Shown here: one piece after another, positions 1 through 64,000 of the stretch
Position numbering within the stretch: position 1 is the first letter of the stretch
Layout of the letters: each line of letters begins with the position of its first letter
Assembly (NCBI RefSeq): GCF_003057965.1
Contig: NZ_CP020921.1
Location: 1,561,001-1,625,000 of the forward strand
DNA from: Thermodesulfobium acidiphilum
Lineage (GTDB): Bacteria; Thermodesulfobiota; Thermodesulfobiia; Thermodesulfobiales; Thermodesulfobiaceae
Length of the DNA: 64,000 bases
Direction of reading: 5' to 3'
The notes under the pieces: generated by a model
What the model was told of the DNA's origin: nothing
The model's input: only the letters and a program-made list of their open reading frames with translations
The model's database searches: none
Made by a program: the position numbers and the translations under genes

Positions 1-181
1 GCATACTTCTTGCTGCTTCCTGAAAATCATAGTTTTCCAGATCTACCAACCTTAAAGCCTCAACTTCTTCATAAGTCAAAACGTTTGCCATCTCAAGGCA
101 AGAAGATTGGCAATCTACAGGCTTGAAGCATTTTATAGCAGGCACACAAAATAGCCTTCTTTCTTTCGGTGGTCTTGCTAC
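1..181 (-). CDS. DUF134 family HTH regulator (partial, runs off left edge)
   Basis: The minus strand reads ARPPKERRLFCVPAIKCF followed by CLEMANVLTYEEVEALRL and DLENYDFQEAARSM up to the edge. This is the N-terminal half of the DUF134 family, small proteins with a sigma-70 region 4-like helix-turn-helix that often sit beside NifX/MinD-type iron-sulfur genes; such a cluster lies at 34.5-39.1 kb here. The function is not established; DNA binding is inferred from the fold. A perfect AGGAGG lies at 189-194, but the codon seven bases downstream, where family members have Met, is GTA (179-181). No ATG, GTG or TTG occurs in frame between the upstream TGA and an internal Met about 30 codons in, so the start is unusual or mutated. 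Confidence 0.75.
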
Positions 182-197
182 TTTTATTCCTCCTAAT

Positions 198-244
198 TTA
201 TTATGAAATATATTTCATAATAATACAAAAAAAAATTATGTCAA
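198..244 (-). promoter_or_regulatory. Promoter with palindromic operator for the DUF134 gene
   Basis: On the minus strand a consensus -35 TTGACA (239-244) is followed after 16 bases by TATTAT (217-222). The -10 lies inside a perfect 26-bp palindrome at 198-223, whose 20-bp core is TTATGAAATATATTTCATAA (201-220). A palindrome covering the -10 and the presumed transcription start, just ahead of the AGGAGG, is the usual layout of a repressor operator. Autoregulation by the DUF134 protein is an inference. The half-site TTATGAAATAT recurs once in the leader of the redox operon near 7030. Confidence 0.65.
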
Positions 245-272
245 GTATCAATCAAATCAGTTAAGGAAACTC

Positions 273-458
273 TCAAAGTATTGTTAGCTGGGATGACCAT
301 TTGATAGCCTCCATATATGCCATTATCACATCATCAAAATTTAATTTCAATTGCTCCGATAATTTTAAGAATTTATCTACTTCTGTTTTTTCATAAGAGA
401 TAACGAGTTCTAAAACTTGAAAATAGATATTTTTTCCCATCAAAGCATCCTTATACAA
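273..458 (-). pseudogene. C-terminal remnant of an EAL/HDOD (YuxH-like) signalling protein
   Basis: A 61-codon frame reads KDALMGKN, then VLELVISYEKTEVDKFLKLS, then DDVIMAYMEAIKWSSQL. This resembles the extreme C-terminus of c-di-GMP phosphodiesterase-type EAL-HDOD proteins, which end in a motif like DALLG..G.LLxLVxAYExGDW followed by YLEALRWA. The rest of the domain is missing: an in-frame TAA lies about ten codons upstream of the only possible start (TTG at 456-458), and there is no ribosome binding site. The likeliest reading is the surviving tail of a deleted gene. The match is by eye and short, so a free-standing small gene is not excluded. Confidence 0.45.
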
Positions 459-652
459 GAGTATTAATGAAGTTTGTATGCTTTAACTTTCATATTTTTA
501 TTGAATATTGGATGTCTCGCTACAACAACATCCACTTTTTCCCTCCAAAATAAATGGCATTTTCTACTTAAAAAATATTCTAAATTTAATATTTAAAAGT
601 ATATAAGGAATAAATAAAAAAAATCAAGTGATAAATTAAAAAAGAAAACAAA

Positions 653-1843
653 TTAATATAAATGAAGAATTCCAAACAAAATAAAGGAACCTAAAATAGC
701 AACTGAAATAAGTAACACTATATTTACTTTTTTATACAACCCCACAAGAAAAATTATTAAAAAGATAAAAGAAAGTGGATCTTTTACAGCCATTGGAAAG
801 TAAATAATTGACATTGAAGCTAATAACCCAGTCAACGCAATCAAGAGGCCAAAAATTCCACTCCTAATCCAAGAAAGATGTGATATCCTCTCATAAAATG
901 GAGAAACTATTATCGTAAATACTATTGAGGGCATGAATGTAAACAAAAAAGAAAATAGTGCCGCAGAAAATGACCCGATAAAAAATCCAATAAATGATGT
1001 AACACACAGTATTGGCCCAGGTGTTATCTGACTAAGGACTATTGCATCAAGAAAGTTTTCCTGACTTATTATCTTCATAGAGTCTACAAAAGTCTTTTGA
1101 TATAAAGGCAAAGCAACTTGAGCTCCACCAAAAGCCAAAAAACTTATCTGAGTAATTTTACAATAAAAAGGGATAAGATTAGGCGTTATAATATATGCAG
1201 AAATCACGAGCAAAGAAAGAGCAATAATACCTATTATAAATTCAATTTTTGGGATATATAGTTTTTTTTTAGAAATAACGTCACTGAAAATGTTTCTCTC
1301 TGGAAGAAAATTTCTGAAAAGTATAGAAATAGAAAAAGAAAGCAAAAAAACTAAAAAGATATTTATTCCTACCATATAACTTATAATACTTAGTAATAGT
1401 AATATTCTTCCAAAATTTATATCTATATATTTTTTATAAAAGTTTAGGAAAGCTGAAATGAAAAATGCTACTACAAATGGTTTTAAACCATGGAATAAGA
1501 GATCAATAGTAGATATATTAATGGATTTATAAAAATATGCAAGAATAGATATTAAAATTACAGAGGGGAAAACAAGGGCAAGAGCGCCTATTAAACCTGT
1601 CAAAAACCCAAACCTTCTATACCCAACATAACCAACCAAATTTATCATAATTGGACCGGGCAAAAGTTGAGTTAGAGCAATACCTTTAAGAAAATCATCT
1701 TCTGCAACATATCCCTTTTTTAATACAAATTCTTCTTTTAGATAAGAAATCATAGCAAGCCCCCCAAACACAGTTGAGCCTATAACTAAACAACGAATAA
1801 TAAATTCAAAATTTAGAGTAATATTTTTAGACAGATTTTGCAT
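653..1843 (-). CDS. chrA: Chromate transporter ChrA family, two-domain
   Basis: This 396-residue polytopic membrane protein has the internal duplication of long-chain CHR transporters. The N-terminal half carries FGGLAMISYLKEEFV and TQLLPGPIMINLVGYVGY; the second half repeats these as FGGAQVALPLYQKTFVD and SQITPGPILCVTSFIGF. Known members export chromate by proton exchange; many in anaerobes have no proven substrate. Hydrophobic segments cover most of the length, consistent with 10-12 membrane spans. The gene lies 13 bp downstream of a HEPN gene in the same direction, so the two are probably co-transcribed. No dedicated regulator is adjacent. Confidence 0.85.
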   Translation of the reverse strand: MQNLSKNITLNFEFIIRCLVIGSTVFGGLAMISYLKEEFVLKKGYVAEDDFLKGIALTQLLPGPIMINLVGYVGYRRFGFLTGLIGALALVFPSVILISILAYFYKSINISTIDLLFHGLKPFVVAFFISAFLNFYKKYIDINFGRILLLLSIISYMVGINIFLVFLLSFSISILFRNFLPERNIFSDVISKKKLYIPKIEFIIGIIALSLLVISAYIITPNLIPFYCKITQISFLAFGGAQVALPLYQKTFVDSMKIISQENFLDAIVLSQITPGPILCVTSFIGFFIGSFSAALFSFLFTFMPSIVFTIIVSPFYERISHLSWIRSGIFGLLIALTGLLASMSIIYFPMAVKDPLSFIFLIIFLVGLYKKVNIVLLISVAILGSFILFGILHLY

Positions 1844-1855
1844 CTATGCTTTCTG

Positions 1856-2236
1856 CTAGACTAATTGTTTAGATGTGTTCAAAAATTCTACAGCTTTTGG
1901 ATAAAGAAATTTAACATCTTCTAAGGTTGGATTCGATCTCAAATTACAGATCGAATCGTTGTCACACTTATGTCTAAAAGTTTTGGCAAATTTTAGGGCA
2001 TCAAAAAGCTCCTCAGAAAACTTGTTTTCTTTTACTATTTTTTTATCAAATAGTTCAAAAATCAAATCATGAGTGTACCCAGAAAAATCACCAATATCTA
2101 GTATAGCCAATACTGAATTAAACATCGAATAATAAAGTGCGTTCATTATGTAGTGGCTTTCTGCTCCAAAAGAAAGTAGATCTTTTGCCTCATTTAAATA
2201 ATTCTCAGCAATTTTAAGCCTTTCATATTTATTCAT
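1856..2236 (-). CDS. HEPN domain protein
   Basis: A 126-residue, mostly helical protein starting MNKYERLKIAENYLNEAKDL with the HEPN signature ALYYSMFNSVLAIL around residues 33-46. HEPN proteins are either RNases of toxin-antitoxin pairs or nucleotide-binding partners of minimal nucleotidyltransferases (MNT). No MNT or other antitoxin gene is adjacent, and the RX4-6H catalytic motif of the RNase type is not evident: FRHKCDND near residue 88 is the closest and does not fit. It precedes chrA by 13 bp and is divergent from yedF. A non-catalytic or adaptor role is as likely as a toxin. Confidence 0.65.
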   Translation of the reverse strand: MNKYERLKIAENYLNEAKDLLSFGAESHYIMNALYYSMFNSVLAILDIGDFSGYTHDLIFELFDKKIVKENKFSEELFDALKFAKTFRHKCDNDSICNLRSNPTLEDVKFLYPKAVEFLNTSKQLV

Positions 2237-2247
2237 AATTATTTATT

Positions 2248-2276
2248 TTAACATGATTCTAAAGTTTTGATATAAT
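2248..2276 (+). promoter_or_regulatory. Sigma-70-type promoter of yedF
   Basis: TTAACA (2248-2253), a 17-base spacer and TATAAT (2271-2276), with an extended TG two bases before the -10. It sits 31 bp upstream of the yedF start, with GGAGG at 2298-2302 serving as ribosome binding site. Confidence 0.8.
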
Positions 2277-2306
2277 AATCAAAATAAGAAACTTCTGGAG
2301 GAAAGA

Positions 2307-2891
2307 ATGTTTGAACTTGATTGCAGAGGAATGGTTTGCCCAAAACCAGTAGTTCTAACAAAACAAGCTCTCAAAGAACATGATGAAATAATAGTTATAG
2401 TTGATAATAAAACTTCAAGAGATAATCTTAACAATCTTGCAAAAGATAAAAACATGCACTTCGAAGTAGAAGAAAAAAACAACTTATATTATTGCAAAAT
2501 AAAAAAAGGTAAGAGTGAACAACCTCAGGAGAGAAAACTTGAAAATTTTTATGGGCAAGCCCCTTGGAGCGTTTTTATAAAATCAAATACTTTAGGACAT
2601 GGAAGTGACGAACTTGGCAAGAATCTTATAAATGCCTTTTTTGATGCCATTTTATATTTTGAAGACCACCCAAAGGTTATTGCTTTTATGAATTCTGGCG
2701 TTTTTCTAACTCTGCAAGATTCTGAATGCTTAAAAGAAATTAAAATGCTTGAGGAGAAGGGTTCAAAAATACTAGTTTGTGGAACCTGCCTAAATTTTTT
2801 TAACGTTAAGGAGAAGCTCGCAGTTGGCAAAGTTTCTAATATGTTTTCTATCTTAGAATCCCTTAAAGGAACTTATATAATAGAACCTTAA
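2307..2891 (+). CDS. yedF: Sulfurtransferase-like selenium metabolism protein YedF
   Basis: This 194-residue cytoplasmic protein has a TusA/SirA-like domain at residues 1-70 (FELDCRGMVCPKPVVLTKQ, with the conserved Cys-x-x-x-x-CPxP motif) and a DsrE-like domain at about 75-194 (NTLGHGSDELGKNLINAFF, then VCGTCLNFF). This two-domain layout is that of YedF, which usually travels with selenium metabolism genes and is proposed to handle persulfide or selenide; the exact reaction is unknown. No selD or selA lies nearby. It has its own strong promoter and converges on the globin sensor gene with a 4-bp gap. Confidence 0.85.
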   Translation: MFELDCRGMVCPKPVVLTKQALKEHDEIIVIVDNKTSRDNLNNLAKDKNMHFEVEEKNNLYYCKIKKGKSEQPQERKLENFYGQAPWSVFIKSNTLGHGSDELGKNLINAFFDAILYFEDHPKVIAFMNSGVFLTLQDSECLKEIKMLEEKGSKILVCGTCLNFFNVKEKLAVGKVSNMFSILESLKGTYIIEP

Positions 2892-2895
2892 AATT

Positions 2896-3645
2896 CTAAG
2901 AAGTTTCTTCTTGATATTTTATTTGTCTAATTTCACGCATATTTTTATCTATCATTTCCATTATCTTTTTTGAAGATCTTGAAGAATCCTCAGCTAACTT
3001 TCTAACCTCTTTTGCAACTACCGCAAACGTCCTACCAGCTTCTCCTGCTCTAGCCGCTTCAATACTGGCATTCAAAGAAAGTATATTTGTCCTGCCTGCA
3101 ATGCTTTCCACAACCTTCACGGCCTCTGATACCTGTTCTTGAGTTTTAATTATGTGTTCAAGTTGTTCTGAGAAATAGTTGTCAATAATTAATTGGATGT
3201 CGAGTATAATCCTTTTAACAAAAGCACTAAAGGATTTTGCGAATTCAGATTCATCCTTTTCTACTTCGTGGACTATAGAAGAGATTTCCTCAAAATAAAG
3301 TCTATAAGCTCCTAAATACCACGAAGGATAAAGTCCTATTAATTGGTGTTTTTTGCCAACAAAGAGCCTTCTTTGAAAGTACTCTTCATCTATTACAGGA
3401 CTTGTAAGAGAGATAAAGTAATCCCTCATAGTTTTACTTAATCTTTCTAATGTAGAATTTTTATCAATTATTTCTTTAAGGTTTGAAAAGCTAGTAATGT
3501 GATCGTAAAACCTTTTCACAAAGCTATCTGCCTTCTTTTCAAAATAAGGCCTAAACTTTGCCATCCTTTGTAAATCTTCGATAGTAAGACCTAAATAACG
3601 AAATCTCTGCTGATATTTTGAATCATTAGTTAAGTTTTCTTCCAT
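2896..3645 (-). CDS. Globin-coupled sensor: protoglobin fused to a short chemoreceptor tip
   Basis: Residues 10-160 form a protoglobin-type sensor globin: the haem-ligating proximal His is His100 in [20 protein letters not shown], as in HemAT. Residues 175-235 match the hairpin tip of methyl-accepting chemotaxis proteins ([20 protein letters not shown] and [14 protein letters not shown]), the part that binds CheA and CheW. There is no membrane segment, HAMP domain or methylation helix, and at 249 residues it is much shorter than HemAT (about 430). It should be a soluble O2, NO or redox sensor. Methylation sites seem absent. The start follows AGGTGG. Confidence 0.85.
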
Positions 3646-3737
3646 CCCGCACCACCTATTTTTTGTTTCTAATAATTATATATCAATATTACTTAATTTT
3701 TAATGCCTCTTTTCTATGTTAAAATTCTAAAGATAAG

Positions 3738-4628
3738 TTGAAAACAGATTTAACAAAAAATAACTTGATAGGTTATATTTTCACCATAGGTGCTGCATCT
3801 TTATGGGGTTTTGGGGGGTGTGTGGCAAAATTTGCCTTCAATAAATCTATTGACCCTTTATTGTTTGTAAAGATAAGACTTGTTATGTCATTTTCAATAC
3901 TTTTTATTTACCTTTATTTCTTTAATAGAAAACATATACTCATAGATAAATCTGATATCCTATATTTTTTAATTTTAGGAATATTTGGTATGTCTACTAT
4001 GCAACTATTTTATTTAATGGCTATAAAGTATACAAACGTATCTACTGCCGTCTTTTTGCAATACACGTCACCTGTTTTAATGGCTTTATATTTGTACTTT
4101 TTTGAGAAAAATCTTATCTCGATACCAAAGGTAATGGCAATCTCACTCTCCTTAATTGGAGGCGCATGTTTTGCAGCCAATATGGCAGAAACATCTCTAA
4201 AGTTCCAGGGATTCTTTTACGGGATACTAGCTGCATTAGGAATGGCTTTTATAAGCGTTTATGGTAGAAAGTCCTTAAAAAAATATAGTCCTTTGACACT
4301 TATACTTTATTCCTCTGGCTTTGCAGCAATCTTTATCAATATAATTACTCCATTCGACATCACAATTTTCAGTCTGTCCAAATCGACATGGTTAATATTA
4401 GTTTATTTTTCTATATTCTCAACATTAATTCCATATTTTCTATATTTTAAAGGAGTTTCAATAATAAGCCCTACAAATGCAGGGATTACAGCATGTTTAG
4501 AGCCATTCATTGCTTCGATTGTTGCATTTTTTTGGCTTAAAGAGAACTTGACAACTCTACAAATTATTGGTGGAATTTTAATTGTTTCAGGAGTTATAAC
4601 TTTACAAAAATTTGACAGATTACCATGA
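3738..4628 (+). CDS. EamA/DMT family permease
   Basis: This 296-residue, ten-span membrane protein has two EamA repeats, beginning at GYIFTIGAASLWGFGGCVAK and near FQGFFYGILAALGMAFIS, with the conserved motif GITACLEPFIASIVAFFWLKE near the C-terminus. Members of this drug/metabolite transporter superfamily move small metabolites, and substrate cannot be read from sequence. The start is a TTG at 3738 without a clear ribosome binding site, so a later start is possible. Its stop overlaps the next gene's start (ATGA), implying translational coupling with the TIM-barrel protein. Confidence 0.8.
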   Translation: MKTDLTKNNLIGYIFTIGAASLWGFGGCVAKFAFNKSIDPLLFVKIRLVMSFSILFIYLYFFNRKHILIDKSDILYFLILGIFGMSTMQLFYLMAIKYTNVSTAVFLQYTSPVLMALYLYFFEKNLISIPKVMAISLSLIGGACFAANMAETSLKFQGFFYGILAALGMAFISVYGRKSLKKYSPLTLILYSSGFAAIFINIITPFDITIFSLSKSTWLILVYFSIFSTLIPYFLYFKGVSIISPTNAGITACLEPFIASIVAFFWLKENLTTLQIIGGILIVSGVITLQKFDRLP

Positions 4629-5476
4629 ATCTAATTTTTGGCCCAGCCGGTAATGAAGAACTCTTTTATAAATCAGGATTCAAATCAACCTTAGATTCTG
4701 CAAAATACATCTCAAAAATGGGGCTTTTTGCATTTGAATATCCGCTCACTCACGGCATAAGGCTAAGCGAGAGCACTGCTGTAAAAATAGGGGAATCTTT
4801 TAAGAGTGAGAATATAAAGCTTAGTATTCATGCACCATATTATATAAATATAACAAGCCCAAATCCAGAAATATTAGAAAAGAGCGAAAAACATTTGATA
4901 AAAACATTGCAGTTTGGAAATTTGATGGGCGCTGATAGAATAATATTTCATCCAGGAAGTTCTAAAGGAAATAAAAGAAAAGTCATGCTAGAAAGATCTT
5001 TTAGTTTTTTAGAACAATTTATCAGTAGAAATATAAAATTAATAAAAAACATTAAGCTTTGTCCAGAAACACACGGAAAGAGCATTAGTTTAGGAAATGT
5101 TGATGAAATAATAGAAATATGCAAAATAAATTCCGAGATCTTTTTGCCAGCCATAGATTTTGCTCATCTTTATGCTGTTAGTAAAGGGAATTTGACTCGA
5201 GAAGAAGATTTTACTAGTATCCTTAAGAAGTTTAAAAATTATAAAGAACTTCACATACATTTTAGTCAAATAGAATTTAATAATAGTGGAGAAGTAAGAC
5301 ATAGACCTCTAAACTCAGGTTTTGGACCACCAATTGATCCTTTCTTATTAAGTCTCTTAAAAAATTCTGTAAAAGGAAGGGTGATAGTTGAAACTCCTGG
5401 CACTCAAGCAAGAGATGCTAAAATATTACTAGAAAGATTTTTAGTTCTGGAGGGAAAAGGTGTCAAACCCATATGA
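4625..5476 (+). CDS. Endonuclease IV-like TIM-barrel protein
   Basis: This 283-residue protein belongs to the AP endonuclease 2 / xylose isomerase-like superfamily. Metal-ligand positions of the endonuclease IV type are visible: His in KLSIHAPYYIN, His in IIFHPGS, Glu in CPETHGK, Asp and His in AIDFAHLYA, His in ELHIHFSQ, a distal Glu in VIVETPG. It resembles the archaeal and bacterial deoxyribonuclease IV branch, so AP-site repair is plausible, but sugar isomerases share the fold. It overlaps the EamA gene by 4 bp and the ylbF-family gene by 17 bp, indicating an operon. Confidence 0.7.
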   Translation: MNLIFGPAGNEELFYKSGFKSTLDSAKYISKMGLFAFEYPLTHGIRLSESTAVKIGESFKSENIKLSIHAPYYINITSPNPEILEKSEKHLIKTLQFGNLMGADRIIFHPGSSKGNKRKVMLERSFSFLEQFISRNIKLIKNIKLCPETHGKSISLGNVDEIIEICKINSEIFLPAIDFAHLYAVSKGNLTREEDFTSILKKFKNYKELHIHFSQIEFNNSGEVRHRPLNSGFGPPIDPFLLSLLKNSVKGRVIVETPGTQARDAKILLERFLVLEGKGVKPI

Positions 5477-5834
5477 CAAAGCACATGAATTAGCTAAATC
5501 AATCAAGGATTCACAAGAGTATAGCGAGCTAACTAAATCAATAGAATTAGTAAAAAGTGATGAAAATCTTTATAAAATGGTCAAAAATTTCTTCACCCTA
5601 AAAACCCAGATAGAGATAGACATGCTTTCTGGAAAAGAAGAAAGTAAAGAAAAGAAAGATAATCTAAAAAGGCTTCATGATCTTGTAATGGCAATACCAG
5701 AGGGCAGAAAAATAATCGAATCACAATACAGATTTCAGAGATTGATGGGCGATATCTATAAAATAATCGGTGAAGCTATTAACGAAGGGATGGAATTTTT
5801 TAACTTTCTTCAAGAAAAAGAAGAACAAAAATAA
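5460..5834 (+). CDS. YlbF/YmcA family protein
   Basis: This 124-residue helical protein (MSNPYDKAHELAKSIKDSQE, with GRKIIESQYRFQRLMGDIYK near the end) matches the YlbF/YmcA (DUF964) family. In Bacillus, YlbF, YmcA and YaaT form an Fe-S-containing complex that works with RNase Y in mRNA maturation. Whether this single member acts likewise is unknown; no partner is adjacent. It starts at GTG (5460) after GGAGG at 5449-5453, inside the end of the preceding gene. It converges on ftrB with a 7-bp gap. Confidence 0.7.
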   Translation: MSNPYDKAHELAKSIKDSQEYSELTKSIELVKSDENLYKMVKNFFTLKTQIEIDMLSGKEESKEKKDNLKRLHDLVMAIPEGRKIIESQYRFQRLMGDIYKIIGEAINEGMEFFNFLQEKEEQK

Positions 5835-5841
5835 TATATTC

Positions 5842-6183
5842 CTATCCAAAAAGCTTGTCAAATGGTCTCCTCTCAGGAACAGTTACTCGTTTATCTGGGT
5901 TTTGATTCCATTCATGACTAACATACAAACCACAATAGCACGATCCATATTCTTCAACGTCTTTATCTTTATACACACAAGGACATATAATATCTCTATC
6001 TCTTTCCCTATCACCAGAGTTCAACCGACAGGGGCAGCCCCTATAACCATTTCTTTTCTCATTTTCCAAAATTCCCCTTATAATTGACATTGTATGTTCT
6101 AAATCGTTATTTAACTCTTGTCCTTTAGAATGCGCATATTTTGTCAAAATTTCAAATAGTTTCTCAGGGGTTACAGGGGCCAT
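5842..6183 (-). CDS. ftrB: Ferredoxin-thioredoxin reductase catalytic subunit
   Basis: This 113-residue protein carries the six cysteines typical of FTR beta: CPC at 50-52, CPC at 67-69 and CYC at 82-84. These bind the [4Fe-4S] cluster and form the redox-active disulfide that passes electrons from ferredoxin to thioredoxin-like partners. No FTR alpha subunit is adjacent, as is usual outside oxygenic phototrophs. The gene follows the glutaredoxin gene by 3 bp, so the natural partner here may be that CPYC protein. Together they form the end of a four-gene redox operon. Confidence 0.9.
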   Translation of the reverse strand: MAPVTPEKLFEILTKYAHSKGQELNNDLEHTMSIIRGILENEKRNGYRGCPCRLNSGDRERDRDIICPCVYKDKDVEEYGSCYCGLYVSHEWNQNPDKRVTVPERRPFDKLFG

Positions 6184-6186
6184 GCT

Positions 6187-6447
6187 TTACACTAATCCTT
6201 TAATTTTTGCTTCATTAAAACCTACTATAATAGTTTCCCCTTTAACTATAGTAGGAAAACCAGGATTAACCTTAGGATTACATTTATCAGCAAATTTCTT
6301 GACTGTTTCAAGAATTTTGTTTTGTTCATCCTTTGGAAGTAAATCTACATCAATAGCCTCAAAATCAGCTCCTAATTCTTTAAGAAGAGCTTTAGCCTTC
6401 TTACAATAAGGGCAGGTGCTTAAAGCATATACTGTTATCTGAGCCAT
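6187..6447 (-). CDS. Glutaredoxin/NrdH-like thiol-disulfide protein
   Basis: This 86-residue thioredoxin-fold protein has the active site CPYC near residue 11 (MAQITVYALSTCPYCKKAKA) and the cis-Pro region NPGFPTIVKG. I chose the ATG at 6447 because GGAGG lies five bases upstream; the frame also opens at a TTG four codons earlier that overlaps this site. Being 3 bp ahead of ftrB, it is a likely electron acceptor of the ferredoxin-dependent reductase, which is an inference from gene order. Confidence 0.85.
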   Translation of the reverse strand: MAQITVYALSTCPYCKKAKALLKELGADFEAIDVDLLPKDEQNKILETVKKFADKCNPKVNPGFPTIVKGETIIVGFNEAKIKGLV

Positions 6448-6461
6448 AAAAACCTCCAAAA

Positions 6462-6755
6462 TTAAGCTGAATTTTTTTCTATTTCCCTTAAAAGCTTGTA
6501 TATGACTTTAAAAGTTAAAACCTTTGAAGTCCTGGCAATAGCATGAGACAAATCATCTGCAGAATAAACATTGCAATTTTGAAGATAAATAGAATCTTGT
6601 ACGCTAAAATTATTCTCTTCCATAAAAAGCTCAGGGTCGAAGGCTAAAATTCCATTCTGCTCACCGTAGTAAATTTTCAATAAAGAGGAGAGCAATTCAG
6701 TAGCGGAAATATAATTACCTATTTGACTGGATGAATCTACAATCTGATAAAACAC
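6462..6755 (-). CDS. Hypothetical protein in redox operon
   Basis: I do not recognise this 97-residue protein (MFYQIVDSSSQIGNYISATE; C-terminus KVIYKLLREIEKNSA). It is acidic to neutral, probably helical and cytoplasmic, with one cysteine (QNCNVYS) and no membrane segment. A strong AGGAGGTGA at 6761-6770 precedes a GTG start at the proper spacing, and the stop lies 14 bp from the glutaredoxin start, so it is translated as part of the orf55-orf97-grx-ftrB unit. Confidence 0.6.
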   Translation of the reverse strand: MFYQIVDSSSQIGNYISATELLSSLLKIYYGEQNGILAFDPELFMEENNFSVQDSIYLQNCNVYSADDLSHAIARTSKVLTFKVIYKLLREIEKNSA

Positions 6756-6833
6756 TACGGTTCACCTCCTTGAATTTAAGAAACACGAGAATAATTCAAC
6801 ATTTTTTGCAATTATAAACCACAAGCCTAAAAA

Positions 6834-7001
6834 CTATAAATCTTCTGAAATATCTTCTTCACTTTCACCAAAAATTGACTCATAGAGCTTTACAATACTA
6901 CTTTCAATCTCAAGATCCAAAGCTCTAATCTCTTTTTCCAACTTCCTATATTCATTTTCAGCTTCACTTTTAAGAATTTCTAGTTGATCTTCAAAGTTCA
7001 T
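6834..7001 (-). CDS. Small acidic coiled-coil protein (55 aa)
   Basis: A 55-codon frame starts at ATG 7001 (MNFEDQLEILKSEAENEYRK) and ends at TAG 6834, with a heptad-like helix and an acidic tail (GESEEDISEDL). Codon use looks like its neighbours, and a well-spaced promoter lies directly upstream on the same strand (7052-7080). The ribosome site is weak (GGTTTGGAAA). It is the first gene of the unit leading to ftrB. The function is unknown; size and charge suggest a small partner or anti-factor type protein. Confidence 0.5.
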   Translation of the reverse strand: MNFEDQLEILKSEAENEYRKLEKEIRALDLEIESSIVKLYESIFGESEEDISEDL

Positions 7002-7051
7002 TTTCCAAACCTAAAATTTGAATTACGAGATATTTCATAAACATTATCTTA

Positions 7052-7080
7052 ATTATATATTACTTTATAACTTTAGTCAC
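7052..7080 (-). promoter_or_regulatory. Promoter of the orf55-orf97-grx-ftrB unit
   Basis: On the minus strand GTGACT (7075-7080), exactly 17 bases, then TATAAT (7052-7057). Transcription would start near 7045, about 45 bases before the 55-codon gene. The leader contains TTATGAAATAT, the same half-site as in the palindrome at 201-220. It is a single half-site, so shared control is only a suggestion. Confidence 0.65.
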
Positions 7081-7305
7081 TTTTTTGGAATATAATAATT
7101 TCACTAGCAATTAACATTAAATAATTAAAATTTTAGCATACATCCAATAAAAAATGCTTTTTTGGCTAAACTTCCAGGAAAAAATATCTTTAATCAAATT
7201 AGGCACGCAATCTTGAGAAAAAAAATCATATTTCAAGGCAATCCTAAAATAAATTAATTAACAAAACCTATTCTCTTTTATCAAATTCATTATAAAATAT
7301 ATCAA
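7081..7305. other. Non-coding gap before glnD
   Basis: AT-rich sequence without a convincing frame on either strand. TATAAAAT at 7291-7298 ends only eight bases before the glnD ATG. If it acts as a -10, glnD would be transcribed with little or no leader, which fits the lack of a ribosome site there. No matching -35 is clear. I see nothing else. Confidence 0.35.
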
Positions 7306-9855
7306 ATGGAGTTAGATTTTTATTATGGAAAAGATAAAAAAGAAAGAGAAAGCTTTGTAATATATCACCTGCGCGACCGTCTCCTTTACGGTCGAAAGAT
7401 ATTGTTTGAGAGAACCATCTCAGGTTTCATTGACCCTCTGGAAGTAGAAAGTTATTTAAACAAACTATACAGGGAAGTATGTTCTGACATATTAAAATTC
7501 TGCATAATAGAAGCAAGGGGAGAAGGATTCCCAGAAGAAGATATATGCATAGCTGCTGTTGGTGGTTTTGGTAGATGTGAGATGGCCCCTTATTCAGATA
7601 TTGATTTAGTTTTTTTGTCCCAAAACGAAGAAGGACCTTTTTTAGATAACGTTCTAAAAAGAGGCTACAGACTTTTGTCAGATATCTTTTTTGGTATAGA
7701 TTTAGAAGTCGGCTATAGTTTTAGAACTACAGAAATAAAACACATCGACCACATTACAAGAACCAGCTTTCTAGATTCTAACATTATTTCTGGAGATAAT
7801 AACATATTTCAAGAATTCAAAAGAAATTTTTGGAATAGATTAAACTTAGCAGAATTCATATTTGTAAAGTTATCAGAAAGAGAAATAGCGTCACAAAAGT
7901 TCGGCGATAACCCTTATTTATTAAGCCCAAACTTAAAGGAATGTAGGGGTGGGCTTAGAGATTATCATACATTTAAATGGATTTTTCAGAGTAGGTATGC
8001 ACTTTCAAACTGTTCAATTGCTAAAGATGTAGAAAATACTTATATTTTGGATAAAGATGATATCAATAGGCTCGAATCGTCATATCGATTTCTTAGAAAA
8101 ATAAGAATCTTATTACATATAATGGCCAGAAAAAGACAGGATTATCTTTCAAAAAATTATCAACCAAGGTTAGCAGAATTTTTAGGTTATAAAAACTCAG
8201 TAGAATTTATGAAAGAATTAATTTATTATCTTGAAAATATCTCAGAAATATCAAGCAGAGGAATAAAAAAGATACTTCAAGAAGGTTTTCAAATTTCAAG
8301 TTGCTTCTCAATAAAAGGAAACAGTATTACTTATCAATATGACTCTCCTATTCAAATTTTTAGATTCGATTTCATAAGAGCTTTTGAATATAAATCTCTT
8401 TACGATCTGGAATTATCAGTAAATCTTGAAGAAGAATTTATCAAACAACGCAGCAAACTAAAACCCAATGATGAGACTATGAACGTATTTTTAAAAATCC
8501 TTAAAAATGGAAAAAACAAAGCTTCCATATTAAGAAATATGCAATCTTTGGGTCTGCTTGAAATACTGATACCAGAAACCAGGGGAATTTTTTATACTTT
8601 ACCCGAAGATCCCATGCACGAATTTACTATTGGAGAACACACAATGGTTATGATTGAAACTCTCGAAATGTTTGAAAGAGGCGATTTTGGACAAGAAATA
8701 GCAGAAATATTTAATTCTTTATCAAACCCACTTGTTTTATATCTTGCAGCTTTATTTCATGATATTGCAAAGTTAAAAAATTCAGAAAATCACGATATAG
8801 AAGGTGCAAAAATATTTTCTAACTGGGCAAAAAAAACTAGATTAGATCAGAATACTATAAATAACGTTAGTTTTATCATAGCAAACCATCTTCAAATGGT
8901 AAGAACTTCAAGATTAAGAGACCTTCACAGAGAAGAAACTATTGAAGAATTCGCTCAATTAGTTTCAGACACGGAAAGGTTAAAAAACTTATATCTTATT
9001 TCTTATGCAGATTTATATTCTTTGTCAAAAAAGAAACCAAGCCCGATATCAATTTATCAGCTAAACGAGCTTTTTAAAAAGAGTCAATCAAATTTACTAA
9101 GGCCTGCATCAAAAACAGACTTTAAAGACGTATTTAAAAAGAATATAAAAAAGAATCTGCCAAACAAAGATGAAATAAATCTCTATATTGACAACATGCC
9201 TGCTACTTATTTAATGAACATACCACAAGAAATTATTGCGTTTCATTTGGACCTTATTTCCAGATTAAAAAACGAAACGCCTCAAGTATATTTTGAAGAA
9301 TCAATCAACAAAGACTTTTCTAAAGTTACAATTGCTACATATGAGATTGAAGGGCTCCTGTGGAAAATAGCAGCAGTATTTTATGCTCACAATTTAGATA
9401 TCCACACCGCTGAATTATACAAGTTCTCCACAAAACCACCGGTAGTAATTAACGAAATTTGGACAACTTTCAAAAACAAACCAGTTCCTGAGTTTTTAGC
9501 GCAATCAGTACAGAAAGATTTGCGCGATACTCTTAGTTTAAAAAGAGATATATTTGAACTATTAAGACAGAAAAACAAAGATATAGAATTTCCCGTAAAG
9601 CTTTTCAACGTTAATTGTTTAAACAATATATCCCCTAAATCAACTGTCATAGAAATAATAGCTGAAGATAGACACGGACTTTTGTATAGGTTAACTCAGA
9701 CCCTATCCTCTCTTGGACTTTACATACAAACAGCAAAAATTTCCACCTGGGAAGGTAGAGCTGAGGATGCATTTTATATTACAAAGGAAAATAACTTAAA
9801 GTTAAGTGAGCAAGAATGCCAAGAATATTTGAAAAAAATAGTTTACCATATATAA
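7306..9855 (+). CDS. glnD: PII uridylyltransferase / uridylyl-removing enzyme GlnD
   Basis: This 849-residue enzyme has the GlnD domain order: nucleotidyltransferase with GGFGRCEMAPYSDID at 86-100, the GlnD/PII-UTase middle with CRGGLRDYHTFKW, an HD domain with LAALFHDIAK, and two C-terminal ACT domains (KVTIATYEIEGLLWKIAAVF and VIEIIAEDRHGLLYRLTQTL). It uridylylates PII under nitrogen limitation and removes UMP when glutamine binds the ACT domains. No glnB is in the window, though an ammonium transporter ends at the right edge. The ATG at 7306 has no ribosome site. Confidence 0.92.
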   Translation: MELDFYYGKDKKERESFVIYHLRDRLLYGRKILFERTISGFIDPLEVESYLNKLYREVCSDILKFCIIEARGEGFPEEDICIAAVGGFGRCEMAPYSDIDLVFLSQNEEGPFLDNVLKRGYRLLSDIFFGIDLEVGYSFRTTEIKHIDHITRTSFLDSNIISGDNNIFQEFKRNFWNRLNLAEFIFVKLSEREIASQKFGDNPYLLSPNLKECRGGLRDYHTFKWIFQSRYALSNCSIAKDVENTYILDKDDINRLESSYRFLRKIRILLHIMARKRQDYLSKNYQPRLAEFLGYKNSVEFMKELIYYLENISEISSRGIKKILQEGFQISSCFSIKGNSITYQYDSPIQIFRFDFIRAFEYKSLYDLELSVNLEEEFIKQRSKLKPNDETMNVFLKILKNGKNKASILRNMQSLGLLEILIPETRGIFYTLPEDPMHEFTIGEHTMVMIETLEMFERGDFGQEIAEIFNSLSNPLVLYLAALFHDIAKLKNSENHDIEGAKIFSNWAKKTRLDQNTINNVSFIIANHLQMVRTSRLRDLHREETIEEFAQLVSDTERLKNLYLISYADLYSLSKKKPSPISIYQLNELFKKSQSNLLRPASKTDFKDVFKKNIKKNLPNKDEINLYIDNMPATYLMNIPQEIIAFHLDLISRLKNETPQVYFEESINKDFSKVTIATYEIEGLLWKIAAVFYAHNLDIHTAELYKFSTKPPVVINEIWTTFKNKPVPEFLAQSVQKDLRDTLSLKRDIFELLRQKNKDIEFPVKLFNVNCLNNISPKSTVIEIIAEDRHGLLYRLTQTLSSLGLYIQTAKISTWEGRAEDAFYITKENNLKLSEQECQEYLKKIVYHI

Positions 9856-9900
9856 TTTCTAATTTGCTCTACGTCAAATAAACTTATTAAGAACCATTTA

Positions 9901-9917
9901 AGGAGGAAAAAACAATA
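9901..9917 (+). promoter_or_regulatory. Ideal Shine-Dalgarno leading to an ATA codon
   Basis: AGGAGG (9901-9906) is followed after eight bases by ATA (9915-9917), in frame with the M20-like gene. Between the upstream TAA (9888-9890) and this site no ATG, GTG or TTG occurs in frame. The next usable codon, TTG at 9981, has no ribosome site and would remove 22 residues. Confidence 0.6.
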
Positions 9918-11114
9918 GATATCAAGAAAATAATCGAAGATTTTTCAAAAATTAGTTCTAAGAATGAAGAAGTCTTTCGCTTGGGATATTCAGAGGAAGA
10001 AGATAAAGCTATTAGTTATGTTTTGAAATTACTTCCAAAAAATTTTGAAATCAAAACAGATAATATCGGAAATTTGATCGCAATGCACAATCAAGATCCT
10101 TTATCCCAAAAGGTTTTACTCGGTATTCATCTTGATACAATGCCATTTAGCGGCAAATATTCATCGTCACTTCCTATGATAGTAGCAATTGGTTCTATCA
10201 ACAAATTGTTAGAAAAGGATTTTTATCCGAAGAAAACAGTGGGCTTAATAATCTTTAGAGCCACTTCTCCAAACAGGTTTTCCAGGGGTTGCATCGGTTC
10301 AAGAGGAGCGGTAGGAGAGCTAAACGAAAGAGATCTGTATCTCTCAGACAAAGACGGAGTATTGCTGCAAGATGAAGTAATAAAGAGAAGCCTTGGGCTT
10401 TCAAGCAGTTTTCCTACCTTTTTTAAAGACGATGTACATACTTTTTTAGAGATAGAAAGCGACTTTTCTGGTATATTGAGCGAAAAATCTGTTCCACTTT
10501 GTATGGTAAAAAATCAACAAGGCCCAGTTATTTTAAAATTATCCATCGTAGGCAAAATTCAATATACCTGTTGCACTCCATTTAATTTAATTAGAGGTCC
10601 TTTAAATGCTTTTATAAAAATTTTAGATCTTCTTTATAAAATGATAAAAGAGAATAATCTATTCGGTGGAGTATACGAGGTTAATATGGAACCAAAAGTC
10701 ATGGGAGTCTTTCCAAACAGAATAAACTTTAACCTTGATCTTAGATCCCCAGATCTAAAGTTAAGAAGTGAACTTCTTAATAATCTAAAAACTATGATAA
10801 ACAAAATATCTGAAGAAGAAAGTTGCCAAATAGATATTTTAAGCCAAATATCTCATTCTCCTCACATCTTTTCTGATAAATTAATCGAAATTTCAAAAAG
10901 GGTATTTTTAAAAAAGAATATCAAACTTATAACAATTGACACTGGAATCTTATCCAATGCAAGGTGGATGAGTCTGGTAAGTCAGGAAACAGGAATGGTG
11001 TTATTAAGATACAAGAAAGGAAATTCGCCTGAAAAAGAAGATATAAACGAAAATGATATAATCCTAAGTATTGATGTTGTAAGTAACATATTAAGGGAGA
11101 GGGTTTCTTTATGA
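9915..11114 (+). CDS. M20-family hydrolase homologue with degenerate active site
   Basis: The frame from ATA 9915 gives 399 residues beginning DIKKIIEDFSKISSKNEE, a normal M20 N-terminus. The fold fits the HyuC/allantoate amidohydrolase branch: LLGIHLDTMPFSGKY, FLEIESDFSGIL, then RINFNLDLRSPD. Only the first His and Asp (HLD, about 72-74) of the metal site survive. The family's YDG is YSS, the ELHIEQGP segment is EIESDFSG, the HAGTTP loop is YTCCTP, and the C-terminal GHDA is LSNA. It is therefore probably not a metallohydrolase and may be a binding or regulatory protein. Its stop overlaps the rapZ start (ATGA), so it is co-translated with the RapZ-YvcK unit. Confidence 0.65.
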   Translation: MDIKKIIEDFSKISSKNEEVFRLGYSEEEDKAISYVLKLLPKNFEIKTDNIGNLIAMHNQDPLSQKVLLGIHLDTMPFSGKYSSSLPMIVAIGSINKLLEKDFYPKKTVGLIIFRATSPNRFSRGCIGSRGAVGELNERDLYLSDKDGVLLQDEVIKRSLGLSSSFPTFFKDDVHTFLEIESDFSGILSEKSVPLCMVKNQQGPVILKLSIVGKIQYTCCTPFNLIRGPLNAFIKILDLLYKMIKENNLFGGVYEVNMEPKVMGVFPNRINFNLDLRSPDLKLRSELLNNLKTMINKISEEESCQIDILSQISHSPHIFSDKLIEISKRVFLKKNIKLITIDTGILSNARWMSLVSQETGMVLLRYKKGNSPEKEDINENDIILSIDVVSNILRERVSL

Positions 11115-11989
11115 ATACTGGACCATGGCTTATAATATTAACTGGTCTTTCTGGGGCAGGTAAATCTCAAGCACTACATGCCCTTGAAGACCTAGGATTC
11201 TTCTGTATAGATAACTTGCCGCCGTTTTTATTACCTGAACTTACAAGATTTTCTTTCTCTCCTAAGTTTCCAATTTCCCGCATGGCAGTGGTAATTGATA
11301 TTAGAGGAAAAACTCTCTTCCCTGATCTGCAAAATATTCTAAAAAAGATAAAGGAACAACCAATAAACATAACCACACTTTTCCTTGAAGCTAGCGATGA
11401 AGTTTTAATCAGAAGATTTTCAGAGACAAGGAGGCGACATCCTCTATCTCAAGAGGGGGGATATCTCTCTGCGGGTATCATAAAGGAAAGAGAAATGCTT
11501 TCAGCAATAAGAGAGATGTCTGATATAGTTATAGATACTTCATATATGAAAGTAAACCAACTAAAAGAAAGATTAAGAGCTTATTTTGCTTCAGAAGAAG
11601 AACAAATTTTTAATACAACTCTTCTTTCATTTGGCTTTAAATATGGCATACCTATGGATGCAGATATGATTATAGATGTAAGATTTTTGCCAAACCCTTT
11701 TTATGAAGAACATCTAAAAAACCTAACAGGTCTGGATGCTCCCGTAGAAGACTTCATACTTTCACAAGAAGTTACTAAAAATTTTCTTAAAGTTTTAGAT
11801 CAATATCTTTTGTTTTTTCTACCAAAGTGTATGGAAGAAGGAAAGAGTAATGTAACAATCGCAATAGGTTGTACTGGAGGAGAACACAGATCTGTTACTA
11901 TAGTTCGCGAGTTGGCAAGAAGATATAGAAACTTAGGTTTCAAAATTTTTGAGTGGCACAGAGATCTAAAAATTGGGAGAAATAATTAA
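11111..11989 (+). CDS. rapZ: RapZ/YvcJ nucleotide-binding protein
   Basis: This 292-residue protein has the RapZ P-loop GLSGAGKS (12-19) followed by ALEDLGFFCIDNLPP, and the C-terminal signature GCTGGEHRSVTIVREL. In E. coli RapZ binds small RNAs and controls GlmS; in Firmicutes YvcJ has GTPase/ATPase activity and the gene always sits next to yvcK and whiA. The same synteny is present here: it abuts yvcK with no gap and overlaps the pseudo-peptidase gene by 4 bp. Confidence 0.93.
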   Translation: MNTGPWLIILTGLSGAGKSQALHALEDLGFFCIDNLPPFLLPELTRFSFSPKFPISRMAVVIDIRGKTLFPDLQNILKKIKEQPINITTLFLEASDEVLIRRFSETRRRHPLSQEGGYLSAGIIKEREMLSAIREMSDIVIDTSYMKVNQLKERLRAYFASEEEQIFNTTLLSFGFKYGIPMDADMIIDVRFLPNPFYEEHLKNLTGLDAPVEDFILSQEVTKNFLKVLDQYLLFFLPKCMEEGKSNVTIAIGCTGGEHRSVTIVRELARRYRNLGFKIFEWHRDLKIGRNN

Positions 11990-13291
11990 ATGAGTTTCAG
12001 ACCTTTAAAATGGCTCAGATGGCTAACGCCCGGTTTAAAGATAAAAAGGTGGATCTTTCTTGGTTCATTATCTTTACTTTTAATAGTAACAAGCCTAATA
12101 TTATCATTAGAAGCGATTCCAATAACAAGATTATTTATAAAGAATTTATCTTACTTTATTAATGAAATTTCTTCAAAAATACCAATCCAGATAATTTCTT
12201 TATTACTATTTCTGATAGGTTTTGTAGCTCTAATCTATTCTATTAGAGGTTTGGTAAAGCAAATTGTTAAACCTATGCAAATAGGATCAAGAAGAGACGT
12301 AGTAGAACTCCTGTGGCTAGAAAGACAGCTAAAAAAAAGGCCACAGGTAGTAGTAATTGGTGGCGGAACTGGTCAGTCTACAGTTCTTAGAGGATTAAAA
12401 TATTATCCTATTAATCTGACTGCAATAGTAACTCCTTTTGACGACGGAGGCTCTTCAGGATTTATAAGAAAAGAACTGGGATTTCTTCCTCCTGGAGATA
12501 TAAGAAATTGTCTGGCTGCGTTATCTCTTCAGGAAGACTTACTTGGAGCTGTTTTACAATATAGATTTAAGGGTGTCCCTGGCCTTGAAGGACATCCAGT
12601 AGGAAACATCCTCTTAGCTGCTGCTACAGAAATAACGGGAGATTTTTTGAAGGCTATTAATATGGTTGAAAAAATAATTTCAGCAAGAGGACATGTTATT
12701 CCTTCAACCCTCTTTAACACAAAACTCTGTGCAAAACTAAAAGACGGTTCAATTGTTAAAGGAGAATCTAACATATCAAAAAGTATTTATCCAATAGAAA
12801 CTATATTTTTAGATCCTTTGCCCCCTAGTGCTTTCCCGGAAGCCATAAAAAAAATAAACGAAGCGGATGCAATTGTTATTGGACCTGGAAGTCTCTTTAC
12901 AAGTATTTTGCCAAATCTACTTATGAAAGACCTGTTAAAAGCGATAAGAGAGTCGAAGGCAATAAAAATTTATGTCTGCAACATCATGACACAGCCAGGT
13001 GAAACGGGTGGATATAAGGCTTCTGATCATGTTAGGGCTTTTCTAGAGATACTTGGTTTTTTACCATTTGACACGGTTCTTCTAAATAACAAAAAACCTG
13101 AAAAACTTATCGACTATTATGAACAAAAAGGCTCTGAAATAGTAATTAACGACTTGCATGAACTCGAAAGGTTTAATGTCAAAATTGTCCTGGCAGATTT
13201 ATTATATGAAAAAAATCACATAAGGCACGATCACAAAAAATTAGCAAAAATCATTTTTGACAACATATTTAAGAATACCAGAGCACATTAG
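11990..13291 (+). CDS. yvcK: YvcK/GluconeogenesisFactor-type protein with membrane anchor
   Basis: The 433-residue product has two predicted membrane helices at about 25-45 and 62-90, then the YvcK (CofD-like) domain starting VVVIGGGTGQSTVLRGLKYY, with FDDGGSSGFIRKELG and PPGDIRNCLAAL. Bacillus YvcK binds UDP-GlcNAc and is needed for gluconeogenic growth and peptidoglycan synthesis; it is normally about 320 residues and soluble. The extra N-terminal 100 residues would tether it to the membrane, a layout seen in some deep-branching lineages. It starts immediately after the rapZ stop. Confidence 0.9.
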   Translation: MSFRPLKWLRWLTPGLKIKRWIFLGSLSLLLIVTSLILSLEAIPITRLFIKNLSYFINEISSKIPIQIISLLLFLIGFVALIYSIRGLVKQIVKPMQIGSRRDVVELLWLERQLKKRPQVVVIGGGTGQSTVLRGLKYYPINLTAIVTPFDDGGSSGFIRKELGFLPPGDIRNCLAALSLQEDLLGAVLQYRFKGVPGLEGHPVGNILLAAATEITGDFLKAINMVEKIISARGHVIPSTLFNTKLCAKLKDGSIVKGESNISKSIYPIETIFLDPLPPSAFPEAIKKINEADAIVIGPGSLFTSILPNLLMKDLLKAIRESKAIKIYVCNIMTQPGETGGYKASDHVRAFLEILGFLPFDTVLLNNKKPEKLIDYYEQKGSEIVINDLHELERFNVKIVLADLLYEKNHIRHDHKKLAKIIFDNIFKNTRAH

Positions 13292-13388
13292 ATATAGAAG
13301 ATATCAAATTAACCATAATATAAATGTGATATGATGAAATTATTTTATTTAAGTTAATGAATTAATTTTAAAAAAATTCTACACAAAA

Positions 13389-13418
13389 TTGTTCTTTGAA
13401 TTTGTTAGATGATATAAT
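13389..13418 (+). promoter_or_regulatory. Promoter of whiA
   Basis: TTGTTC (13389-13394), 18 bases, TATAAT (13413-13418) with an extended TG. The site lies 21 bp ahead of the whiA ATG, in the 147-bp space after yvcK, so whiA and probably the glycolysis genes can be transcribed independently of rapZ-yvcK. Confidence 0.55.
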
Positions 13419-13438
13419 GTCTTTGGACGGGTGGAAAA

Positions 13439-14323
13439 ATGTTGAAATTAAAAAAGGACGAAAATGAAATAATAAGAAGTGAGATAGCTTCTTTACCAAT
13501 AGAGAATAAGAGATTGTCAAAATTTGAGTTGAAAGGGATAATGATTTCTCACTCAAAAATAACTGGCAGGGATATTGTTGTAAAGTGTAAAGACTTTAAG
13601 GTAGCCAAGAGAACAATTATGTTAGCCCATTTTCTAAACATAAAAACACAATTGTATCAAAACTCAAGACAGAATATTCAAATACCCAAAAAGTTAAAAA
13701 CTTCTCAAGAAAACCAGAAAACTACAACAGTAAAATTAGAAAAGCTTTTATTGCCAGATCCACCTGAAACTTTCCCATCTCAAAAATCTATTCAAAGTTT
13801 TTTAAGAGGATTATTTTTAAATTCAGGTTATTTAAGCACAAAAAATGGTTATCATCTCGAAATTATCACAAATAACGAAATATTTGGTTTTTTGTCCACA
13901 CTTTTAGAGGATGTTGGCTTTAATTTTAAAATAAGAAAAACTAACAGCTACAGCCTTTTTTTAAAAAATTTTAGAGAAATAGTCTCATTTTTGGCATATA
14001 TTCAAGTGCATAATTTTTGTGCTTACATTGAAGCAGAAGCTATAAAAAAGGAAGTTAATAATGAAATAAACAGAGAGGTAAATTATGAAACTGGCAACAT
14101 AAAAAGACAAATAAAGGCCTCTCTCGAAATATTAAGATCAATAAATATCCTTGAAAGTTCAGAAAATTATTGTAGATTGCCAATAAAATGGCAAAAGATG
14201 ATTGCTTTGAAAAAAAATCATCCGTTACTTTCCATGAAAGAAATAGGAGAACATCTTGGAATGTCAAAAAATCAAGTTTCATCTGTATTTAGACAAATAA
14301 GAAAATTAACATTTAACCTGTAG
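13439..14323 (+). CDS. whiA: WhiA-type DNA-binding protein
   Basis: The 294-residue protein has the WhiA layout: an N-terminal region, a LAGLIDADG-like central domain (SFLRGLFLNSGYLSTKNGYH) and a C-terminal helix-turn-helix (HPLLSMKEIGEHLGMSKNQV). In actinomycetes WhiA controls sporulation-division genes; in Firmicutes it affects division and chromosome segregation. The position after rapZ and yvcK is the conserved one. It lies 10 bp before gap, so it could share a transcript with the glycolysis genes. Confidence 0.88.
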   Translation: MLKLKKDENEIIRSEIASLPIENKRLSKFELKGIMISHSKITGRDIVVKCKDFKVAKRTIMLAHFLNIKTQLYQNSRQNIQIPKKLKTSQENQKTTTVKLEKLLLPDPPETFPSQKSIQSFLRGLFLNSGYLSTKNGYHLEIITNNEIFGFLSTLLEDVGFNFKIRKTNSYSLFLKNFREIVSFLAYIQVHNFCAYIEAEAIKKEVNNEINREVNYETGNIKRQIKASLEILRSINILESSENYCRLPIKWQKMIALKKNHPLLSMKEIGEHLGMSKNQVSSVFRQIRKLTFNL

Positions 14324-14333
14324 GAGGGAGAAC

Positions 14334-15341
14334 ATGAGAGTAGCAGTTAATGGTTTTGGAAGAATTGGACGTTTGTTCGTTAGGCTCGCATTTTCGTTGC
14401 CAGATATTGAAATAGTAGCAATAAACAGTTCAAGAAAGATATCTCAATTAGCTCATCTATTACAGTACGATTCTACGTACAGAACCTGGGACAAAGAAGT
14501 AAGCTTTGATGATGACAATATAATAATCGAGGGTAAAAAAGTAAAAATTCTTGAAGAAAGAAAAGACACGACAAAACTCCCATGGAAAGATCTAGATGTT
14601 GACCTGGTAATAGAGTCAACAGGAGAACTTACAAAAAGGGAACTTGCCGAAAACCACATTACAGCTGGAGCAAAAAAAGTTCTCATCACTGCTCCGGGGA
14701 AAGATGTTGACGCTTTTATTGTTGTTGGGGTGAATGACCAGATACTAGATTTAGAAAAGCACAGAATAATTTCAGCTGCATCGTGTACAACAAATTGTCT
14801 TGCACCCGCCATAAAGGTTTTGTTTGACAAATTTGGAATAGTTTCAGGCTTTATGACCACCGTACACGCATACACTATGGATCAAAGATTGCTTGACGGT
14901 ACACACAAAAAAGACTTTAGAAGAGCACGCTCTGCTGCTATAAACATAGTACCAACTTCAACTGGTGCTGCAAAATCTATTGGAAAAGTTATACCAGAAT
15001 TAAATGGGAAAATGGACGGAGTAGCACTAAGGGTTCCTGTACCAACAGGATCAATGGTTGATCTAAGCGTTATTTTGGAAAAACAACCTTCAATTGAAGA
15101 AATTAAATCAGCCTACAAAGAGGCTGAATCTTGCGAACCTTTAAAAGGTATTCTAAAGTATACAGAGGTTCCTTTAGTTTCATCTGACTACATTGGTACC
15201 TTTTATTCTTCAATAATTGACGGCTTAATGCTAAATAAAACTGGAGATATATATAAAATTTACGCATGGTATGACAATGAACACGGTTATGCCTGTAGGG
15301 TCGTAGATTTAGCCAAAAAACTTATACCAGCCTTTAAGTAA
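14334..15341 (+). CDS. gap: Glyceraldehyde-3-phosphate dehydrogenase, probably NADP-preferring
   Basis: This 335-residue enzyme has the Rossmann start AVNGFGRIGRLFVR, the catalytic Cys in SAASCTTNCLAPA (about 151-160) and His in TVHAYTMDQRLLDG. NAD-dependent GAPDHs carry Asp after the second beta strand (ND at about 31-32). Here the stretch reads INSSRKISQLAHLL, with Ser-Ser-Arg at 32-34. Loss of the Asp with a nearby Arg is the pattern of NADP(H)-using, often gluconeogenic, GAPDHs such as GapB. It heads the gap-pgk-tpiA-gpmI run. Confidence 0.93.
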   Translation: MRVAVNGFGRIGRLFVRLAFSLPDIEIVAINSSRKISQLAHLLQYDSTYRTWDKEVSFDDDNIIIEGKKVKILEERKDTTKLPWKDLDVDLVIESTGELTKRELAENHITAGAKKVLITAPGKDVDAFIVVGVNDQILDLEKHRIISAASCTTNCLAPAIKVLFDKFGIVSGFMTTVHAYTMDQRLLDGTHKKDFRRARSAAINIVPTSTGAAKSIGKVIPELNGKMDGVALRVPVPTGSMVDLSVILEKQPSIEEIKSAYKEAESCEPLKGILKYTEVPLVSSDYIGTFYSSIIDGLMLNKTGDIYKIYAWYDNEHGYACRVVDLAKKLIPAFK

Positions 15342-15434
15342 AATTTAAAAAAAATTTATTTTTTTATTTTTAACTGATAAATACATGCTATTTATTTGTG
15401 TTTTTAAAAAGATTAGTTACCTAGGGAGGCTGAA

Positions 15435-16625
15435 ATGGAATTTAATAAAAAGTTACTTATAGATTTTCCCGTTTATCAGCTAGAAGGTAAAAGAGTTTTC
15501 GTAAGAGCAGATTTAAACGATCCGGCAGATTCTGATGGCAATCTCACAGGAGATATGAGAATAAGAGCAGTGTTGCCTACAATTGGCTATCTGGTAAACG
15601 CAAGAGCAAAGGTAATTCTTGCATCCCACTTTGGTCGTCCAAAAAATAGAGAAAAAGAATTCTCTTTAAGAGGTGTAAAGAAAAGGCTTGAAGAACTATC
15701 GAGCTTTAGAATTCACCTTGCACCTGACTGTCAGGGAGAAGATGTTGTTAAATTGTCAAAAGAATTAAAAAATGGAGAAGTTTTACTACTCGAAAACCTT
15801 AGATTTTGTCCAGGAGAAACTAAAAACGATCCAGAATATGCAAGATTTTTAGCCTCGCTTGGAGATATATATGTAGCAGAAGCATTCGGAGCATGCCACA
15901 GAGAACATGCATCAATTTCATCAGTACCAAAGTTAATACCTTCCATGGCAGGGTTTCTATTGGCAAAAGAAATAAATACTTTAAACAAGTTATTACACAA
16001 TCCCGAACAACCGCTAGTAGTAGTGGCAGGAGGCAAAAAGGTTTCTGACAAAATAAAGGTAATAGGGAATCTAATAGACAAAGTAGACAGTATTTGCGTG
16101 GGCGGTGGAATGAGCTTTGCATTTCTAAAAGCAAAAGGATATGAAATTGGAAAATCATATGTAGAAGATAATATGGACGCTGTAGCAAAGGAAATACTTG
16201 GAAAAAATGGGAAAAAGATATTATTACCTGTAGACGTAATGGTAGCAAAAGAATTAAGGCCTGCATCAGAATCCAAAGTAGTAAATGTAGACGAAATCCC
16301 ATCCGACTGGTATGGAGTTGACATAGGGCCAAAGACTATAGAAATGTTTAAAGCTCAAATATCAAAGGCAAAAACAATATTCTGGAATGGCCCACTTGGA
16401 ATTGTTGAGATTCCAGACTTTTCGTACGGAACAAGAATAGTAGGTTTATACATTGCACTTTCATCCGCAATCACTGTATCTGGGGGAGGAGACACTGCTG
16501 AAGTTGTAAGAATGATGAATCTTGATCAACACTTCACTCACGTATCAACAGGCGGTGGAGCCGCATTAAAATTCTTAGAAGGAGCTGATCTACCCGGCAT
16601 ATCAGTTCTTCCAGAAAGGAGCTAA
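15435..16625 (+). CDS. pgk: Phosphoglycerate kinase
   Basis: The 396-residue enzyme transfers phosphate between 1,3-bisphosphoglycerate and ADP. Visible motifs are RVFVRADLNDP near residue 19, ILASHFGRPK, the nucleotide-binding GGKKVSDKIKVIGNLID, and the C-terminal GGGDTAEVVRMM and STGGGAALKFLEG. The start follows AGGGAGG, and the stop lies one base before tpiA. It sits 93 bp after gap; the space is T-rich without a clear terminator. Confidence 0.96.
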   Translation: MEFNKKLLIDFPVYQLEGKRVFVRADLNDPADSDGNLTGDMRIRAVLPTIGYLVNARAKVILASHFGRPKNREKEFSLRGVKKRLEELSSFRIHLAPDCQGEDVVKLSKELKNGEVLLLENLRFCPGETKNDPEYARFLASLGDIYVAEAFGACHREHASISSVPKLIPSMAGFLLAKEINTLNKLLHNPEQPLVVVAGGKKVSDKIKVIGNLIDKVDSICVGGGMSFAFLKAKGYEIGKSYVEDNMDAVAKEILGKNGKKILLPVDVMVAKELRPASESKVVNVDEIPSDWYGVDIGPKTIEMFKAQISKAKTIFWNGPLGIVEIPDFSYGTRIVGLYIALSSAITVSGGGDTAEVVRMMNLDQHFTHVSTGGGAALKFLEGADLPGISVLPERS

Positions 16626-16626
16626 A

Positions 16627-17325
16627 ATGAATTACGCTATTGCAAACTTTAAAATGAACAAAACTTCAGATGAAGTTGAAGAATATGTTTGTGAATTAAG
16701 ACAAAACCTAAAAAATAATGTAAAAACCGTAATTTGTCCCTCCTTTGTTTCTCTTGAAAGGGCTGTAAAAGCATCCTTCGGATCCTTAATTGACATCGGC
16801 GCTCAAAACCTATTTTTTGAAGAAAAAGGCGCCTTTACAGGCGAGATATCTATTGGAATGTTAGAGAATATAGGAGTAAAATACGCGATAATAGGTCACT
16901 CTGAAAGGAGACAATACTTCAAAGAATCAGATGACTTATTACTAAAAAAGGTTAAAGCAGCAGCCAACAGATTAAAGGTAATTTATTGCTTTGGTGAGAC
17001 AGAAGAGGAAAAAGATTCTGGTAAATCACTTGAAGTAACGTTTAATCAGTTAAATCTGGTAAAAAGCTTTTTTGAGAAGATAATTTTAGCATACGAACCA
17101 GTCTGGGCAATAGGAACTGGCAAAACTGCTAATGCAGGAGAATCATTTGCTTTAATTAAAGAATTAGAATCGAAATTAGGAAGCCTCCCAGATTGCCTTT
17201 ATGGAGGATCGGTCAATCATAAAAATGCAAAATCATTTATTGACGCTGGATTTAAAGGTGTACTGGTTGGTTCTGCAAGTCTTGATGTAAAAGAATTTTC
17301 AAAAATTATAGAAGAAATGTCTTAA
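16627..17325 (+). CDS. tpiA: Triosephosphate isomerase
   Basis: At 232 residues this is slightly shorter than the usual 250. Catalytic residues are all present: Lys in IANFKMNKT (family ANWKMNK), His in YAIIGHSERRQYF and Glu in AYEPVWAIGTGK, plus the phosphate-binding YGGSVNHKN. It interconverts dihydroxyacetone phosphate and glyceraldehyde 3-phosphate. It begins one base after pgk, with AAAGGAG as ribosome site inside the pgk end. Confidence 0.96.
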   Translation: MNYAIANFKMNKTSDEVEEYVCELRQNLKNNVKTVICPSFVSLERAVKASFGSLIDIGAQNLFFEEKGAFTGEISIGMLENIGVKYAIIGHSERRQYFKESDDLLLKKVKAAANRLKVIYCFGETEEEKDSGKSLEVTFNQLNLVKSFFEKIILAYEPVWAIGTGKTANAGESFALIKELESKLGSLPDCLYGGSVNHKNAKSFIDAGFKGVLVGSASLDVKEFSKIIEEMS

Positions 17326-17366
17326 AATAGACAAAGCAAATTCTAAATAAAATCTAGGAGGGAAAA

Positions 17367-18872
17367 GTGAATAAGATCTTGCTTATAATATTAGACGGCT
17401 TTGGTTTCAGCAAGGAAACCTACGGCAATGCAGTTGCAGCCTCTCATATGCCAAACTACAAAAGAATTATGAACACATATCCAAATACCCTCCTTGTAGC
17501 ATCAGGCGAAGAAGTCGGTCTTCCACCGGGTCAAATGGGAAATTCTGAAGTAGGTCATCTAAACCTTGGAGCAGGTAGAATTATGTATCAGGAGCTCACA
17601 AGAATTAATAAAGCCATTAAAGATGGAAGTTTTTTTTCAAACAAAGAATTAAAGGATATCATGAACAAGTCAAGAGAAAAAGCCCTTCATCTTATTGGTC
17701 TCGTTTCTGATGGTGGAGTCCATAGCCATATTGAACACCTAAAGTCTCTTATCACCATGGCAAAAAAAGAAGGAGTAAAAAATGTCTACGTTCATGCAAT
17801 TACAGACGGCAGAGATACTCAACCAGGAACGGCTATAAATTTTTTAAAAGACGTAGAGACTCATATAAAACGGGAGGGAACTGGAGAAATTGTATCTGTG
17901 TCAGGAAGATATTATGCCATGGACAGAGACAAAAGATGGGAAAGAACCAAGAAAGCTTATGATGTGTTTACGGGAAGAGATAAAACAAACTTTAAAACTT
18001 ATGAAGAAGCAATTAGTTATTTATCAGGAAAGGGCGAAACAGATGAATTCTTTACGCCATTTTCGGTAGGTCCTAACCCACAGGAAACAAGAATAAAAAA
18101 TAAAGATTCAATTATATTTTTCAACTTTAGAGCAGATAGAATGAGACAGATTACCAGAGCACTCTTAGATCCTGAATTCAAAGAATTTGATGTCATAAAA
18201 CTTAAACTATTTCCATTAACTTTTACAGAATACGATAAAGAATTCCCTTTAACAGTAGCCTTCAAAAACGAAATACCAAAAAATGTTTTATCCGAAGTTA
18301 TATCTAATGAAGGCCTATTTCAACTTCATACAGCAGAAACAGAAAAATATGCACATGTTACCTTTTTCTTCAATGGCGGTAGAGAAGAGCCATTTGAGAG
18401 GGAAGATAGAATTCTTATTCACTCCCCAAAGGTAGCAACTTATGACCTAAAACCTGAAATGAGCGCTTTTGAACTTACAGAAAGTCTTTTAAAATCCCTG
18501 CTTGATAAAAATTATAATTTTACAGTAATAAACTTTGCAAATCCTGATATGGTAGGACACACTGGTAATTTTGAAGCTGTAAAAAAAGCTCTTAATGCTG
18601 TTGATATCTGTTTAGGTAAAATATTTGACTTATTTGAAAACAAATTCCCTATTGTGATAACTGCAGATCATGGAAATTGCGAGGAAATGCTTGATAAAAA
18701 TACTGGGGAACCAATGACATCTCATACCACTAATCCTGTCCCATTTATAATAGTAGGGAACAAAGAACCATTAAGAAAAGATGGAATTTTAGCTGACGTA
18801 GCACCAACAATCCTTGAACTCATGGAGATAGTTCAACCAGAAGAAATGACAGGAAAATCTCTTATAATTTAA
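17367..18872 (+). CDS. gpmI: 2,3-bisphosphoglycerate-independent phosphoglycerate mutase
   Basis: The 501-residue alkaline-phosphatase-superfamily enzyme begins with the metal-binding LIILDGFGFSKET and has the phospho-serine motif MGNSEVGHLNLGAGR at about 58-72, with ITDGRDTQPGT, FNFRADRMRQI and ITADHGNCEEM further on. It interconverts 3- and 2-phosphoglycerate with Mn2+ and no bisphosphoglycerate cofactor. It starts at GTG after AGGAGG and ends the glycolysis run. Enolase is not in the window. Confidence 0.96.
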   Translation: MNKILLIILDGFGFSKETYGNAVAASHMPNYKRIMNTYPNTLLVASGEEVGLPPGQMGNSEVGHLNLGAGRIMYQELTRINKAIKDGSFFSNKELKDIMNKSREKALHLIGLVSDGGVHSHIEHLKSLITMAKKEGVKNVYVHAITDGRDTQPGTAINFLKDVETHIKREGTGEIVSVSGRYYAMDRDKRWERTKKAYDVFTGRDKTNFKTYEEAISYLSGKGETDEFFTPFSVGPNPQETRIKNKDSIIFFNFRADRMRQITRALLDPEFKEFDVIKLKLFPLTFTEYDKEFPLTVAFKNEIPKNVLSEVISNEGLFQLHTAETEKYAHVTFFFNGGREEPFEREDRILIHSPKVATYDLKPEMSAFELTESLLKSLLDKNYNFTVINFANPDMVGHTGNFEAVKKALNAVDICLGKIFDLFENKFPIVITADHGNCEEMLDKNTGEPMTSHTTNPVPFIIVGNKEPLRKDGILADVAPTILELMEIVQPEEMTGKSLII

Positions 18873-18891
18873 AAAAATTCAAGAATTTTTA

Positions 18892-19824
18892 ATGAACTCA
18901 AAGTTTGTAAAAAATCTTTTAAGCGTTTTAGTATCATTATTTTTAATCTATTTGCTATTTATAAATGTTGATATAAAAAGGGTTTTGTATGTTGTTTTTA
19001 ACTTTAATAGAGTATTTATAATAACTTTTTTTATTTTATTTTTTGTTGTACTTAATCTTAGGGCTTATATTTGGAAAAATCTATTAATTAACATATCAAA
19101 AGAACTAAGCTTCAGACACTTGATTGCTGGAGAAGGTTTGGCATTTGCTATTAATTCTTTTCTGCCATTAAGATCAGGAGATCTACTTAGAGGCCTTTAC
19201 GTATCAAAAATATCCAACTTGCCTTTCCCATCAGTTTTGGTTAGCATAGCTACTGAACAGCTTTTAGATTTTTTCACCGTTTTAACGCTTGGCCTCTTTT
19301 GTTTGTTTATAGGAGTGAAGATTGCTATAAATATCCTCCTTTTGCCGATAGCAATGACTATTGTTTTTTTAACGCTATTTTTTTTATCAATGTTTATAAG
19401 AAAGAGATTCGAATACCTCAAAGTTAGATTCCCAAAATTTTGGCTACTAATTCATCCCTTTCTTAGTTTAACAAGAAGCAGTGTATTTAAGAAGGTTTTT
19501 ACAGCAAATATTTTATGCTTGCTGTTAATTTCATTGGGAATACTTCTTCTTTACTTCAATCTACTTGGGAAAATACTATTTATAGAGTCTTTAATTTCAA
19601 CCTTTTTTATTAACATAGGATTTTTAAGTTTCGGAATATGGATAGCAGCAAAAAACTATGGAATCGACTTTGATGATGCAACAGGAATATTTTTTATATA
19701 TCAAATAACAATAATCCTTGTTAGCTTATCGACCTTTCTTCTCGTAACTATATATGACATATTGACAGCAATAAAGGTAAAAATAATTCCAACTTTTTTC
19801 AATAAAAATAAAAACAACTTCTAA
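18892..19824 (+). CDS. YbhN/LPG synthase transmembrane family protein
   Basis: A 310-residue polytopic protein of the UPF0104 / lysylphosphatidylglycerol synthase TM family. The motif INSFLPLRSGDLLRGLYVSK (around residue 85) is the family hallmark, and eight or so hydrophobic segments span the rest. Only the membrane part is present; the catalytic aminoacyl-transfer domain of MprF is absent. Members are implicated in envelope lipid handling, with unclear function. It starts 19 bp after gpmI, with weak ribosome signals. Confidence 0.75.
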   Translation: MNSKFVKNLLSVLVSLFLIYLLFINVDIKRVLYVVFNFNRVFIITFFILFFVVLNLRAYIWKNLLINISKELSFRHLIAGEGLAFAINSFLPLRSGDLLRGLYVSKISNLPFPSVLVSIATEQLLDFFTVLTLGLFCLFIGVKIAINILLLPIAMTIVFLTLFFLSMFIRKRFEYLKVRFPKFWLLIHPFLSLTRSSVFKKVFTANILCLLLISLGILLLYFNLLGKILFIESLISTFFINIGFLSFGIWIAAKNYGIDFDDATGIFFIYQITIILVSLSTFLLVTIYDILTAIKVKIIPTFFNKNKNNF

Positions 19825-19912
19825 AAGACTAAGAGCACACAGAATACCATTTAATTTAATATATATAATGCCTTGAGTCTTAAAGATATCCAGGTAAGTG
19901 TTCCTAAAAATA

Positions 19913-20932
19913 TTATTTTTCAAAAATAATTCTTGAATCAATCTCCTTTATGCTTTTACACCCTGTCAGGATCATTGCAGCATATAATTCCTGAGTATAT
20001 TTTTCAACCATAAACTTTACTCCCTCAGCCATTGCACCAAATGCTCCAGTTATCAAGGGCCTTCCCACAAGCACTCCCTTTGCACCCAGCGCTATCAGCT
20101 TCAAAGCATCAACTCCAGATCTTACACCTCCATCTGCAAGTACTGTAGCATCTTTACCAACTGCCTTTATTATTTTAGGAAGTACCTCAGCTACACCAGG
20201 TGTAAAGTCCAGAACTCTCCCCCCATGATTAGAAACAACAATTGCACTTGCGCCAGCATCAAAACAAGCAACTGCTTCATCTGGAGTCATAACCCCCTTA
20301 ACAATAAACGGCACATTTACAGAATTAACCAACTCTCTAATTTTACTTACACTTTTTGGCCCTACAGCTTGTCCCTTAAGTTTCATAGTTACAAGACCAG
20401 CTCCATCTATATCAATACCCACAGCTATTGCCCCTGCTTGAATGGCATCTAAAAACCTTTTTATTATCTCACCCTGATCCACCCTTGGCTTAATAATTGC
20501 AACACCCCTTGTAGCTAACTTTATTGCTTCTAAACCATCTACAAACATACTAGGAACTGCAGGATCTCCTATCCATCCCAAACTTCCTGCTTCATGACAT
20601 CCTTTAACAAGAGAAGAAACTAATTCAAATTCAGTAAGTGCCCCACCACAATTAAGCAATGCATTTGTTATTGGAGCTCCCATTATTGGAGTCAATAAGT
20701 CTATTCCAAAAAGATTAATTGAAGTATCTGGTTCTAAAACATCGTGAACTACTCTTAGATTTAACCTTATATCAGACAAAGCTCTAACGTTTTGTTTAAA
20801 AGATTCTCCTGTTCCAGTTCCCCCCATTCCAGGAACCTCTCCTGCACACGCTCTTCCATCACAAACAGGACAAACTCTACAAAAATTGTTAAATTTCTTT
20901 CTAGCCTCTTCTTTAATTGTCTTAAAATCCAC
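19913..20932 (-). CDS. FMN-dependent alpha-hydroxyacid oxidase/dehydrogenase-like protein
   Basis: The 339-residue TIM barrel fits the lactate oxidase / isopentenyl-diphosphate isomerase-like FMN family: NLFGIDLLTPIMGAPITNAL, PFIVKGVMTPDEAVACFDAG (Lys for FMN), VVSNHGGRVLDFTPG (His/Arg pair at the active site) and LADGGVRSGVDALKLIALGA with GRPL (phosphate site). The N-terminus carries a Cys-rich segment CRVCPVCDGRACAG near residue 18, seen in homologues from anaerobes and possibly a metal site. An oxidase is unlikely in an anaerobe; the hydroxyacid substrate is unknown. Confidence 0.8.
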   Translation of the reverse strand: MDFKTIKEEARKKFNNFCRVCPVCDGRACAGEVPGMGGTGTGESFKQNVRALSDIRLNLRVVHDVLEPDTSINLFGIDLLTPIMGAPITNALLNCGGALTEFELVSSLVKGCHEAGSLGWIGDPAVPSMFVDGLEAIKLATRGVAIIKPRVDQGEIIKRFLDAIQAGAIAVGIDIDGAGLVTMKLKGQAVGPKSVSKIRELVNSVNVPFIVKGVMTPDEAVACFDAGASAIVVSNHGGRVLDFTPGVAEVLPKIIKAVGKDATVLADGGVRSGVDALKLIALGAKGVLVGRPLITGAFGAMAEGVKFMVEKYTQELYAAMILTGCKSIKEIDSRIIFEK

Positions 20933-21063
20933 TTTTTCCTCCTATATATCAAAAAATATCTTTCATCAAGGTTTAATTATATATTGTTTATTTAAAAAAA
21001 ATATAATAATATCAAATTTTGGTATTTTTCTGACAATTCATTTAATTTTGGTTTAACTCAATA

Positions 21064-22359
21064 CTATTTATAAAATCTTGAGAAAAATAATATAATTATA
21101 AAAGATACAGGCATTGAAATTAAAGTCGAATCAACAAATGGATAAATAGGTTTTTTATAGTGAAAAATATCTACCCAAACAGTCGGCCCAAGTATTGTAA
21201 GTAATATGGCCAAAGCAGCTCCCACCAAACTTCCTAATATTAACGCGTTTTTAGAAATGCTGTTTAAATATATTGAGCAAAAAAGCGCAGGAAAAATCGA
21301 ACTTGCAGCAAGAGAATAAGAAAGCCCAACCATAAAAGCAACGTTTTGCCCCTTAAAAATCGTAGCTAATAAAAAGGCAAAAATACCAATCAAGATAACG
21401 GAAAAAGCCCAAATATAAGATTTTTTACTATTAATAACGTCCTCTTTTAAAGTCGTAGCTCCTGCTACAAAAAGCCCACTCACTACAGCAAAAATCGTAA
21501 TAAAAGTTATTATGGCAGTTAGATAGAATAACAAATCTTGTCCCAAATACCTGGCAAGATGAAGCAAGACCATATTAGCTCCATCGCTCAGATCCTTCTT
21601 TTCAAGAATAAGCCTGGATTCAACACCAAGAAAAAAAACTATTAAATAAAATATGCTGATTAACAGGGTAGCAAGAAAAACTGATATCCTTGCCGATCTC
21701 CTATCTGGCACAGTAAAAAATCTTATTAATATGTTGGGGAGCCCTGCTGTTCCAAAAAGAAGAGCGAAAGATAAAGAGAAATAATCGAAAGAGGAACGAA
21801 AGATAGTTTGAGGCAGAAATATATTAGAAAATATCGCATTGGATAAAAAAATGCTGTTCGTGTTTATTTTATAAAAAATTAGAAATAAAATTATAAAACT
21901 AAGAGAAAATAATATTACAGTCTTATAAATTTGAAACCATGTAGTTACAAACATCCCACCCCATAATACAAAACAGACAGAAGTTAATGTGACTATAAAA
22001 AGCGATAAATTATAGCCTACTCTACTAACCAAAGAGAGCAGCCATGCAGCACCAATTAATTCTGCAACCAGAAAAATAAGAACACATAATAGTCCTGTTA
22101 AACTAAGTACAACTTTAACATCTTTATCGTCAAATCTAAGAGCAATCAAATCTATATATGTTGATACCCCTCTTCTTGACATCGGTTCAGCTACCAAAAA
22201 AAGCATTATTGGCCAACCAACTATCCATCCAACAGCATAAAAAAGACCATCGAAACCCTTAGTAGCAGTCAGTCCAACAATTCCAAGAAAAGATGCTGCA
22301 CCAATATAGTCGCCAAAAAGTGCTAAGGCATTTTGAAAGGCATTAAATTTATTTTGCAT
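21064..22359 (-). CDS. Sodium:solute symporter, ActP-like
   Basis: The 431-residue polytopic protein has the SSS-family sequence FGDYIGAASFLGIVGLTATK at its start, then AEPMSRRGVSTYIDLIALRF and FGTAGLPNILIRFFTVPD. It is closest by eye to acetate permease ActP, though shorter than the usual 550 because the C-terminus ends after about 12 segments. The DUF485 gene directly upstream and acs/satP beside it support monocarboxylate (acetate) uptake with Na+; the substrate is inferred. Confidence 0.8.
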   Translation of the reverse strand: MQNKFNAFQNALALFGDYIGAASFLGIVGLTATKGFDGLFYAVGWIVGWPIMLFLVAEPMSRRGVSTYIDLIALRFDDKDVKVVLSLTGLLCVLIFLVAELIGAAWLLSLVSRVGYNLSLFIVTLTSVCFVLWGGMFVTTWFQIYKTVILFSLSFIILFLIFYKINTNSIFLSNAIFSNIFLPQTIFRSSFDYFSLSFALLFGTAGLPNILIRFFTVPDRRSARISVFLATLLISIFYLIVFFLGVESRLILEKKDLSDGANMVLLHLARYLGQDLLFYLTAIITFITIFAVVSGLFVAGATTLKEDVINSKKSYIWAFSVILIGIFAFLLATIFKGQNVAFMVGLSYSLAASSIFPALFCSIYLNSISKNALILGSLVGAALAILLTILGPTVWVDIFHYKKPIYPFVDSTLISMPVSFIIILFFSRFYK

Positions 22360-22393
22360 AAAAGATATTATAAATTAAATTAAACAATCGAGA

Positions 22394-22663
22394 TTATTCG
22401 ATCTTTTTAATTTTTTTAAGTTCTTTTTCGTAAAAACTATTGTTCCACCAAACATATATTCCTGTAATAAAAAGACACGAAGCTATAACAATAAAACTAC
22501 ACAGTAGGCCGTTATTTAAGTTAAACAGAAAATGATTTGAGAGAAAACCTATGTCAAATGCAACCAGGTAAATAAAACCAAAATAGATCAGAAAGACAAT
22601 AACTGAAAATAAAAAAGATACTCTTTTATGCAAACTATTAAGTTTCTTTAAATCGTTATTCAT
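22394..22663 (-). CDS. DUF485 family small membrane protein
   Basis: An 89-residue protein with two membrane spans (FSVIVFLIYFGFIYLVAF and LLCSFIVIASCLFITGIYVW) and a basic C-terminus. This is the YjcH-type protein found upstream of actP. Its role is unknown, probably linked to the symporter. It precedes the permease by 34 bp on the same strand. Confidence 0.7.
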   Translation of the reverse strand: MNNDLKKLNSLHKRVSFLFSVIVFLIYFGFIYLVAFDIGFLSNHFLFNLNNGLLCSFIVIASCLFITGIYVWWNNSFYEKELKKIKKIE

Positions 22664-22791
22664 TATTATCCCAAGATTTTATGCCCCTCACAATCAGGAG
22701 TTATAAAATTACTTATTCCATTACTAGATTTTATACGATAAAACTTAAAAAATCTAACTACCTCATAAAATATCTAAAAAAACTTATGAGT
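22664..22791. other. Spacer between DUF485 gene and the AhpD relic
   Basis: No frame or RNA feature stands out. It should hold the promoter of the DUF485-actP pair on the minus strand, but I cannot point to a convincing pair of hexamers. Confidence 0.3.
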
Positions 22792-22986
22792 CTATTTGGA
22801 TAAATTGTCTAAAGCATTTTGAACATGCTACATATACATTAGCACTGGATCTTTACCCATTAAAATGCCACCTGTGCAGCTTCCATAATCCCCTCTTTCG
22901 TTGCTCTATTGTCAAGTACTACCTTTACATAAGATTTAATGCACCATTCACATCTTTGAATAACCGAAAGATTCAGTGCAAGAAAT
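22792..22986 (-). pseudogene. Decayed AhpD/carboxymuconolactone decarboxylase-family gene
   Basis: On the minus strand one frame reads LFLALNLSVIQRCEWCIKSY then ATKEGIMEAAQVAF and hits TAA (22860-22862). One frame over, it continues LMGKDPVLMYM, TAG, HVQNALDNLSK and a final stop at 22792-22794. Spliced, this is the C-terminal half of an AhpD-like protein, whose pattern is C-x-x-C followed by A[TS]xEEIxEAAxVAxxMGGGPALMY and VxxALDEF. The sequence needs one base restored in a T run at 22861-22865 and has one nonsense codon. The 5' half is missing at the satP terminator. It is a clear recent relic. Confidence 0.7.
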
Positions 22987-22988
22987 AA

Positions 22989-23029
22989 AAATAAGAGAGA
23001 CGTTCTCTAATAACACATCTCTCTTATTT
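22989..23029 (-). terminator. Intrinsic terminator of acs-satP
   Basis: AAATAAGAGAGA (22989-23000) pairs perfectly over 12 bp with TCTCTCTTATTT (23018-23029) across a 17-base loop. On the minus strand the stem is followed by TTATTTCT, giving a U-rich tail. It lies 29 bp after the satP stop. Confidence 0.7.
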
Positions 23030-23057
23030 ATTTATATAAGGTTATATATACACTATA

Positions 23058-23612
23058 CTATTTGGTGCTAAATTGTGCTTTAATTATTTCAAACATGCCA
23101 TACCATGCTGAAATTGCAGTAGCAATACCCTCATATCCCGCAAAAATTTTTATAGCTGTGCTCTCAGTGTAATGTGCAATAACCAACAATATGAATAGCA
23201 ATGAAAGGAGAACAAAAATTACCTGCACAGTTCTATTATTGCTCATAAAAGAAAGATAAGTCATAACAACTGTAAAGATCGTCCATGCAATCAAGGTTAC
23301 CCCTATAGCAGCGCCTAAAGCATCTTTTGGCATCCAACCCCAAGCAGGAGAATAAATAAGAGCAGCTAAAGCCATCCAAAAAGAACCATATCCCGTAAAA
23401 GCTACCATCCCAAATGTATTCCCGGTTCTAAATTCTAAAACTCCAGCTATAAACTGCGCAAGTCCTCCGTAAAACAATCCTAGCGGCAAAGCAGCAAAAA
23501 GTGCAGCAGGTACAAGCCCTGCGTTTGCAACGTTTAATACAAAGGTAGTCAAAGCAAAACCAGCTAGGCCTACAGCACCTGGATTTGCCATTTTCAATTC
23601 TGAATTAGACAT
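23058..23612 (-). CDS. satP: SatP/GPR1-FUN34-YaaH acetate-succinate transporter
   Basis: The 184-residue, six-span protein begins near MANPGAVGLAGFALTTFVLN, the family's NPxPxGL motif, and contains PLGLFYGGLAQFIAGVLEFR and FTGYGSFWMALA. Known members are acetate/succinate channels or proton symporters. The gene lies 27 bp downstream of acs with AGGAGG as ribosome site, so uptake and activation of acetate are co-expressed. Confidence 0.92.
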   Translation of the reverse strand: MSNSELKMANPGAVGLAGFALTTFVLNVANAGLVPAALFAALPLGLFYGGLAQFIAGVLEFRTGNTFGMVAFTGYGSFWMALAALIYSPAWGWMPKDALGAAIGVTLIAWTIFTVVMTYLSFMSNNRTVQVIFVLLSLLFILLVIAHYTESTAIKIFAGYEGIATAISAWYGMFEIIKAQFSTK

Positions 23613-23639
23613 TTTCTTAACCTCCTATATTTTTTTTGT

Positions 23640-25688
23640 TTATTCACCGCGTACAATATTACGAATTTCTTCAACAACATCAGGGTTAACAAGAGTTGTT
23701 ATATCACCATAGTCTTCCCTGTTATTTGAAATAGCTGCAAGTATTCTTCTCATAATTTTTCCCGATCTGGTCTTGGGCATATCAGAAACAATATAGACAT
23801 TTGCAGGTCTTGCAATAGGACCAATTATTGAAGAAATAGCGTGTTTTATTTTATCTTCTAAATGTCTATTATTGTCTGATTCATAACCACTCTTCAAAGA
23901 AACATACAGATCAGGTATATGACCTCTTAATTCATCGCTCTTTGGAACTACTGCCGCTTCTGCTACCTCTTCACATGTGAGTGCAGCTGATTCAATTTCT
24001 TTAGTTCCAAGTCTGTGCCCAGCAACATTAATCACATCATCAACTCTTCCCAAAACCCTAATATATCCATCCTTTGCCATCGTTGCTGCATCACCAGAAA
24101 AGTATGGCCAATCCCGCCAGTCCTTGCTTTCTTTATTTTTACAGTATTTTTCATAATATTGTTTTATAAGCCTCTCAGGATCTCCCCAGATTGTAAGCAT
24201 TCTTCCTGGCCAGGGATTTTTTATACACAAATTACCTGCCTTGCCAGAACCTGGTGGAACCTCATTACCAAGTTCATCGTATATGGTAGGATATATTCCT
24301 AAAGCTCCTGGTCCTGCACTCCCAGGTTTCATTGGCATAACACTGGGAATCGTAGTACATAACCAGCCTCCTGTTTCTGTTTGCCACCACGTATCTAACA
24401 CTACTGCTCTTTTTTTACCTACTACCTTGTAATACCATCTCCATACTTCAGGTTCAATTGGCTCACCAACTGTTACCAATAATCTAAAGTCACACTTGTA
24501 TTGAGTAGGATTAGACCCAGCCCTCATCAGCATCCTAATAGCTGTAGGTGCGGTATGTAATATACTCACCCCTAACCTCTCTGCTATACGCCATACTCTG
24601 TTTACATTAGGATAGAGAGGAACTCCTTCATACATAACTGAGGTAGCAGCATTTGCTAAAGGCCCATATACTATATAACTGTGCCCTGTAATCCATCCAA
24701 TATCGGCCATACACCAGTGCACATCTTCAGGGTGAATGTCGTGTATAAATTTACTCGTTCCAGCAACATAGGACAGGTAACCACCTGTACTATGGGCACA
24801 TCCTTTAGGTTTTCCTGTAGAACCACTGGTATACATTAAAAACAATATTGATTCTGAAGGCATTGGAACGTAATCCACCCTTTTACCTCGGTGTTTTTTC
24901 ATTAAATCATCTAATAACAGATCTCTTCCCTCTACCAGGGGTGTTTTGGAAGAATAGGTACCGGGATGCCTTGTCCAAATCAAAACTTTCTCAACCTTTT
25001 GTCCAAGTTTTTCAGCCGTTGCAACTGCAATATCAGCATTTGCTTTATGATCTATAAATTTCCCATTTCTATAATAACCATCAATTGTAATAAGTATCTT
25101 GCTCTTTGAATCTGCAATTCTTTCTCCACAAGCCTGACCGCTGAATCCTCCAAAAACTTCCGAGTGAATTATTCCAAGTCTTGCACAGGCTAGCATTGAA
25201 ATAGGTAATTCTGGTACCATTGGAAGATGAAACGTTACTGTATCGCCAGCCTTTAAACCCATCTCAAGAAGTAGTGAAGCAAATTCATTAACCTTTACAT
25301 ACAATTCTTGATAAGTAAGGATCCTATCAGGCTCATCTATTGACTCAGAAACCCAAATAATTGCAGCTTTATTTTTATATTTATCAAGATGTCTGTCGAC
25401 ACAATTGTAGCAAGCGTTCAATTTGCCGCCGACAAACCATCTCCAAAAAGGAGGATTTGAATCATCAAGAGTAGTAGTCCAATATCTATCCCAACTAAGC
25501 AAGTTGGCATATTCATGAAAACACTCAGGAAAATTCTCTTCATTAAATTTATTCAAAAAAGTTTGATTCTGAACATAAGCATTCCTTACAAATTCTTCAC
25601 TCGGATAAACATAATCCTCTTCAAGCCAATAAGCTCCTATTTCGGCTTCTGAAACTCCCGTCCCATTAACTTGGGTTGTTTCCTCCAT
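23640..25688 (-). CDS. acs: Acetyl-CoA synthetase (AMP-forming)
   Basis: The 682-residue enzyme makes acetyl-CoA from acetate, ATP and CoA. It shows FMYTSGSTGKPKGCAHSTGG (adenylate P-loop), DTWWQTETGGW (acyl site with the Trp that selects small acids), YFSGDAATMAKDGY and the C-terminal PKTRSGKIMRRIL with the lysine that is acetylated in homologues. Length is normal. It leads an operon with satP behind a strong promoter at 25784-25812. Confidence 0.96.
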   Translation of the reverse strand: MEETTQVNGTGVSEAEIGAYWLEEDYVYPSEEFVRNAYVQNQTFLNKFNEENFPECFHEYANLLSWDRYWTTTLDDSNPPFWRWFVGGKLNACYNCVDRHLDKYKNKAAIIWVSESIDEPDRILTYQELYVKVNEFASLLLEMGLKAGDTVTFHLPMVPELPISMLACARLGIIHSEVFGGFSGQACGERIADSKSKILITIDGYYRNGKFIDHKANADIAVATAEKLGQKVEKVLIWTRHPGTYSSKTPLVEGRDLLLDDLMKKHRGKRVDYVPMPSESILFLMYTSGSTGKPKGCAHSTGGYLSYVAGTSKFIHDIHPEDVHWCMADIGWITGHSYIVYGPLANAATSVMYEGVPLYPNVNRVWRIAERLGVSILHTAPTAIRMLMRAGSNPTQYKCDFRLLVTVGEPIEPEVWRWYYKVVGKKRAVVLDTWWQTETGGWLCTTIPSVMPMKPGSAGPGALGIYPTIYDELGNEVPPGSGKAGNLCIKNPWPGRMLTIWGDPERLIKQYYEKYCKNKESKDWRDWPYFSGDAATMAKDGYIRVLGRVDDVINVAGHRLGTKEIESAALTCEEVAEAAVVPKSDELRGHIPDLYVSLKSGYESDNNRHLEDKIKHAISSIIGPIARPANVYIVSDMPKTRSGKIMRRILAAISNNREDYGDITTLVNPDVVEEIRNIVRGE

Positions 25689-25783
25689 TTTCCTCCTCCT
25701 TTTTTTTACAAAATTTAAACAATAAAAACATTTAAAATTGGATTGTTATCTGCATCACTCCCTTTATTTTTAAATTACTAGAA

Positions 25784-25827
25784 ATTCTAAAATAAATTAT
25801 CAGAATTGTCAATATTATCAGACAATT
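25784..25827 (-). promoter_or_regulatory. acs promoter with overlapping inverted repeat
   Basis: On the minus strand TTGACA (25807-25812), 17 bases, TAGAAT (25784-25789). An inverted repeat AATTGTC (25804-25810) / GACAATT (25821-25827) covers the -35, and a third GACAATT lies at 25879-25885. This suggests a regulator site controlling acetate activation. The remaining gap to pepP is AT-rich without genes. Confidence 0.65.
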
Positions 25828-25942
25828 AATTTTAAAATAGATTTTTATAAATTGTATTTATATATTTTTAATTTGTTTGACAATTATTTACAATTTGCTG
25901 AATATTCTTATGGAACTAGAAAATTTTTTGAACAAAAAGTCT

Positions 25943-26992
25943 TTAGAAACTAATCTTTTTTACAATCCCATCTTCAATAACAAAATCATCTTCAATTCTT
26001 ATTCCTCCCCAACCAGGATAATAAATGCCTGGCTCAACAGTAAACACATCACCTTCTATAAAATTTTTAATATGATTGATTTCATTTGTAGAAGATAAAA
26101 CAGGTTTTTCGTGAATTTCAAGGCCCAAACCATGTCCAAGACTATGGATAAAGTATCTTGACTCATCTCCAAGAAATTCTCTTACAATTTTTTCAGGAGT
26201 AGAAAGTTCTACATTCTCAGCTATTGAACTAATAGCCTTTTCTCTCGCATTAAAAAGCAACTGATAACGTTCAAAAAATAAACTATTTTCACCATTAAAA
26301 ATAAAGGTCCTTGTTATATCGCCACAATATCCAGAAAATTTAACTCCCATATCTATCAAAACTATGTCTTTTTCCTTTAGTTCAACGCTTTGAGGTTTAT
26401 AATGAGGAATAGACGAATTAGAACCAAAAGCTACGATCGGATCAAAGGAAACTCCATCTGCATTCTCGAGAGATTCCGAAACAATCATTGCTGCAACTTT
26501 TTTCTCTGTAATACCAGCTCTCAACATATCTTTAACCTTGTAAAATATTGTACAAGAAATTTCTGCAGCCCTTTTCAAAAGAGACATTTCCTCTTTAGAC
26601 TTGATTCTTCTTATTTCACATGTCAGGTCATCTGCATCAAAAAGCCCAAAAGACGTATTTTTCCTTATATATTCAGCATATTTGAAAGGAAAATTTTTAC
26701 CACAAAGCAAAGAAATAGGTTTGTCTATCAGCATACAAAACGTCTTTATATACCCATTTCCTGGTTTTACCTGAACTAACCTTATATCTTTTAGTTTCAT
26801 GGCTTCCTCTACATATCTTCCATCGGTAATAATATAAGGTTTTTCTTCTGGAAGAAAAAAAATTAATCCTTCTCCTGAGAAGCCAGTTAGATAAAGCATA
26901 TCTATCACAGAATTACTAAGAAAACCTTGAGCCCCCCTTTTTTCTATTTCATTTGATAATTTTATCTGCCTATCTTTATAGTGAGAAGTCAT
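25943..26992 (-). CDS. pepP: M24 family Xaa-Pro aminopeptidase
   Basis: The 349-residue enzyme has a creatinase-like N-domain and the pita-bread catalytic domain. All five metal ligands are visible: Asp in VLIDMGVKFSGYCGD and its second Asp in GDITRTF, His in HSLGHGLGLEIHE, Glu in VEPGIYYPGWG and Glu in RIEDDFVIED. It removes N-terminal residues before proline. The gene overlaps the lptB end by 17 bp. Assignment between PepP and PepQ subtypes is not certain. Confidence 0.88.
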   Translation of the reverse strand: MTSHYKDRQIKLSNEIEKRGAQGFLSNSVIDMLYLTGFSGEGLIFFLPEEKPYIITDGRYVEEAMKLKDIRLVQVKPGNGYIKTFCMLIDKPISLLCGKNFPFKYAEYIRKNTSFGLFDADDLTCEIRRIKSKEEMSLLKRAAEISCTIFYKVKDMLRAGITEKKVAAMIVSESLENADGVSFDPIVAFGSNSSIPHYKPQSVELKEKDIVLIDMGVKFSGYCGDITRTFIFNGENSLFFERYQLLFNAREKAISSIAENVELSTPEKIVREFLGDESRYFIHSLGHGLGLEIHEKPVLSSTNEINHIKNFIEGDVFTVEPGIYYPGWGGIRIEDDFVIEDGIVKKISF

Positions 26993-27686
26993 TTCCCAAA
27001 AATTCTTTTCTTACTTCAATGTGTTCTGTTATCTCCCTGGGACTTCCAGAAAACATTATGCTTCCTTTAGAAATAATGTAAGCTCTATCTATAATTTTCA
27101 AGGCATCGCGAACGTTATGATCAGTCAAAAGAACTCCAATTCCCTTTTCTTTCAAGTTGATAATCATGTCTCTCATCTCTGAAACAGATTTAGGATCTAT
27201 CCCAGAAAAGGGTTCATCAAGGAGTAAAAAATCAGGATCTAATATCATACTTCTTGCAATTTCAACCTTTCTTGCTTCCCCCCCTGATAAAAGCTCACAT
27301 CTTTTTCTCGCTAAATCAGATATCCTAAATTCGTCTAAAATTCCCCTAATTTTCCTTTTATCTACCTTTTTTCCTGAAACACTCAAGATTAATAAAAGAT
27401 TTTCATAAACATTTAGTTTCCTAAAAAGTGATGATTCCTGTGGAAGATAAGCAATCCCAAGATTTGCCCTCTTATGGATAGGAAACCTGGTAATATTTAA
27501 GTCGTCTTTGTATATCGATCCTGAAGTAGGCTTGGTTAAACCAACTATCATATAGAAAGTGGTAGTCTTTCCTGCCCCATTAGGGCCAAGAAGTCCAACA
27601 ACTTCTCCCTCCCCTATTTTTATACTTACATCATTTACAGCAAATAACTTGTTATATTTTTTTACAAGGTTTTCAGCTCTAATCAA
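26976..27686 (-). CDS. lptB: LPS export ABC transporter ATPase LptB
   Basis: The 236-residue ATPase has Walker A GPNGAGKTT, Q-loop YLPQESSLFRKL, signature LSGGEARKVEIARS, Walker B LLLDEPFSGIDP and the H-loop His in LLTDHNVRDAL. QESSLFRKLNVYENL and the GID after Walker B are typical of LptB. LptB powers LPS extraction through LptFG, so it argues for an outer membrane. It overlaps rnc by 8 bp and pepP by 17 bp. Confidence 0.9.
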   Translation of the reverse strand: MIRAENLVKKYNKLFAVNDVSIKIGEGEVVGLLGPNGAGKTTTFYMIVGLTKPTSGSIYKDDLNITRFPIHKRANLGIAYLPQESSLFRKLNVYENLLLILSVSGKKVDKRKIRGILDEFRISDLARKRCELLSGGEARKVEIARSMILDPDFLLLDEPFSGIDPKSVSEMRDMIINLKEKGIGVLLTDHNVRDALKIIDRAYIISKGSIMFSGSPREITEHIEVRKEFLGNDFSL

Positions 27687-28377
27687 AATTGTCCCTCCTG
27701 ATACTTCTTAAATCATTTAGTGCCTTTTTTGCTGCCTCTGATTGCGCTTGCTTTTTGGAGCTGCCAGTAGCAGTATAAAAGAACCTGTTGTCTATAGATA
27801 GCTGAACTTCAAAAATTGGAGAATGCGAGGGGCCTCTTACATCTACAACCTTATATTCCGGAAGAACCCCAAATAAACTTTGGGTCAACTCCTGTAAAAC
27901 AGTCTTAGAATCTTCTTCGTATTCTTCAATCTTTATACTCATTAGCCTATCAATTATTTTATAACAATGTTTGAGGCTTGAATCCATATAAACTGCTCCT
28001 AATATAGCTTCAAAAGAAGCAGACAAAATAGAATCCTTAATTGTTCGTTCGCTAGAACCAATCAACAAGTAACTTTGAAGGTTTAATTTCTTTGCAATCT
28101 TTGTTAAATGCCTGTCAGAGACAAGATAAGCCCTTAATTTTGACATATCGCCTTCGCTCATTTCTGGATACAACACAAAAAGTTTATGGGTAACTACAAG
28201 CTTTAAGACAGCATCTCCCAAAAATTCAAGCCTTTCAAAATCTTTTGCCCCAGGATGGTTGTAAGAATAAGAAGAGTGTGTAAGAGCGGTCATCAGCCAT
28301 TTCTTGTTTGTGAATATATATCCTAAATCTTCTTCTAATTTTGAAAGATTTATTCTCGTTCTCACCTTTTTTAACAT
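27679..28377 (-). CDS. rnc: Ribonuclease III
   Basis: The 232-residue protein has the RNase III signature ERLEFLGDAVLKLVV (with the catalytic Glu and Asp), GDMSKLRAYLVSD, the second acidic pair in SASFEAILGAVYMD and a C-terminal double-stranded RNA-binding domain ending SKKQAQSEAAKKALNDL. It processes rRNA precursors and double-stranded RNA. It precedes lptB with an 8-bp overlap. Confidence 0.94.
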   Translation of the reverse strand: MLKKVRTRINLSKLEEDLGYIFTNKKWLMTALTHSSYSYNHPGAKDFERLEFLGDAVLKLVVTHKLFVLYPEMSEGDMSKLRAYLVSDRHLTKIAKKLNLQSYLLIGSSERTIKDSILSASFEAILGAVYMDSSLKHCYKIIDRLMSIKIEEYEEDSKTVLQELTQSLFGVLPEYKVVDVRGPSHSPIFEVQLSIDNRFFYTATGSSKKQAQSEAAKKALNDLRSIRRDNFD

Positions 28378-28391
28378 CCTCTACTTTTTAA

Positions 28392-29450
28392 TTAGTCTCG
28401 TCTTAATAAAAAATTAAAGATTTTAAAGTTATATCTAAAATAACTTATATCATATTCTCTAAGTAGCCTCATATAATCTACTATAAAATTCACGTTTATT
28501 TCCAATATTGATTTCTTCATCAATTTTAATACATTATAATATTCATTTATTGCATCTTCAATGCTTACTAATTTGAAATTTACTAGCTGATATGGCTTTA
28601 ATTGGGCTACTTTAATTAGATCAGCTTTAATTACGGTAGCAATCTTAGGATAGCCTCCAACAGTGCCTCTGTCCTGCAAAAGAATTATTGGCTTTCCATC
28701 AGTTGTAATCTGAACAGCCCCAAGGGGACTGGGATCTGATAAAATATTAAACCCACTAACTGGTTTAATTTTTTTATCAGCACAAGATAGTCTGATCCCG
28801 ATTCTATTACTGCTTGAAAGTACTATATAAGAATTATTAAAAAATTTATCTACATCATCTTTTGAAAATTTATCATATTGTGATCCTTTCACAACCCTTA
28901 AACAAACAATTTCTTTGTTTTCAATGTTCAATAATGGCAAAAGAATCTTATTTTTTGGTTGAGTGTCATTTTTAACCTTAAATACGTCGCCTTTTAAAAG
29001 TCTTCTGCCAAATATACCGCCTAAATTAGATGTTTCAAGAGTTGATGTGCTAGAAAGTATAGGAACAACGTCTATCCCGCCGCAAAAAGCACACCAACAT
29101 CTAAAGCCTCTGTTAGAACCATTAAATACAATCCTATCTTTATCCAAAAGTTTAACAGATATCCCTATCGGTATTGCAAAAGACTTATTTCCTCTTATCA
29201 AAGTTGCATTCAAATCTGCTCCTGAAATGGCAATATAAGTATTTTTATGAACCAAAAATTCAAATCCCCCCTGGGTAATTTCCAACAAGGGAGCATAAGG
29301 GTCGTTATCTAACAACAAGTTTGCAAGTACAGCTGTAAAGGGATCTACAGGTCCGCTCTCTGGTACTCCAAAAGATTTGTAACCTAACCTAGGATTACCC
29401 TGAATAATTGTATGAAATTTTGACTCTATAACCTCAATTTCAGCAATCAA
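28392..29450 (-). CDS. pxpC: 5-oxoprolinase subunit PxpC
   Basis: The 352-residue biotin-carboxylase-like (AHS2/KipA-type) subunit shows NPRLGYKSFGVPESGPVDPF, DNDPYAPLLEITQGGFEF and the C-terminal LLQDRGTVGGYPKIATVIKA. With PxpA and PxpB it hydrolyses 5-oxoproline (pyroglutamate) to glutamate with ATP. The gene overlaps pxpB by 11 bp and is the last of pxpA-B-C. Confidence 0.9.
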   Translation of the reverse strand: MIAEIEVIESKFHTIIQGNPRLGYKSFGVPESGPVDPFTAVLANLLLDNDPYAPLLEITQGGFEFLVHKNTYIAISGADLNATLIRGNKSFAIPIGISVKLLDKDRIVFNGSNRGFRCWCAFCGGIDVVPILSSTSTLETSNLGGIFGRRLLKGDVFKVKNDTQPKNKILLPLLNIENKEIVCLRVVKGSQYDKFSKDDVDKFFNNSYIVLSSSNRIGIRLSCADKKIKPVSGFNILSDPSPLGAVQITTDGKPIILLQDRGTVGGYPKIATVIKADLIKVAQLKPYQLVNFKLVSIEDAINEYYNVLKLMKKSILEINVNFIVDYMRLLREYDISYFRYNFKIFNFLLRRD

Positions 29451-30099
29451 CTCTGATAAACCTTACATAATCTGACGGTTTTAAGAAAAAGGGGTCCTCT
29501 CTTTCGGGAGAAAATATTACCTGCTCAGTCCTGCCAATAATTCTCCATCCGCCAGGAGATCTTGAAGGGTATATTCCAGTTTGATTTCCCGCAATTCCCA
29601 CAGAACCTGCCTCTACAACTAATCTGGGAGTTGATAACCTTGGAGTTGCAATTCGATCAGACAAGATCCCCATATAGGCAAAGCCAGGTGTAAAACCTAA
29701 CATAAATACCATATAGATCTTCGAAGTAAATTCTTCTATTACCTCTTCTTCAGAAATATTATGAAAGTCTGCCACATATTTAAGATCCGGTCCATATTGA
29801 CCCCCAAATTTTACGAAAATTTCACGAATATTTAACTCCTTATCGCTCGGAGAAAAATTTAACATTGTAAAATCATAAATTGCTTTCACTTCTGACAGGA
29901 ATTTATTAAAATTGTGTTTTAAGGGATCAAAATCAATTAATAAACTCGAATAAGAAACAGTTATGTCTATAATATCTAATTTCTTAAATGCCAAAGAAAG
30001 AGCACTTATTTTTTTAGATATTTCATAATCAATTTTGTCTCCGATCTCAATCAATAATGAGCCCTCTGAAACGAGGGAAAACTTTGCGTCTACACCCAC
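29440..30099 (-). CDS. pxpB: 5-oxoprolinase subunit PxpB
   Basis: The 219-residue KipI/AHS1-type protein carries VFMLGFTPGFAYMGILSDRI, the invariant FxPGFxYMG motif, and GSVGIAGNQTGIYPSRSPGG, followed by GRTEQVIFSPEREDPFFLKP. It overlaps pxpA by 10 bp and pxpC by 11 bp, consistent with stoichiometric assembly. Confidence 0.9.
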   Translation of the reverse strand: MGVDAKFSLVSEGSLLIEIGDKIDYEISKKISALSLAFKKLDIIDITVSYSSLLIDFDPLKHNFNKFLSEVKAIYDFTMLNFSPSDKELNIREIFVKFGGQYGPDLKYVADFHNISEEEVIEEFTSKIYMVFMLGFTPGFAYMGILSDRIATPRLSTPRLVVEAGSVGIAGNQTGIYPSRSPGGWRIIGRTEQVIFSPEREDPFFLKPSDYVRFIRVDC

Positions 30100-30851
30100 T
30101 CTCTTGCACTCTTAATTAAGATGTTATTATCTGAAAATACCTTTAATAACTTTTTCACAAAATTTTCTGCCCCTGGAGTATCCGAATGAACACAAAATGT
30201 TTGAAAATCAACAGTAATTGTCTTGTTATCAATTGTTTTTAAGGATTTATTCAGGATCATATCTACAGCTCTTCTTACAACAAAATCTTCGTCTTTTAAG
30301 ATAGCTCCTGGAATATTTCTGGCAACCAGAGTACCATCAGAATTATAGGCTCTATCCAAAAAACCTTCTCTTACAACTTTTAAACCAAGCTCTAGAGCAA
30401 CTTCTTCAGATTTTGAACTCGGGGGTAAAAAAACGAGTAAATCTTTTGAAAAATCTCTTACAGCCGATAAAAAGGCATGCGCTTCATTTTTGTCTTTAGC
30501 TATTTTATTGTAAAGAGAACCATGTGGTTTTACGTGCTGTATATCCAACTTTTTTGCACGTAAAAAGGAATAAAGAGAACCAATTTGGTATAATGTATAC
30601 GCATACAACTCGTCCTTTGACATATGAAATTCTCTTCTTCCAAAACCAATTAAATCGGGATATCCAGGATGAGCTCCAATTGCAACGTTATTCTTTTCTG
30701 CTATTTCGACCGTCTTTAATATCACCATCGGATCTCCTGCATGCATTCCACAAGCAATATTTACCGAGCTAACAAATTTTATTATTTCAGTACTGCCATA
30801 TTTATAAACTCCAAAACTCTCGCCAACATCGCTATTTAGATCTACCAACAT
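30090..30851 (-). CDS. pxpA: 5-oxoprolinase subunit PxpA (LamB/YcsF family)
   Basis: Starting at ATG 30851 (MLVDLNSDVGESFGVYKYG) the product has the family landmarks DLNSDVGESFG, VNIACGMHAGDP, AIGAHPGYPDLIGFGRREFH and HVKPHGSLYN. An upstream in-frame start at 30878 would add nine residues, but all homologues begin with the DLNxDxGE segment, and GGAAAGG precedes 30851. The gene overlaps the serS end by 20 bp and pxpB by 10 bp. Confidence 0.92.
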   Translation of the reverse strand: MLVDLNSDVGESFGVYKYGSTEIIKFVSSVNIACGMHAGDPMVILKTVEIAEKNNVAIGAHPGYPDLIGFGRREFHMSKDELYAYTLYQIGSLYSFLRAKKLDIQHVKPHGSLYNKIAKDKNEAHAFLSAVRDFSKDLLVFLPPSSKSEEVALELGLKVVREGFLDRAYNSDGTLVARNIPGAILKDEDFVVRRAVDMILNKSLKTIDNKTITVDFQTFCVHSDTPGAENFVKKLLKVFSDNNILIKSAREWV

Positions 30852-32124
30852 TTTTAGATTCAATCCTTTCCATACCAATATATGGAATCAGCACATCTGG
30901 TACAATCAGACTGCCATCTTTATCTTGATAATATTCATAAATCGCTGCAAGCGTCCTCCCAATTGCAAGGCCTGAACCATTTAAGGTGTGGACATATCTA
31001 GCTTTTCCATTTTTAGGTTTATAGCGTATATTCGCCCTTCTAGCTTGAAAATCAGTAAAGTTGCTACATGAAGATATTTCTCTATAATTCTTAGAATATG
31101 CCATATATACTTCAATATCGTAGGTTTTAGCGGAACCAAAACCCAAATCTCCGCTACAAAGTTCGATAACTCTGTATGGTAGTTTCAGCCCTCTCAAAAC
31201 TTTTTGTGCTTGCTCGGTTATAAAGTTTAGCTCACTCATAGATTCTTCTGGTCTACAAAAGACAACCAACTCTACTTTATCGAATTGATGCTGTCTAATT
31301 ATCCCCCTGACGTCTTTCCCGTATGAACCCGCTTCTCTTCTAAAACACGCCGAATATGCACAAAACCTTATCGGTAAAGAATCATCAAGTAAAATCTCAT
31401 CCCTAAAATAGTTAGTTACAGGCACTTCTGCAGTAGGGATAAGAAAATATGGATCGTCTGCGCATTTAAAAAGCTCATCCCTAAATTTTGGCATCTGCCC
31501 TGTTCCATACATTGAAGCTTCATTAACAAGATAGGGAGGCCACAATTCAATAAAGCCATCAGATTTGTGTATATCCATCATAAAGTTTAGCAAAGCTCTT
31601 ATAAATCTTGCTCCCAAACCTACATGAAATGAAAATCTAGAACCAGTAACCTTTCCTGCCCTTTCAATATCAAGTAAACCCAGTGCTTTGCCCAAATCCC
31701 AGTGTGGCATAACCTCAAAGTCAAATTCTTTAGGTTTGTCAAAATAATTAACTACGACGTTTTGTGTCTCATCAGTACCAAACGGCACGTCAGGCGAGAG
31801 TATATTTGGCAACTGATACCACATGGTTTTAAATTGAGATTCCAAACCTCTCTCGTTTTCTGCAAGCCTAGAAATTTCATCTCCGATACTTCTTGATTTT
31901 TCAACAAGCTCAGTTACATCTTCTTTATTTTTTTTTAGAATCGAGATCTCTTTAGATAATTTATTTTGAGCTTCTCTTAGATTAGATATTTCATTTCTCA
32001 AACTTTTTAATTTTAGGTCAAGTTCTCTTAAATCATCAAGACTAAAATTTAATTTTATGCCCCTTTTTACTAAAGAATCTTTTAAAGTTTCAAAGTCTTC
32101 TCTTAAAAACTTAATATCAAGCAT
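30832..32124 (-). CDS. serS: Seryl-tRNA synthetase
   Basis: The 430-residue class II synthetase has a long N-terminal antiparallel coiled coil (about 30-100) that binds the tRNA-Ser variable arm, motif 2 CFRREAGSYGKDVRGIIRQH and motif 3 NGSGLAIGRTLAAIYEYYQD. It charges tRNA-Ser. It sits between pheA (2-bp gap) and pxpA (overlap) in a leftward run. Confidence 0.96.
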   Translation of the reverse strand: MLDIKFLREDFETLKDSLVKRGIKLNFSLDDLRELDLKLKSLRNEISNLREAQNKLSKEISILKKNKEDVTELVEKSRSIGDEISRLAENERGLESQFKTMWYQLPNILSPDVPFGTDETQNVVVNYFDKPKEFDFEVMPHWDLGKALGLLDIERAGKVTGSRFSFHVGLGARFIRALLNFMMDIHKSDGFIELWPPYLVNEASMYGTGQMPKFRDELFKCADDPYFLIPTAEVPVTNYFRDEILLDDSLPIRFCAYSACFRREAGSYGKDVRGIIRQHQFDKVELVVFCRPEESMSELNFITEQAQKVLRGLKLPYRVIELCSGDLGFGSAKTYDIEVYMAYSKNYREISSCSNFTDFQARRANIRYKPKNGKARYVHTLNGSGLAIGRTLAAIYEYYQDKDGSLIVPDVLIPYIGMERIESKNVGRSK

Positions 32125-32126
32125 TT

Positions 32127-32966
32127 CTAGCTCCTTGAGTAATTTTTTTCCTGAAAGGCAGGATAACTGCCAAAAATTTTTATAAAGGATGTCTTGTCTA
32201 CAAGAGCTGCAAGAGCTTCCTTTACGTGTATATCTTCTCTATGTCCTATCATATCTATAAAAAAGATATAATCTCCAAGAACTCTCTTGCTAGGTCTTGA
32301 TTCAATTTTTGTAAGATTAATCTTCCTGAAGGCAAATTCAGAAAGTATTGAAAATAGAGCCCCAGGTCTATCTCTATATGTAGAACAAGCTATACTAGTT
32401 TTATCAAAACCAGTCCTTGGACGATTTGTTCTCCCCAGTAAAAAAAATCTGGTGAAGTTATATTCTTCATCTGAAACGCTACTTAAAATAATTTCAAGTT
32501 TATATAATTCAGCATTCTTTGGTGATCCTATTGCGGCGGACTTTGGATCCAAAGACGCCAATTTTGCAGCTTCAGCTGTCGACGAACAACTGATTACCTT
32601 AGCATATGGCAATAATCTAGCTATCATATTCTTGCATTGAGATAAAGGTTGGGGATGTGAAAGAATTTTTTCAATAGAACTAAGCCTAACATCAGGAAGA
32701 GCCATCAAGGAATTCTGAATTTGTAGTACTGTTTCTTCTTGAATTACAAAATCATGCTTAAGCATTAGTTCAAGAACTATGCCAACTGGTCCCTCAATTG
32801 AGTTTTCAACCGGTACAATTGCATAATCGATATTCCTATTTTGAAGCATATCAAAAATAGTACTGAAATCGGAAATTTCAACCGCTTCAAAATCAACCAA
32901 AGAATTTAGTTTAAACAATGCTTCGCCTGAATACGAACCCTTTGGACCAAGATATCCAACTTTCAT
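32127..32966 (-). CDS. pheA: Prephenate dehydratase
   Basis: The 279-residue enzyme begins KVGYLGPKGSYSGEALFKL, with YAIVPVENSIEGPVGIVLEL and the catalytic-site Thr in DEEYNFTRFFLLGR, then a C-terminal ACT domain with the phenylalanine-binding motifs DRPGALFSILSEFAFRKINL and TKIESRPSK. It converts prephenate to phenylpyruvate and is likely feedback-inhibited. Unlike enteric PheA it has no chorismate mutase domain. Its leader (32967-33239) holds no gene. Confidence 0.94.
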   Translation of the reverse strand: MKVGYLGPKGSYSGEALFKLNSLVDFEAVEISDFSTIFDMLQNRNIDYAIVPVENSIEGPVGIVLELMLKHDFVIQEETVLQIQNSLMALPDVRLSSIEKILSHPQPLSQCKNMIARLLPYAKVISCSSTAEAAKLASLDPKSAAIGSPKNAELYKLEIILSSVSDEEYNFTRFFLLGRTNRPRTGFDKTSIACSTYRDRPGALFSILSEFAFRKINLTKIESRPSKRVLGDYIFFIDMIGHREDIHVKEALAALVDKTSFIKIFGSYPAFQEKNYSRS

Positions 32967-33239
32967 AGTTTATTAAATCCGCACAAACTTAACAAAAAGA
33001 ATCTCCCCTTAACTAATTGTCATATTGATTTATTTTAACACAACATTAAACAAAGCAAACCAAAGATTACATTAATTAAAGCTATATTTTACATTAAAGC
33101 CTGCACTTTTAAATAAATATTAACCGCTACAATGTGATAAGTTTGGTAGTTCTTATTTTTAATTATGTTGATGTTAAATATAAATTGCTACAATATACTA
33201 AATGAATAATGAAATTAAATTCGTCGGAGTTGATAAAAA

Positions 33240-34433
33240 TTGTCTACTAACCTTTCTGATTTTATTCCAGCCCCTTTAAAGCAGCTTAACTTCAGTTTAT
33301 ATTTTTGGGGACAAGGAATATCACTAGTTGGAAGTTGGATCCAAAGCGCTGCACTTTCTTGGCTCGTTTATAAAATAACTTCATCCACATCAGCTCTTGG
33401 TCTTTTAACCTTTTCTGCTCAAGTCCCAATGGCAATATTTACACTTTTTGGGGGTGATATAGCCGATACTTTTCAAAAGAAGAAAATATTATATATCACA
33501 CAAACAGCTTTCACATTTGTTGCCCTTTTAATGTTCTTAGCTACCATAGAACATGCAAATTTTTGGTTTTTCATCATGCTTACAAGTATATCCGGCTTTA
33601 TAGCTGCTTTTGACATGCCAACAAGACAGGCTTTCGTGGTAGAGCTAGTTGATAAGAAAGAAGATTTACCACAAGCTATAGCACTCAATTCTGGGATGTT
33701 TAATGCAGCAAGAATAATAGGACCAACTATAGCTGGATTTTTAGTAGCCCTTTTTGGAGAAGCAATTTGCTTTTTGATAAATGCTATCTCATTTCTTGCA
33801 GTACTTACATCACTTTTTTTTATAAAAACAAAAAAAGGTGAAAACTTAACTAAAAAAGTAGGAGCCAATTTCAAAGAAGCGTACAATTTTACAATTAATA
33901 GTAAGGAAATACTTATGGCAATAGCAATACTTTCGATGGGAGGTTTTCTTGGAATATCTTATATGGTGCTTTTGCCTGCTATTGCAAAAATAATCTTAAA
34001 CACCAACGTTCAAGGTTATGGACTATTAATGGGATCTTCTGGACTGGGATCTTTAGTTGCAGCACTTTTTTTAGGAACGAGAAAAAATACTTCCAATCTT
34101 ATAAATATTGTAAAGCGTTCTTCACTTCTCTTATCTGCTAGCCTTATAGGCATAGCTATATTCCAAAATTTTGTTTGTAGCATGATATTCCTCTTTTTAT
34201 CCGGATTTGGCTTGATATCCTTAGCAGTCACAACAAATACTTTAATTCAGATAAAGACACCCAATAACATTCGTGGAAAAATGATGAGTATATATTCACT
34301 TTCATTTATAGGTTTATCTCCCTTTGGTGCACTTGTTATTGGTTTTCTTTCAAATTCTATCGGCATAGAACCCACTTTGATACTTTGTGGATTTACTCTT
34401 CTTTTAGCTGATATCTTCATTTTTAAACTTTAA
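33240..34433 (+). CDS. MFS exporter (EntS/TetV-like)
   Basis: The 397-residue transporter has about 11-12 spans and the features of the MFS-3 efflux group: FNFSLYF-like start SLYFWGQGISLVGSWIQSAA, motif A region GGDIADTFQKKKILYITQ, and SGFIAAFDMPTRQAFVVELV, a sequence typical of this family. The substrate is unknown. It starts at TTG after GGAG and precedes the ORP-type cluster but has a separate promoter region downstream. Confidence 0.85.
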   Translation: MSTNLSDFIPAPLKQLNFSLYFWGQGISLVGSWIQSAALSWLVYKITSSTSALGLLTFSAQVPMAIFTLFGGDIADTFQKKKILYITQTAFTFVALLMFLATIEHANFWFFIMLTSISGFIAAFDMPTRQAFVVELVDKKEDLPQAIALNSGMFNAARIIGPTIAGFLVALFGEAICFLINAISFLAVLTSLFFIKTKKGENLTKKVGANFKEAYNFTINSKEILMAIAILSMGGFLGISYMVLLPAIAKIILNTNVQGYGLLMGSSGLGSLVAALFLGTRKNTSNLINIVKRSSLLLSASLIGIAIFQNFVCSMIFLFLSGFGLISLAVTTNTLIQIKTPNNIRGKMMSIYSLSFIGLSPFGALVIGFLSNSIGIEPTLILCGFTLLLADIFIFKL

Positions 34434-34481
34434 AAAATAATTTTTAGACTATAGCATCCTTTTTATTTTTTAGTCTCATTT

Positions 34482-34524
34482 TTGACACTTTATGATATAA
34501 TATGTAGTATAAGTATTGATACTA
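34482..34524 (+). promoter_or_regulatory. Promoter and inverted repeat of the ORP-type cluster
   Basis: An extended -10 TGATATAAT (34493-34501) is followed by an inverted repeat TAGTAT (34505-34510) / ATACTA (34519-34524). TTGACA at 34482-34487 also pairs with TAGTAT at 17 bases, so two start sites are possible. The repeat lies at the transcription start, where a repressor would act. No sigma-54 -24/-12 GG-GC element is seen. Confidence 0.5.
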
Positions 34525-34549
34525 AAATCATAAGAAAGGAAAGGAAAGA

Positions 34550-35134
34550 TTGAAAGTAGCATTATCTGTACACAACGAAATTATTGCTCCCGTTTTCGAT
34601 TCATCAAACAATATAGAAATTATCGAAATCGATAACAGCAAAATTAACAGTAGAAAGGTATATAAAATTGATTTAGCAGATATTTTTAGTTTCTTCCTGA
34701 GAAATAGTGTTGATTTAATTATCTGTGGAGCAATTAGCAAACAACTTGAATTTCAACTATCAGCACTATCCAAAGTTATCCCATTCATATGTGGAAGCAA
34801 AGAAGAAATTATTTCAGCACTTTTGAAAAACAAAAACTTTAGCGACTTTTTAATGCCAGGATGTAAAAGAAACAGGTTTAGAGGCGATTTTTTAAAAAAT
34901 TATATTTCAAAAGGAGTGACCAAAATGCCAAGAGGCGATGGAACAGGACCATTAGGACAGGGACCATTAGGTGCTGGACAGGGCAGAGGAAGAGGCCGCA
35001 TGGGAGGACAGGGTTTTGGACCTGGAGGAGAATGTGTGTGCCCTAACTGTGGAACAAGAATTCCACACAGACCAGGAGTACCATGTGTACAGGAAAAGTG
35101 CCCAAAATGTGGAACAATGATGATTAGAGGTTAA
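34550..35134 (+). CDS. NifX-like domain fused to DUF5320 and zinc ribbon
   Basis: Residues 1-110 resemble the dinitrogenase Fe-Mo cofactor-binding (NifX/NifB C-terminal) fold, starting KVALSVHNEIIAPVFDSSN, with VDLIICGAISKQLEFQLSAL. Residues 126-160 are MPRGDGTGPLGQGPLGAGQ followed by a Gly/Arg-rich stretch, the start of DUF5320 proteins. Residues 162-190 are a zinc ribbon (CVCPNCGTRIP and CPKCGTM). Met126 is preceded by its own AAAGGAG (34910-34916) and an ATG at 34925, in frame, so a separate 69-residue product may also be made. The main start is TTG at 34550 after GGAAAGG. Role: probably metal-cluster handling with the MinD proteins downstream. Confidence 0.7.
   Translation: MKVALSVHNEIIAPVFDSSNNIEIIEIDNSKINSRKVYKIDLADIFSFFLRNSVDLIICGAISKQLEFQLSALSKVIPFICGSKEEIISALLKNKNFSDFLMPGCKRNRFRGDFLKNYISKGVTKMPRGDGTGPLGQGPLGAGQGRGRGRMGGQGFGPGGECVCPNCGTRIPHRPGVPCVQEKCPKCGTMMIRG
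34925..34966 (+). repeat. 42-bp exact repeat, copy 1
   Basis: The 42 bases from the internal ATG at 34925 (14 codons, MPRGDGTGPLGQGP) are identical to 35399-35440, including all third positions. The ribosome sites before both copies are also similar. Confidence 0.9.
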
Positions 35135-35167
35135 AAAATCTGTGAATATCTTAGAAAGCAAAAAACT

Positions 35168-35377
35168 ATGAGAGGCATAAGAAGAGGAAATCCTCGTCAC
35201 ATTGGATGGCACAGATACCCTTATGGCAATACTTTTATAAGTGATAGATCTTCCATAGTACTTTTGATATTTTTCATAGGGCTCATTATTTCTCTAGTGA
35301 TGGGCAAGATTGAACTGGTAGTTGGTTGGACTATAGTTTTCTTATTCTTGTGGTTTTTGAGATTTTTTAGATTATAA
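35168..35377 (+). CDS. Small membrane protein in ORP-type cluster
   Basis: A 69-residue protein with a basic, Arg/His-rich N-terminus (MRGIRRGNPRHIGWHRYPYG) and two hydrophobic segments at about 28-45 and 49-68, ending FLFLWFLRFFRL. It lies between the two DUF5320-bearing genes in the same direction. The ribosome site is weak. It is not recognised; it could anchor the cluster's proteins to the membrane. Confidence 0.5.
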   Translation: MRGIRRGNPRHIGWHRYPYGNTFISDRSSIVLLIFFIGLIISLVMGKIELVVGWTIVFLFLWFLRFFRL

Positions 35378-35398
35378 CCTTGAAAGGAGGTGACAGTA

Positions 35399-35440
35399 AT
35401 GCCAAGAGGCGATGGAACAGGACCATTAGGACAGGGACCA
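35399..35440 (+). repeat. 42-bp exact repeat, copy 2
   Basis: Identical to 34925-34966 over 42 bases, then diverging (next codons ATG ACC versus TTA GGT). This suggests a recent duplication or gene conversion of the DUF5320 N-terminus. Confidence 0.9.
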
Positions 35441-35704
35441 ATGACCGGCAGAGGTCTTGGATATTGTTCTGGCAATACTCTACCAGGATTTGCTGCAGCA
35501 GGATATAGGATTGGAAGAGGATTTTTTGGACGTGGTAGAAGATTCTTTTGCAGAGGATTAGGTTGGGTAGGCTTACCAATATACAGTGCATACAATAACC
35601 CACAAGCAGAAAAGAGCTTTTTACAAAATCAACTAAATGCACTTGAAAAAGCTGTAGAAGTTATAAAGGATAGACTAAATTCCATAGAAAAAGAAAAAGA
35701 ATAA
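35399..35704 (+). CDS. DUF5320 domain protein
   Basis: The 101-residue product begins MPRGDGTGPLGQGPMTGRGL, followed by a Gly/Arg/Phe-rich region with two isolated Cys, and ends in a coiled coil (FLQNQLNALEKAVEVIKDRL). DUF5320 proteins regularly accompany NifX-like and MinD-like genes in anaerobes; their function is unknown. The ATG at 35399 follows a full-length AAAGGAGGTGA at correct spacing. Confidence 0.75.
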   Translation: MPRGDGTGPLGQGPMTGRGLGYCSGNTLPGFAAAGYRIGRGFFGRGRRFFCRGLGWVGLPIYSAYNNPQAEKSFLQNQLNALEKAVEVIKDRLNSIEKEKE

Positions 35705-35711
35705 AAATAAG

Positions 35712-35737
35712 TAGGAGAGGACGATTGTCCTCTCCTA
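35712..35737 (+). terminator. Stem-loop between DUF5320 gene and ORP gene
   Basis: TAGGAGAGGAC (35712-35722) pairs perfectly over 11 bp with GTCCTCTCCTA (35727-35737) around a GATT tetraloop. It is followed by TCTTTAGTT, a weak U tract, so it may be a partial terminator or a 3' stabilising stem that sets the ratio between upstream genes and orp. Confidence 0.6.
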
Positions 35738-35787
35738 TCTTTAGTTAGATACACATTAATTATTTAATTTACTATTAGGAGGTAGAT

Positions 35788-36150
35788 ATGAAAGTTGCTT
35801 TTACATCACAAGGAAATAGTTTAGATTCACAATTTGATGAAAGATTTGGAAGAGCAATGTACTTTATAATTTATGATACAGATACCAATGAAACTAAGGT
35901 GTTAGAAAATATGGCAGGGGTAGAATCTGCTCATGGGGCAGGGATTAGTGCCGCTAAAAAGTTAGTCGATGCTAAAGTTGATGCCCTGGTTACGGGTAAT
36001 TGTGGGCCAAATGCCTTTTATGTTTTATCTGAAAACAACATCAAAATCTACCTATCAAATGCAAAAACTGTAAAAGAAGCTATAGAAGAATTTAAAAATA
36101 AAAAACTTGAAATAGCAAGTTCACCCACAAAGGGTGGACATTGGAGATGA
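35788..36150 (+). CDS. Orange protein (ORP)-like NifX family protein
   Basis: The 120-residue protein begins MKVAFTSQGNSLDSQFDERF, with VTGNCGPNAFYVL at about 69-81, matching the NifX/MTH1175 family that includes Desulfovibrio ORP. ORP there carries a Mo-Cu-sulfide cluster and works with MinD-type ATPases encoded nearby, linked to cell division. AGGAGG precedes the ATG. Its stop overlaps the next gene's start (ATGA). A Mo-Cu cofactor here is inference; mobB lies 5 kb away. Confidence 0.8.
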   Translation: MKVAFTSQGNSLDSQFDERFGRAMYFIIYDTDTNETKVLENMAGVESAHGAGISAAKKLVDAKVDALVTGNCGPNAFYVLSENNIKIYLSNAKTVKEAIEEFKNKKLEIASSPTKGGHWR

Positions 36151-37001
36151 CAATAGCTATTGCATCAGGAAAAGGTGGCACAGGCAAAACTACAATTGCA
36201 ACCAACCTTGCAATTGTAGCATCTGAAAAATATGATAGTGTAACTTTATTGGATTGCGATGTAGAAGAACCAAATTCCCATATATTTATAAACGGAAAAA
36301 AAATTAAGGAAGAGGTTGTAAACGTAAGAATTCCTGAGGTTGATGAAAGTCTTTGTACTGAATGCGGAGCATGTAGCAATTTTTGTCAATATAATGCTAT
36401 AGTATCCCTCAAGGGCAAACCAGTTGTTTTCAAAGAAATGTGTCACTCTTGTGGCGGATGTACTCTTGTGTGTCAGCCAAAAGCTATACACGAAGTCGAT
36501 CATAGAATAGGATTGATCAATTTTTATAAATCAGGAAAAATAAATCTCATCGAAGGCCTTTTAGACATTGGAAGCCCATTAAGCCCCCCTTTAATTGGAG
36601 CGGTAAAAGGATATGAAAGTAAAGATACGTTAAATATTATCGATGCCCCTCCAGGAACGTCTTGTCCTGTAATAGAAGCAATAAGGGATGCAGATTATCT
36701 CATTCTTGTAACAGAACCAACTCCCTTTGGCCTAAACGATTTAATTTTAGCAGTTGAAGTATCTCGAAAGTTGAATAAGAAGTTTTCTGTTGCAATAAAT
36801 AGAGTTGGCTCAGGCGATGACAGGGTGCATAAATATTGCAAAAAAGAAAACATCCCAATAATACTAGAAATCCCAGACGACAGGAGAATAGCAGAATTAT
36901 ATTCGAACGGCAAAATTATCTTAGAAAATTTGCCAGAATACAAAAAGTGTTTTGAAGAAGTTTTAGAAAAGATTGGTACGGTGATTCAAAATGGACAATA
37001 A
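36147..37001 (+). CDS. MinD/Mrp-type ATPase with inserted 2[4Fe-4S] ferredoxin domain (1)
   Basis: The 284-residue P-loop ATPase has the deviant Walker A SGKGGTGKTT (7-16) and a ferredoxin insert with CTECGACSNFC (Cys 70, 73, 76, 80) and CHSCGGCTLVC (Cys 99, 102, 105, 109), then DAPPGTSCPV (Walker B region). Paired genes like this flank orp in Desulfovibrio. I start at ATG 36147, overlapping the orp stop, rather than the TTG two codons upstream. It overlaps its partner by 11 bp. Confidence 0.88.
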   Translation: MTIAIASGKGGTGKTTIATNLAIVASEKYDSVTLLDCDVEEPNSHIFINGKKIKEEVVNVRIPEVDESLCTECGACSNFCQYNAIVSLKGKPVVFKEMCHSCGGCTLVCQPKAIHEVDHRIGLINFYKSGKINLIEGLLDIGSPLSPPLIGAVKGYESKDTLNIIDAPPGTSCPVIEAIRDADYLILVTEPTPFGLNDLILAVEVSRKLNKKFSVAINRVGSGDDRVHKYCKKENIPIILEIPDDRRIAELYSNGKIILENLPEYKKCFEEVLEKIGTVIQNGQ

Positions 37002-37866
37002 ACCAAGAGAAATTGTAGTAATAAGTGGAAAAGGCGGAACAGGCAAGACAAGCATTAGCGCTTCTTTAGCTTATCTGTCTAAAGATTGCATAGTCGCAGA
37101 TTGTGATGTAGATGCAGCTGATTTGTATCTTTTACTTAATCCTATTACTGTCGAAAAACATGATTTTTATAGCGGCCACATTGCTAAAATAAACCAGGAA
37201 AAGTGTATAGGATGCGGAACATGTAAGGAGTTATGTAGATTTGATGCCATAAAGAAAAATAATAACAGTAAATTTAGCGTAGAACCAACATCTTGTGAAG
37301 GTTGCAAAGTATGCGTTGAATTTTGTCCTGAAAAGGCGATAGATTTTCTAGAAAGACTTTGTGGAGAGTGGATGAAGTCAGAAACCAGAGTTGGATTTAT
37401 GGTTCATGCAAAATTAGGCATTGCAGCTGAAAATTCTGGTAAACTAGTCTCTTTAATTAGAAATGAAGCAAGAAAACTTGCTCAAGAAAAAGGTAAAAAT
37501 TTGATCATTATTGATGGGCCACCTGGAATAGGATGTCCTGTAATTGCATCTATTACTGGAGCAACTGACGTTTTAGTGGTTACTGAACCAACAATATCGG
37601 GTATTCATGACCTTGAAAGAGTAGTATCACTCGCAAACCACTTCAGAATAAAACCCTATGTAGCAATAAACAAATTTGACCTAAACCCTGAAGTAACAGA
37701 AAAAATTGAAAAAATATCAAATGAGTTGAATGCTCAGGTAGTTGGTAAAATCAGATATGACAAATTAGTCACCAAATCTCAAATAGAAGGAAAAACAATT
37801 GTAGAATCAAATATACCCTCAGCACAAGATATAATTAATATGTGGGAAAGGTTGAAAATTAATTAG
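36991..37866 (+). CDS. MinD/Mrp-type ATPase with inserted 2[4Fe-4S] ferredoxin domain (2)
   Basis: The 291-residue paralogue carries SGKGGTGKTS (12-21), CIGCGTCKELC (Cys 72, 75, 78, 82), CEGCKVCVEFC (Cys 102, 105, 108, 112) and DGPPGIGCPV. The two ATPases probably heterodimerise and insert or transfer a metal cluster to the NifX-type proteins. They overlap by 11 bp, and the regulator gene follows 15 bp later, so all are one transcript. Confidence 0.88.
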   Translation: MDNKPREIVVISGKGGTGKTSISASLAYLSKDCIVADCDVDAADLYLLLNPITVEKHDFYSGHIAKINQEKCIGCGTCKELCRFDAIKKNNNSKFSVEPTSCEGCKVCVEFCPEKAIDFLERLCGEWMKSETRVGFMVHAKLGIAAENSGKLVSLIRNEARKLAQEKGKNLIIIDGPPGIGCPVIASITGATDVLVVTEPTISGIHDLERVVSLANHFRIKPYVAINKFDLNPEVTEKIEKISNELNAQVVGKIRYDKLVTKSQIEGKTIVESNIPSAQDIINMWERLKIN

Positions 37867-37881
37867 TTTGAAGGAGTTGTA

Positions 37882-39129
37882 TTGAAAAACGTCATAGCCC
37901 TTTTTGATATAGATAATATAAATATTTCAGAGGTCAGCACTTTATTATTAGACAACGTAAATGATGGAATATATGCAGTCGATATAGATTTTAAAATAAT
38001 CTTTTTTAACAAAGCAGCTGAACATATCACTGGAGTAACAAAGGAAGAGGCAATAAGCAAAAGGTGCTATGACGTTTTTAGATCGAATATGTGTTTAAAC
38101 AACTGCCCAATAAAGGAAGCTCTTGAAAAGGGTAGCTGTACCAAAAGGCACGGTTATATAATAGATTCTTCTGGGAACAAAGTTTTTATCAGCGTTTCAA
38201 ATGTTTTGATAAAAAATTTATCCAATGAAATAGTAAGTGTGGCACAAGTATTTAGAGATCAATCTGAAATAATGGCTTTAAGAGAAGAAATCCTTAAAGT
38301 CGAAGAAAATTTTTGTTTTACAAGTAAAAATTTACAAATGCAAAAGAACTTTTCTCTCCTAAAAACCGCTTTACCTAATATAAATAAAATCTATATTATT
38401 GGCGAAAAGGGAACAGGCAAAAGCAACCTTGTAAAGTGGATCTTAAAAAACAAAAATATTAAAAATTTTTCGGAATTTTCTTTAAAAACAATTAAAGAAC
38501 TAAATCTGGAAAGAATTTTTTCAGATTTTGATGCAATCCATATAAAAGACTTAGACTTCATAACTAAAGAATTTAAAATAAAGTTATCAAATTTTCTTAA
38601 AAATTTAAGCAATATTAATAATAAGCTTATAATCTTTTCGTCTTCTAAAGATTATTTCCCAAGAGATGAATTTTATTTCAATATTAATGAATTCAAATTT
38701 GAAATAATACCGTTGAGATTTCGCAAAGAAGATATTATGTTTTGCGCTGAAAGCTTTCTGTTTCATTTTAGTAAAATCTACGACAAAAATATTTCAGGCT
38801 TCACTCAAGAAGCAATAAATGCTCTTATTAGTTATGAATTTCCTGAAAACATAGAAGAGCTTAGAAATATCATTGAGAGAGCAGTTCTTATTTGCTCAGA
38901 AGAAAGAATTGATGTAAGTCATTTGCCAGAAACTTTGCAAAAAGAAGTTAATATAAAAGAAGGAATAATTAGTAAAGAAAAAGAAATTATATTAAGCGCT
39001 CTCAAAAAAAATAATTTTAATAGGGACTTAACCGCAAAAGAACTCGGGCTTACAAGAAGTACTTTTTTTAGAAAACTAAAAAAATTAAAAATTGAAGTAC
39101 CAAAATCCAAAAGATCCAGAAAAAATTAA
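37882..39129 (+). CDS. PAS-AAA+-Fis regulator with degenerate AAA+ domain
   Basis: The 415-residue protein has a PAS domain (about 22-128) with the cysteine pattern C62, C71, C75, C86, an AAA+ domain with Walker A GEKGTGK (174-180), RFRKEDIMFCAESFL and FPENIEELRNIIERAV (319-335), and a Fis-type helix-turn-helix (370-405). This is the architecture of bacterial enhancer-binding proteins such as the regulator of the Desulfovibrio orp genes. The GAFTGA loop that contacts sigma-54 is missing, the Walker B segment is not the usual GGTLFLDE, and the Walker A to RxEDI distance is about 30 residues short. It probably controls transcription without sigma-54. It starts at TTG after AAGGAG. Confidence 0.8.
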   Translation: MKNVIALFDIDNINISEVSTLLLDNVNDGIYAVDIDFKIIFFNKAAEHITGVTKEEAISKRCYDVFRSNMCLNNCPIKEALEKGSCTKRHGYIIDSSGNKVFISVSNVLIKNLSNEIVSVAQVFRDQSEIMALREEILKVEENFCFTSKNLQMQKNFSLLKTALPNINKIYIIGEKGTGKSNLVKWILKNKNIKNFSEFSLKTIKELNLERIFSDFDAIHIKDLDFITKEFKIKLSNFLKNLSNINNKLIIFSSSKDYFPRDEFYFNINEFKFEIIPLRFRKEDIMFCAESFLFHFSKIYDKNISGFTQEAINALISYEFPENIEELRNIIERAVLICSEERIDVSHLPETLQKEVNIKEGIISKEKEIILSALKKNNFNRDLTAKELGLTRSTFFRKLKKLKIEVPKSKRSRKN

Positions 39130-39181
39130 ATTATTTACACATCTTTCAAAGACTACAAATTTTGTGCTAAAATAATTAGTT

Positions 39182-39637
39182 ATGAGGAAACTAATATTTC
39201 TAACTATACTGTTTTTGGTTTTAGCTCAAACGAAAGCCATGGCGATGTCTATAAGCGTGAGCCAGGGCGATCCTGAAAGTTCATACCCCATTCCTTATAG
39301 CACTTATCCTTTTACACAAACACTTTTCTTTCATACAATCCAAAACCTAACTGCAAATCAAATTAGAGTATACATATATCTTGATTATCCGCTAGGAATA
39401 AAAGCCACAGCTACTACCACAAACAATCAAGTCCTTCCAAAGGAAGGCGGTTTTTATTATATTGACATCCCTCCAAAACTCTCAGCTATTATAAGAATAA
39501 AGGTTGATTCTTCAGGTCTAACGAATGAATATGCAATAGAATCTATTTATACTACGAATATTGACCAGGATATTATAAAGCGAATAGACTATTTACTTGT
39601 AGAAAAACCAGCAGAATTAGATAGTGGTATGTTGTAA
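39182..39637 (+). CDS. Exported protein of unknown function
   Basis: A 151-residue protein with a Sec signal peptide at 1-21 (RKLIFLTILFLVLAQTKAMA) and a mature part rich in beta-prone Tyr/Thr/Pro stretches, without cysteines. I do not recognise it. It directly abuts the LpxB-like gene (no gap), suggesting an envelope role. The codon spectrum resembles its neighbours. Confidence 0.6.
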   Translation: MRKLIFLTILFLVLAQTKAMAMSISVSQGDPESSYPIPYSTYPFTQTLFFHTIQNLTANQIRVYIYLDYPLGIKATATTTNNQVLPKEGGFYYIDIPPKLSAIIRIKVDSSGLTNEYAIESIYTTNIDQDIIKRIDYLLVEKPAELDSGML

Positions 39638-40777
39638 TTGCTAAAGATAGCAATTTTTACAGCCGAGCGTTCGGCAGAAGAAATTTCTTTAAATCTTCTT
39701 AGATCGATTGAAAAAATTCAGCCATTCAAGCTGTATGCTGCTTCTTCTAGCTTTCTTGCTGAAAATATAGATTGTGAAACAATTTATGACACAAGTAATC
39801 TTAGCGCTATTGGTCTGGTAAAATCTCTTCAAAAAACTTTATTAGTTGCAAATTACATTAGAACAATAACTGAAAAGATTAAAGAAATAAATCCAGATAT
39901 CCTTATATTTGTTGACTTCGGAGGAACAAACGTTAGGCTTGCAAAAAAATTAAGATCTATCGGGATAAAGTCACCATTTGTATATCTTTTCCCTCCTGGC
40001 CCATGGGGTAAGACTCAAGAGGAAATGAATAATATTGCACAACCTTTCGACCTATTTCTTGTACCATATAAATTTTATCTCGATGTATACAAAAATACAG
40101 GAAAAAAAACTTTCTTAGTAAAGAATCCTATCATAGATGATAATAATAAAATTTTTCCCGTCAGATCGCTTTCCTTTGGTAAAGGAAAAGTTAATATTGG
40201 CATATTTCCAGGAAGTAGAGCTCAAGAAGTAGACTGGATTTTACCATTTGTCTTAGATGAATGCCTACAAAAACAAAACGATTTTACTTTCAATATAATT
40301 CCATTTGGACCTTTAGAAAAAAACATATTTAAAATTCTAATTTCAAAAAGGATAAACGTAGAAGAAAGGACAATAAAAAGCATTGAAGCAGCAATTGTAA
40401 CCTCTGGGACAATGGTCTTAAGAATTTTAAAGGAAAGGATACCGTTCATAGGAGTATATAGAATACATCCATGGGACTTTTTCTTCTATAAGAAAAAACT
40501 TGAAAAATCAAATCAAGTATTTATACCTCCAAAATACAACGAAAAGAGAATATGTTTTCTCTTACCAAACATTTTATTAGGAAAAAATATATTTCCTGAA
40601 GTTCTATTTCCCTACGAAAAGATGTGGGATAAAGTAGAATACGTTCTAAAAAATCAAAGTACACTTCTTAGCGCGGCTGAAAAAATTATGATTGAGCTAA
40701 GCGATGAATCATATCAAAAAGATCTGGGTAATATTATTTTCACAAACATAAACATTAGACCTCAGCCATTATTTTAG
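39638..40777 (+). CDS. LpxB-like glycosyltransferase
   Basis: The 379-residue GT-B protein resembles lipid-A-disaccharide synthase: IAIFTAERSAEEISLNLLRS at the start where LpxB has GExSGD, FVDFGGTNVRLAKKL, then IGIFPGSRAQEVDWILPFVL, VTSGTMVLRILKERIPFIGVYR and LLPNILLGKNIFPEVL. The N-terminal GEASGD motif is replaced by TAERSAE, so activity may differ from true LpxB. It starts at TTG right after the preceding stop. Its 3' end overlaps the convergent nfi gene by 23 bp. Confidence 0.7.
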   Translation: MLKIAIFTAERSAEEISLNLLRSIEKIQPFKLYAASSSFLAENIDCETIYDTSNLSAIGLVKSLQKTLLVANYIRTITEKIKEINPDILIFVDFGGTNVRLAKKLRSIGIKSPFVYLFPPGPWGKTQEEMNNIAQPFDLFLVPYKFYLDVYKNTGKKTFLVKNPIIDDNNKIFPVRSLSFGKGKVNIGIFPGSRAQEVDWILPFVLDECLQKQNDFTFNIIPFGPLEKNIFKILISKRINVEERTIKSIEAAIVTSGTMVLRILKERIPFIGVYRIHPWDFFFYKKKLEKSNQVFIPPKYNEKRICFLLPNILLGKNIFPEVLFPYEKMWDKVEYVLKNQSTLLSAAEKIMIELSDESYQKDLGNIIFTNINIRPQPLF

Positions 40778-41441
40778 AAAGTTTATCTGCAATTTTTAAG
40801 GGTTCGGGTATTCTTGAAAACGAACACTTGAGAGTTATTTCTATTGCATTGGTCAAATTAATCATATTTCCAACAGAAACATAGACAGGAGATACATTAT
40901 CTTGTGTTCTCAAAACTGCTCCTATAGTTTCATTTTTGTCAACAAGTGCGACAAAGCTGCCCTTCTTGGGACCAAGCTCACCTAATTCTTTCCCAAAAAG
41001 CCTAGACTTAGCACAACCGAAGGTTGGCTTTTTTAGAATATAGCCAATGTGACAGGCAAGACCTGCCCTTCTCGGATGTGCTATTCCCTGACCGTCAACC
41101 ATTACAACATCAAAATCAACTGTAATATCTCTCATAGCAGCAATCAACGGCTTCACTTCTCTGAAAGCAAGAAAACCCGGAATGTATGGAAATCTTACAG
41201 CACACCTTGAAACGCTTGTTTGAATAATTTCTTTATCCTTTAAACTAAAAACCACTGCGCTTGCTTTAGAAAGATTGTTTTTATAAGAAACGTCTAAACC
41301 AAGTATTTTTATATCATTAGAGATATTAAAATCACAAAAACTTAACATCTTTCTTAAATTATTTTGAAATTCCTTTGCTTCAGAAACTGACATAAGTTCA
41401 AGCTTTATAGCTTCTTGATACAAAAGTTCATACTTTTCCAT
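40755..41441 (-). CDS. nfi: Endonuclease V
   Basis: The 228-residue enzyme has the metal-site Asp in ILGLDVSY, the strand-separating PYIPGFLAFRE wedge and VDGQGIAHPRRAGLACHIG with the second catalytic Asp. It cleaves next to deoxyinosine produced by adenine deamination, a need at high temperature. It overlaps the LpxB-like gene tail-to-tail by 23 bp and precedes nothing in operon on its own strand except mobB upstream (18-bp gap). Confidence 0.9.
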   Translation of the reverse strand: MEKYELLYQEAIKLELMSVSEAKEFQNNLRKMLSFCDFNISNDIKILGLDVSYKNNLSKASAVVFSLKDKEIIQTSVSRCAVRFPYIPGFLAFREVKPLIAAMRDITVDFDVVMVDGQGIAHPRRAGLACHIGYILKKPTFGCAKSRLFGKELGELGPKKGSFVALVDKNETIGAVLRTQDNVSPVYVSVGNMINLTNAIEITLKCSFSRIPEPLKIADKLSKIMAEV

Positions 41442-41458
41442 CTTGAAATTATCAAGTT

Positions 41459-42097
41459 TTATATTCTAATTTTCAAATCAACAGACCTTATGTTCGGATC
41501 TATGTCATGCAATGTGCTTATCAAAGCAATATTAACTTCTTTTATAACTTTCTCGACAAAAGATCCTAACTCTACCTCTTCGCCATTTACCCAAAGAGCA
41601 CATTCAACTCTTCTAAATTTAATAAATTTTTCTTCAATAAAATCAGCAATCGGGACAGGATCGTCAATGGGAAACTGTGGCACAGCCTCAGAAGTAAATT
41701 CATCAGTTACCAGTGCTACAATTTCGTTTGGTTTACACAGAGGTTCTATACCTTTTCTTCTTATTTCAATTCTCTTTTTGCCTTCTTTTTTATATCCTTC
41801 AGTAAATAAAATATCTACTCCTTCAAAAAATTTCGCAACTTCTTCAAGAGTAAGCTCTTTTGAGACTTTTTGAATAATTGCCATCTTTTCAGAATGAGAG
41901 ATCCCAACCGACCAGGCCCCTGCCTTTGCCATCCTCCACGTATCTTTACCTTCTTTGTCCATTTCAAAGCCATGGACATCGTGTTTTAAAACTCCTACCT
42001 TATAACCTCTTTTTGTGATTTCAGAAATTAATTTTTCAAGAAAGGTAGTTTTTCCAGAATTGCTTTTTCCTACAAAGCTAATAATTTCAAACAGCAT
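41459..42097 (-). CDS. mobB: Molybdopterin-guanine dinucleotide biosynthesis protein MobB
   Basis: The 212-residue P-loop GTPase has Walker A GKSNSGKTT at its start, LKHDVHGFEMDKEGKDTWRM and AGAWSVGIS, all MobB landmarks, plus TEGYKKEGKKRIEIRR. MobB assists guanylation of molybdopterin for bis-MGD enzymes such as formate dehydrogenase. There is an extra C-terminal 50 residues beyond the usual 170. It lies upstream of nfi on the same strand. Confidence 0.88.
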   Translation of the reverse strand: MLFEIISFVGKSNSGKTTFLEKLISEITKRGYKVGVLKHDVHGFEMDKEGKDTWRMAKAGAWSVGISHSEKMAIIQKVSKELTLEEVAKFFEGVDILFTEGYKKEGKKRIEIRRKGIEPLCKPNEIVALVTDEFTSEAVPQFPIDDPVPIADFIEEKFIKFRRVECALWVNGEEVELGSFVEKVIKEVNIALISTLHDIDPNIRSVDLKIRI

Positions 42098-42114
42098 TTT
42101 ACCTCCCTAATTAA

Positions 42115-43086
42115 CTAAATTATGTCAAAAACTAATCTGGAAGAAAGCTTAAAAGCCTCATTAAAAAGCTCAAATTGAGCACTTCTGTCAAGTCTTGAAT
42201 CAAAAAATACAAAGAATTTTGCTTCATTCTTCAACAAAAAAGCCATCACACTTATTTGATCATCAATTAAAAGCATATTTTGTAACTTCCCAAAATCTAG
42301 CCTTAAAAGAGAGTCTTTTACCATCTTTGATAAAGAATCTAAAATTAGTGCCTTCACCTGACTATTCTCAAAAAAGTTTCTTTCAGACAAAATCACACCA
42401 TCCTTATCAACCAAAATATATCCACACGAACCAACCAGACTATCCGCATAATGAGAAAAGCCAGAAATGCTTAAAGGAAGTTGTATATTTTCAAAAACTT
42501 CAGTCTTAGAAGTGTTAGATAAATCATATTTTAGATTATTCAATGGTTCATCAGGAATATCTATACTTTTGTCGATATCTAAAGTCGCAGGTTCTTTAAT
42601 ATTAGAGTTAACATTCTTTCTTTTATTAAAACTGCCCCCTAAAAGACCTGTAGCAAATGGTAACAAAACTGAGGAAATAATCATAAAGGGTCCAAATTCA
42701 ATCTCAAATCCCTTATACGGAAACACTCCTATTAAAGAAGAAAAATAAAATAATATAATGTCTAAAATTAACGATGATATAACTAATATCAGAATTTTAT
42801 AAATTGGGCTTATTTTCAAAACTACTGAAAAAATTAAAGAATAAATTATATAAAATACAAAAAGCCATATAAAAACTGATGTTCTAAAGGGTAAAAGACC
42901 ATAAAAAGAGTCAAAAAAAGCTGAAATTGTTACAAAAAAGAATAACAAAGATGCTTCAAAAATATTAAACCAAGAATCTTTAACCGAAAAAATTGAAAAA
43001 AATTTAGCTTTTAATTTTTGTTTTCCTTTCAAATTATCATTTTTTCCATCTATATCATGATTGACTTCTATGAAATCATCATCCAA
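42115..43086 (-). CDS. Membrane protein with C-terminal roadblock/LC7-like domain
   Basis: The 323-residue protein has a charged N-terminus, four hydrophobic segments at about 44-62, 70-90, 96-120 and 131-150, a polar linker, and a cytoplasmic C-terminal domain (205-323) with the roadblock pattern VGSCGYILVDKDGVILSERN and FFVFFDSRLDRSAQFELFNE. Roadblock proteins regulate small GTPases such as MglA; none is encoded nearby. A membrane anchor for a polarity or motility switch is possible. It starts at TTG after GGAGG. It is upstream of mobB by 17 bp. Confidence 0.5.
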   Translation of the reverse strand: MDDDFIEVNHDIDGKNDNLKGKQKLKAKFFSIFSVKDSWFNIFEASLLFFFVTISAFFDSFYGLLPFRTSVFIWLFVFYIIYSLIFSVVLKISPIYKILILVISSLILDIILFYFSSLIGVFPYKGFEIEFGPFMIISSVLLPFATGLLGGSFNKRKNVNSNIKEPATLDIDKSIDIPDEPLNNLKYDLSNTSKTEVFENIQLPLSISGFSHYADSLVGSCGYILVDKDGVILSERNFFENSQVKALILDSLSKMVKDSLLRLDFGKLQNMLLIDDQISVMAFLLKNEAKFFVFFDSRLDRSAQFELFNEAFKLSSRLVFDII

Positions 43087-43128
43087 TTTTATACCTCCAA
43101 AAAATATACTGAAAATCCTCGACCTAAC

Positions 43129-43935
43129 CTATTTAGATCTGACCCTCTTCAACAATTCATCTTTCATATCCTCAATTGGGGGACTAACCTTAAAGATCAA
43201 TTCAAATGCCTTAACGCCTTGATATAAAAGCATATCAATCCCAGATATTACAAAAGCTCCAAACTTTCTTGCCTCTGTTAAAAAGGGGGTATATTCAGGT
43301 ACATAAACCATATCAAAAAAAACTTTACCACTGATATCAAAATTCTTGGGAAAGGGAGGCATACCTATAGAATTCTTTCCTAAAGGTGTAGCATTGACCA
43401 ATACATCAAAATATGGTAAATCCTCGCTCCAAATTAAGGTATCAACTCCATATAATTTTGATAGATCTTTTATTTTTTCAGGGCTTCTACCCATCACCCA
43501 AACACTTGCACCTTCCTTGAGGAAAAAATATATCGCAGCCTTTGCTACCCCCCCGCTCCCAAAAATTCCTACTACTTTATTTTTCAAATCATAATTAATG
43601 TTTTCAAAAGATTCCTTTATCCCATAAATATCAGTATTATAACCACACCACTTATTGTCAACCAGAACAATGGTATTAAGCGCTCTCGCTCCAATAGCAT
43701 CGTTATCAACCCAATCGATCAAATCCATGATTGTTTCTTTATATGGAATAGTTACGTTAAATCCTAAAGCCCCCACATCAATCATCACTTTTAAAAAATC
43801 GAACAAATTTTCCTTCTCAAGATCGAACAATAAATATACCGCATCAATGCCTAATTTTTCTAATGCTCTATTGTGCATTGCAGGGGATAGCGAGTAAGAA
43901 ATATCTTTTCCTATTAGACCGCTAATTCTTTTCAT
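43129..43935 (-). CDS. aroE: Shikimate dehydrogenase
   Basis: The enzyme (about 268 residues from ATG 43935) shows SYSLSPAMHNRALEKLGID, FNVTIPYKETIMDLIDWVD, NTIVLVDNKWCGYNTDIYG and the Rossmann motif GIFGSGGVAKAAIYFFLKEG; NATPLG completes the site. It reduces 3-dehydroshikimate with NADPH. It is the last of aroC-aroK-aroB-aroE, overlapping aroB. Confidence 0.94.
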   Translation of the reverse strand: MKRISGLIGKDISYSLSPAMHNRALEKLGIDAVYLLFDLEKENLFDFLKVMIDVGALGFNVTIPYKETIMDLIDWVDNDAIGARALNTIVLVDNKWCGYNTDIYGIKESFENINYDLKNKVVGIFGSGGVAKAAIYFFLKEGASVWVMGRSPEKIKDLSKLYGVDTLIWSEDLPYFDVLVNATPLGKNSIGMPPFPKNFDISGKVFFDMVYVPEYTPFLTEARKFGAFVISGIDMLLYQGVKAFELIFKVSPPIEDMKDELLKRVRSK

Positions 43936-44974
43936 ATTCAATCCACTTCAAAAGACAATTCTTTATTTGTGGAAAATCAGTGGTATATATAAAAACATCA
44001 GAAAAGTCTTTCATAATAACAAATCTTATCTTTGAAGAGATATTTTTTTTATCTTTTAAAACATATTGTTCAATTGAGTCAACATCTAAATCAGTCGGAT
44101 ATGAAGTAGGCAAATTATACTTACAGAACAAAGATTTAATCTCTTTATAGAGTTCTATATTGGCATATCCAAGACAATAAGAGAAAAATGCAGCAAAACA
44201 ACTACCAATTGATATAGCTTCTCCGTGAGTAAATCTGGAGTACAAAGTTCTAGCTTCTATGGCATGCCCAAGAGTGTGGCCAAGATTCAATAATGCCCTT
44301 TTCCCAGTTTTCTCTCTTTCATCTTCTTTTACATATCTAGACTTTATATCAATTGAAAGCTCAACCAACCTTCCTATATCAGGTCTCTCTTTTTTAATTT
44401 CATCAAGTATAAAGGAGTCATCAAGTATTGCATACTTAATAATTTCTGCCATCCCTGATGAAATTTCTCTTTCTGGCAGTGATTTCAAAAAATTTAAGTC
44501 TATAACTATATTTTTCGGATGATAAAAACTGCCTAAAAGATTTTTCCCAAAATCTAAATCAATGCCGTTTTTTCCGCCAATTGAACTGTCCACCATTGAC
44601 AAAAGAGTGGTAGGAACAAGAGAAAACGATATCCCTCTCATGTAAACAGAACACAAAAAACCACACAGATCTCCCAAAACTCCTCCACCCAGAACAATAA
44701 CATGAGAATATCTATCTAATGAGTGTTCAAAAAATATTTTTGAAAGCTCTATGAATTTCGACAAAGATTTTGTTTTTTCACCCTCCGGAAGCACAACTAT
44801 ATCAATATTTCTTCTTTTAAAGGTGTTTTTTAAATCGTAGATCTCCAACAATATATAGTGTGTAACGGCTAAAACTTTTGAATATCCATCTTCCAATATC
44901 TCATCCAGAGCCTCATCAAGAGATTTGAAATATACGTTCACATCAGCTGAGCTAAAATTTAAAGTTTTTACCAT
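43922..44974 (-). CDS. aroB: 3-Dehydroquinate synthase
   Basis: The enzyme (about 350 residues) has GEKTKSLSKFIELSKIFF, VLGGGVLGDLCGFLCSVYMR, PTTLLSMVDSSIGGKNGIDL, FYHPKNIVIDL and NLGHTLGHAIEA with metal-binding His residues. It converts DAHP to 3-dehydroquinate. Several ATG/GTG codons lie in frame at 44974-44986; the ATG at 44974 has the best spacing from GGGTGA. AroG/DAHP synthase is not in the window. Confidence 0.94.
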   Translation of the reverse strand: MVKTLNFSSADVNVYFKSLDEALDEILEDGYSKVLAVTHYILLEIYDLKNTFKRRNIDIVVLPEGEKTKSLSKFIELSKIFFEHSLDRYSHVIVLGGGVLGDLCGFLCSVYMRGISFSLVPTTLLSMVDSSIGGKNGIDLDFGKNLLGSFYHPKNIVIDLNFLKSLPEREISSGMAEIIKYAILDDSFILDEIKKERPDIGRLVELSIDIKSRYVKEDEREKTGKRALLNLGHTLGHAIEARTLYSRFTHGEAISIGSCFAAFFSYCLGYANIELYKEIKSLFCKYNLPTSYPTDLDVDSIEQYVLKDKKNISSKIRFVIMKDFSDVFIYTTDFPQIKNCLLKWIEYEKN

Positions 44975-45008
44975 AAACATCATCACCCAATTTTCAGTAT
45001 CTTAAATT

Positions 45009-45533
45009 TTAAAAAACAAGGTTATAAATTTGATCTATTATCTCGTCAACAAGTTCACATATTTCTTTAAAAGAGGTATCCAAAAGAAAATCTGACATAA
45101 AATAGTATTTCATCCTTTTTTCAAGCAAATCTCTTATTCGCTCTAGTATAAGATCTTCTCTGCCCAAATCTAAAAGTGGCCTGTCTCTATTTGAACAAAT
45201 TCTTGAATAAATCACTTCAGGTTGAGCCATAAAAGTGATTATAAGAGCATTTTTGCTTAAAATTTCCCTATTGAAAGGATTTACCAGAGTTCCTCCCCCT
45301 ACCGATACAACGTAGTTTGATAGCTTAGAAACGTTAAAAACTATTAGGGTTTCAAATCTCCTAAATACGTCTTCGCCAAACTCAGAAAATATTTTTGATA
45401 TCTTCATGCCAGATAACAATTCTATTTGTTCATCAGTATCGACAAAACCCCATCCCAATCTTTGGGCAAGAGCTTTTCCTACAGTCGATTTTCCTGTACC
45501 CATAAAACCAGATAAAACTATATTTTTTTTCAA
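45009..45533 (-). CDS. aroK: Shikimate kinase
   Basis: The 174-residue kinase begins MKKNIVLSGFMGTGKSTVGK (Walker A), with DTDEQIELLSGMKISKIFSE, FRRFETLIV, VSVGGGTLVNPFNRE and RDRPLLDLGR. It phosphorylates shikimate with ATP. It overlaps aroC by 4 bp and precedes aroB by 22 bp. Confidence 0.94.
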   Translation of the reverse strand: MKKNIVLSGFMGTGKSTVGKALAQRLGWGFVDTDEQIELLSGMKISKIFSEFGEDVFRRFETLIVFNVSKLSNYVVSVGGGTLVNPFNREILSKNALIITFMAQPEVIYSRICSNRDRPLLDLGREDLILERIRDLLEKRMKYYFMSDFLLDTSFKEICELVDEIIDQIYNLVF

Positions 45534-46735
45534 GTTGAAAACCTCTTAAAAAGATATTCTTTATATCTAGCAAAATTATCTAAAGTTTCATTTATATTAT
45601 CGCTACCGAATTTTTTGAGATAACAATCAGCAAGGGCTATAGAAAGTTGCATTGAAACTATTACTGAATAGGCAGCAATAGCCAATACATCTGATCTTTG
45701 ATAAGATGCTTCTTCAATTTTCATTGATCTAATATTTAAGCCATTTAAAGGTTTTGCAGTAGACGGTATGGGTTTCATAAATGATTTTACTATTATTGGT
45801 TCACCATTAGAAATCCCCCCTTCAATTCCACCAGCAAAATTCGATCTTCTAAATATTCCCTTGGGCAAATATTGGTTTAGACCTCCATAAAGATTTTTAG
45901 AAGAGGGTTTTTGCTCTGTGGTAAACTCATCATGAAAGTTAGATCCCAACATCCTTGAAGATTGTGCACCTAAACCTATTTCTACAGCCTTTGTTGCAGG
46001 TATGGAAGAGATGTGAAAGGCTATAATAGCGGACAACCTTTCGTTATATGATGTATAGCTTCCAATACCTGGTACTACGTTCAACGCGAAAGCTAATACA
46101 CTTCCCCCCAAAGTATCGCCTTTGAGCTTTACTTCATCTACGTATAATTTTATTTTTTCATCCTCTTCAGGATATGGAGTAAAGAAGATAGATTCACGCG
46201 ATCTTTTATAACCATCTAAGAGATCGTCGGGAAGAGGAAAGGTATGCTCACCAATGCCTGTTACAAATGAACCAATTTTAACACCAAAGGTTTCGAGTAA
46301 TATTTCTGCAACAGCCCCCGCAGCCACCCTTGAAGCAGTTTCTCTAGCAGAAGCCCGTTCCAAAACATTTCTCATGTCGTCAAAATTATACTTTAAGGCT
46401 CCAACAAAATCTGCATGCCCAGGTCTTGCACTCAAGACTTCCTTACCATAACCTGTAATAGGATCCATGTATTCAGACCAATTTTTATAATCATTATTTT
46501 TAATCCAAAAAACCAGGGGAGAACCCAGGGTCTTAGAGCCTCTCAAACCTGCAACAACTTCTACTTGATCGCTTTCTATACTCATTCTTTTGCCCCTACC
46601 ATATCCTAACATACGCTCTTTCAACCTTTTGTTTATTTTGTTTAGATCTATAGTTAGACCTGCTGGAATTCCCTTTATAAGTATTGTTAAACCTTTTCCG
46701 TGCGATTCTCCAGCGCTTTCAAACTGAAAACTCAA
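45530..46735 (-). CDS. aroC: Chorismate synthase
   Basis: The 401-residue enzyme has FESAGESHGKGLTILIKGIP, YGRGKRMSIESDQVEVVAGL, RPGHADFVGALKYNFDDMRN, RASARETASRVAAGAVAEIL and GGIEGGISNGEPIIVKSFMK. It forms chorismate from EPSP with reduced FMN. It starts at TTG after AAGGAG and overlaps the upstream glycosyltransferase gene by 17 bp. EPSP synthase is absent from this cluster. Confidence 0.96.
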   Translation of the reverse strand: MSFQFESAGESHGKGLTILIKGIPAGLTIDLNKINKRLKERMLGYGRGKRMSIESDQVEVVAGLRGSKTLGSPLVFWIKNNDYKNWSEYMDPITGYGKEVLSARPGHADFVGALKYNFDDMRNVLERASARETASRVAAGAVAEILLETFGVKIGSFVTGIGEHTFPLPDDLLDGYKRSRESIFFTPYPEEDEKIKLYVDEVKLKGDTLGGSVLAFALNVVPGIGSYTSYNERLSAIIAFHISSIPATKAVEIGLGAQSSRMLGSNFHDEFTTEQKPSSKNLYGGLNQYLPKGIFRRSNFAGGIEGGISNGEPIIVKSFMKPIPSTAKPLNGLNIRSMKIEEASYQRSDVLAIAAYSVIVSMQLSIALADCYLKKFGSDNINETLDNFARYKEYLFKRFST

Positions 46736-47738
46736 ATCCTATTCTCTCCTTGTTTTTTAATATTACATTATACACACTTTGTGGCAGTATTTCATCTAAA
46801 CAGTGCAAACCCTTAGGACAGTTTTTTTTCATGCATGGGCTACAACTTATAGGGCTCTGGATAGCAAAATATGGACCTTCAGGGAGAGACCAATTCGGCC
46901 TTGTTGGACCATATAGCACTACTGCTGGAGTGCCAACGCTAAACGCCATGTGTAAAGGAGACGAATCATTTGTTACAAGAAGCTTTGATTTCTTTATTAA
47001 GAGAATTGAAGAAAAATATGGCAGTTTTCCTATAAGGTTATAAATATTTTCGCCTTCAAAACCATATTTTTCTTCACCCTTCGCACCAATTAAAGCAATA
47101 GATACTTTATTTTTTGCAATAATAATCTTTGCTAATTCTTTGAAATGCTCAACGTTCCATCTTTTTAGAGCTTGACTAGCAGAAGTAGCAAATACAACAA
47201 GAGGCTCGCCTTTGTAACCTAGAGAATATAAATTCTCGTTCAATATTTCTTCATCCAAATCGTTAAAAAGTAAATGCGGCCTTTCTGGCATCATATCGAT
47301 CCCAATAGATTTTAAGATTCTAGAGAAATGGCAATAGGCGTGATCATTACCTCTTTCTTCAAGAGATGGCATAGATTTTGTCCTTAATTTATATCTGAGC
47401 ATTTTCAAAAGAAACGCTGACCTTTTATTGTCTTGAATATCAACAACTATATCAAAAGTATGTTTTCTGAGAAATTTAGCCAAAAGGATCATAGAGATAT
47501 AACCCTTTATCCCAAATCTATTTATACCAATAACTCTGTCTGCAAGCACTCTATCCTGAAATACAGGAACAAATTCTTCTCCCATTATCCAGGTAATTTC
47601 TGAATTTCTATATAAATTTTTTAAAAGAGATACTACACCAGAAGCCAAAATTATATCCCCAAAGGAACTAAATCTAATAAATAGAATCCTACTTTTAAAC
47701 TCTTCATAAATCATTGAAGACTTTAGATCATTTTTCAT
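46719..47738 (-). CDS. Glycosyltransferase family 9 (heptosyltransferase-like)
   Basis: The 339-residue GT-B enzyme starts with the ADP-heptose transferase motif RILFIRFSSFGDIILASGVV and has LVTNDSSPLHMAFSVGTPAV and LYGPTRPNWSLPEGPYF near the nucleotide site; the C-terminal SCSPCMKKNCPKGLHCLDEI resembles the usual CxxC end. It most likely builds the LPS inner core. It overlaps both the GT4 gene (11 bp) and aroC (17 bp). Confidence 0.85.
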   Translation of the reverse strand: MKNDLKSSMIYEEFKSRILFIRFSSFGDIILASGVVSLLKNLYRNSEITWIMGEEFVPVFQDRVLADRVIGINRFGIKGYISMILLAKFLRKHTFDIVVDIQDNKRSAFLLKMLRYKLRTKSMPSLEERGNDHAYCHFSRILKSIGIDMMPERPHLLFNDLDEEILNENLYSLGYKGEPLVVFATSASQALKRWNVEHFKELAKIIIAKNKVSIALIGAKGEEKYGFEGENIYNLIGKLPYFSSILLIKKSKLLVTNDSSPLHMAFSVGTPAVVLYGPTRPNWSLPEGPYFAIQSPISCSPCMKKNCPKGLHCLDEILPQSVYNVILKNKERIGFEFSV

Positions 47739-48753
47739 TTTTAATAACTTCTAAATAAATTTCCTCAACTCTTTTTGCTACATTTTTCCAGCTAAAGGTC
47801 TTACTTCTTTCAAGTGCCCTTTTTGATAAACTTTGTCTGCCTTCCTTATCCTCTATCAATCTCAAAAGGGACTTTACCCACAAATTTAGATCAGATTTTG
47901 GTAAGACAATAATTGAATTTTTCCCTATTTCAGAAATACATCCAACATCTGAAGCAACACATGCAAGACCTGAACTCATTGCTTCTAAAAGAACTAATGG
48001 ATATACCTCTTTAATAGAAGGTAGACAAAATATATCAAAAGTTGGATAAATACTTTCCATATCGTCTCTTTTCCCCATAAAGACCACTCTGGATGATATG
48101 TTAAGATTTATTGCTTCTTCCTCTAATGTCTCCCTTAGTTCTCCATCTCCTACTATCACAAGTTTTGTTTGAATAGGCAAATAGCTAAAAACTTTAAGAA
48201 AAAATGAAAAACCTTTTGCGCTAACCAATCTTCCTACTAAACCTATTACAATATCATCCTTTGCCTTTTCAACATTTTTTGGCTTAAATCTTTCTGTATC
48301 AACTCCATTTCCAACTATTCTTATTTTCTCTGCATCTACGCCCAGTTCCTTGGTAACATAAATTTGATGGGTAAGACAAAGCGATATAACTACATTAGCC
48401 AATGAAATTAGCTTTGACAATCTGTGAGGGCTATAGTTTCCATGTGCTGTATACACTACAGGAATTTTGAGAGCTTTAGCCCATGGCAAAACAGCTAAAA
48501 ATGGCATCCTTGAGTGCACATGAACAACGTCAGGAGAAAAATCTTTAAGAAGTCTTAATAATCCAAAAGAGGAAAGAAACAGCGAAACAGGATCTTTGCT
48601 ATGTAATGGCAAACTTATATCATTAATTGCATTTGGAGTATGCCAAACAATTTTCACCTCATGTCCAAAATTTATAAGCTCACTGGAAAGTTTAACAACA
48701 TGATGAGAAACTCCTCCAGCATCCTTCTCGTGAGCAACAAGCAATACCTTCAT
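47728..48753 (-). CDS. Glycosyltransferase family 4
   Basis: The 341-residue GT-B enzyme has HEKDAGGVSHHVVKLSSELI with the donor-side Gly-Gly, VIGLVGRLVSAKGFSFFLKV, and FCLPSIKEVYPLVLLEAMSSGLACV with the E-x7-E motif. Donor and acceptor are unknown; the neighbouring GT9 gene suggests LPS or a capsule. It heads the GT4-GT9-aroCKBE run. Confidence 0.88.
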   Translation of the reverse strand: MKVLLVAHEKDAGGVSHHVVKLSSELINFGHEVKIVWHTPNAINDISLPLHSKDPVSLFLSSFGLLRLLKDFSPDVVHVHSRMPFLAVLPWAKALKIPVVYTAHGNYSPHRLSKLISLANVVISLCLTHQIYVTKELGVDAEKIRIVGNGVDTERFKPKNVEKAKDDIVIGLVGRLVSAKGFSFFLKVFSYLPIQTKLVIVGDGELRETLEEEAINLNISSRVVFMGKRDDMESIYPTFDIFCLPSIKEVYPLVLLEAMSSGLACVASDVGCISEIGKNSIIVLPKSDLNLWVKSLLRLIEDKEGRQSLSKRALERSKTFSWKNVAKRVEEIYLEVIKNEK

Positions 48754-48897
48754 AATTAAAATGATATGCCAGAAATATTCTTTTTTATAATTTCAAAAAA
48801 AAACATAAAACAGATCATAATTCCCCTCGTATGAAGTTTAATAAAATTAATATAATATTTTATACTATATTTCTCAATACCTATAAATAAAGTTCAG

Positions 48898-49869
48898 CTA
48901 TTGATCACTTTTAAATAGATTCTTCACTTTTTCATATAATAGATTGGCATTTTCGAACCTTATTCTTTCTTTTTTTGTTATATTAAGCAGTTCTTCGTAA
49001 TTTATTAACTTAATAAAACCTTGTTTTTCTAACATTTTAAATGAATTGCTAAATTTTGACCTGCTCTTTTCAGGAATTTTAATACAATAGCAAAATAAAC
49101 CACAATTAATAGCCTCAGTTATCATAGAAATAGAATCAGCAGTAATAATTGCAAAGTCAGATATCTCAAAAAAATACCTGAGAGGATTCGTTTTATCTTT
49201 ATGGTAATAAACAGAAAAATCCAGCGGATAATTCTTTTTTTCAAGAAAGCTTTCAAAATCCTCAGGAGTTCGCCTCGAAGTAGATAACAAATATTTATAA
49301 TTCTTAAGATTTTCATTTTTAAACAGCAACTCCAAACCTTCAATTATCTTATTAGATTCGAATCTATGATGCTTGCTATTCCCACCAATCACAATCGATA
49401 TCCATGGCCCATCTGACCCAAGTTTGGCTTTAAATTCATTAATTTCCTCATTTTTTAGCTTTTCTTTAAAATAAATAGCCCCAAATATGCGGTGAATCTT
49501 TGGATTATCTGGCGCTCTATCATGATAAGGGACAATTACCATATCAAAGATATCTGGCAAAAATTTTGGATAAAAGATAGAAATTGTAGGCAAACCTGTA
49601 GCCTTTTTAAAAAGCGCTAAAAATGGGTGGACTCTATTGCCCGCACCAATAGCTCCTATATATTTTTCTGGTTTAGTATCTAGAAATTTTATAAATAGTT
49701 GTCTAGCAAGTTTTTTACTAATAAAATTATCAAAAATTCTTACTATTTCAGTTCTAAAGTCAACAAATGGTATATTTTTTATTTCGTAATCTAGCCCAAT
49801 TGACTTTGCAAGAGATATAGCTTGATTGTAGTGCCCTGGCCTGCCTTCTGAAAGAATAATAATTTTCAA
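48898..49869 (-). CDS. ELM1/GT-B family protein
   Basis: The 323-residue protein begins IIILSEGRPGHYNQAISLAK, the signature of the mitochondrial fission ELM1 family (DUF1022-like), with YIGAIGAGNRVHPFLAL, PWISIVIGGNSKHHRFESNK and ADSISMITEAINCGLFCYCI further on. Bacterial members have a GT-B glycosyltransferase fold and cluster with lipid A genes. Its substrate is unknown. It lies 3 bp downstream of the S55 protease gene on the same strand. Confidence 0.75.
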   Translation of the reverse strand: MKIIILSEGRPGHYNQAISLAKSIGLDYEIKNIPFVDFRTEIVRIFDNFISKKLARQLFIKFLDTKPEKYIGAIGAGNRVHPFLALFKKATGLPTISIFYPKFLPDIFDMVIVPYHDRAPDNPKIHRIFGAIYFKEKLKNEEINEFKAKLGSDGPWISIVIGGNSKHHRFESNKIIEGLELLFKNENLKNYKYLLSTSRRTPEDFESFLEKKNYPLDFSVYYHKDKTNPLRYFFEISDFAIITADSISMITEAINCGLFCYCIKIPEKSRSKFSNSFKMLEKQGFIKLINYEELLNITKKERIRFENANLLYEKVKNLFKSDQ

Positions 49870-49872
49870 AGT

Positions 49873-51501
49873 CTACCTTACTTCAAAAGTTTTTGTAGCA
49901 ATGCCGTTTATTACCCAGGGTAAATCTATATATTTCTTAAAAATTGGTTCAGGTTTTTCCTGATCCAAAGAAACATGAGAAGAATAAATTTCTACGACTA
50001 ACTGGTTATTTTTTGGCTTATTCGTAATAGATTTAACAAGCTCACCAAACGTTTCAACAACCTCTTCCTTCGGTTTATTTGAAGCATTCTCAGAAGCTTT
50101 TGTTCTTTGAGAACTTGACTCATTACTCCCAGTCACAATCATAGTATAACTTCCCTTAGGAAGACTTGGGTCAATTGAAATTTGTTCTTTGTAAAGTTCT
50201 TCTCTGTAAGGTCTTAAAGAAACGTCAAATTTAATAGGTCTGGATTTCTTTACAAAATTTTCCATATTGATTTTATCAATTTGAGCACTCTTTATTTTAT
50301 TTGACATATTTATTTTAAAACCAATATATTCAGGGACCACCTTCTTTAAAGGATTGGTTAACAATTTATACAACATTTCGTCTAATTCAAGAACGCTTTT
50401 ATATGATATGTCATCAGGATCAGAATACATGTTCTTCCTTTCTATACTAGTTCCATCAGAAAGCCTTAAGGTTATATCAACTGTGCTAGAACCGCCGTGT
50501 TGACTTAAAAGTGAATCGTCTAAGCATTGTAATACGACTTTGGAAGCGTATTTTAAAAGCATATCCTCACTTTCTGGCAATTGAACAAAAAAACTATGCT
50601 CTCCATTTGAATTAACGTTTACGTCAATAGTAGTAGTAGGAGGCAAAGTTCCAAGATAAGCCGCTATACCATAAGTTCTATCCTGCACAACTTTCCCTAC
50701 AGGAGAAATTATAGAAGCAACTTTGAATGGCAAAACTTGACTTTTTATAGTATAGTACGTATAAGCTGAAGACAAGAAATAATCTACATTACCAGCATCT
50801 GTAGCAGGGTGACCAAAAGCCAAAATCTTATTGCCATCAATTTCAGTAAGAGTTCCTACAGCACCCAACTCTACCGAACCCCTCGCAAACTGAACTGCAA
50901 TAGAAGCTCCTGGCTGGGCTGTCCACTCGTGAGATGTTTCAGATGAAACGTCTGAAACTAGAGGCATTTCCTTTTTAAGAAGAGATAGCACTCTCCCAGA
51001 GAAGCCTTTTTCATAATACAAAACACAAGGTCGTTCAACCAGGACATTGCTTTCTTTCATCGGTACTCTGGAGACTGCAGTATAAATTTTGTTATCTATA
51101 ATAAGTGGTTTTTCTAATTTACTTATTGTAGGAGAATTTTCTTCATAATTCCAAAGGGTTCTCATAGCTTCTATTGGTGTAACCAGTCCAATATGTGGAT
51201 CTGCATTTTGAAATGTAGCAGAAATAGCGCCTATCAATTTCCCGTCGATATAAACAGGGCTTCCGCTCATACCTTCAGCAATACCACCAGTAGAATCAAT
51301 AGCTTTCCCCCAAACTTTTATTAAATAAGAAGGATATAAACCGGGATTGTTAACTATACCAATTATTTCTACATTAAAAGTTGAAATTTCAGAACCCCTA
51401 ATGGTAGTCTTTGCGATTCCAATATCACCAACCTGAATTGCATTAGCACATGAACCACTCAATAAAAATATTACAATAAAGAACCCAATTAACCTCCTCA
51501 A
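49873..51501 (-). CDS. Exported SpoIVB-type (S55) serine protease
   Basis: The 542-residue protein has a signal peptide (RLIGFFIVIFLLSGSCANA) and the S55 motif GGIAEGMSGSPVYIDGKLIG with Ser79, then LAFGHPATDAGNVDYFL with the likely catalytic His about 150 residues later. In Bacillus SpoIVB the His comes before the Ser, so the order here is permuted, as in S55 relatives from non-spore-formers. A 250-residue C-terminal extension of unknown role follows. Its natural substrate is unknown. Downstream ELM1-like gene is 3 bp away. Confidence 0.78.
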   Translation of the reverse strand: MRRLIGFFIVIFLLSGSCANAIQVGDIGIAKTTIRGSEISTFNVEIIGIVNNPGLYPSYLIKVWGKAIDSTGGIAEGMSGSPVYIDGKLIGAISATFQNADPHIGLVTPIEAMRTLWNYEENSPTISKLEKPLIIDNKIYTAVSRVPMKESNVLVERPCVLYYEKGFSGRVLSLLKKEMPLVSDVSSETSHEWTAQPGASIAVQFARGSVELGAVGTLTEIDGNKILAFGHPATDAGNVDYFLSSAYTYYTIKSQVLPFKVASIISPVGKVVQDRTYGIAAYLGTLPPTTTIDVNVNSNGEHSFFVQLPESEDMLLKYASKVVLQCLDDSLLSQHGGSSTVDITLRLSDGTSIERKNMYSDPDDISYKSVLELDEMLYKLLTNPLKKVVPEYIGFKINMSNKIKSAQIDKINMENFVKKSRPIKFDVSLRPYREELYKEQISIDPSLPKGSYTMIVTGSNESSSQRTKASENASNKPKEEVVETFGELVKSITNKPKNNQLVVEIYSSHVSLDQEKPEPIFKKYIDLPWVINGIATKTFEVR

Positions 51502-51635
51502 AATTACCTCCTAAAAGTTAGTCAACATCATAAGATTTTATTATAACCTAAATATATATTAACTAATCTTAATTTATAAATTAAAAAGTTATAAATAAAT
51601 TAACTAAAATTTCTGTAATCAAAAAACTTACAAAA

Positions 51636-51754
51636 GGTAATATAAAATTCCATTACAAAATACCTGGAATTACCACTACAAAATACTTTATTTTGATGAC
51701 CCCATAAATTTACTTATTCCGACTTTTTTTAGGCTTATTGATAAGTCAGAATAA
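51636..51754. promoter_or_regulatory. Repeat-rich leader of the Usp-TauE unit
   Basis: Two direct repeats TACAAAATAC (51654-51663 and 51677-51686) are 23 bp apart. Further down a 12-bp inverted repeat with one mismatch, TTATTCCGACTT (51714-51725) and AAGTCAGAATAA (51743-51754), spans a 17-base loop. They precede the first Usp gene and could be sites for the NarL-type regulator at the end of the unit or other factors. The surrounding 51502-51794 stretch has no gene. Confidence 0.45.
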
Positions 51755-51794
51755 TATCAAAGATAAAAATTATTAATGAAAGGTGGTAATTAAG

Positions 51795-52223
51795 ATGACG
51801 AAGAGCAAGAATGTTTTTGTAGTTCTTAAGGATAGAAAGCAAAATCAGACAAAACTAATCAAAGAAACAAGAGATTATGTCGCAACAAATAACGTCGAGA
51901 AGATCTATTTGTTGAAAATTATAGACAGATCTGAAGACCTTGGCGTATTTAATCCTGAAGCAGAAGAAATTATTGTCACAAGAGCTGAAAACGATATTTC
52001 AAAGTTTATAAGTGAATTAGGCAAGGTCAATTGTCAGGTAGAAGGAATCATAAAGATTGGTTCATATCAAGACAGAATTGAAGAATTGTCAAAGCAGTTT
52101 AACCCAGAAGCAATAATAGTCCAAAGCTCCAAGTTAAGCGGCATAAAGAAAATTTTCCTTGGGAACACAGCTTCGGACGTTATAAACAACGCACACTGTC
52201 CTGTAATTATTGTCGGGTCTTAG
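51795..52223 (+). CDS. Universal stress protein (UspA family)
   Basis: The 142-residue protein (from ATG 51795, MTKSKNVFVVLKDRKQNQTK) has the Usp fold and the C-terminal signature PEAIIVQSSKLSGIKKIFLG followed by NTASDVINNAHCPVIIVGS, a Gly-x2-Gly-x9-Gly(S)-like nucleotide loop. Its N-terminus departs from the usual ILVAxDGS, so ATP binding may be altered. A GTG at 51783 would add four residues but sits in the ribosome site. It opens the Usp-small protein-TauE-Usp unit. Confidence 0.75.
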   Translation: MTKSKNVFVVLKDRKQNQTKLIKETRDYVATNNVEKIYLLKIIDRSEDLGVFNPEAEEIIVTRAENDISKFISELGKVNCQVEGIIKIGSYQDRIEELSKQFNPEAIIVQSSKLSGIKKIFLGNTASDVINNAHCPVIIVGS

Positions 52224-52269
52224 CGGGTTTAAAAATAAATTTATAAATAACTTTCAAGGAGGGAGAAAA

Positions 52270-52512
52270 ATGAAGAGGGAAAATAACAAAAAGATAATAC
52301 CTCTAATGATATGGGGTAGTCTTTCACTAGGTTCTTATCTAATGATTTTCTTATTTCAAAATGAGTTGCTGTTTTATTCTACAAGGGGTGGTATATTTTC
52401 AATAGTCCCAATACTCTTTGCATTTTATTTCTCTTTTGTACATGGAGCTTTTGCAAGTTATTTATTACCGTTTATTGGCGTTGAAGCAATAATAAAGAAG
52501 GAGGCGCATTAA
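52270..52512 (+). CDS. Small membrane protein upstream of TauE
   Basis: The 80-residue protein (from ATG 52270, MKRENNKKIIPLMIWGSLSL) has two membrane spans (about 10-28 and 40-65). The start follows AAGGAGG; an in-frame start at 52210 is less likely since it would overlap the Usp stop. The gene ends one base before the TauE gene, implying a joint function, perhaps as an accessory subunit. It is not recognised. Confidence 0.65.
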   Translation: MKRENNKKIIPLMIWGSLSLGSYLMIFLFQNELLFYSTRGGIFSIVPILFAFYFSFVHGAFASYLLPFIGVEAIIKKEAH

Positions 52513-52513
52513 A

Positions 52514-53593
52514 ATGGTAGAAAATTCTATGGGAATTTTATCGAACTTTATTACTCTTGACCCAGCAAATATGCTGTTCTTGCTGTTTGTAGGTTTTGTT
52601 GGAGGACTGGTTAGCGGCTTTATAGGTTCTGGTGGTGCATTTGTTCTAACACCTGGAATGATGAGTATTGGAGTGCCAGGAACAATAGCAGTTGCAAGTA
52701 ACATGTGTCACAAGTTTCCAAAGGCAATGGTCGGAGCTTACAAGAGATGGAAGTATGGCCAGGTAGATATAAAGTTAGGGCTTATTATGGCAATATCAGC
52801 TATACTTGGAGTTCAAGTAGGCATCCAGATTCAAGAAGCAATATTAAAGACCTGGGGGAATGCAGGATCAAATCTTTACGTAAGCACCATGTTTATAATC
52901 GTTTTAACAGTGGTTGGCTCATATGTATTTAAGGATGCACTAAATATGGCAAAATCAAAGAACACAAAGGAAGAGACTACTGCCCTTGCAAAGAGGATAC
53001 AAAGCATAAATATACCACCAATGATATACTTTGATAAGATTGGGACAAAAATATCCTTCTGGGTTACCTTCCCAATAGGATTTTGTACAGGACTTCTTGC
53101 GGCCACAATAGCAGTAGGAGGCTTCATCGGAGTTCCTGGAATGATCTATATATTGGGCGTAACAAGCACTGTAGGCACAGCAACAGAATTAGTAATAGCA
53201 TTTGTGATGGGTCTTGTTGGGTCTGTAAAGTGGGCGATGAGCGGAATGATAGATATTAGATTGACTCTTATAATTCTTGCAGGATCTTTAATAGGAGTGC
53301 AAATTGGAGCTGCTGCTACTACATTTGTAAAGCCATATCTTATAAAGTTTGTAATGGGCTTCATAATGCTCTTAGTTGCTGGTTCAAGAATCCTTGCAGT
53401 TCCTCAATATCTAAATGAACTAAACATAATCCATCTTGAGAAGCAGGCCTTGAACGCATTAGATCAAACTAGTTTTATGATAATGAGTCTAACGCTTCTT
53501 GCTGGAGCAATAATAATAGTATTTAGCATGGTAAGAGGAAAAAGAGAATTCAAGAGTGCAAATGCTATTGCACAGGTTAAGGTAAATGATTAA
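52514..53593 (+). CDS. TauE/SafE family sulfite/organosulfur exporter
   Basis: The 359-residue permease has two homologous halves, each with a glycine-rich loop: GFVGGLVSGFIGSGGAFVLT and PIGFCTGLLAATIAVGGFIG. At least eight spans are visible. Members export sulfite, sulfoacetate, taurine or related anions. A soluble loop at about 145-175 precedes the second half. The link to sulfur metabolism of the organism is inferred. A two-domain Usp gene follows in 9 bp. Confidence 0.85.
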   Translation: MVENSMGILSNFITLDPANMLFLLFVGFVGGLVSGFIGSGGAFVLTPGMMSIGVPGTIAVASNMCHKFPKAMVGAYKRWKYGQVDIKLGLIMAISAILGVQVGIQIQEAILKTWGNAGSNLYVSTMFIIVLTVVGSYVFKDALNMAKSKNTKEETTALAKRIQSINIPPMIYFDKIGTKISFWVTFPIGFCTGLLAATIAVGGFIGVPGMIYILGVTSTVGTATELVIAFVMGLVGSVKWAMSGMIDIRLTLIILAGSLIGVQIGAAATTFVKPYLIKFVMGFIMLLVAGSRILAVPQYLNELNIIHLEKQALNALDQTSFMIMSLTLLAGAIIIVFSMVRGKREFKSANAIAQVKVND

Positions 53594-53602
53594 AATAAAT
53601 AC

Positions 53603-54547
53603 ATGTACAAGAAATTATTGGTTGCATATGACGGTTCATTAAGTAGCAAAAGCGCGCTGAAGGAGGCACTGGTAATAAGTGCCTCCTTTGATTCCTATAT
53701 AACGATCATAAGCGTATTTGACTTGCCCACAGAGATATTCGGCATTTCATCACTAGAATCAGAAAAAATAGAATCTGAATTATTTACAATGCTTTTAAAT
53801 GCTTTTGAACAATCAAAAGAAGTAAATAAAAAAATAAACGCCTTCTTTGCTACAATTGCTGGAGACAACGCAACTTATACAAATATTGAATCAAACGAAA
53901 AAATTCAAATACCCAAAAAGGTAAATTCACCAGATCACGCAATAATATCCTTTGCAGAGTTTCTAAAACCTGATCTAATATTAATAGGCACGAAAGGATA
54001 TAACAGAGTAATAAATGTTGGAAGCGTAACAATAGGCGTTATTAGAAATGCCCCTTGTGATGTACTAACTATAAAAAATTATAAGGAAGGAAAGTTCGAA
54101 GAAAAATATAAAAATATACTTCTTGCATTTGATGGTTCTGAAACTTCAATTAACGCACTAAAAAGAACTATTAGCATAGCAAAAAAGTTTAAATGGGATA
54201 TTACGGCAATTCACGTCTATCCTCTTCTTACAGAAATAAACCTCTTTTCAAGCGTTCACACAAAAGAAGTTTTGCTTCAAACTTCAAAACATATTCTAGA
54301 AAGAGCAAGAGAAATTGCTTACAAAGAAAATTATCCTATTTATACGCACTCGGGGGGATTTGGTGATCCTGCACAATATATTGTTAATTATGCTATAGAA
54401 GAAAATTATGATCTGGTCGTTTTAGGAACACAAAATCCAAATACCGTAAAAAAGGTTCTTATAGGTAGCATTGCATATAGAATTATTTCGGAAGCTGATT
54501 TTCCTGTATATTGTATTCCCACAAAAAGCTCAAAAAAAGTATTGTAA
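53603..54547 (+). CDS. Tandem universal stress protein
   Basis: The 314-residue protein has two Usp domains. Domain 1 (1-155) opens KKLLVAYDGSLSSKSALKEA and domain 2 (about 168-310) NILLAFDGSETSINALKRTI; both carry the adenosine-binding start and the end motifs GTKGYNRVINVGSVTIGVI and LGTQNPNTVKKVLIGSIAYR. Tandem Usps usually bind ATP. The beginning of the gene contains a strong stem-loop (53660-53688) inside codons 20-29. Confidence 0.88.
   Translation: MYKKLLVAYDGSLSSKSALKEALVISASFDSYITIISVFDLPTEIFGISSLESEKIESELFTMLLNAFEQSKEVNKKINAFFATIAGDNATYTNIESNEKIQIPKKVNSPDHAIISFAEFLKPDLILIGTKGYNRVINVGSVTIGVIRNAPCDVLTIKNYKEGKFEEKYKNILLAFDGSETSINALKRTISIAKKFKWDITAIHVYPLLTEINLFSSVHTKEVLLQTSKHILERAREIAYKENYPIYTHSGGFGDPAQYIVNYAIEENYDLVVLGTQNPNTVKKVLIGSIAYRIISEADFPVYCIPTKSSKKVL
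53660..53688 (+). terminator. Terminator-like stem-loop inside the tandem usp gene
   Basis: AAGGAGGCACT (53660-53670) pairs perfectly with AGTGCCTCCTT (53678-53688) across a 7-base loop, 11 bp with six G-C pairs. It is encoded within the codons for LKEALVISASF. The following TTGATTCC is only weakly U-rich, so it could be an attenuator or processing barrier downstream of tauE rather than a full terminator. Confidence 0.55.
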
Positions 54548-54554
54548 TTAGGTT

Positions 54555-55520
54555 ATGGACTATAGAGGTACCATAAGAGAAAAATTTTTAAGTTACAAAG
54601 ACATACTCTTTATGTTATTTTTCATAGTTTTATTGTTTATCGTTGGTGCTTTTTTTATTATTAACGTTAATTTTTTTCCTAGCCCCTCCTCAAATTTGGA
54701 TCTAACTAAAAAGTCTCTTCCTATTTATACTGAAAATGAACCAAACACAATTGGTATAGTCGTATCTTCCACATTACCAATCGAGGAAATTACCTTAATT
54801 TACAAACCCCTTATAACATATCTTTCAAAGGCAACAAATAAACATATTGTTCTTTTTACAAGAAAGACCTATTCTGAAGCGCTTGATTCTATTCTCGCAG
54901 GTGATGCACAAATTGGCATAATAGGTTCAGGTGCCTTTTATGTTGACAAAAACGAGTTAGATTTGCTCGCAGTACCCATGATAAACAATAAAACATATTA
55001 CAAATCATATGTAATAGCCCAAAAAAACAATATAAAAAATTTGTTTGACTTAAAAGGAAAAACAATTGCATTCACCGATCCACATTCCTTTGCCGGGTAT
55101 ATTGTATTAGAAAATTATCTTAAAAAAAATGGTTTAAACCTTAACTTTTTCTCAAAACATTTTTTTACTTTTAGTGTCAGCTCTTCAATTGATGCTTTAA
55201 AGGAGGGCCTGGCTGATGCGGCTACTATTGACAGCAATACATATGAACAATTAAAAGAAAAAAATCCAGAAATATCAAATACATTACATATAATATGGGA
55301 ATCTCCAATTGAGATTCCAAATCCTCCTGTAATAGTCATAAAAAATATGGATTACAGAACAAAAATTCAATTTCAAAAACTTTTTTTGGATATGGACAAC
55401 AGCATAGAGGGGAAAAAGGTTCTCAATATTTTGGGTTACGATAAGTATGTTGAAGTAAATAGTAATTTTTTTGAACCAATTTCGGAATGGCTTGGCAAAA
55501 ATAATGAAAATAAGTTTTAA
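54555..55520 (+). CDS. Membrane-anchored PhnD-like periplasmic binding protein
   Basis: The 321-residue protein has an uncleaved N-terminal membrane segment (about 18-40, ILFMLFFIVLLFIVGAFFII) and a phosphonate/phosphate-type solute-binding domain: NTIGIVVSSTLPIEEITLIY, GDAQIGIIGSGAFYV, LKGKTIAFTDPHSFAGYIVL and EGLADAATIDSNTYEQLKEK. No ABC permease or ATPase genes are near. It overlaps the kinase gene by 17 bp, so it is probably a sensor partner rather than a transport component. Confidence 0.82.
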   Translation: MDYRGTIREKFLSYKDILFMLFFIVLLFIVGAFFIINVNFFPSPSSNLDLTKKSLPIYTENEPNTIGIVVSSTLPIEEITLIYKPLITYLSKATNKHIVLFTRKTYSEALDSILAGDAQIGIIGSGAFYVDKNELDLLAVPMINNKTYYKSYVIAQKNNIKNLFDLKGKTIAFTDPHSFAGYIVLENYLKKNGLNLNFFSKHFFTFSVSSSIDALKEGLADAATIDSNTYEQLKEKNPEISNTLHIIWESPIEIPNPPVIVIKNMDYRTKIQFQKLFLDMDNSIEGKKVLNILGYDKYVEVNSNFFEPISEWLGKNNENKF

Positions 55521-56910
55521 AATTGCTATATCTGTCATTTTGCCATCTCTTATATGCACGCTCGCGCTTTTACTATTTATGAAATATACTCTAACCCAGA
55601 ATCTTCTCGAAAATTTAAATAAAAGAATGCAAACCACTTGTTCAGATATTGAATATTCAATCATAGATAGCATCGCCACAAATAATAGTATCGAAGCCAA
55701 CAGAATTCTAAAAAACATAAAGCAACAAAACAAGGAGATTGTATACATCTATATTCAGAGACCATTTGGCAGAATTCTTGCATCAACATTTGATGACGGT
55801 TTCCCAACAGAATTACTTAGTCTTAAGAATCCCAACGAAAAATTAGTAAGGATATTCAAGACTAAAGATAATACAATATACGATCTTAATTACCCGCTTT
55901 TAGGGGGCAGTTTTGGAACAATTCATATTGGATATACTCATAACTTAATAAAAGATAGAATCAACAATTTTATTCTTCAATCTCTATTGTTTAGTTTCAT
56001 AGTGATTGTCATTTCTTTAATGTTCTTTCTCTTTTTAACCCGATCAATAGTTAGAAATATAAACAAGCTAATTTATCTTACAAAAAGAGTATCAGTTGGA
56101 GATTTTGATACAAGAGTTGATATAAGATCTAAAGATGAATTAGAGCTACTTGCTAAGTCTATGAATTCTATGGCAAACGACTTGAAAATTCATAGAATTG
56201 AAAGATTAAAGATGGAAGAAAGACTTAAGAAGGAAGAAGAAGAGAAGAAAAGGAAAGAACTTTTAAGAAGGGAGATTTCCTCTTTGGAAAAAGAAAGGAA
56301 AAGGATTTCTATGGAAATACACGATGGAGTTATGCAAACTCTAGCTTCAGGACAGATTAACCTCTTTCACGTTATAAATAGCGACAAAATTCCAGAAGAT
56401 CTCAGAGATCGATTAAAAATTTCATATAACATTTTTAAGGATGCTACAAATGACCTGAGAAACCTGACAATAAATCTTAGGCCTCGTATATTAGAAGAAG
56501 TTGGTCTAAAAAGATCTATAGAAACGCTCCTTGAAAGAGCAGAACAAAGCAATAATCTTGATGTAGAATTAATTTATGATATTAGATCAAAACTCCAGGA
56601 TTACGTTGAATTGTCTTTGTTCAGGATAATCCAGGAAGCCATAAATAACGTAATAAAACACGCTAACGCTAGCTTCATAAGCGTCATTGTTAAAGAAAAT
56701 AATGATAGAATAGAATTAACAATAGAAGATAATGGTTCAGGATTCGAAATCAATTACGAAGACAAAAAATATACCAACAGTTTTGGTATTATAGATATGA
56801 AAGAAAGGGCAGAAAGCCTTGGGGGAACATTAAACATAGAAAAAAAGGAAGAAGGTGGCACAAAAATTTATGCAAGCATCCCATTCAAAAAAGAAGATTT
56901 TAATAGTTGA
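55504..56910 (+). CDS. NarX/LiaS-type sensor histidine kinase
   Basis: The 468-residue kinase (ATG 55504) has membrane segments at about 5-25 and 155-185 flanking a 130-residue extracytoplasmic domain, a HAMP domain (SVGDFDTRVDIRSKDELELL), a basic coiled coil, HisKA_3 with the phospho-His in MEIHDGVMQTLASGQ and a HATPase domain (IEDNGSGFEINYED, SFGIIDMKERAESLGGTL). An in-frame start eleven codons earlier lies further inside the preceding gene. It overlaps the PhnD-like gene and the regulator gene. Confidence 0.92.
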   Translation: MKISFKIAISVILPSLICTLALLLFMKYTLTQNLLENLNKRMQTTCSDIEYSIIDSIATNNSIEANRILKNIKQQNKEIVYIYIQRPFGRILASTFDDGFPTELLSLKNPNEKLVRIFKTKDNTIYDLNYPLLGGSFGTIHIGYTHNLIKDRINNFILQSLLFSFIVIVISLMFFLFLTRSIVRNINKLIYLTKRVSVGDFDTRVDIRSKDELELLAKSMNSMANDLKIHRIERLKMEERLKKEEEEKKRKELLRREISSLEKERKRISMEIHDGVMQTLASGQINLFHVINSDKIPEDLRDRLKISYNIFKDATNDLRNLTINLRPRILEEVGLKRSIETLLERAEQSNNLDVELIYDIRSKLQDYVELSLFRIIQEAINNVIKHANASFISVIVKENNDRIELTIEDNGSGFEINYEDKKYTNSFGIIDMKERAESLGGTLNIEKKEEGGTKIYASIPFKKEDFNS

Positions 56911-57565
56911 CGATCATGCACTCTTAAGAGAGGGTTTGAAATTTTTGATAAGCCAATCCAAAGAAGATTTTGAAGTTATAGGCGAAACCCCCAGTGCAGT
57001 TGAAACCTTGAAATTAGTAAAAAGGTTAAGACCAGATATCGTAATATTAGATTTGTCTTTATCTGATGGAAGTGGACTTGATATAATCGAACCAATTAAG
57101 AAAATTTCTCAAAGCACTAAAATTCTTGTTCTAAGCATGTATCAGGATGAGTCTGTGATAGTCCAGGCCTTAAAGGAGGGGGCTTCAGGTTTTATCCCAA
57201 AAAGCGAGGTATCGGAAGAGTGTATTCAGGCATTAAAAATTATTTCAAATAGCGATGATCTCTACGTACCCGCTTCATATTCCAGAGTAGTGTTGAAAGG
57301 ACTCCTCTCAGATGACGGCTCTAAAACTCTTAGTTCAAGAGAAGATCAGGTACTAAGGCTATTAGCGCTAGGGTATAGTGCCAAAGAAATAGCACAAACG
57401 CTTCAAATTAGTCCCAAAACAGTTCAGACCTATAGACAAAGAATAACTACCAAGCTTGATTTGAGAAGAAGATCAGATATTGTAAGATATGCTATTTCAA
57501 AGGGACTTCTAAAAGAGGAAGAAATAAAAGGAATAGTTTTACCAAAAGATGATGAACTAATCTAA
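56870..57565 (+). CDS. NarL/LuxR-type response regulator
   Basis: The receiver starts KKKILIVDDHALLREGLKFL, with the phospho-Asp in DIVILDLSLSDGSG and Lys in GFIPKSEV; the GerE helix-turn-helix reads SSREDQVLRLLALGYSAKEI and LDLRRRSDIVRYA. I start at ATG 56870, but the GTG at 56855 is possible; both lie inside the kinase gene (overlap of about 40 bp). It probably controls the Usp-TauE unit or respiration genes. It converges on the PAS sensor gene with a 4-bp overlap. Confidence 0.93.
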   Translation: MQASHSKKKILIVDDHALLREGLKFLISQSKEDFEVIGETPSAVETLKLVKRLRPDIVILDLSLSDGSGLDIIEPIKKISQSTKILVLSMYQDESVIVQALKEGASGFIPKSEVSEECIQALKIISNSDDLYVPASYSRVVLKGLLSDDGSKTLSSREDQVLRLLALGYSAKEIAQTLQISPKTVQTYRQRITTKLDLRRRSDIVRYAISKGLLKEEEIKGIVLPKDDELI

Positions 57566-60231
57566 ATTTTTCTCAGACTTCCCAGAGCACCTTTAAAAAC
57601 CTTACCTTCATATTTTGCGAATATTTTCATTTCGAATTTTATGTATTCATCTTTATCATTTCTGATATCAATCTCAAAAACAGCACTTTTTTTATCTCCT
57701 TTTAACATCGACATAAAAAAAAGAGTAAGCTTTTCTTTCTCGGCAGGGGATGAGAAGTCAACAAAAAATTTATTAAGAAAATCTTTTGGGTAAAGGTTAG
57801 TATAATTATATATTCTGTCACTTATAAAACTAAATCTCCCAGAATAGTCAAGTTCAAATATTACTTCATCTATTAGACTAATTATTTCAAAGTATTTTTC
57901 TTCAATATTCTTTACCAGGTTATAAGCACTCTTTAGCTCGGTAATGTCGTAGCTTAAGCTTATTAGCCCTTGAAGGTTTCTATTCTCATCAAAAATTGGT
58001 ACCTTTTGAGTAAGAACGCTTATAGATTCGCCATTGGGTTTTCTAAGCACCTCCTCCTGAAAATGAACCATACCAAGTCTTACAGTCATTCTGTCTAATT
58101 CAAGATTCTTCTCTGCCTGTTCTTTACCAAATATTTCATAATCAGTGTGACCAATAATCTCTTTTCTATCCTTCCCCAACATTTTAGAAAAATTATTGTT
58201 TACAAAAACATATATGCCTTCCTTATTTTTGTAATAAATATAACCCGGCAAACTATCAAGAAGGATGTTTAGCTCTCTTTGTTTTTGAATAAAAGCTTCT
58301 TCCGAACGTTTCTTTTCTGTTATATCTCTACAAACAACAAAAATCAATTTCTTAGAATTTTTGTATATAGTATTGGTCTTAATATCAAGGATTTTAATAT
58401 GGTTTTTTGCATCAACTGCTTTGATTTCAAAGGATAGACTTGTTATATTTTCTTTCTGAATTCTTTCAATTAGAGACTTTACATATCCTTTGTCTTCAGG
58501 ATGTACAAAGTTTATTATTTCTTTATTAATTACATCTTCAGGTTTATACCCAAAAGTTCTGTAAAGCTCATTATTTGACTTTATAATCCTATAATCCGAA
58601 TCAACCACTAATACAATGTCATTTATATTGTTAAACAATATATCATAGTCCTCTTCTCTTTCTCTAAGAGAGTTGTGAATTCTCTCCTTTTCTGTAACCT
58701 CAGAGATCGTTAGCAATATAAAATCTTCTTCTTTAATAGAAACCTTCTTTGCTTTCCCTTCAAATACAATTTTTGCTCCACTTTTTGTACTAATATAAAA
58801 TTTAAAGGGAAATATAGAATCTTTTTCGGTAACTACAATTTTTTCAAACAATAATTTAAACCTTTCTCTCTCACCATTTTCTAAAAAGTTCAAGAAATTT
58901 TTGGCCTCAATGTCATTAATATCAGAAAATAGCATTGCAATAGAATCGTTTTCAAAAAGTATTTCTCCGTCAGCATCTACAACCAGTATAATATCGCTTG
59001 AGTTTTCAAGAAGAAGTCTAAAATATTTCTCACTCTCAGAAAGCTTCCTGAATTCGCGCCTTTTTTGAATCAAAACAACCACAAGCAAGACGATGATTAA
59101 TAGCAGCAAGAAAGCCACTACAGAAAAGTAAAGGATAGCCTTTGAATACCTTTCAAAAAGAGTTTCGTGATGATTTATTATCTTGCTATTGAGAGGTAAC
59201 TGGCTTCTTTTTATATTAAATTTTTTTAAGAAATTTTCGTCAAAGGCATAGTAGTTTGACTCAGAGCTATCCACAATTTTAGAATTCTCCCATCCTGTGC
59301 CATTATTAAAAAGATATTGGTAAACTAATTTTCCTACAATTTTGCCCTGATCAAACCCGCTGGTAATCATCCCACCCACTATTCCATTACCCAATTGATA
59401 ATCAAACATCCCAAAAATTGGTATGTTTACACGCTTAGAAAGCTCTATTGTAGGAGTAGATCCGATTAAGTCGCTGCCGTATTTATCTATACTGTGAGTT
59501 ATCAAATCTAGCACAAGGGTACCACTGGGCTCTGAATTAATTTTATTTATTATCCTTTCCAAATTATTTGAAACAAAATATTCGTTTAGTATGTCCTTGT
59601 GAGATACAAAAAAGTTATCAAATTGTTTTTTAAAATATGCTGCATCATTTGCATCAGCAATACCTAAAATCTTTTTTGTATTCGGAAAAAGCTTTAACAT
59701 TAGGGAAAGAGTAGATTCTAAGTCTTCTTCTTCTTTTACGCCGTAAATTCTATCAGGAACAAATCCTTTTATATCATCACTATAAGTATTTACCCCACAG
59801 AAAAATATTGGAGGATTACCAAACTGTCCCCTCTCCTGAAGTGCAAAAATAAAAGCAGGGTCATCTGTAGCAATTATTGCATCAAACTTAAATCCTCTGT
59901 ATTTCTTTATGAAGAGGTTAGAAAAATCTTCAAAATAGTTCTTTGTGTTAAATCTTTTAACGTCCATGTTTTCAATAAATATTTGAGGGGATGGAGATTT
60001 ATCGCTTAATTCTTGTAAAATTCCCTTTTGTTCTTCCACAGCCCAAATATAATCAGGACTATAAGAGTTCAATATTAAAACCTTCTTAGATGATAAACCC
60101 TGAGAGTAAGCACGAAAATTAGACAAAACCATAAGAATAAACAAAAGTAGTAAAAACCATTTAAATATTTCTAGGCAGTGGATTGCCTTTTTACAAAACA
60201 AAATCTCACGAATAAGGCGCAAGAACATCAT
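57562..60231 (-). CDS. Membrane sensor: ABC-type binding domain plus four PAS domains, no output
   Basis: From ATG 60231 the product is about 889 residues: an N-terminal membrane segment, a periplasmic ABC_sub_bind-like domain (KVLILNSYSPDYIWAVEEQK, then ATDDPAFIFALQERGQFGNP), a second membrane helix (AILYFSVVAFLLLLIIVLLV near residue 380) and four PAS domains (starting near ENSSDIILVVDADGEILFEN, NNINDIVLVVDSDYRIIKSN, DSLPGYIYYKNKEGIYVFVN and LIDEVIFELDYSGRFSFISD). It stops after the fourth PAS with no histidine kinase, GGDEF, EAL or chemoreceptor domain. It must act through a partner, possibly the convergent NarX/NarL pair. The frame remains open to 60285 but a ribosome site (GGAG) supports 60231. 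Confidence 0.85.
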   Translation of the reverse strand: MMFLRLIREILFCKKAIHCLEIFKWFLLLLFILMVLSNFRAYSQGLSSKKVLILNSYSPDYIWAVEEQKGILQELSDKSPSPQIFIENMDVKRFNTKNYFEDFSNLFIKKYRGFKFDAIIATDDPAFIFALQERGQFGNPPIFFCGVNTYSDDIKGFVPDRIYGVKEEEDLESTLSLMLKLFPNTKKILGIADANDAAYFKKQFDNFFVSHKDILNEYFVSNNLERIINKINSEPSGTLVLDLITHSIDKYGSDLIGSTPTIELSKRVNIPIFGMFDYQLGNGIVGGMITSGFDQGKIVGKLVYQYLFNNGTGWENSKIVDSSESNYYAFDENFLKKFNIKRSQLPLNSKIINHHETLFERYSKAILYFSVVAFLLLLIIVLLVVVLIQKRREFRKLSESEKYFRLLLENSSDIILVVDADGEILFENDSIAMLFSDINDIEAKNFLNFLENGERERFKLLFEKIVVTEKDSIFPFKFYISTKSGAKIVFEGKAKKVSIKEEDFILLTISEVTEKERIHNSLREREEDYDILFNNINDIVLVVDSDYRIIKSNNELYRTFGYKPEDVINKEIINFVHPEDKGYVKSLIERIQKENITSLSFEIKAVDAKNHIKILDIKTNTIYKNSKKLIFVVCRDITEKKRSEEAFIQKQRELNILLDSLPGYIYYKNKEGIYVFVNNNFSKMLGKDRKEIIGHTDYEIFGKEQAEKNLELDRMTVRLGMVHFQEEVLRKPNGESISVLTQKVPIFDENRNLQGLISLSYDITELKSAYNLVKNIEEKYFEIISLIDEVIFELDYSGRFSFISDRIYNYTNLYPKDFLNKFFVDFSSPAEKEKLTLFFMSMLKGDKKSAVFEIDIRNDKDEYIKFEMKIFAKYEGKVFKGALGSLRKI

Positions 60232-60288
60232 ATCCACCGCTCCATTTCCTTTAGGATAAATAAACATATCATTACATAAACGCACTAT

Positions 60289-60681
60289 TTATAAACTATT
60301 TTTTTTAGATCTCGCTTTTTCCATGAACCTATTGAAATTTACAATAAATCTCTCATGAGTTCCTCTTGCAACTAGCTCTCTTTCGTCTCTTGCAGAAACC
60401 TCAAACGTTAGCTTTCTGCCGTCTACTTTGACAAGTTTTGCTTTTGCCCAAACCTTCATTCCTACGGGCGTAGGAGCGATGTGTTCTATATTAATCAATG
60501 TCCCAACAGAAGTATCACCTGTAGCTAGCTTGTTCTTAATAGCTTCTACTGCAGCACCCTCAAGAAGACTAACTATTCTTGGTGTAGACAAAACGTTAAC
60601 CAGTCCGCTGCCATAAAATGCTGCTGTATCATTATCAGTAACTATCGTTTCAATTTCTGCACTTAATCCAACCTCTATCAT
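60289..60681 (-). CDS. FlK-like thioesterase (hotdog fold)
   Basis: The 130-residue protein resembles fluoroacetyl-CoA thioesterase FlK and its anaerobe relatives: GLVNVLSTPRIVSLLEGAAV with Thr and Glu, and INIEHIAPTPVGMKVWAKA with the catalytic-site His. These hotdog proteins hydrolyse acyl-CoAs, and the family is widespread where fluoroacetate is irrelevant, so the natural thioester is unknown. I take ATG 60681 rather than TTG 60684 as start. It precedes the PAS sensor gene by about 60 bp on the same strand. Confidence 0.8.
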   Translation of the reverse strand: MIEVGLSAEIETIVTDNDTAAFYGSGLVNVLSTPRIVSLLEGAAVEAIKNKLATGDTSVGTLINIEHIAPTPVGMKVWAKAKLVKVDGRKLTFEVSARDERELVARGTHERFIVNFNRFMEKARSKKNSL

Positions 60682-60750
60682 CAATTATTCTCCCTTTGAC
60701 AAAGATTCTAAACAAACTATATTAGCATTATATAATAATTATAATAAAAT

Positions 60751-62052
60751 CTAAGAAATCTTGTTCAGATGATACTCCAACCAGTTAAATATTACCCCCT
60801 GAGCATAACCAAGAGCTCCGACCTGAGATCCCTCTTCAGCCCCTTCGCTTGCAGTCATATTAATTATCTCTCTTGGACATTCAAGCAGATCGTAGAATTT
60901 TTTAGACTCACCTCTAAAGAAAAAGGTGTTTGTAGAGTTTATAACCAGAGTAGGGCAATTGATATTTGTTATAATATCTCTTAGGTTATATGGCTTTGTC
61001 TTTAAGAAAAAATCAGCAATAGTAGAAGCGTTAAAAGCCCACATGCCGTGGTGAATTGCCCACCTAAAGGTGGTATTGTTCCTTAGCGCTTCGGCCATGG
61101 CCTTGTTGAAAGCTGCCTTATCAGTCTCAAGAAGTTTTTTTGCGACGGGTGGAAGGAGCGAAATTAAAGAACTATAATAGTCAAAAACTCCACCATCAGC
61201 TACCAATAGAGCAATCCTACTATCAAAAGCACATGCTCTTGGCGCAAAATACCCTCCTAAATCTACTCCAAACATAGCTATTTTTTTAAGATTTACATCC
61301 TTTCTGGTTACAATATAATTTATTATAGGTTTACTAACCTTTTCAAAGTCAGGTCTAAAGTAAAGCCCCTGAAGAATAAGTGCTCTTCCTTGTCCAGGAC
61401 CATCAAAGGTAGCAAAATTAAAGCCTCTTTTCACAGCACCAAAGCCCCAATCCATAACGAGCTCTTCTGCATTGGAGTCAAAACCGCCTACCATAACTAC
61501 GGTTGGCCTGGGTGTTGAGTCGCTTGACGCCTTCACAAAGTAAAGCGGGATAGTAGTATTCTGGTATTGGATTTCTATAGATTCAATTTTTGGATCAAAG
61601 AGTGAGGCAGCTTTAACGAAAGAAGTTCTACTCTTGGTATAATTATCGAAAATCCTTGGATCTTTCGGATTGGCACCAAGAAAAAAACCTGAAGTCCTTA
61701 GATAATTAGATGCTCTTAAATAGGTTTCTCTTGCACTTACCAGAAAACCTTGAGAATAATACTCTTCTGCAAGAGAGTATAATCTATCTCCTTGAGTCTT
61801 CCAGCCTTCGTACCAGCTATTTGTATCATTGTCTTTGATGTTTTTGATCGCTAAAAAGCACTCCTTTATGTCCGCACAAGAAGAAAAAGTCTTTGAAAGC
61901 GCTCTGAGAGCTTGATAAGAAAATTCTTTATTTGCAAATAACTCGCTTCCTTCTGAAGAACCATTAACCTGTGCAAATGCAATGTTGTTGAATGGTTCAA
62001 GGTTAAGAAGTGTGCCTAAAGCCAGGATACCCAAGAATTCTCTCCTGTTCAA
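60751..62052 (-). CDS. Tat-exported alpha/beta-hydrolase homologue lacking catalytic residues
   Basis: The 433-residue protein begins MNRREFLGILALGTLLNLEP, a twin-arginine signal. A helical domain (35-150) precedes an alpha/beta-hydrolase domain of the DUF1100/dihydropseudooxynicotine hydrolase type: PTVVMVGGFDSNAEELVMDW, FDGPGQGRALILQGLYF, FGVDLGGYFAPRACAFDSRI. The nucleophile motif GxSxGG is GVDLGG with Asp264 in the Ser position. The acid loop is INSTNTFFFRG, and the family's GAEHC/GDHC His position is GAEEGSQ (Gly408). All three triad residues are lost, so it may be a binding protein. Confidence 0.8.
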   Translation of the reverse strand: MNRREFLGILALGTLLNLEPFNNIAFAQVNGSSEGSELFANKEFSYQALRALSKTFSSCADIKECFLAIKNIKDNDTNSWYEGWKTQGDRLYSLAEEYYSQGFLVSARETYLRASNYLRTSGFFLGANPKDPRIFDNYTKSRTSFVKAASLFDPKIESIEIQYQNTTIPLYFVKASSDSTPRPTVVMVGGFDSNAEELVMDWGFGAVKRGFNFATFDGPGQGRALILQGLYFRPDFEKVSKPIINYIVTRKDVNLKKIAMFGVDLGGYFAPRACAFDSRIALLVADGGVFDYYSSLISLLPPVAKKLLETDKAAFNKAMAEALRNNTTFRWAIHHGMWAFNASTIADFFLKTKPYNLRDIITNINCPTLVINSTNTFFFRGESKKFYDLLECPREIINMTASEGAEEGSQVGALGYAQGVIFNWLEYHLNKIS

Positions 62053-62146
62053 GTCAACCTCCTTAAATGTAGTAAAATATTAAATTATTGCTTAATTATA
62101 ATGTCAAACAAAGCTATTTTACAAGTAGATTTTGGAGGTAATATAA

Positions 62147-62803
62147 ATGAGGTTTACAATAATGTGGGATTTTGACGGAACAATTGCCGACACTACCGAT
62201 CTAATAATAGAATCTTATCAGCAAACCTTCAAACACTTTTTTGGATTCGAATACCCAAGAGAAAAGATATTAAGCGTTTTTTCTCTCCCTATGAGAGAGA
62301 GCTTTATAGCGCTTGGCTTCGAAGAGGATATCATAGACAGAATGTTAAATTACTATCGACAATACCATGAATCTGTATTCTCTTCCAGAATAAAGGCATA
62401 TCCAGGAGCAAGAGAAATTATTGAAGAACTTTCAAAAGAGGGCGTCGTTCAGGCAATTGTAACTTCTAGAAGACGCCGTACCACATATGAAGGAATACAA
62501 CATCTTAAAATTGCGGAATTTATTCAAGAAGTAGTATGTAGCGAAGACGTTATTCGAACAAAGCCTGACCCAGAACCAATCGAAAAAGTTTTGGAAAGAA
62601 CTAACGCTGACAAAAAAACATCGTTCATGATTGGTGATAGCCAGTACGATCAAATGGCTGCAAAACAAGCTAATATAAAATTTCTTGGAGCCTTATGGGG
62701 ACCAAGACCAGAAAGCTTATATCCTGACAAAAATTCTTTTTTGATAAGTGACTTTAAAGAGGTTAAAAATTATGTTTTTTGTTATAATGATAAAATTCTA
62801 TAA
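62147..62803 (+). CDS. HAD-superfamily hydrolase (PGP/PpaX-like)
   Basis: The 218-residue subfamily IA phosphatase has motif 1 MWDFDGTIADTTDLIIES with the nucleophile Asp, AIVTSRRRRTTYEGI (motif 2) and MIGDSQYDQMAAKQANIKFL (motif 4) after KPDPEPIEKVL (motif 3 Lys). Phosphoglycolate, pyrophosphate or nucleotide monophosphate are all possible substrates. GGAGG precedes the ATG. TATAAT at 62783-62788 in its last codons may be a promoter for fabI. Confidence 0.88.
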   Translation: MRFTIMWDFDGTIADTTDLIIESYQQTFKHFFGFEYPREKILSVFSLPMRESFIALGFEEDIIDRMLNYYRQYHESVFSSRIKAYPGAREIIEELSKEGVVQAIVTSRRRRTTYEGIQHLKIAEFIQEVVCSEDVIRTKPDPEPIEKVLERTNADKKTSFMIGDSQYDQMAAKQANIKFLGALWGPRPESLYPDKNSFLISDFKEVKNYVFCYNDKIL

Positions 62804-62827
62804 CTTAAAAAAATAAGGAGGTATGTA

Positions 62828-63616
62828 GTGGGTATATTAGATGGCAAAAAAGCTCTCATTTTTGGTCTTGCTAATGATAAGAGCATCGCATGGGGCATTT
62901 CGAAGGCATTTAAGGAAGAAGGGGCTGAGCTCGCTCTCACCTATCTCCCTGTCATGGAAAAAAGGGTTAAACCGCTCGCAGAAAACCTTAAGGCTAAAAT
63001 TGTTCTTCCTTGTGACGTAAATAAAAATGATGATCTAAAAGCAGTTCATGATTCAATAAAAAATGAATGGGGTTTAATCGACATATTAGTACACTCGGTA
63101 GCATATGCTCCAAAAGAAGAATTCGAAGAAGGCCTGCTACAAACAACAAGAGAAGGCTTTAAAATAGCAATGGAAACCAGTTGCTACTCGCTAATTGCTA
63201 TGTGTAATGCTTTTTACCCCCTTATGCAGGGGCGTGAGGCATCGGTTATAACAATGACATATTATGGGGCAGAAAAAGTTGTGCCTCACTATAATATAAT
63301 GGCAGTTTGTAAAGCTGCTCTCGAAGCATCGGTCAGGTTTCTCGCATATGACCTCGGTCCAAAAAAGATTAGAATAAACGCAATTTCTGCAGGCCCGATT
63401 AAAACTCTTGCAGCCTTTGGCATAAAGGGTTTTAGTGAACTACTAAAACATAACGAGCAAAATTCTCCACTTATGAGAACAGTCACAATTGAAGATGTAG
63501 GAAATCTCGCTTCTTTTTTGGCATCAGATAGATCTAAAAATATTACAGGCGATATTATTTATGTAGATGCGGGTTATCATGTTATGGGAACTCCTAGGGC
63601 TCCAGAAGATTTATAA
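62828..63616 (+). CDS. fabI: Enoyl-[acyl-carrier-protein] reductase FabI
   Basis: The 262-residue short-chain dehydrogenase begins GILDGKKALIFGLANDKSIA with the Gly-rich cofactor loop, has LVHSVAYAPKEEF and the catalytic Tyr155-x6-Lys162 of FabI (HYNIMAVCKAALEAS), and ISAGPIKTLAAFGIKGFSEL. It reduces enoyl-ACP at the last step of fatty acid elongation. It starts at GTG after AAGGAGGT. Confidence 0.94.
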   Translation: MGILDGKKALIFGLANDKSIAWGISKAFKEEGAELALTYLPVMEKRVKPLAENLKAKIVLPCDVNKNDDLKAVHDSIKNEWGLIDILVHSVAYAPKEEFEEGLLQTTREGFKIAMETSCYSLIAMCNAFYPLMQGREASVITMTYYGAEKVVPHYNIMAVCKAALEASVRFLAYDLGPKKIRINAISAGPIKTLAAFGIKGFSELLKHNEQNSPLMRTVTIEDVGNLASFLASDRSKNITGDIIYVDAGYHVMGTPRAPEDL

Positions 63617-63623
63617 AAAATAA

Positions 63624-63666
63624 GCCTGTGATTTATGAATGTTTTTGTGTTTCATAGATCACAGGC
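63624..63666. terminator. Bidirectional terminator between fabI and the ammonium transporter
   Basis: GCCTGTGATTTATGAA (63624-63639) pairs with TTCATAGATCACAGGC (63651-63666) over 16 bp with one G-U, with an 11-base loop. On the minus strand it is followed by TTATTTTTTATAA, a good U tract, making it a strong terminator for the leftward gene. On the plus strand the tail is weak (CTTAAAAC). Confidence 0.75.
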
Positions 63667-63696
63667 CTTAAAACTATCTAATTTGAATACATGTTA

Positions 63697-64000
63697 TTAG
63701 AATTCATAAGCTGATTCCTCGTGTTCGCTTTCATCGAGACCCTTTATCTCAAATTCTCTTGAAACCCTTAAGCCAAAAAATCTTTTAATAAATAACCCGA
63801 TTAAGAGAGTTATCGTAAAACAATAAATTATAGCCACAGATACACCTATTATTTGAAAAATAATCTGATGCACACCACCAAAAAAAAGTCCTTTTGCACC
63901 GTTTATTATAGGATTTGCAAATAAACCCAACGCCAGGCTCCCCCATATACCTGAAATCCCGTGGATACCAAATACGTCAAGGCTGTCATCGTAGTTAAAT
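63697..64000 (-). CDS. amt: Ammonium transporter, C-terminal part (runs off right edge)
   Basis: The minus strand reads into the window as NYDDSLDVFGIHGISGIWGS then LGLFANPIINGAKGLFFGGV, the conserved D..GIHG..G..G segment of Amt/MEP ammonium channels with the second pore His, then one membrane span and the charged cytoplasmic tail GLRVSREFEIKGLDESEHEE. This tail is where the PII protein GlnK normally binds. The frame is open at position 64000. Regulation by PII would connect with glnD at 7.3 kb. Confidence 0.92.
   Translation of the reverse strand, partial: FNYDDSLDVFGIHGISGIWGSLALGLFANPIINGAKGLFFGGVHQIIFQIIGVSVAIIYCFTITLLIGLFIKRFFGLRVSREFEIKGLDESEHEESAYEF

Follow-up and report, generated by a model that had tools for sequence, protein, structure and literature searches.

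The closest described counterpart of the system analysed here is OrpR (DVU2106) of D. vulgaris, which carries a GAFTDA motif (PMC4641369) and represses its own sigma-70 promoter, its binding site overlapping this promoter (PMC3897727). Further EBPs have departed from sigma-54, namely TyrR, DhaR, HupR and, probably, VpsR and YplP; EBPs are possessed even by the sigma-54-less Fusobacterium and Jannaschia, and the TyrR paralog PhhR can substitute for TyrR as the repressor of aroF-tyrA (PMC3162934). That GAFTGA-less EBPs operate at sigma-70 promoters is already known. What is new in the locus of Thermodesulfobium acidiphilum described below is the family concerned (OrpR), the extent of the loss, and the preservation of an enhancer pair that has probably been turned into an operator. 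What becomes of an enhancer-dependent activator once its sigma factor is lost has mostly been a guess based on the protein only; in this locus, protein and DNA sites can both be traced.

An ORP-type operon ending in an OrpR-family regulator

The window, a 64-kb stretch of the complete 1,774,794-base T. acidiphilum genome, was checked gene by gene, and this genome was compared with those of three congeners. An ORP-type operon occupies positions 34550-39129, with a PAS-AAA+-Fis regulator as its last gene (Table 1); every reading frame was where the first-pass annotation had put it, and the gene set and coordinates proposed there were borne out. The two MinD-type ATPases share 44-49% (ATPase 1) and 49-56% (ATPase 2) identity with their counterparts in sigma-54 orp loci, and a Pfam search returned no match for the small membrane protein.

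Table 1. Positions of operon genes, predicted control sites and RNA hairpin in the window
Feature	Position	Strand	Evidence
Predicted operator O1, AGTCTCATTTTTGACACT, 18-bp palindrome over the -35 position of the 34496 -10 element	34472..34489	.	15/18 columns invariant in four species
-10 element TATAAT	34496..34501	+	Invariant in four species
Predicted operator O2, AGTATAAGTATTGATACT, 34 bp after O1, over the predicted start site	34506..34523	.	One-mismatch copy
First gene: NifX-like domain, Gly-rich MPRGDGTGP segment and zinc ribbon	34550..35134	+	ORF, homologs; TTG start
Small membrane protein, 69 aa	35168..35377	+	ORF; 62-67% identity to congeners
DUF5320 protein	35399..35704	+	PF17253, 97.6 bits
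Intercistronic 12-bp RNA hairpin, gap between DUF5320 and ORP genes	35711..35738	+	-21.1 kcal/mol, z -5.4
ORP-like protein, Nitro_FeMo-Co family	35788..36150	+	PF02579, 84.9 bits
MinD-type ATPase 1 with 4Fe-4S insert	36147..37001	+	CbiA, Fer4
MinD-type ATPase 2 with 4Fe-4S insert	36991..37866	+	CbiA, Fer4, Fer4_21
OrpR-type regulator, degenerate AAA+	37882..39129	+	Domain matches, alignments, tree, predicted structure

The first gene had been described as a NifX-DUF5320-zinc ribbon fusion. Its NifX and zinc-ribbon parts stand; the Gly-rich part opens with a DUF5320-like motif but is not scored as DUF5320 by Pfam. The fusion of NifX and zinc ribbon is no novelty, being a single ORF in several other phyla. 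Within the gene lies a second in-frame ATG (34925) with a strong Shine-Dalgarno sequence of its own (34910-34927, AAAGGAGTGACCAAAATG), kept in the three congeners, from which the Gly-rich/zinc-ribbon half may additionally be made as a separate protein; comparable in-frame starts occur inside the fused ORFs of other phyla (L042, L044, L051 and L093). The intercistronic hairpin is GC-rich, has no good T run and is kept in two congeners although the stem sequence differs. It may be a processing, stabilizing or attenuating element that gives the two halves of the operon different levels. Searching the 64-kb window yielded no Rfam element.

Querying 84,980 species genomes with the second MinD ATPase gave 80 named orp loci. 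Across these and unnamed relatives, a C-x8-C-x3-C motif in the PAS domain is common to every full-length orp-linked regulator, including that of the window, and all of them, this genus excepted, carry GAFTGA, GAFTDA, GAFTNA or GAYTGA. The window regulator combines this PAS motif with an AAA+ domain and a Fis helix-turn-helix (HTH), as OrpR does, and gene maps place it with NifX/ORP, DUF5320 and two Fe-S MinD ATPases, as in OrpR loci. In a tree of ten rows, seven of them intact OrpRs, it nests within OrpR with 99/97 support, and common ancestry with intact OrpR is evident at the level of sequence. The stem branch of the genus is very long (3.66), so that its exact position within OrpR is uncertain; such a stem reads as rapid change that later came back under constraint. 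In sigma-54 loci the regulator gene nearly always lies ahead of the operon or divergent from it, and its place as last gene of the window operon would imply direct autoregulation.

One deltaproteobacterial orp locus (L106) has two OrpR-type regulators (8798-10246 and 16357-16842, the latter truncated where the contig ends) and one additional EBP. Five others, from Pelotomaculum, a Bacillota bacterium, a Clostridia bacterium and Dehalococcoidia (L064, L066, L076, L125 and L126), have no OrpR near the orp operon, so modes of orp control other than OrpR appear to exist.

Regulator degeneration in genomes without rpoN

The regulator scores above cut-off for PAS_9, AAA_lid_14 and HTH_8 and below it for Sigma54_activat, and is laid out as PAS (20-135), Walker A (174-181), lid (279-356) and Fis HTH (366-402). 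The first-pass annotation had it retaining the PAS cysteines, Walker A and the HTH while lacking GAFTGA and a normal Walker B and being about 30 residues short, and each of these points holds. Cys62, Cys71 and Cys75 are present, and Walker A (GE[KRQ]GTGKS) is kept in all four species. The 21-column L1 block that contains GAFTGA is missing from the alignment of the four species, leaving a gap between residues 213 and 214, and predicted secondary structure offers no such loop either. In Walker B, LDE has become KDL, with the Asp kept and the Glu lost; sensor I has changed from ATN to FSS, sensor II from R to E, and the second Arg finger to N or I, whereas the first Arg is retained. The ATPase residues left are thus Walker A, the Walker B Asp and the first Arg only, in a protein of 415 residues as against 444 in an intact relative. 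The predicted structure (pLDDT 80.5) retains the AAA+ strands and lid, and Foldseek matches it to ZraR, NtrX, NtrC1 and VpsR. To judge from these alignments, the regulator has lost all the parts for productive ATP hydrolysis and for pushing on sigma-54. Since Walker A is kept, ATP may still be bound and set the oligomer.

The loss of catalytic residues, together with a core that evolves faster than the rest (dN/dS 0.18 between the window and congener G001, against 0.09 for PAS and 0.06 for the lid), is what might be expected of a functionless, decaying remnant. This reading is largely refuted and very improbable: none of the four genomes has a stop or frameshift in the regulator gene, the PAS cysteines, Walker A and HTH have all been retained, and whole-gene dN/dS is 0.06-0.13 in four species pairs, values low enough to reject a pseudogene.

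The genome search for rpoN proposed in the first-pass annotation came out negative: in domain searches of the window genome and its three congeners, both the DNA-binding and the core-binding domain of RpoN are absent from all four. By comparison, rpoN is present in four of four tested genomes with an intact orp-linked OrpR (E-values 1e-46 to 1e-65). A literature search found no publication on sigma-54 in this genus. The window regulator is the sole protein of its genome above threshold for the Fis-type HTH (HTH_8), and a second EBP serving the operon was rejected on this ground. Stronger Sigma54_activat matches occur in frames of 811 and 825 residues, which from their length we take to be ClpB/ClpC-type ATPases.

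A paired site shared with sigma-54 orp loci

Sigma-54 orp loci carry paired 18-bp palindromes that conform to AGTNGCA-N4-TGCNACT, mostly some 80-180 bp upstream of the -24 element, in agreement with the published DVU2106 sites at -131 and -88 (PMC3897727). When the spacing was allowed to vary from 18 to 59 bp, 13 of 17 sigma-54 orp promoters had their best pair of sites at 32-34 bp, compared with 4% in shuffles (p ~2e-15); the AGTNGCA consensus was first spotted in a few of these same loci, spacing being no factor in its choice. When palindromes were tested without a consensus, the optimum fell at 33 bp (z 5.6), only a little above 39 bp (5.2). One sigma-54 relative (G033, locus L045) has the same operon, with a perfect TGGCACTAAGCTTGC ahead of the first gene.

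The promoter region of the window operon contains a related pair, O1 and O2. In the genus the half-sites take the form AGTNTCA-N4-TGANACT (at 34472), which differs at one position from the form found at sigma-54 loci, and within each of the four genomes O1 alone matches AGTNTCANNNNTGANACT with 0 mismatches. The kinship of O1 with the enhancer palindromes of sigma-54 OrpR loci is mirrored in the spacing of the pair, 34 bp in all four species. The 52-bp block from O1 to O2 is 85-90% identical between species, compared with 39-65% for its upstream flank. A matrix built only from foreign sigma-54 sites ranks 34472/34506 first among all pairs 32-34 bp apart in the 64 kb, with a score of 10.6 against 9.6 for the next pair, a modest margin owing to the single half-site difference; O2 alone is weak. 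As to a wider regulon, a pattern search of the four genomes found one-mismatch sites away from the operon about as frequent as matches to the control pattern.

The assignment of these sites to the regulator is built on co-location and motif kinship, and the palindromes could in principle belong to another transcription factor, the OrpR remnant acting elsewhere or being structural only. We regard this as quite unlikely. The perfect site occurs once per genome and always at the orp operon, in motif and 32-34-bp spacing the pair agrees with the enhancers seen at intact OrpR loci, and the regulator is the operon's own last gene.

The first-pass annotation had proposed that an extended -10 with an inverted repeat, and no -24/-12 site, drives the cluster. 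TATAAT and the repeats are conserved in four species; the TG of the extended -10 (34493-34494) is kept in three and missing in one, and what had been read as one inverted repeat is two related 18-bp palindromes. The absence of a -24/-12 element was upheld: none lies upstream of any operon gene, by which a hidden site was likewise rejected. What sets the regulator apart from a sigma-54 EBP is thus the absence of GAFTGA, of most ATPase residues, of rpoN and of a -24/-12 promoter. From sequence, we infer both the operon promoter in use and the form of RNA polymerase that reads it. Relative to the predicted start, O1 lies at about -36 to -19 and O2 at -2 to +16. An alternative promoter match combines TTGACA at 34482 with TAGTAT at 34505 across a 17-bp spacer, its hexamers lying inside or edging the palindromes (34482-34510). 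Transcription is predicted to start at 34508 or near 34517. On either reading of the promoter, a protein on the O1/O2 pair would exclude RNA polymerase.

This geometry bears on a further possibility, that the regulator activates sigma-70 transcription in the manner of R. capsulatus NtrC and VpsR, binding ATP without hydrolysing it and aiding the housekeeping RNA polymerase. R. capsulatus NtrC and VpsR are without GAFTGA and activate at sigma-70 promoters, ATP binding being enough for the former (PMC10274813). All four species retain Walker A in the regulator, and VpsR appears among the Foldseek matches of the window protein. Against this, the sites lie over the -35 position and the start site, where a bound protein normally blocks polymerase, and a promoter with a full TATAAT, extended by TG in three species, does not look activator-dependent. 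Activation of this kind is therefore unlikely.

A proposed path from enhancer pair to operator

Our favoured reading, which we consider probable, is that an OrpR-family sigma-54 activator turned into a sigma-70 autorepressor, and the enhancer pair that had served it into the corresponding operator. The earlier view that the operon must be controlled another way is supported, and the old OrpR enhancer pair lying on a sigma-70-like promoter points to repression. Under the autorepressor model, the housekeeping RNA polymerase would read the operon, and two regulator dimers, or one higher oligomer, would occupy both palindromes at their 34-bp spacing. The bound regulator would cover the -35 region and the start site and so block RNA polymerase; a change at the Fe-S/thiol site of the PAS domain would then release it, allowing expression of the operon, the regulator included. 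The PAS domain of D. vulgaris OrpR reportedly senses redox through a [4Fe-4S] cluster, and by analogy the PAS cysteines here probably hold an Fe-S cluster. We infer binding of the regulator at O1/O2, repression upon binding, the PAS Fe-S cluster and the sign of the signal.

Repression as such would not have had to evolve anew, because D. vulgaris OrpR already represses a sigma-70 promoter of its own. The full course of the switch can be proposed with somewhat less assurance, but on balance we favour it: after sigma-54 was lost, the loop and the ATPase would have been shed, with the sensor and the DNA-reading part retained, and a housekeeping promoter would have arisen inside the enhancer pair, turning its two sites into operators with their spacing nearly unchanged. 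The promoter hexamers themselves may even derive from enhancer sequence, since TTGACA and TAGTAT fall within or at the edge of the sites.

Each half of the system contributes to this picture. On the protein side, exactly the sigma-54 and ATPase parts are lost; on the DNA side, the paired sites and their spacing are kept, now on a predicted sigma-70 promoter. A single protein and a single 52-bp element suffice to put the path from enhancer to operator to a direct test, and the proposed reading offers a small redox-type repressor on a bEBP scaffold.

Among known systems, D. vulgaris OrpR resembles the window system in its type of operon, in PAS-AAA+-Fis architecture and in its palindromic sites, including one that overlaps a sigma-70 promoter. 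The window system differs in having no sigma-54, L1 loop, catalytic AAA+ residues or -24/-12 element, in carrying the site pair on the operon's own promoter, and in having the regulator gene at the operon's end, not ahead of it or in between. TyrR, DhaR and HupR likewise have a lost or altered GAFTGA, and they serve sigma-70 promoters, as is proposed for the window regulator; however, they belong to another family with another sensor, and their GAFTGA changes are described as substitutions or minor deletions. The window regulator, by comparison, is without the entire L1 block and the majority of its ATPase residues, and the layout of the ancestral enhancer is still recognizable in the putative operator. 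The NtrC proteins of Rhodobacter and Caulobacter share an L1 deletion spanning GAFTGA and, on the reading proposed here, regulation at sigma-70 promoters (PMC10274813), and V. cholerae VpsR shares its fold with the window regulator. By contrast, these NtrCs are response regulators and their genomes retain sigma-54, Walker B is still required in Caulobacter NtrC, and R. capsulatus NtrC and VpsR are activators, unlike the repressor proposed here.

Follow-up and report, generated by a model that had tools for sequence, protein, structure and literature searches.

We describe a run of seven genes in Thermodesulfobium acidiphilum, located within the 64,000-nucleotide stretch that was analyzed (the window), which is probably a two-module operon: a transport unit containing a TauE-family permease, and an XSR-type relay (SBP-kinase-regulator) that would sense a small anion and adjust the supply of its own permease. 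Several observations underlie this interpretation, including the anatomy of the locus, its duplication in the same genome, the pairing of related PhnD-like proteins with receptors across bacteria, an altered binding pocket, a site shared by two promoters, and the spread of the transport unit with dsrA and with kinases. From these we infer an anion ligand, most likely a sulfur oxyanion, docking of the binding protein on the kinase, autoregulation, and transport, either inward or outward, of the sensed anion or one related to it. The uptake route of the main electron acceptor is unsettled for many sulfate reducers, and for some, Thermodesulfobium narugense among them, no candidates other than TauE-family proteins have been reported; at this locus a permease of that family is tied to a ligand-binding sensor, and knowing what the sensor binds would hint directly at the permease substrate.

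Organization of the locus

Open reading frame calls and profile searches show seven intact genes, all on the + strand, spanning 51795–57565. The first encodes Usp1, a single-domain universal stress protein (51795–52223; PF00582, 1.3e-13, 52 bits), with an ATG start and GGTGG upstream. It is followed by an 80-residue membrane protein with two hydrophobic segments that we name the TauE partner (52270–52512), which is preceded by an AAGGAGG Shine-Dalgarno sequence and has no Pfam or NCBIfam match in the profile searches. To its right are the TauE/SafE (TSUP) transporter (52514–53593; PF01925, 5.7e-36, 124.8 bits against a cut-off of 32.6) and Usp2, a tandem-domain universal stress protein (53603–54547; PF00582 in two stretches, 5.5e-42, 144 bits). 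The remaining three genes encode the proposed sensor, a membrane-anchored PhnD-like binding protein with an N-terminal transmembrane segment (54555–55520; PF12974, 1.4e-49, 169 bits), a histidine kinase (55504–56910) whose architecture is a transmembrane segment, a Cache-like periplasmic part of ∼130 residues, a second transmembrane segment, HAMP, HisKA_3 and HATPase_c, and a NarL/LuxR-type response regulator containing PF00072 (Response_reg) and PF00196 (GerE), which ends at 57565 and starts at either an ATG at 56870 or a GTG at 56855.

The first five genes are separated by gaps of 46, 1, 9 and 7 bp, the PhnD-like gene overlaps the kinase gene by 17 bp, and the kinase and regulator genes overlap by about 41 bp; this spacing points to co-transcription of all seven, and a scan of the operon found no terminator-like sites between them. 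The gene set and order, with the last three genes overlapping, are thus as given in the original prediction, except that its start at 51636 falls in the promoter region. Its statement that transporter components are lacking near the PhnD-like gene also holds, with no PhnC- or PhnE-type genes within or adjoining the operon.

A second locus and conservation within the genus

The TauE-Usp-PhnD-kinase-regulator order is repeated at a paralogous locus in the same genome (locus B, the operon in the window being locus A), which ends with an additional CitMHS-family (ArsB/CitMHS-type) permease. Both loci are present in all four Thermodesulfobium genomes. The order of locus A is kept in each, with 78–96% identity for the TauE, PhnD-like and kinase proteins, and in each the paralogous PhnD-like/kinase/regulator trio stands behind another TauE and Usp, so the arrangement is more than chance. 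The only two full PhnD-like proteins of the genome are paired with its only two HisKA_3 kinases. A search of genome contigs with a single PhnD-like sequence returned one locus only, in the same genus, and because PhnD is seen beside this TauE clade in one genus only, the combined operon is the arrangement of a single lineage.

Candidate promoter elements

A 15-base candidate operator, CTTACAAAAGGTAAT, is located at 51627–51641 on the + strand, is conserved in the four genus genomes, and is shared with the locus B promoter as CTTACAAAATGTAAT. Exact matches to CTTACAAAANGTAAT, a pattern built from these same two sites, occur just twice in the 1.77 Mb genome, at the promoters of loci A and B; a looser pattern is not specific. 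To the 3′ side of the candidate operator, a repeat search identified two direct repeats ending TACAAAATAC and spaced 23 bp apart (51645–51686, + strand), which are also conserved in the four genomes and whose tandem arrangement is found once in the genome, compared to 0 in the control. A promoter consensus scan gave matches at chance level (27 versus 27.6).

The transport module

TauE orthologues with 56–66% identity are present in two other phyla, and 40 of these loci were fetched. In 39 of them a homologue of the TauE partner immediately precedes TauE and in 30 a Usp gene lies to the 3′ side of TauE, and the Usp/small protein/TauE core occurs in these phyla without PhnD. Outside the genus, five of the eight genomes with this TauE clade contain dsrA, compared to 23 of 374 others (Fisher p about 7e-5). 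As judged from gene content and order, the core is a separate module, often present in sulfate-reducing lineages. The Usp proteins had been proposed as response modules of the sensor, a role that we revise: because they are kept together with TauE and its partner in two phyla lacking the PhnD gene, the Usp genes belong with these, and their products may serve TSUP permeases as regulatory components.

Regulatory genes are abundant near the core in the two other phyla, with kinases at 0.075 per kb versus 0.015 in random stretches (5-fold, and 3.9-fold within the same ten genomes) and sigma-54 activators at 5.8 times the density of random stretches. Within 7 kb to either side of TauE the kinase density does not fall with distance (0.084 versus 0.078 per kb), so direct control of TauE by nearby kinases is not shown and the claim is limited to enrichment over random stretches.

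A sequence search found no solved structure matching TauE. The designation of TauE as an exporter in the original prediction is weakened, as TauE is a Pfam name only. T. narugense is reported to lack SulP, DASS and CysP, which leaves TSUP proteins as its sole sulfate transporter candidates (PMC5840216), and import thus appears at least as likely as export. We consider it possible, although rather unlikely, that the locus is instead a stress or energy-state operon, in which the relay senses another anion, an organic acid, or redox or envelope stress through the kinase Cache domain, while TauE would serve detoxification by exporting sulfite or sulfonate. The family is named for sulfite export, Usp genes are present, the kinase has an extracellular domain of its own, and some relatives of the PhnD-like/receptor pair elsewhere drive HD-GYP proteins. 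However, the T. narugense transporter complement speaks for uptake, nothing computed favors export over import, and in each of the four genus genomes both PhnD-like genes have stayed beside their kinases.

The binding pocket and its ligand

The best solved structural relatives of the PhnD-like protein by sequence are ArrX and AioX, and bit scores against reference proteins are 173 for ArrX, 123 for AioX, 93 for Escherichia coli PhnD and 64 for PtxB. We compared seven pocket positions of the arsenic sensors (Tyr88, Cys106, Tyr131, Ser161, Ser163, His192 and Asp210), which align with Y G Y S A V D in locus A and N T F S S S N in locus B. Locus A retains Tyr88, Tyr131 and Asp210, and Ser161 is common to the two loci; the arsenite-bonding Cys106 is replaced by Gly (locus A) or Thr (locus B), and His192 by Val/Ile (locus A) or Ser (locus B). 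The loss of the Cys and His is specific to these loci, since, among the ten other receptor-paired relatives of the same alignment, seven have both residues; we note that pocket residues alone do not set selectivity (PMC5908839).

A canonical arsenic sensor is rejected by the absence of Cys106 and His192, and we regard as improbable the broader proposal of an AioXSR- or ArrXSR-like sensor of arsenite, arsenate or phosphate, with TauE being incidentally placed. The sequence relationship to ArrX and AioX, the retained residues, and the ArsB/CitMHS-type permease at the end of locus B are in keeping with such a sensor, but the Cys and His are lost, six of the seven positions are not the same in the two pockets, and arsenic molybdoenzyme genes are absent from the operon, from locus B, and from the large window ORFs examined. 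Because the pocket differs from those of the related arsenic-oxyanion sensors, the ligand is probably a different small anion, which may be a sulfur compound, with a sulfur oxyanion the most likely. An oxyanion such as sulfite or phosphite had been proposed previously; an oxyanion-type ligand is plausible from the relatives, but the pocket known from the arsenic sensors is disrupted, and no computed result names the ligand, be it sulfite, phosphite or another.

The PhnD-like protein as a proposed sensing partner

The PhnD-like protein has one strong hydrophobic segment (residues ∼17–35), and the window copy contains no cysteine and therefore no lipobox. Among its 26 best-scoring relatives outside the genus, 25 are encoded next to a kinase or a Cache-HAMP receptor, usually no more than 60 bp away, and in the one exception the contig breaks off; none adjoins an ABC ATPase, and such neighbors appear only among lower-scoring relatives. 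Relatives with this kind of pairing carry sCache_3_2. AlphaFold modeling of the PhnD-like protein and of the kinase, each from an alignment of two sequences, gave results too poor to use (pLDDT 41 and 55), and we note that the low-confidence kinase model has a helix-helix-five-strand pattern between the transmembrane helices, consistent with a Cache domain.

The role of the PhnD-like protein as sensing partner of the kinase, and not as an orphan transport protein, is well supported by these neighborhoods and by the paralogous copy, in agreement with the original prediction of a ligand detector; ABC genes beside it elsewhere, named there as counter-evidence, were sought and found with none of the closest relatives. 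An ABC importer encoded elsewhere, with this protein as its binding subunit and its place in the operon an accident, is highly improbable and largely refuted. The Pfam and TIGRFAM names of the protein denote transport proteins, but it scores 111 bits against a cut-off of 261 for TIGR03431 (PhnD of phosphonate transporters), is membrane-anchored with a gene overlapping that of the kinase, and is present twice, each time with a kinase. The pairings suggest that the sensor class formed by PhnD-like proteins with Cache-HAMP receptors is a broad one, in which the arsenic sensors represent a single pocket type.

A model for the two modules

In the two-module interpretation that we favor, Usp1, the two-TM partner, the TauE/TSUP permease and Usp2 would constitute the transport unit, with the Usp proteins as putative regulatory parts that sense nucleotides or energy state and are attached to the permease via the small partner. 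The second module would be a three-component XSR-type relay, in which the PhnD-like protein, tethered in the inner membrane by its N-terminal helix, closes on a periplasmic small anion and docks on the kinase's Cache-like domain. Phosphate would be passed from the kinase to the NarL-type regulator, which is predicted to bind the repeats upstream of Usp1 and alter transcription of its own operon, such that permease supply would follow the external anion. Locus B would operate by the same scheme, with a pocket and a TauE distinct from those of locus A and with the added CitMHS-family permease. More tentatively, we speculate that these loci represent a non-arsenic XSR branch, in which the tethered protein gauges a sulfur oxyanion outside the cell and thereby sets expression of a TSUP permease importing the respiratory substrate of a sulfate reducer that lacks the usual sulfate transporters, the two relays of each genome being tuned to different anions.

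Comparison with known systems

The locus is a variant of the SBP-kinase-regulator (XSR) systems. As in AioXSR, ArxXSR and ArrXSR, a stand-alone PhnD-like SBP gene is beside membrane histidine kinase and response regulator genes, and the SBP sequence is nearer to ArrX and AioX than to the transport proteins PhnD and PtxB. Regulators of the AioR class are sigma-54 regulators. The arsenic systems differ in possessing the pocket Cys and His and in having an arsenic oxidase or reductase as the neighbor, whereas here there is a TSUP permease with Usp genes, a membrane tether, and a HisKA_3 kinase with a NarL-type regulator. The kinase had been described as NarX-type, which is correct as to the HisKA_3 class and not as to NarX itself; a true NarX/NarL nitrate system is rejected by scores of 133 and 125 bits against equivalog cut-offs of 578 and 250.

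The use of a PhnD-like domain as a two-component ligand detector is shared with the TtrS/TtrR tetrathionate and ThsS/ThsR thiosulfate sensors, in which it is fused to the kinase (PMC5408782), whereas here it is a separate gene. A TtrS-type fused sensor is also rejected by profile scores (18.1 bits against 750 for the TtrS model NF040750, and 45 against 290 for TtrR). The permease may be comparable to the TSUP 'clade B' putative sulfate transporters (e.g. DVU2958), which are highly conserved across phyla of sulfate reducers (PMC5840216). Finally, Desulfovibrio vulgaris has sigma-54-regulated TSUP operons with dedicated enhancer-binding regulators, some of them two-component (PMC4641369), and the Thermodesulfobium locus would similarly place a TSUP transporter under a dedicated regulator, although one of the NarL type and with a binding-protein sensor.

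Organization of locus A and its paralogue

Locus A comprises seven rightwards transcribed genes (51795–57565) encoding Usp1, a small two-TM partner, the permease TauE, Usp2, a PhnD-like protein, a kinase and a regulator; all are intact and codirectional, as in the original prediction. The intergenic gaps are, in order, 46, 1, 9 and 7 bp, the PhnD-like and kinase genes overlap by 17 bp and the kinase and regulator genes by about 41 bp. These short gaps and overlaps, together with the lack of terminator-like sites between the genes, suggest that the locus may form a single transcript. Upstream is a divergent gene for an S55-peptidase protein, and downstream a convergent gene for a PAS-repeat protein. 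The latter (57562–60285, minus strand) is a large membrane protein containing multiple PAS domains and lacking kinase, GGDEF or other output domains, and an ORF of similar length is equivalently positioned in all four genomes of the genus. The window spans 1561001–1625000 of a single 1,774,794-base contig that also contains dsrA.

The paralogous locus B (L044 6355–13258; fetched loci have their own coordinates) contains genes for TauE, a 264-aa membrane protein, Usp, a PhnD-like protein, a HisKA_3 kinase, a NarL-type regulator and a CitMHS permease. A third TauE–Usp pair (L044 4135–5536, minus strand) is divergent from it. Aligned over their lengths, the PhnD-like proteins of A and B are 37–39% identical and the kinases 36–38%; these pairs are the only two full PhnD-like proteins and the only two HisKA_3 kinases in the genome, and both loci are found in all four genomes of the genus. 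The frame of the locus B PhnD-like TM anchor is open upstream of the first ATG, GTG or TTG (L044 about 9000–9100, L048 about 7550–7650, L050 about 7980–8070) and is immediately preceded by a conserved AGTGGGGGTATT, so that a non-standard start codon is possible.

Promoter elements

Three related elements precede Usp1 of locus A: CTTACAAAAGGTAAT (51627–51641) and two TACAAAATAC repeats 23 bp apart, a tandem arrangement occurring once in the genome. The locus B element is CTTACAAAATGTAAT, or CCTACATGATGTAGT in two species, with bases changing between species and dyad symmetry retained. The shared CTTACAAAANGTAAT was read from the two promoter sites and is present there by construction; exact matches in the whole genome are confined to these promoters. 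With one mismatch there are four matches, all outside the two promoters, and a reversed control gives two at the same tolerance. The evidence for CTTACAAAANGTAAT is its absence elsewhere in the genome and its conservation in four genomes.

The TauE module

TauE orthologues with 56–66% identity are present in many genomes of two other phyla (matches at E ≤ 1e-60 in 79/296 and 43/297 genomes, some weaker relatives included). Among 40 fetched loci from these phyla, the small partner is upstream of TauE in 39, Usp is downstream in 30, and PhnD is present in none; the TauE half is a module in its own right. The Usp proteins, originally predicted to be response modules, would fit better as components of the transporter. 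One phylum has eight loci (L249, L250, L252, L254, L255, L257, L262 and L265) in which a single open frame, lying some 1 kb upstream of TauE, covers both the upstream Usp-like domain, weak against Pfam, and the partner, and in more distant TauE relatives a cytidylate-kinase-like protein terminates in a partner-like segment; because of these arrangements, a physical link between Usp, partner and TauE is likely. These frames have a conserved in-frame Shine-Dalgarno sequence (mostly AAAGGAG) about 8 nt upstream of an internal ATG where the partner begins, and the gene possibly yields two products, fused and short. In the more distant relatives, L134–L138, TauE is preceded by a gene for a Cytidylate_kin2-type protein (about 515 aa) with a C-terminal two-TM part similar to the partner.

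TauE was also predicted to be an exporter. Thermodesulfobium narugense is reported to lack SulP, DASS and CysP sulfate transporters, TSUP-family proteins being the only candidates, and sulfate reducers share one conserved TSUP clade (PMC5840216); Desulfovibrio TSUP operons are under sigma-54 control, with substrates unknown (PMC4641369). Transport direction therefore cannot be read from the name 'exporter'. Outside the genus, dsrA is found in 5/8 genomes with the TauE clade vs 23/374 others (p about 7e-5, the genomes not being fully independent).

Around the module, kinase genes reach five times their density in random stretches (0.075 vs 0.015 per kb), or 3.9 times when the random stretches come from the same ten genomes, with no fall with distance within 7 kb of TauE; sigma-54 activators are 5.8 times as dense. 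By this enrichment the module tends to occupy two-component neighborhoods in other phyla, a place taken in this genus by the PhnD-like/HisKA_3/NarL relay. L131 10159–12195 encodes a Lon-type protease with a receiver domain (PF00072 + AAA + Lon_C); its equivalents in about 19/40 loci are receiver proteins of similar size, divergent from the module in many loci of the two phyla. In L132, a second TauE cluster (13034–19513) with an Alph_Pro_TM protein (PF09608), two Usp genes and MshEN/DUF202 proteins stands behind the first TauE-HK-NtrC cluster.

The PhnD-like protein as a probable sensor

A profile of the eight PhnD-like proteins of the genus was searched against 386 genomes of many families, and the neighborhoods of relatives were fetched. 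The 26 highest-scoring relatives from outside the genus reach 108 bits or more. For 25 of them a histidine kinase or Cache-HAMP receptor is encoded on the same strand no more than 2.6 kb away, mostly within 60 bp; the other is at a contig edge. The original prediction had made the PhnD-like protein the kinase's ligand detector and named conserved ABC permease genes beside it elsewhere as a refutation; an ABC ATPase is beside none of the 26, appearing only at lower scores, which leaves the idea unrefuted. The paired receptors include a HisKA_3 kinase with a NarL-type regulator (L139), a HisKA kinase with a sigma-54 regulator, and an HD-GYP protein, some containing an sCache_3_2 domain. The closest PDB sequences are the signalling proteins ArrX (173 bits) and AioX (123); E. 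coli PhnD (93) and PtxB (64) score lower. The sensor role is well supported.

The AioX pocket consists of Tyr88, Cys106, Tyr131, Ser161, Ser163, His192 and Asp210 (PMC5908839). Transferred by alignment, the corresponding residues are Tyr106, Gly124, Tyr149, Ser178, Ala180, Val208 (Ile in two genomes) and Asp226 at locus A, and Asn, Thr, Phe, Ser, Ser, Ser and Asn at locus B. Unlike AioX, both lack the Cys and His, a loss specific to these loci since, of the ten other aligned relatives that are paired with a receptor, seven retain both. The A and B pockets differ at 6/7 positions, and the two proteins would be expected to have distinct ligands. In oxyanion pockets an acidic residue usually favors a protonated anion; hydrogen sulfite, phosphite or similar may thus suit locus A better than sulfate. 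As PMC5908839 cautions, selectivity is not determined by the pocket residues alone. The PhnD-like/kinase/regulator relay belongs to a known kind, that of the AioX, ArxX and ArrX systems, in which a stand-alone binding protein is combined with a histidine kinase and a response regulator.
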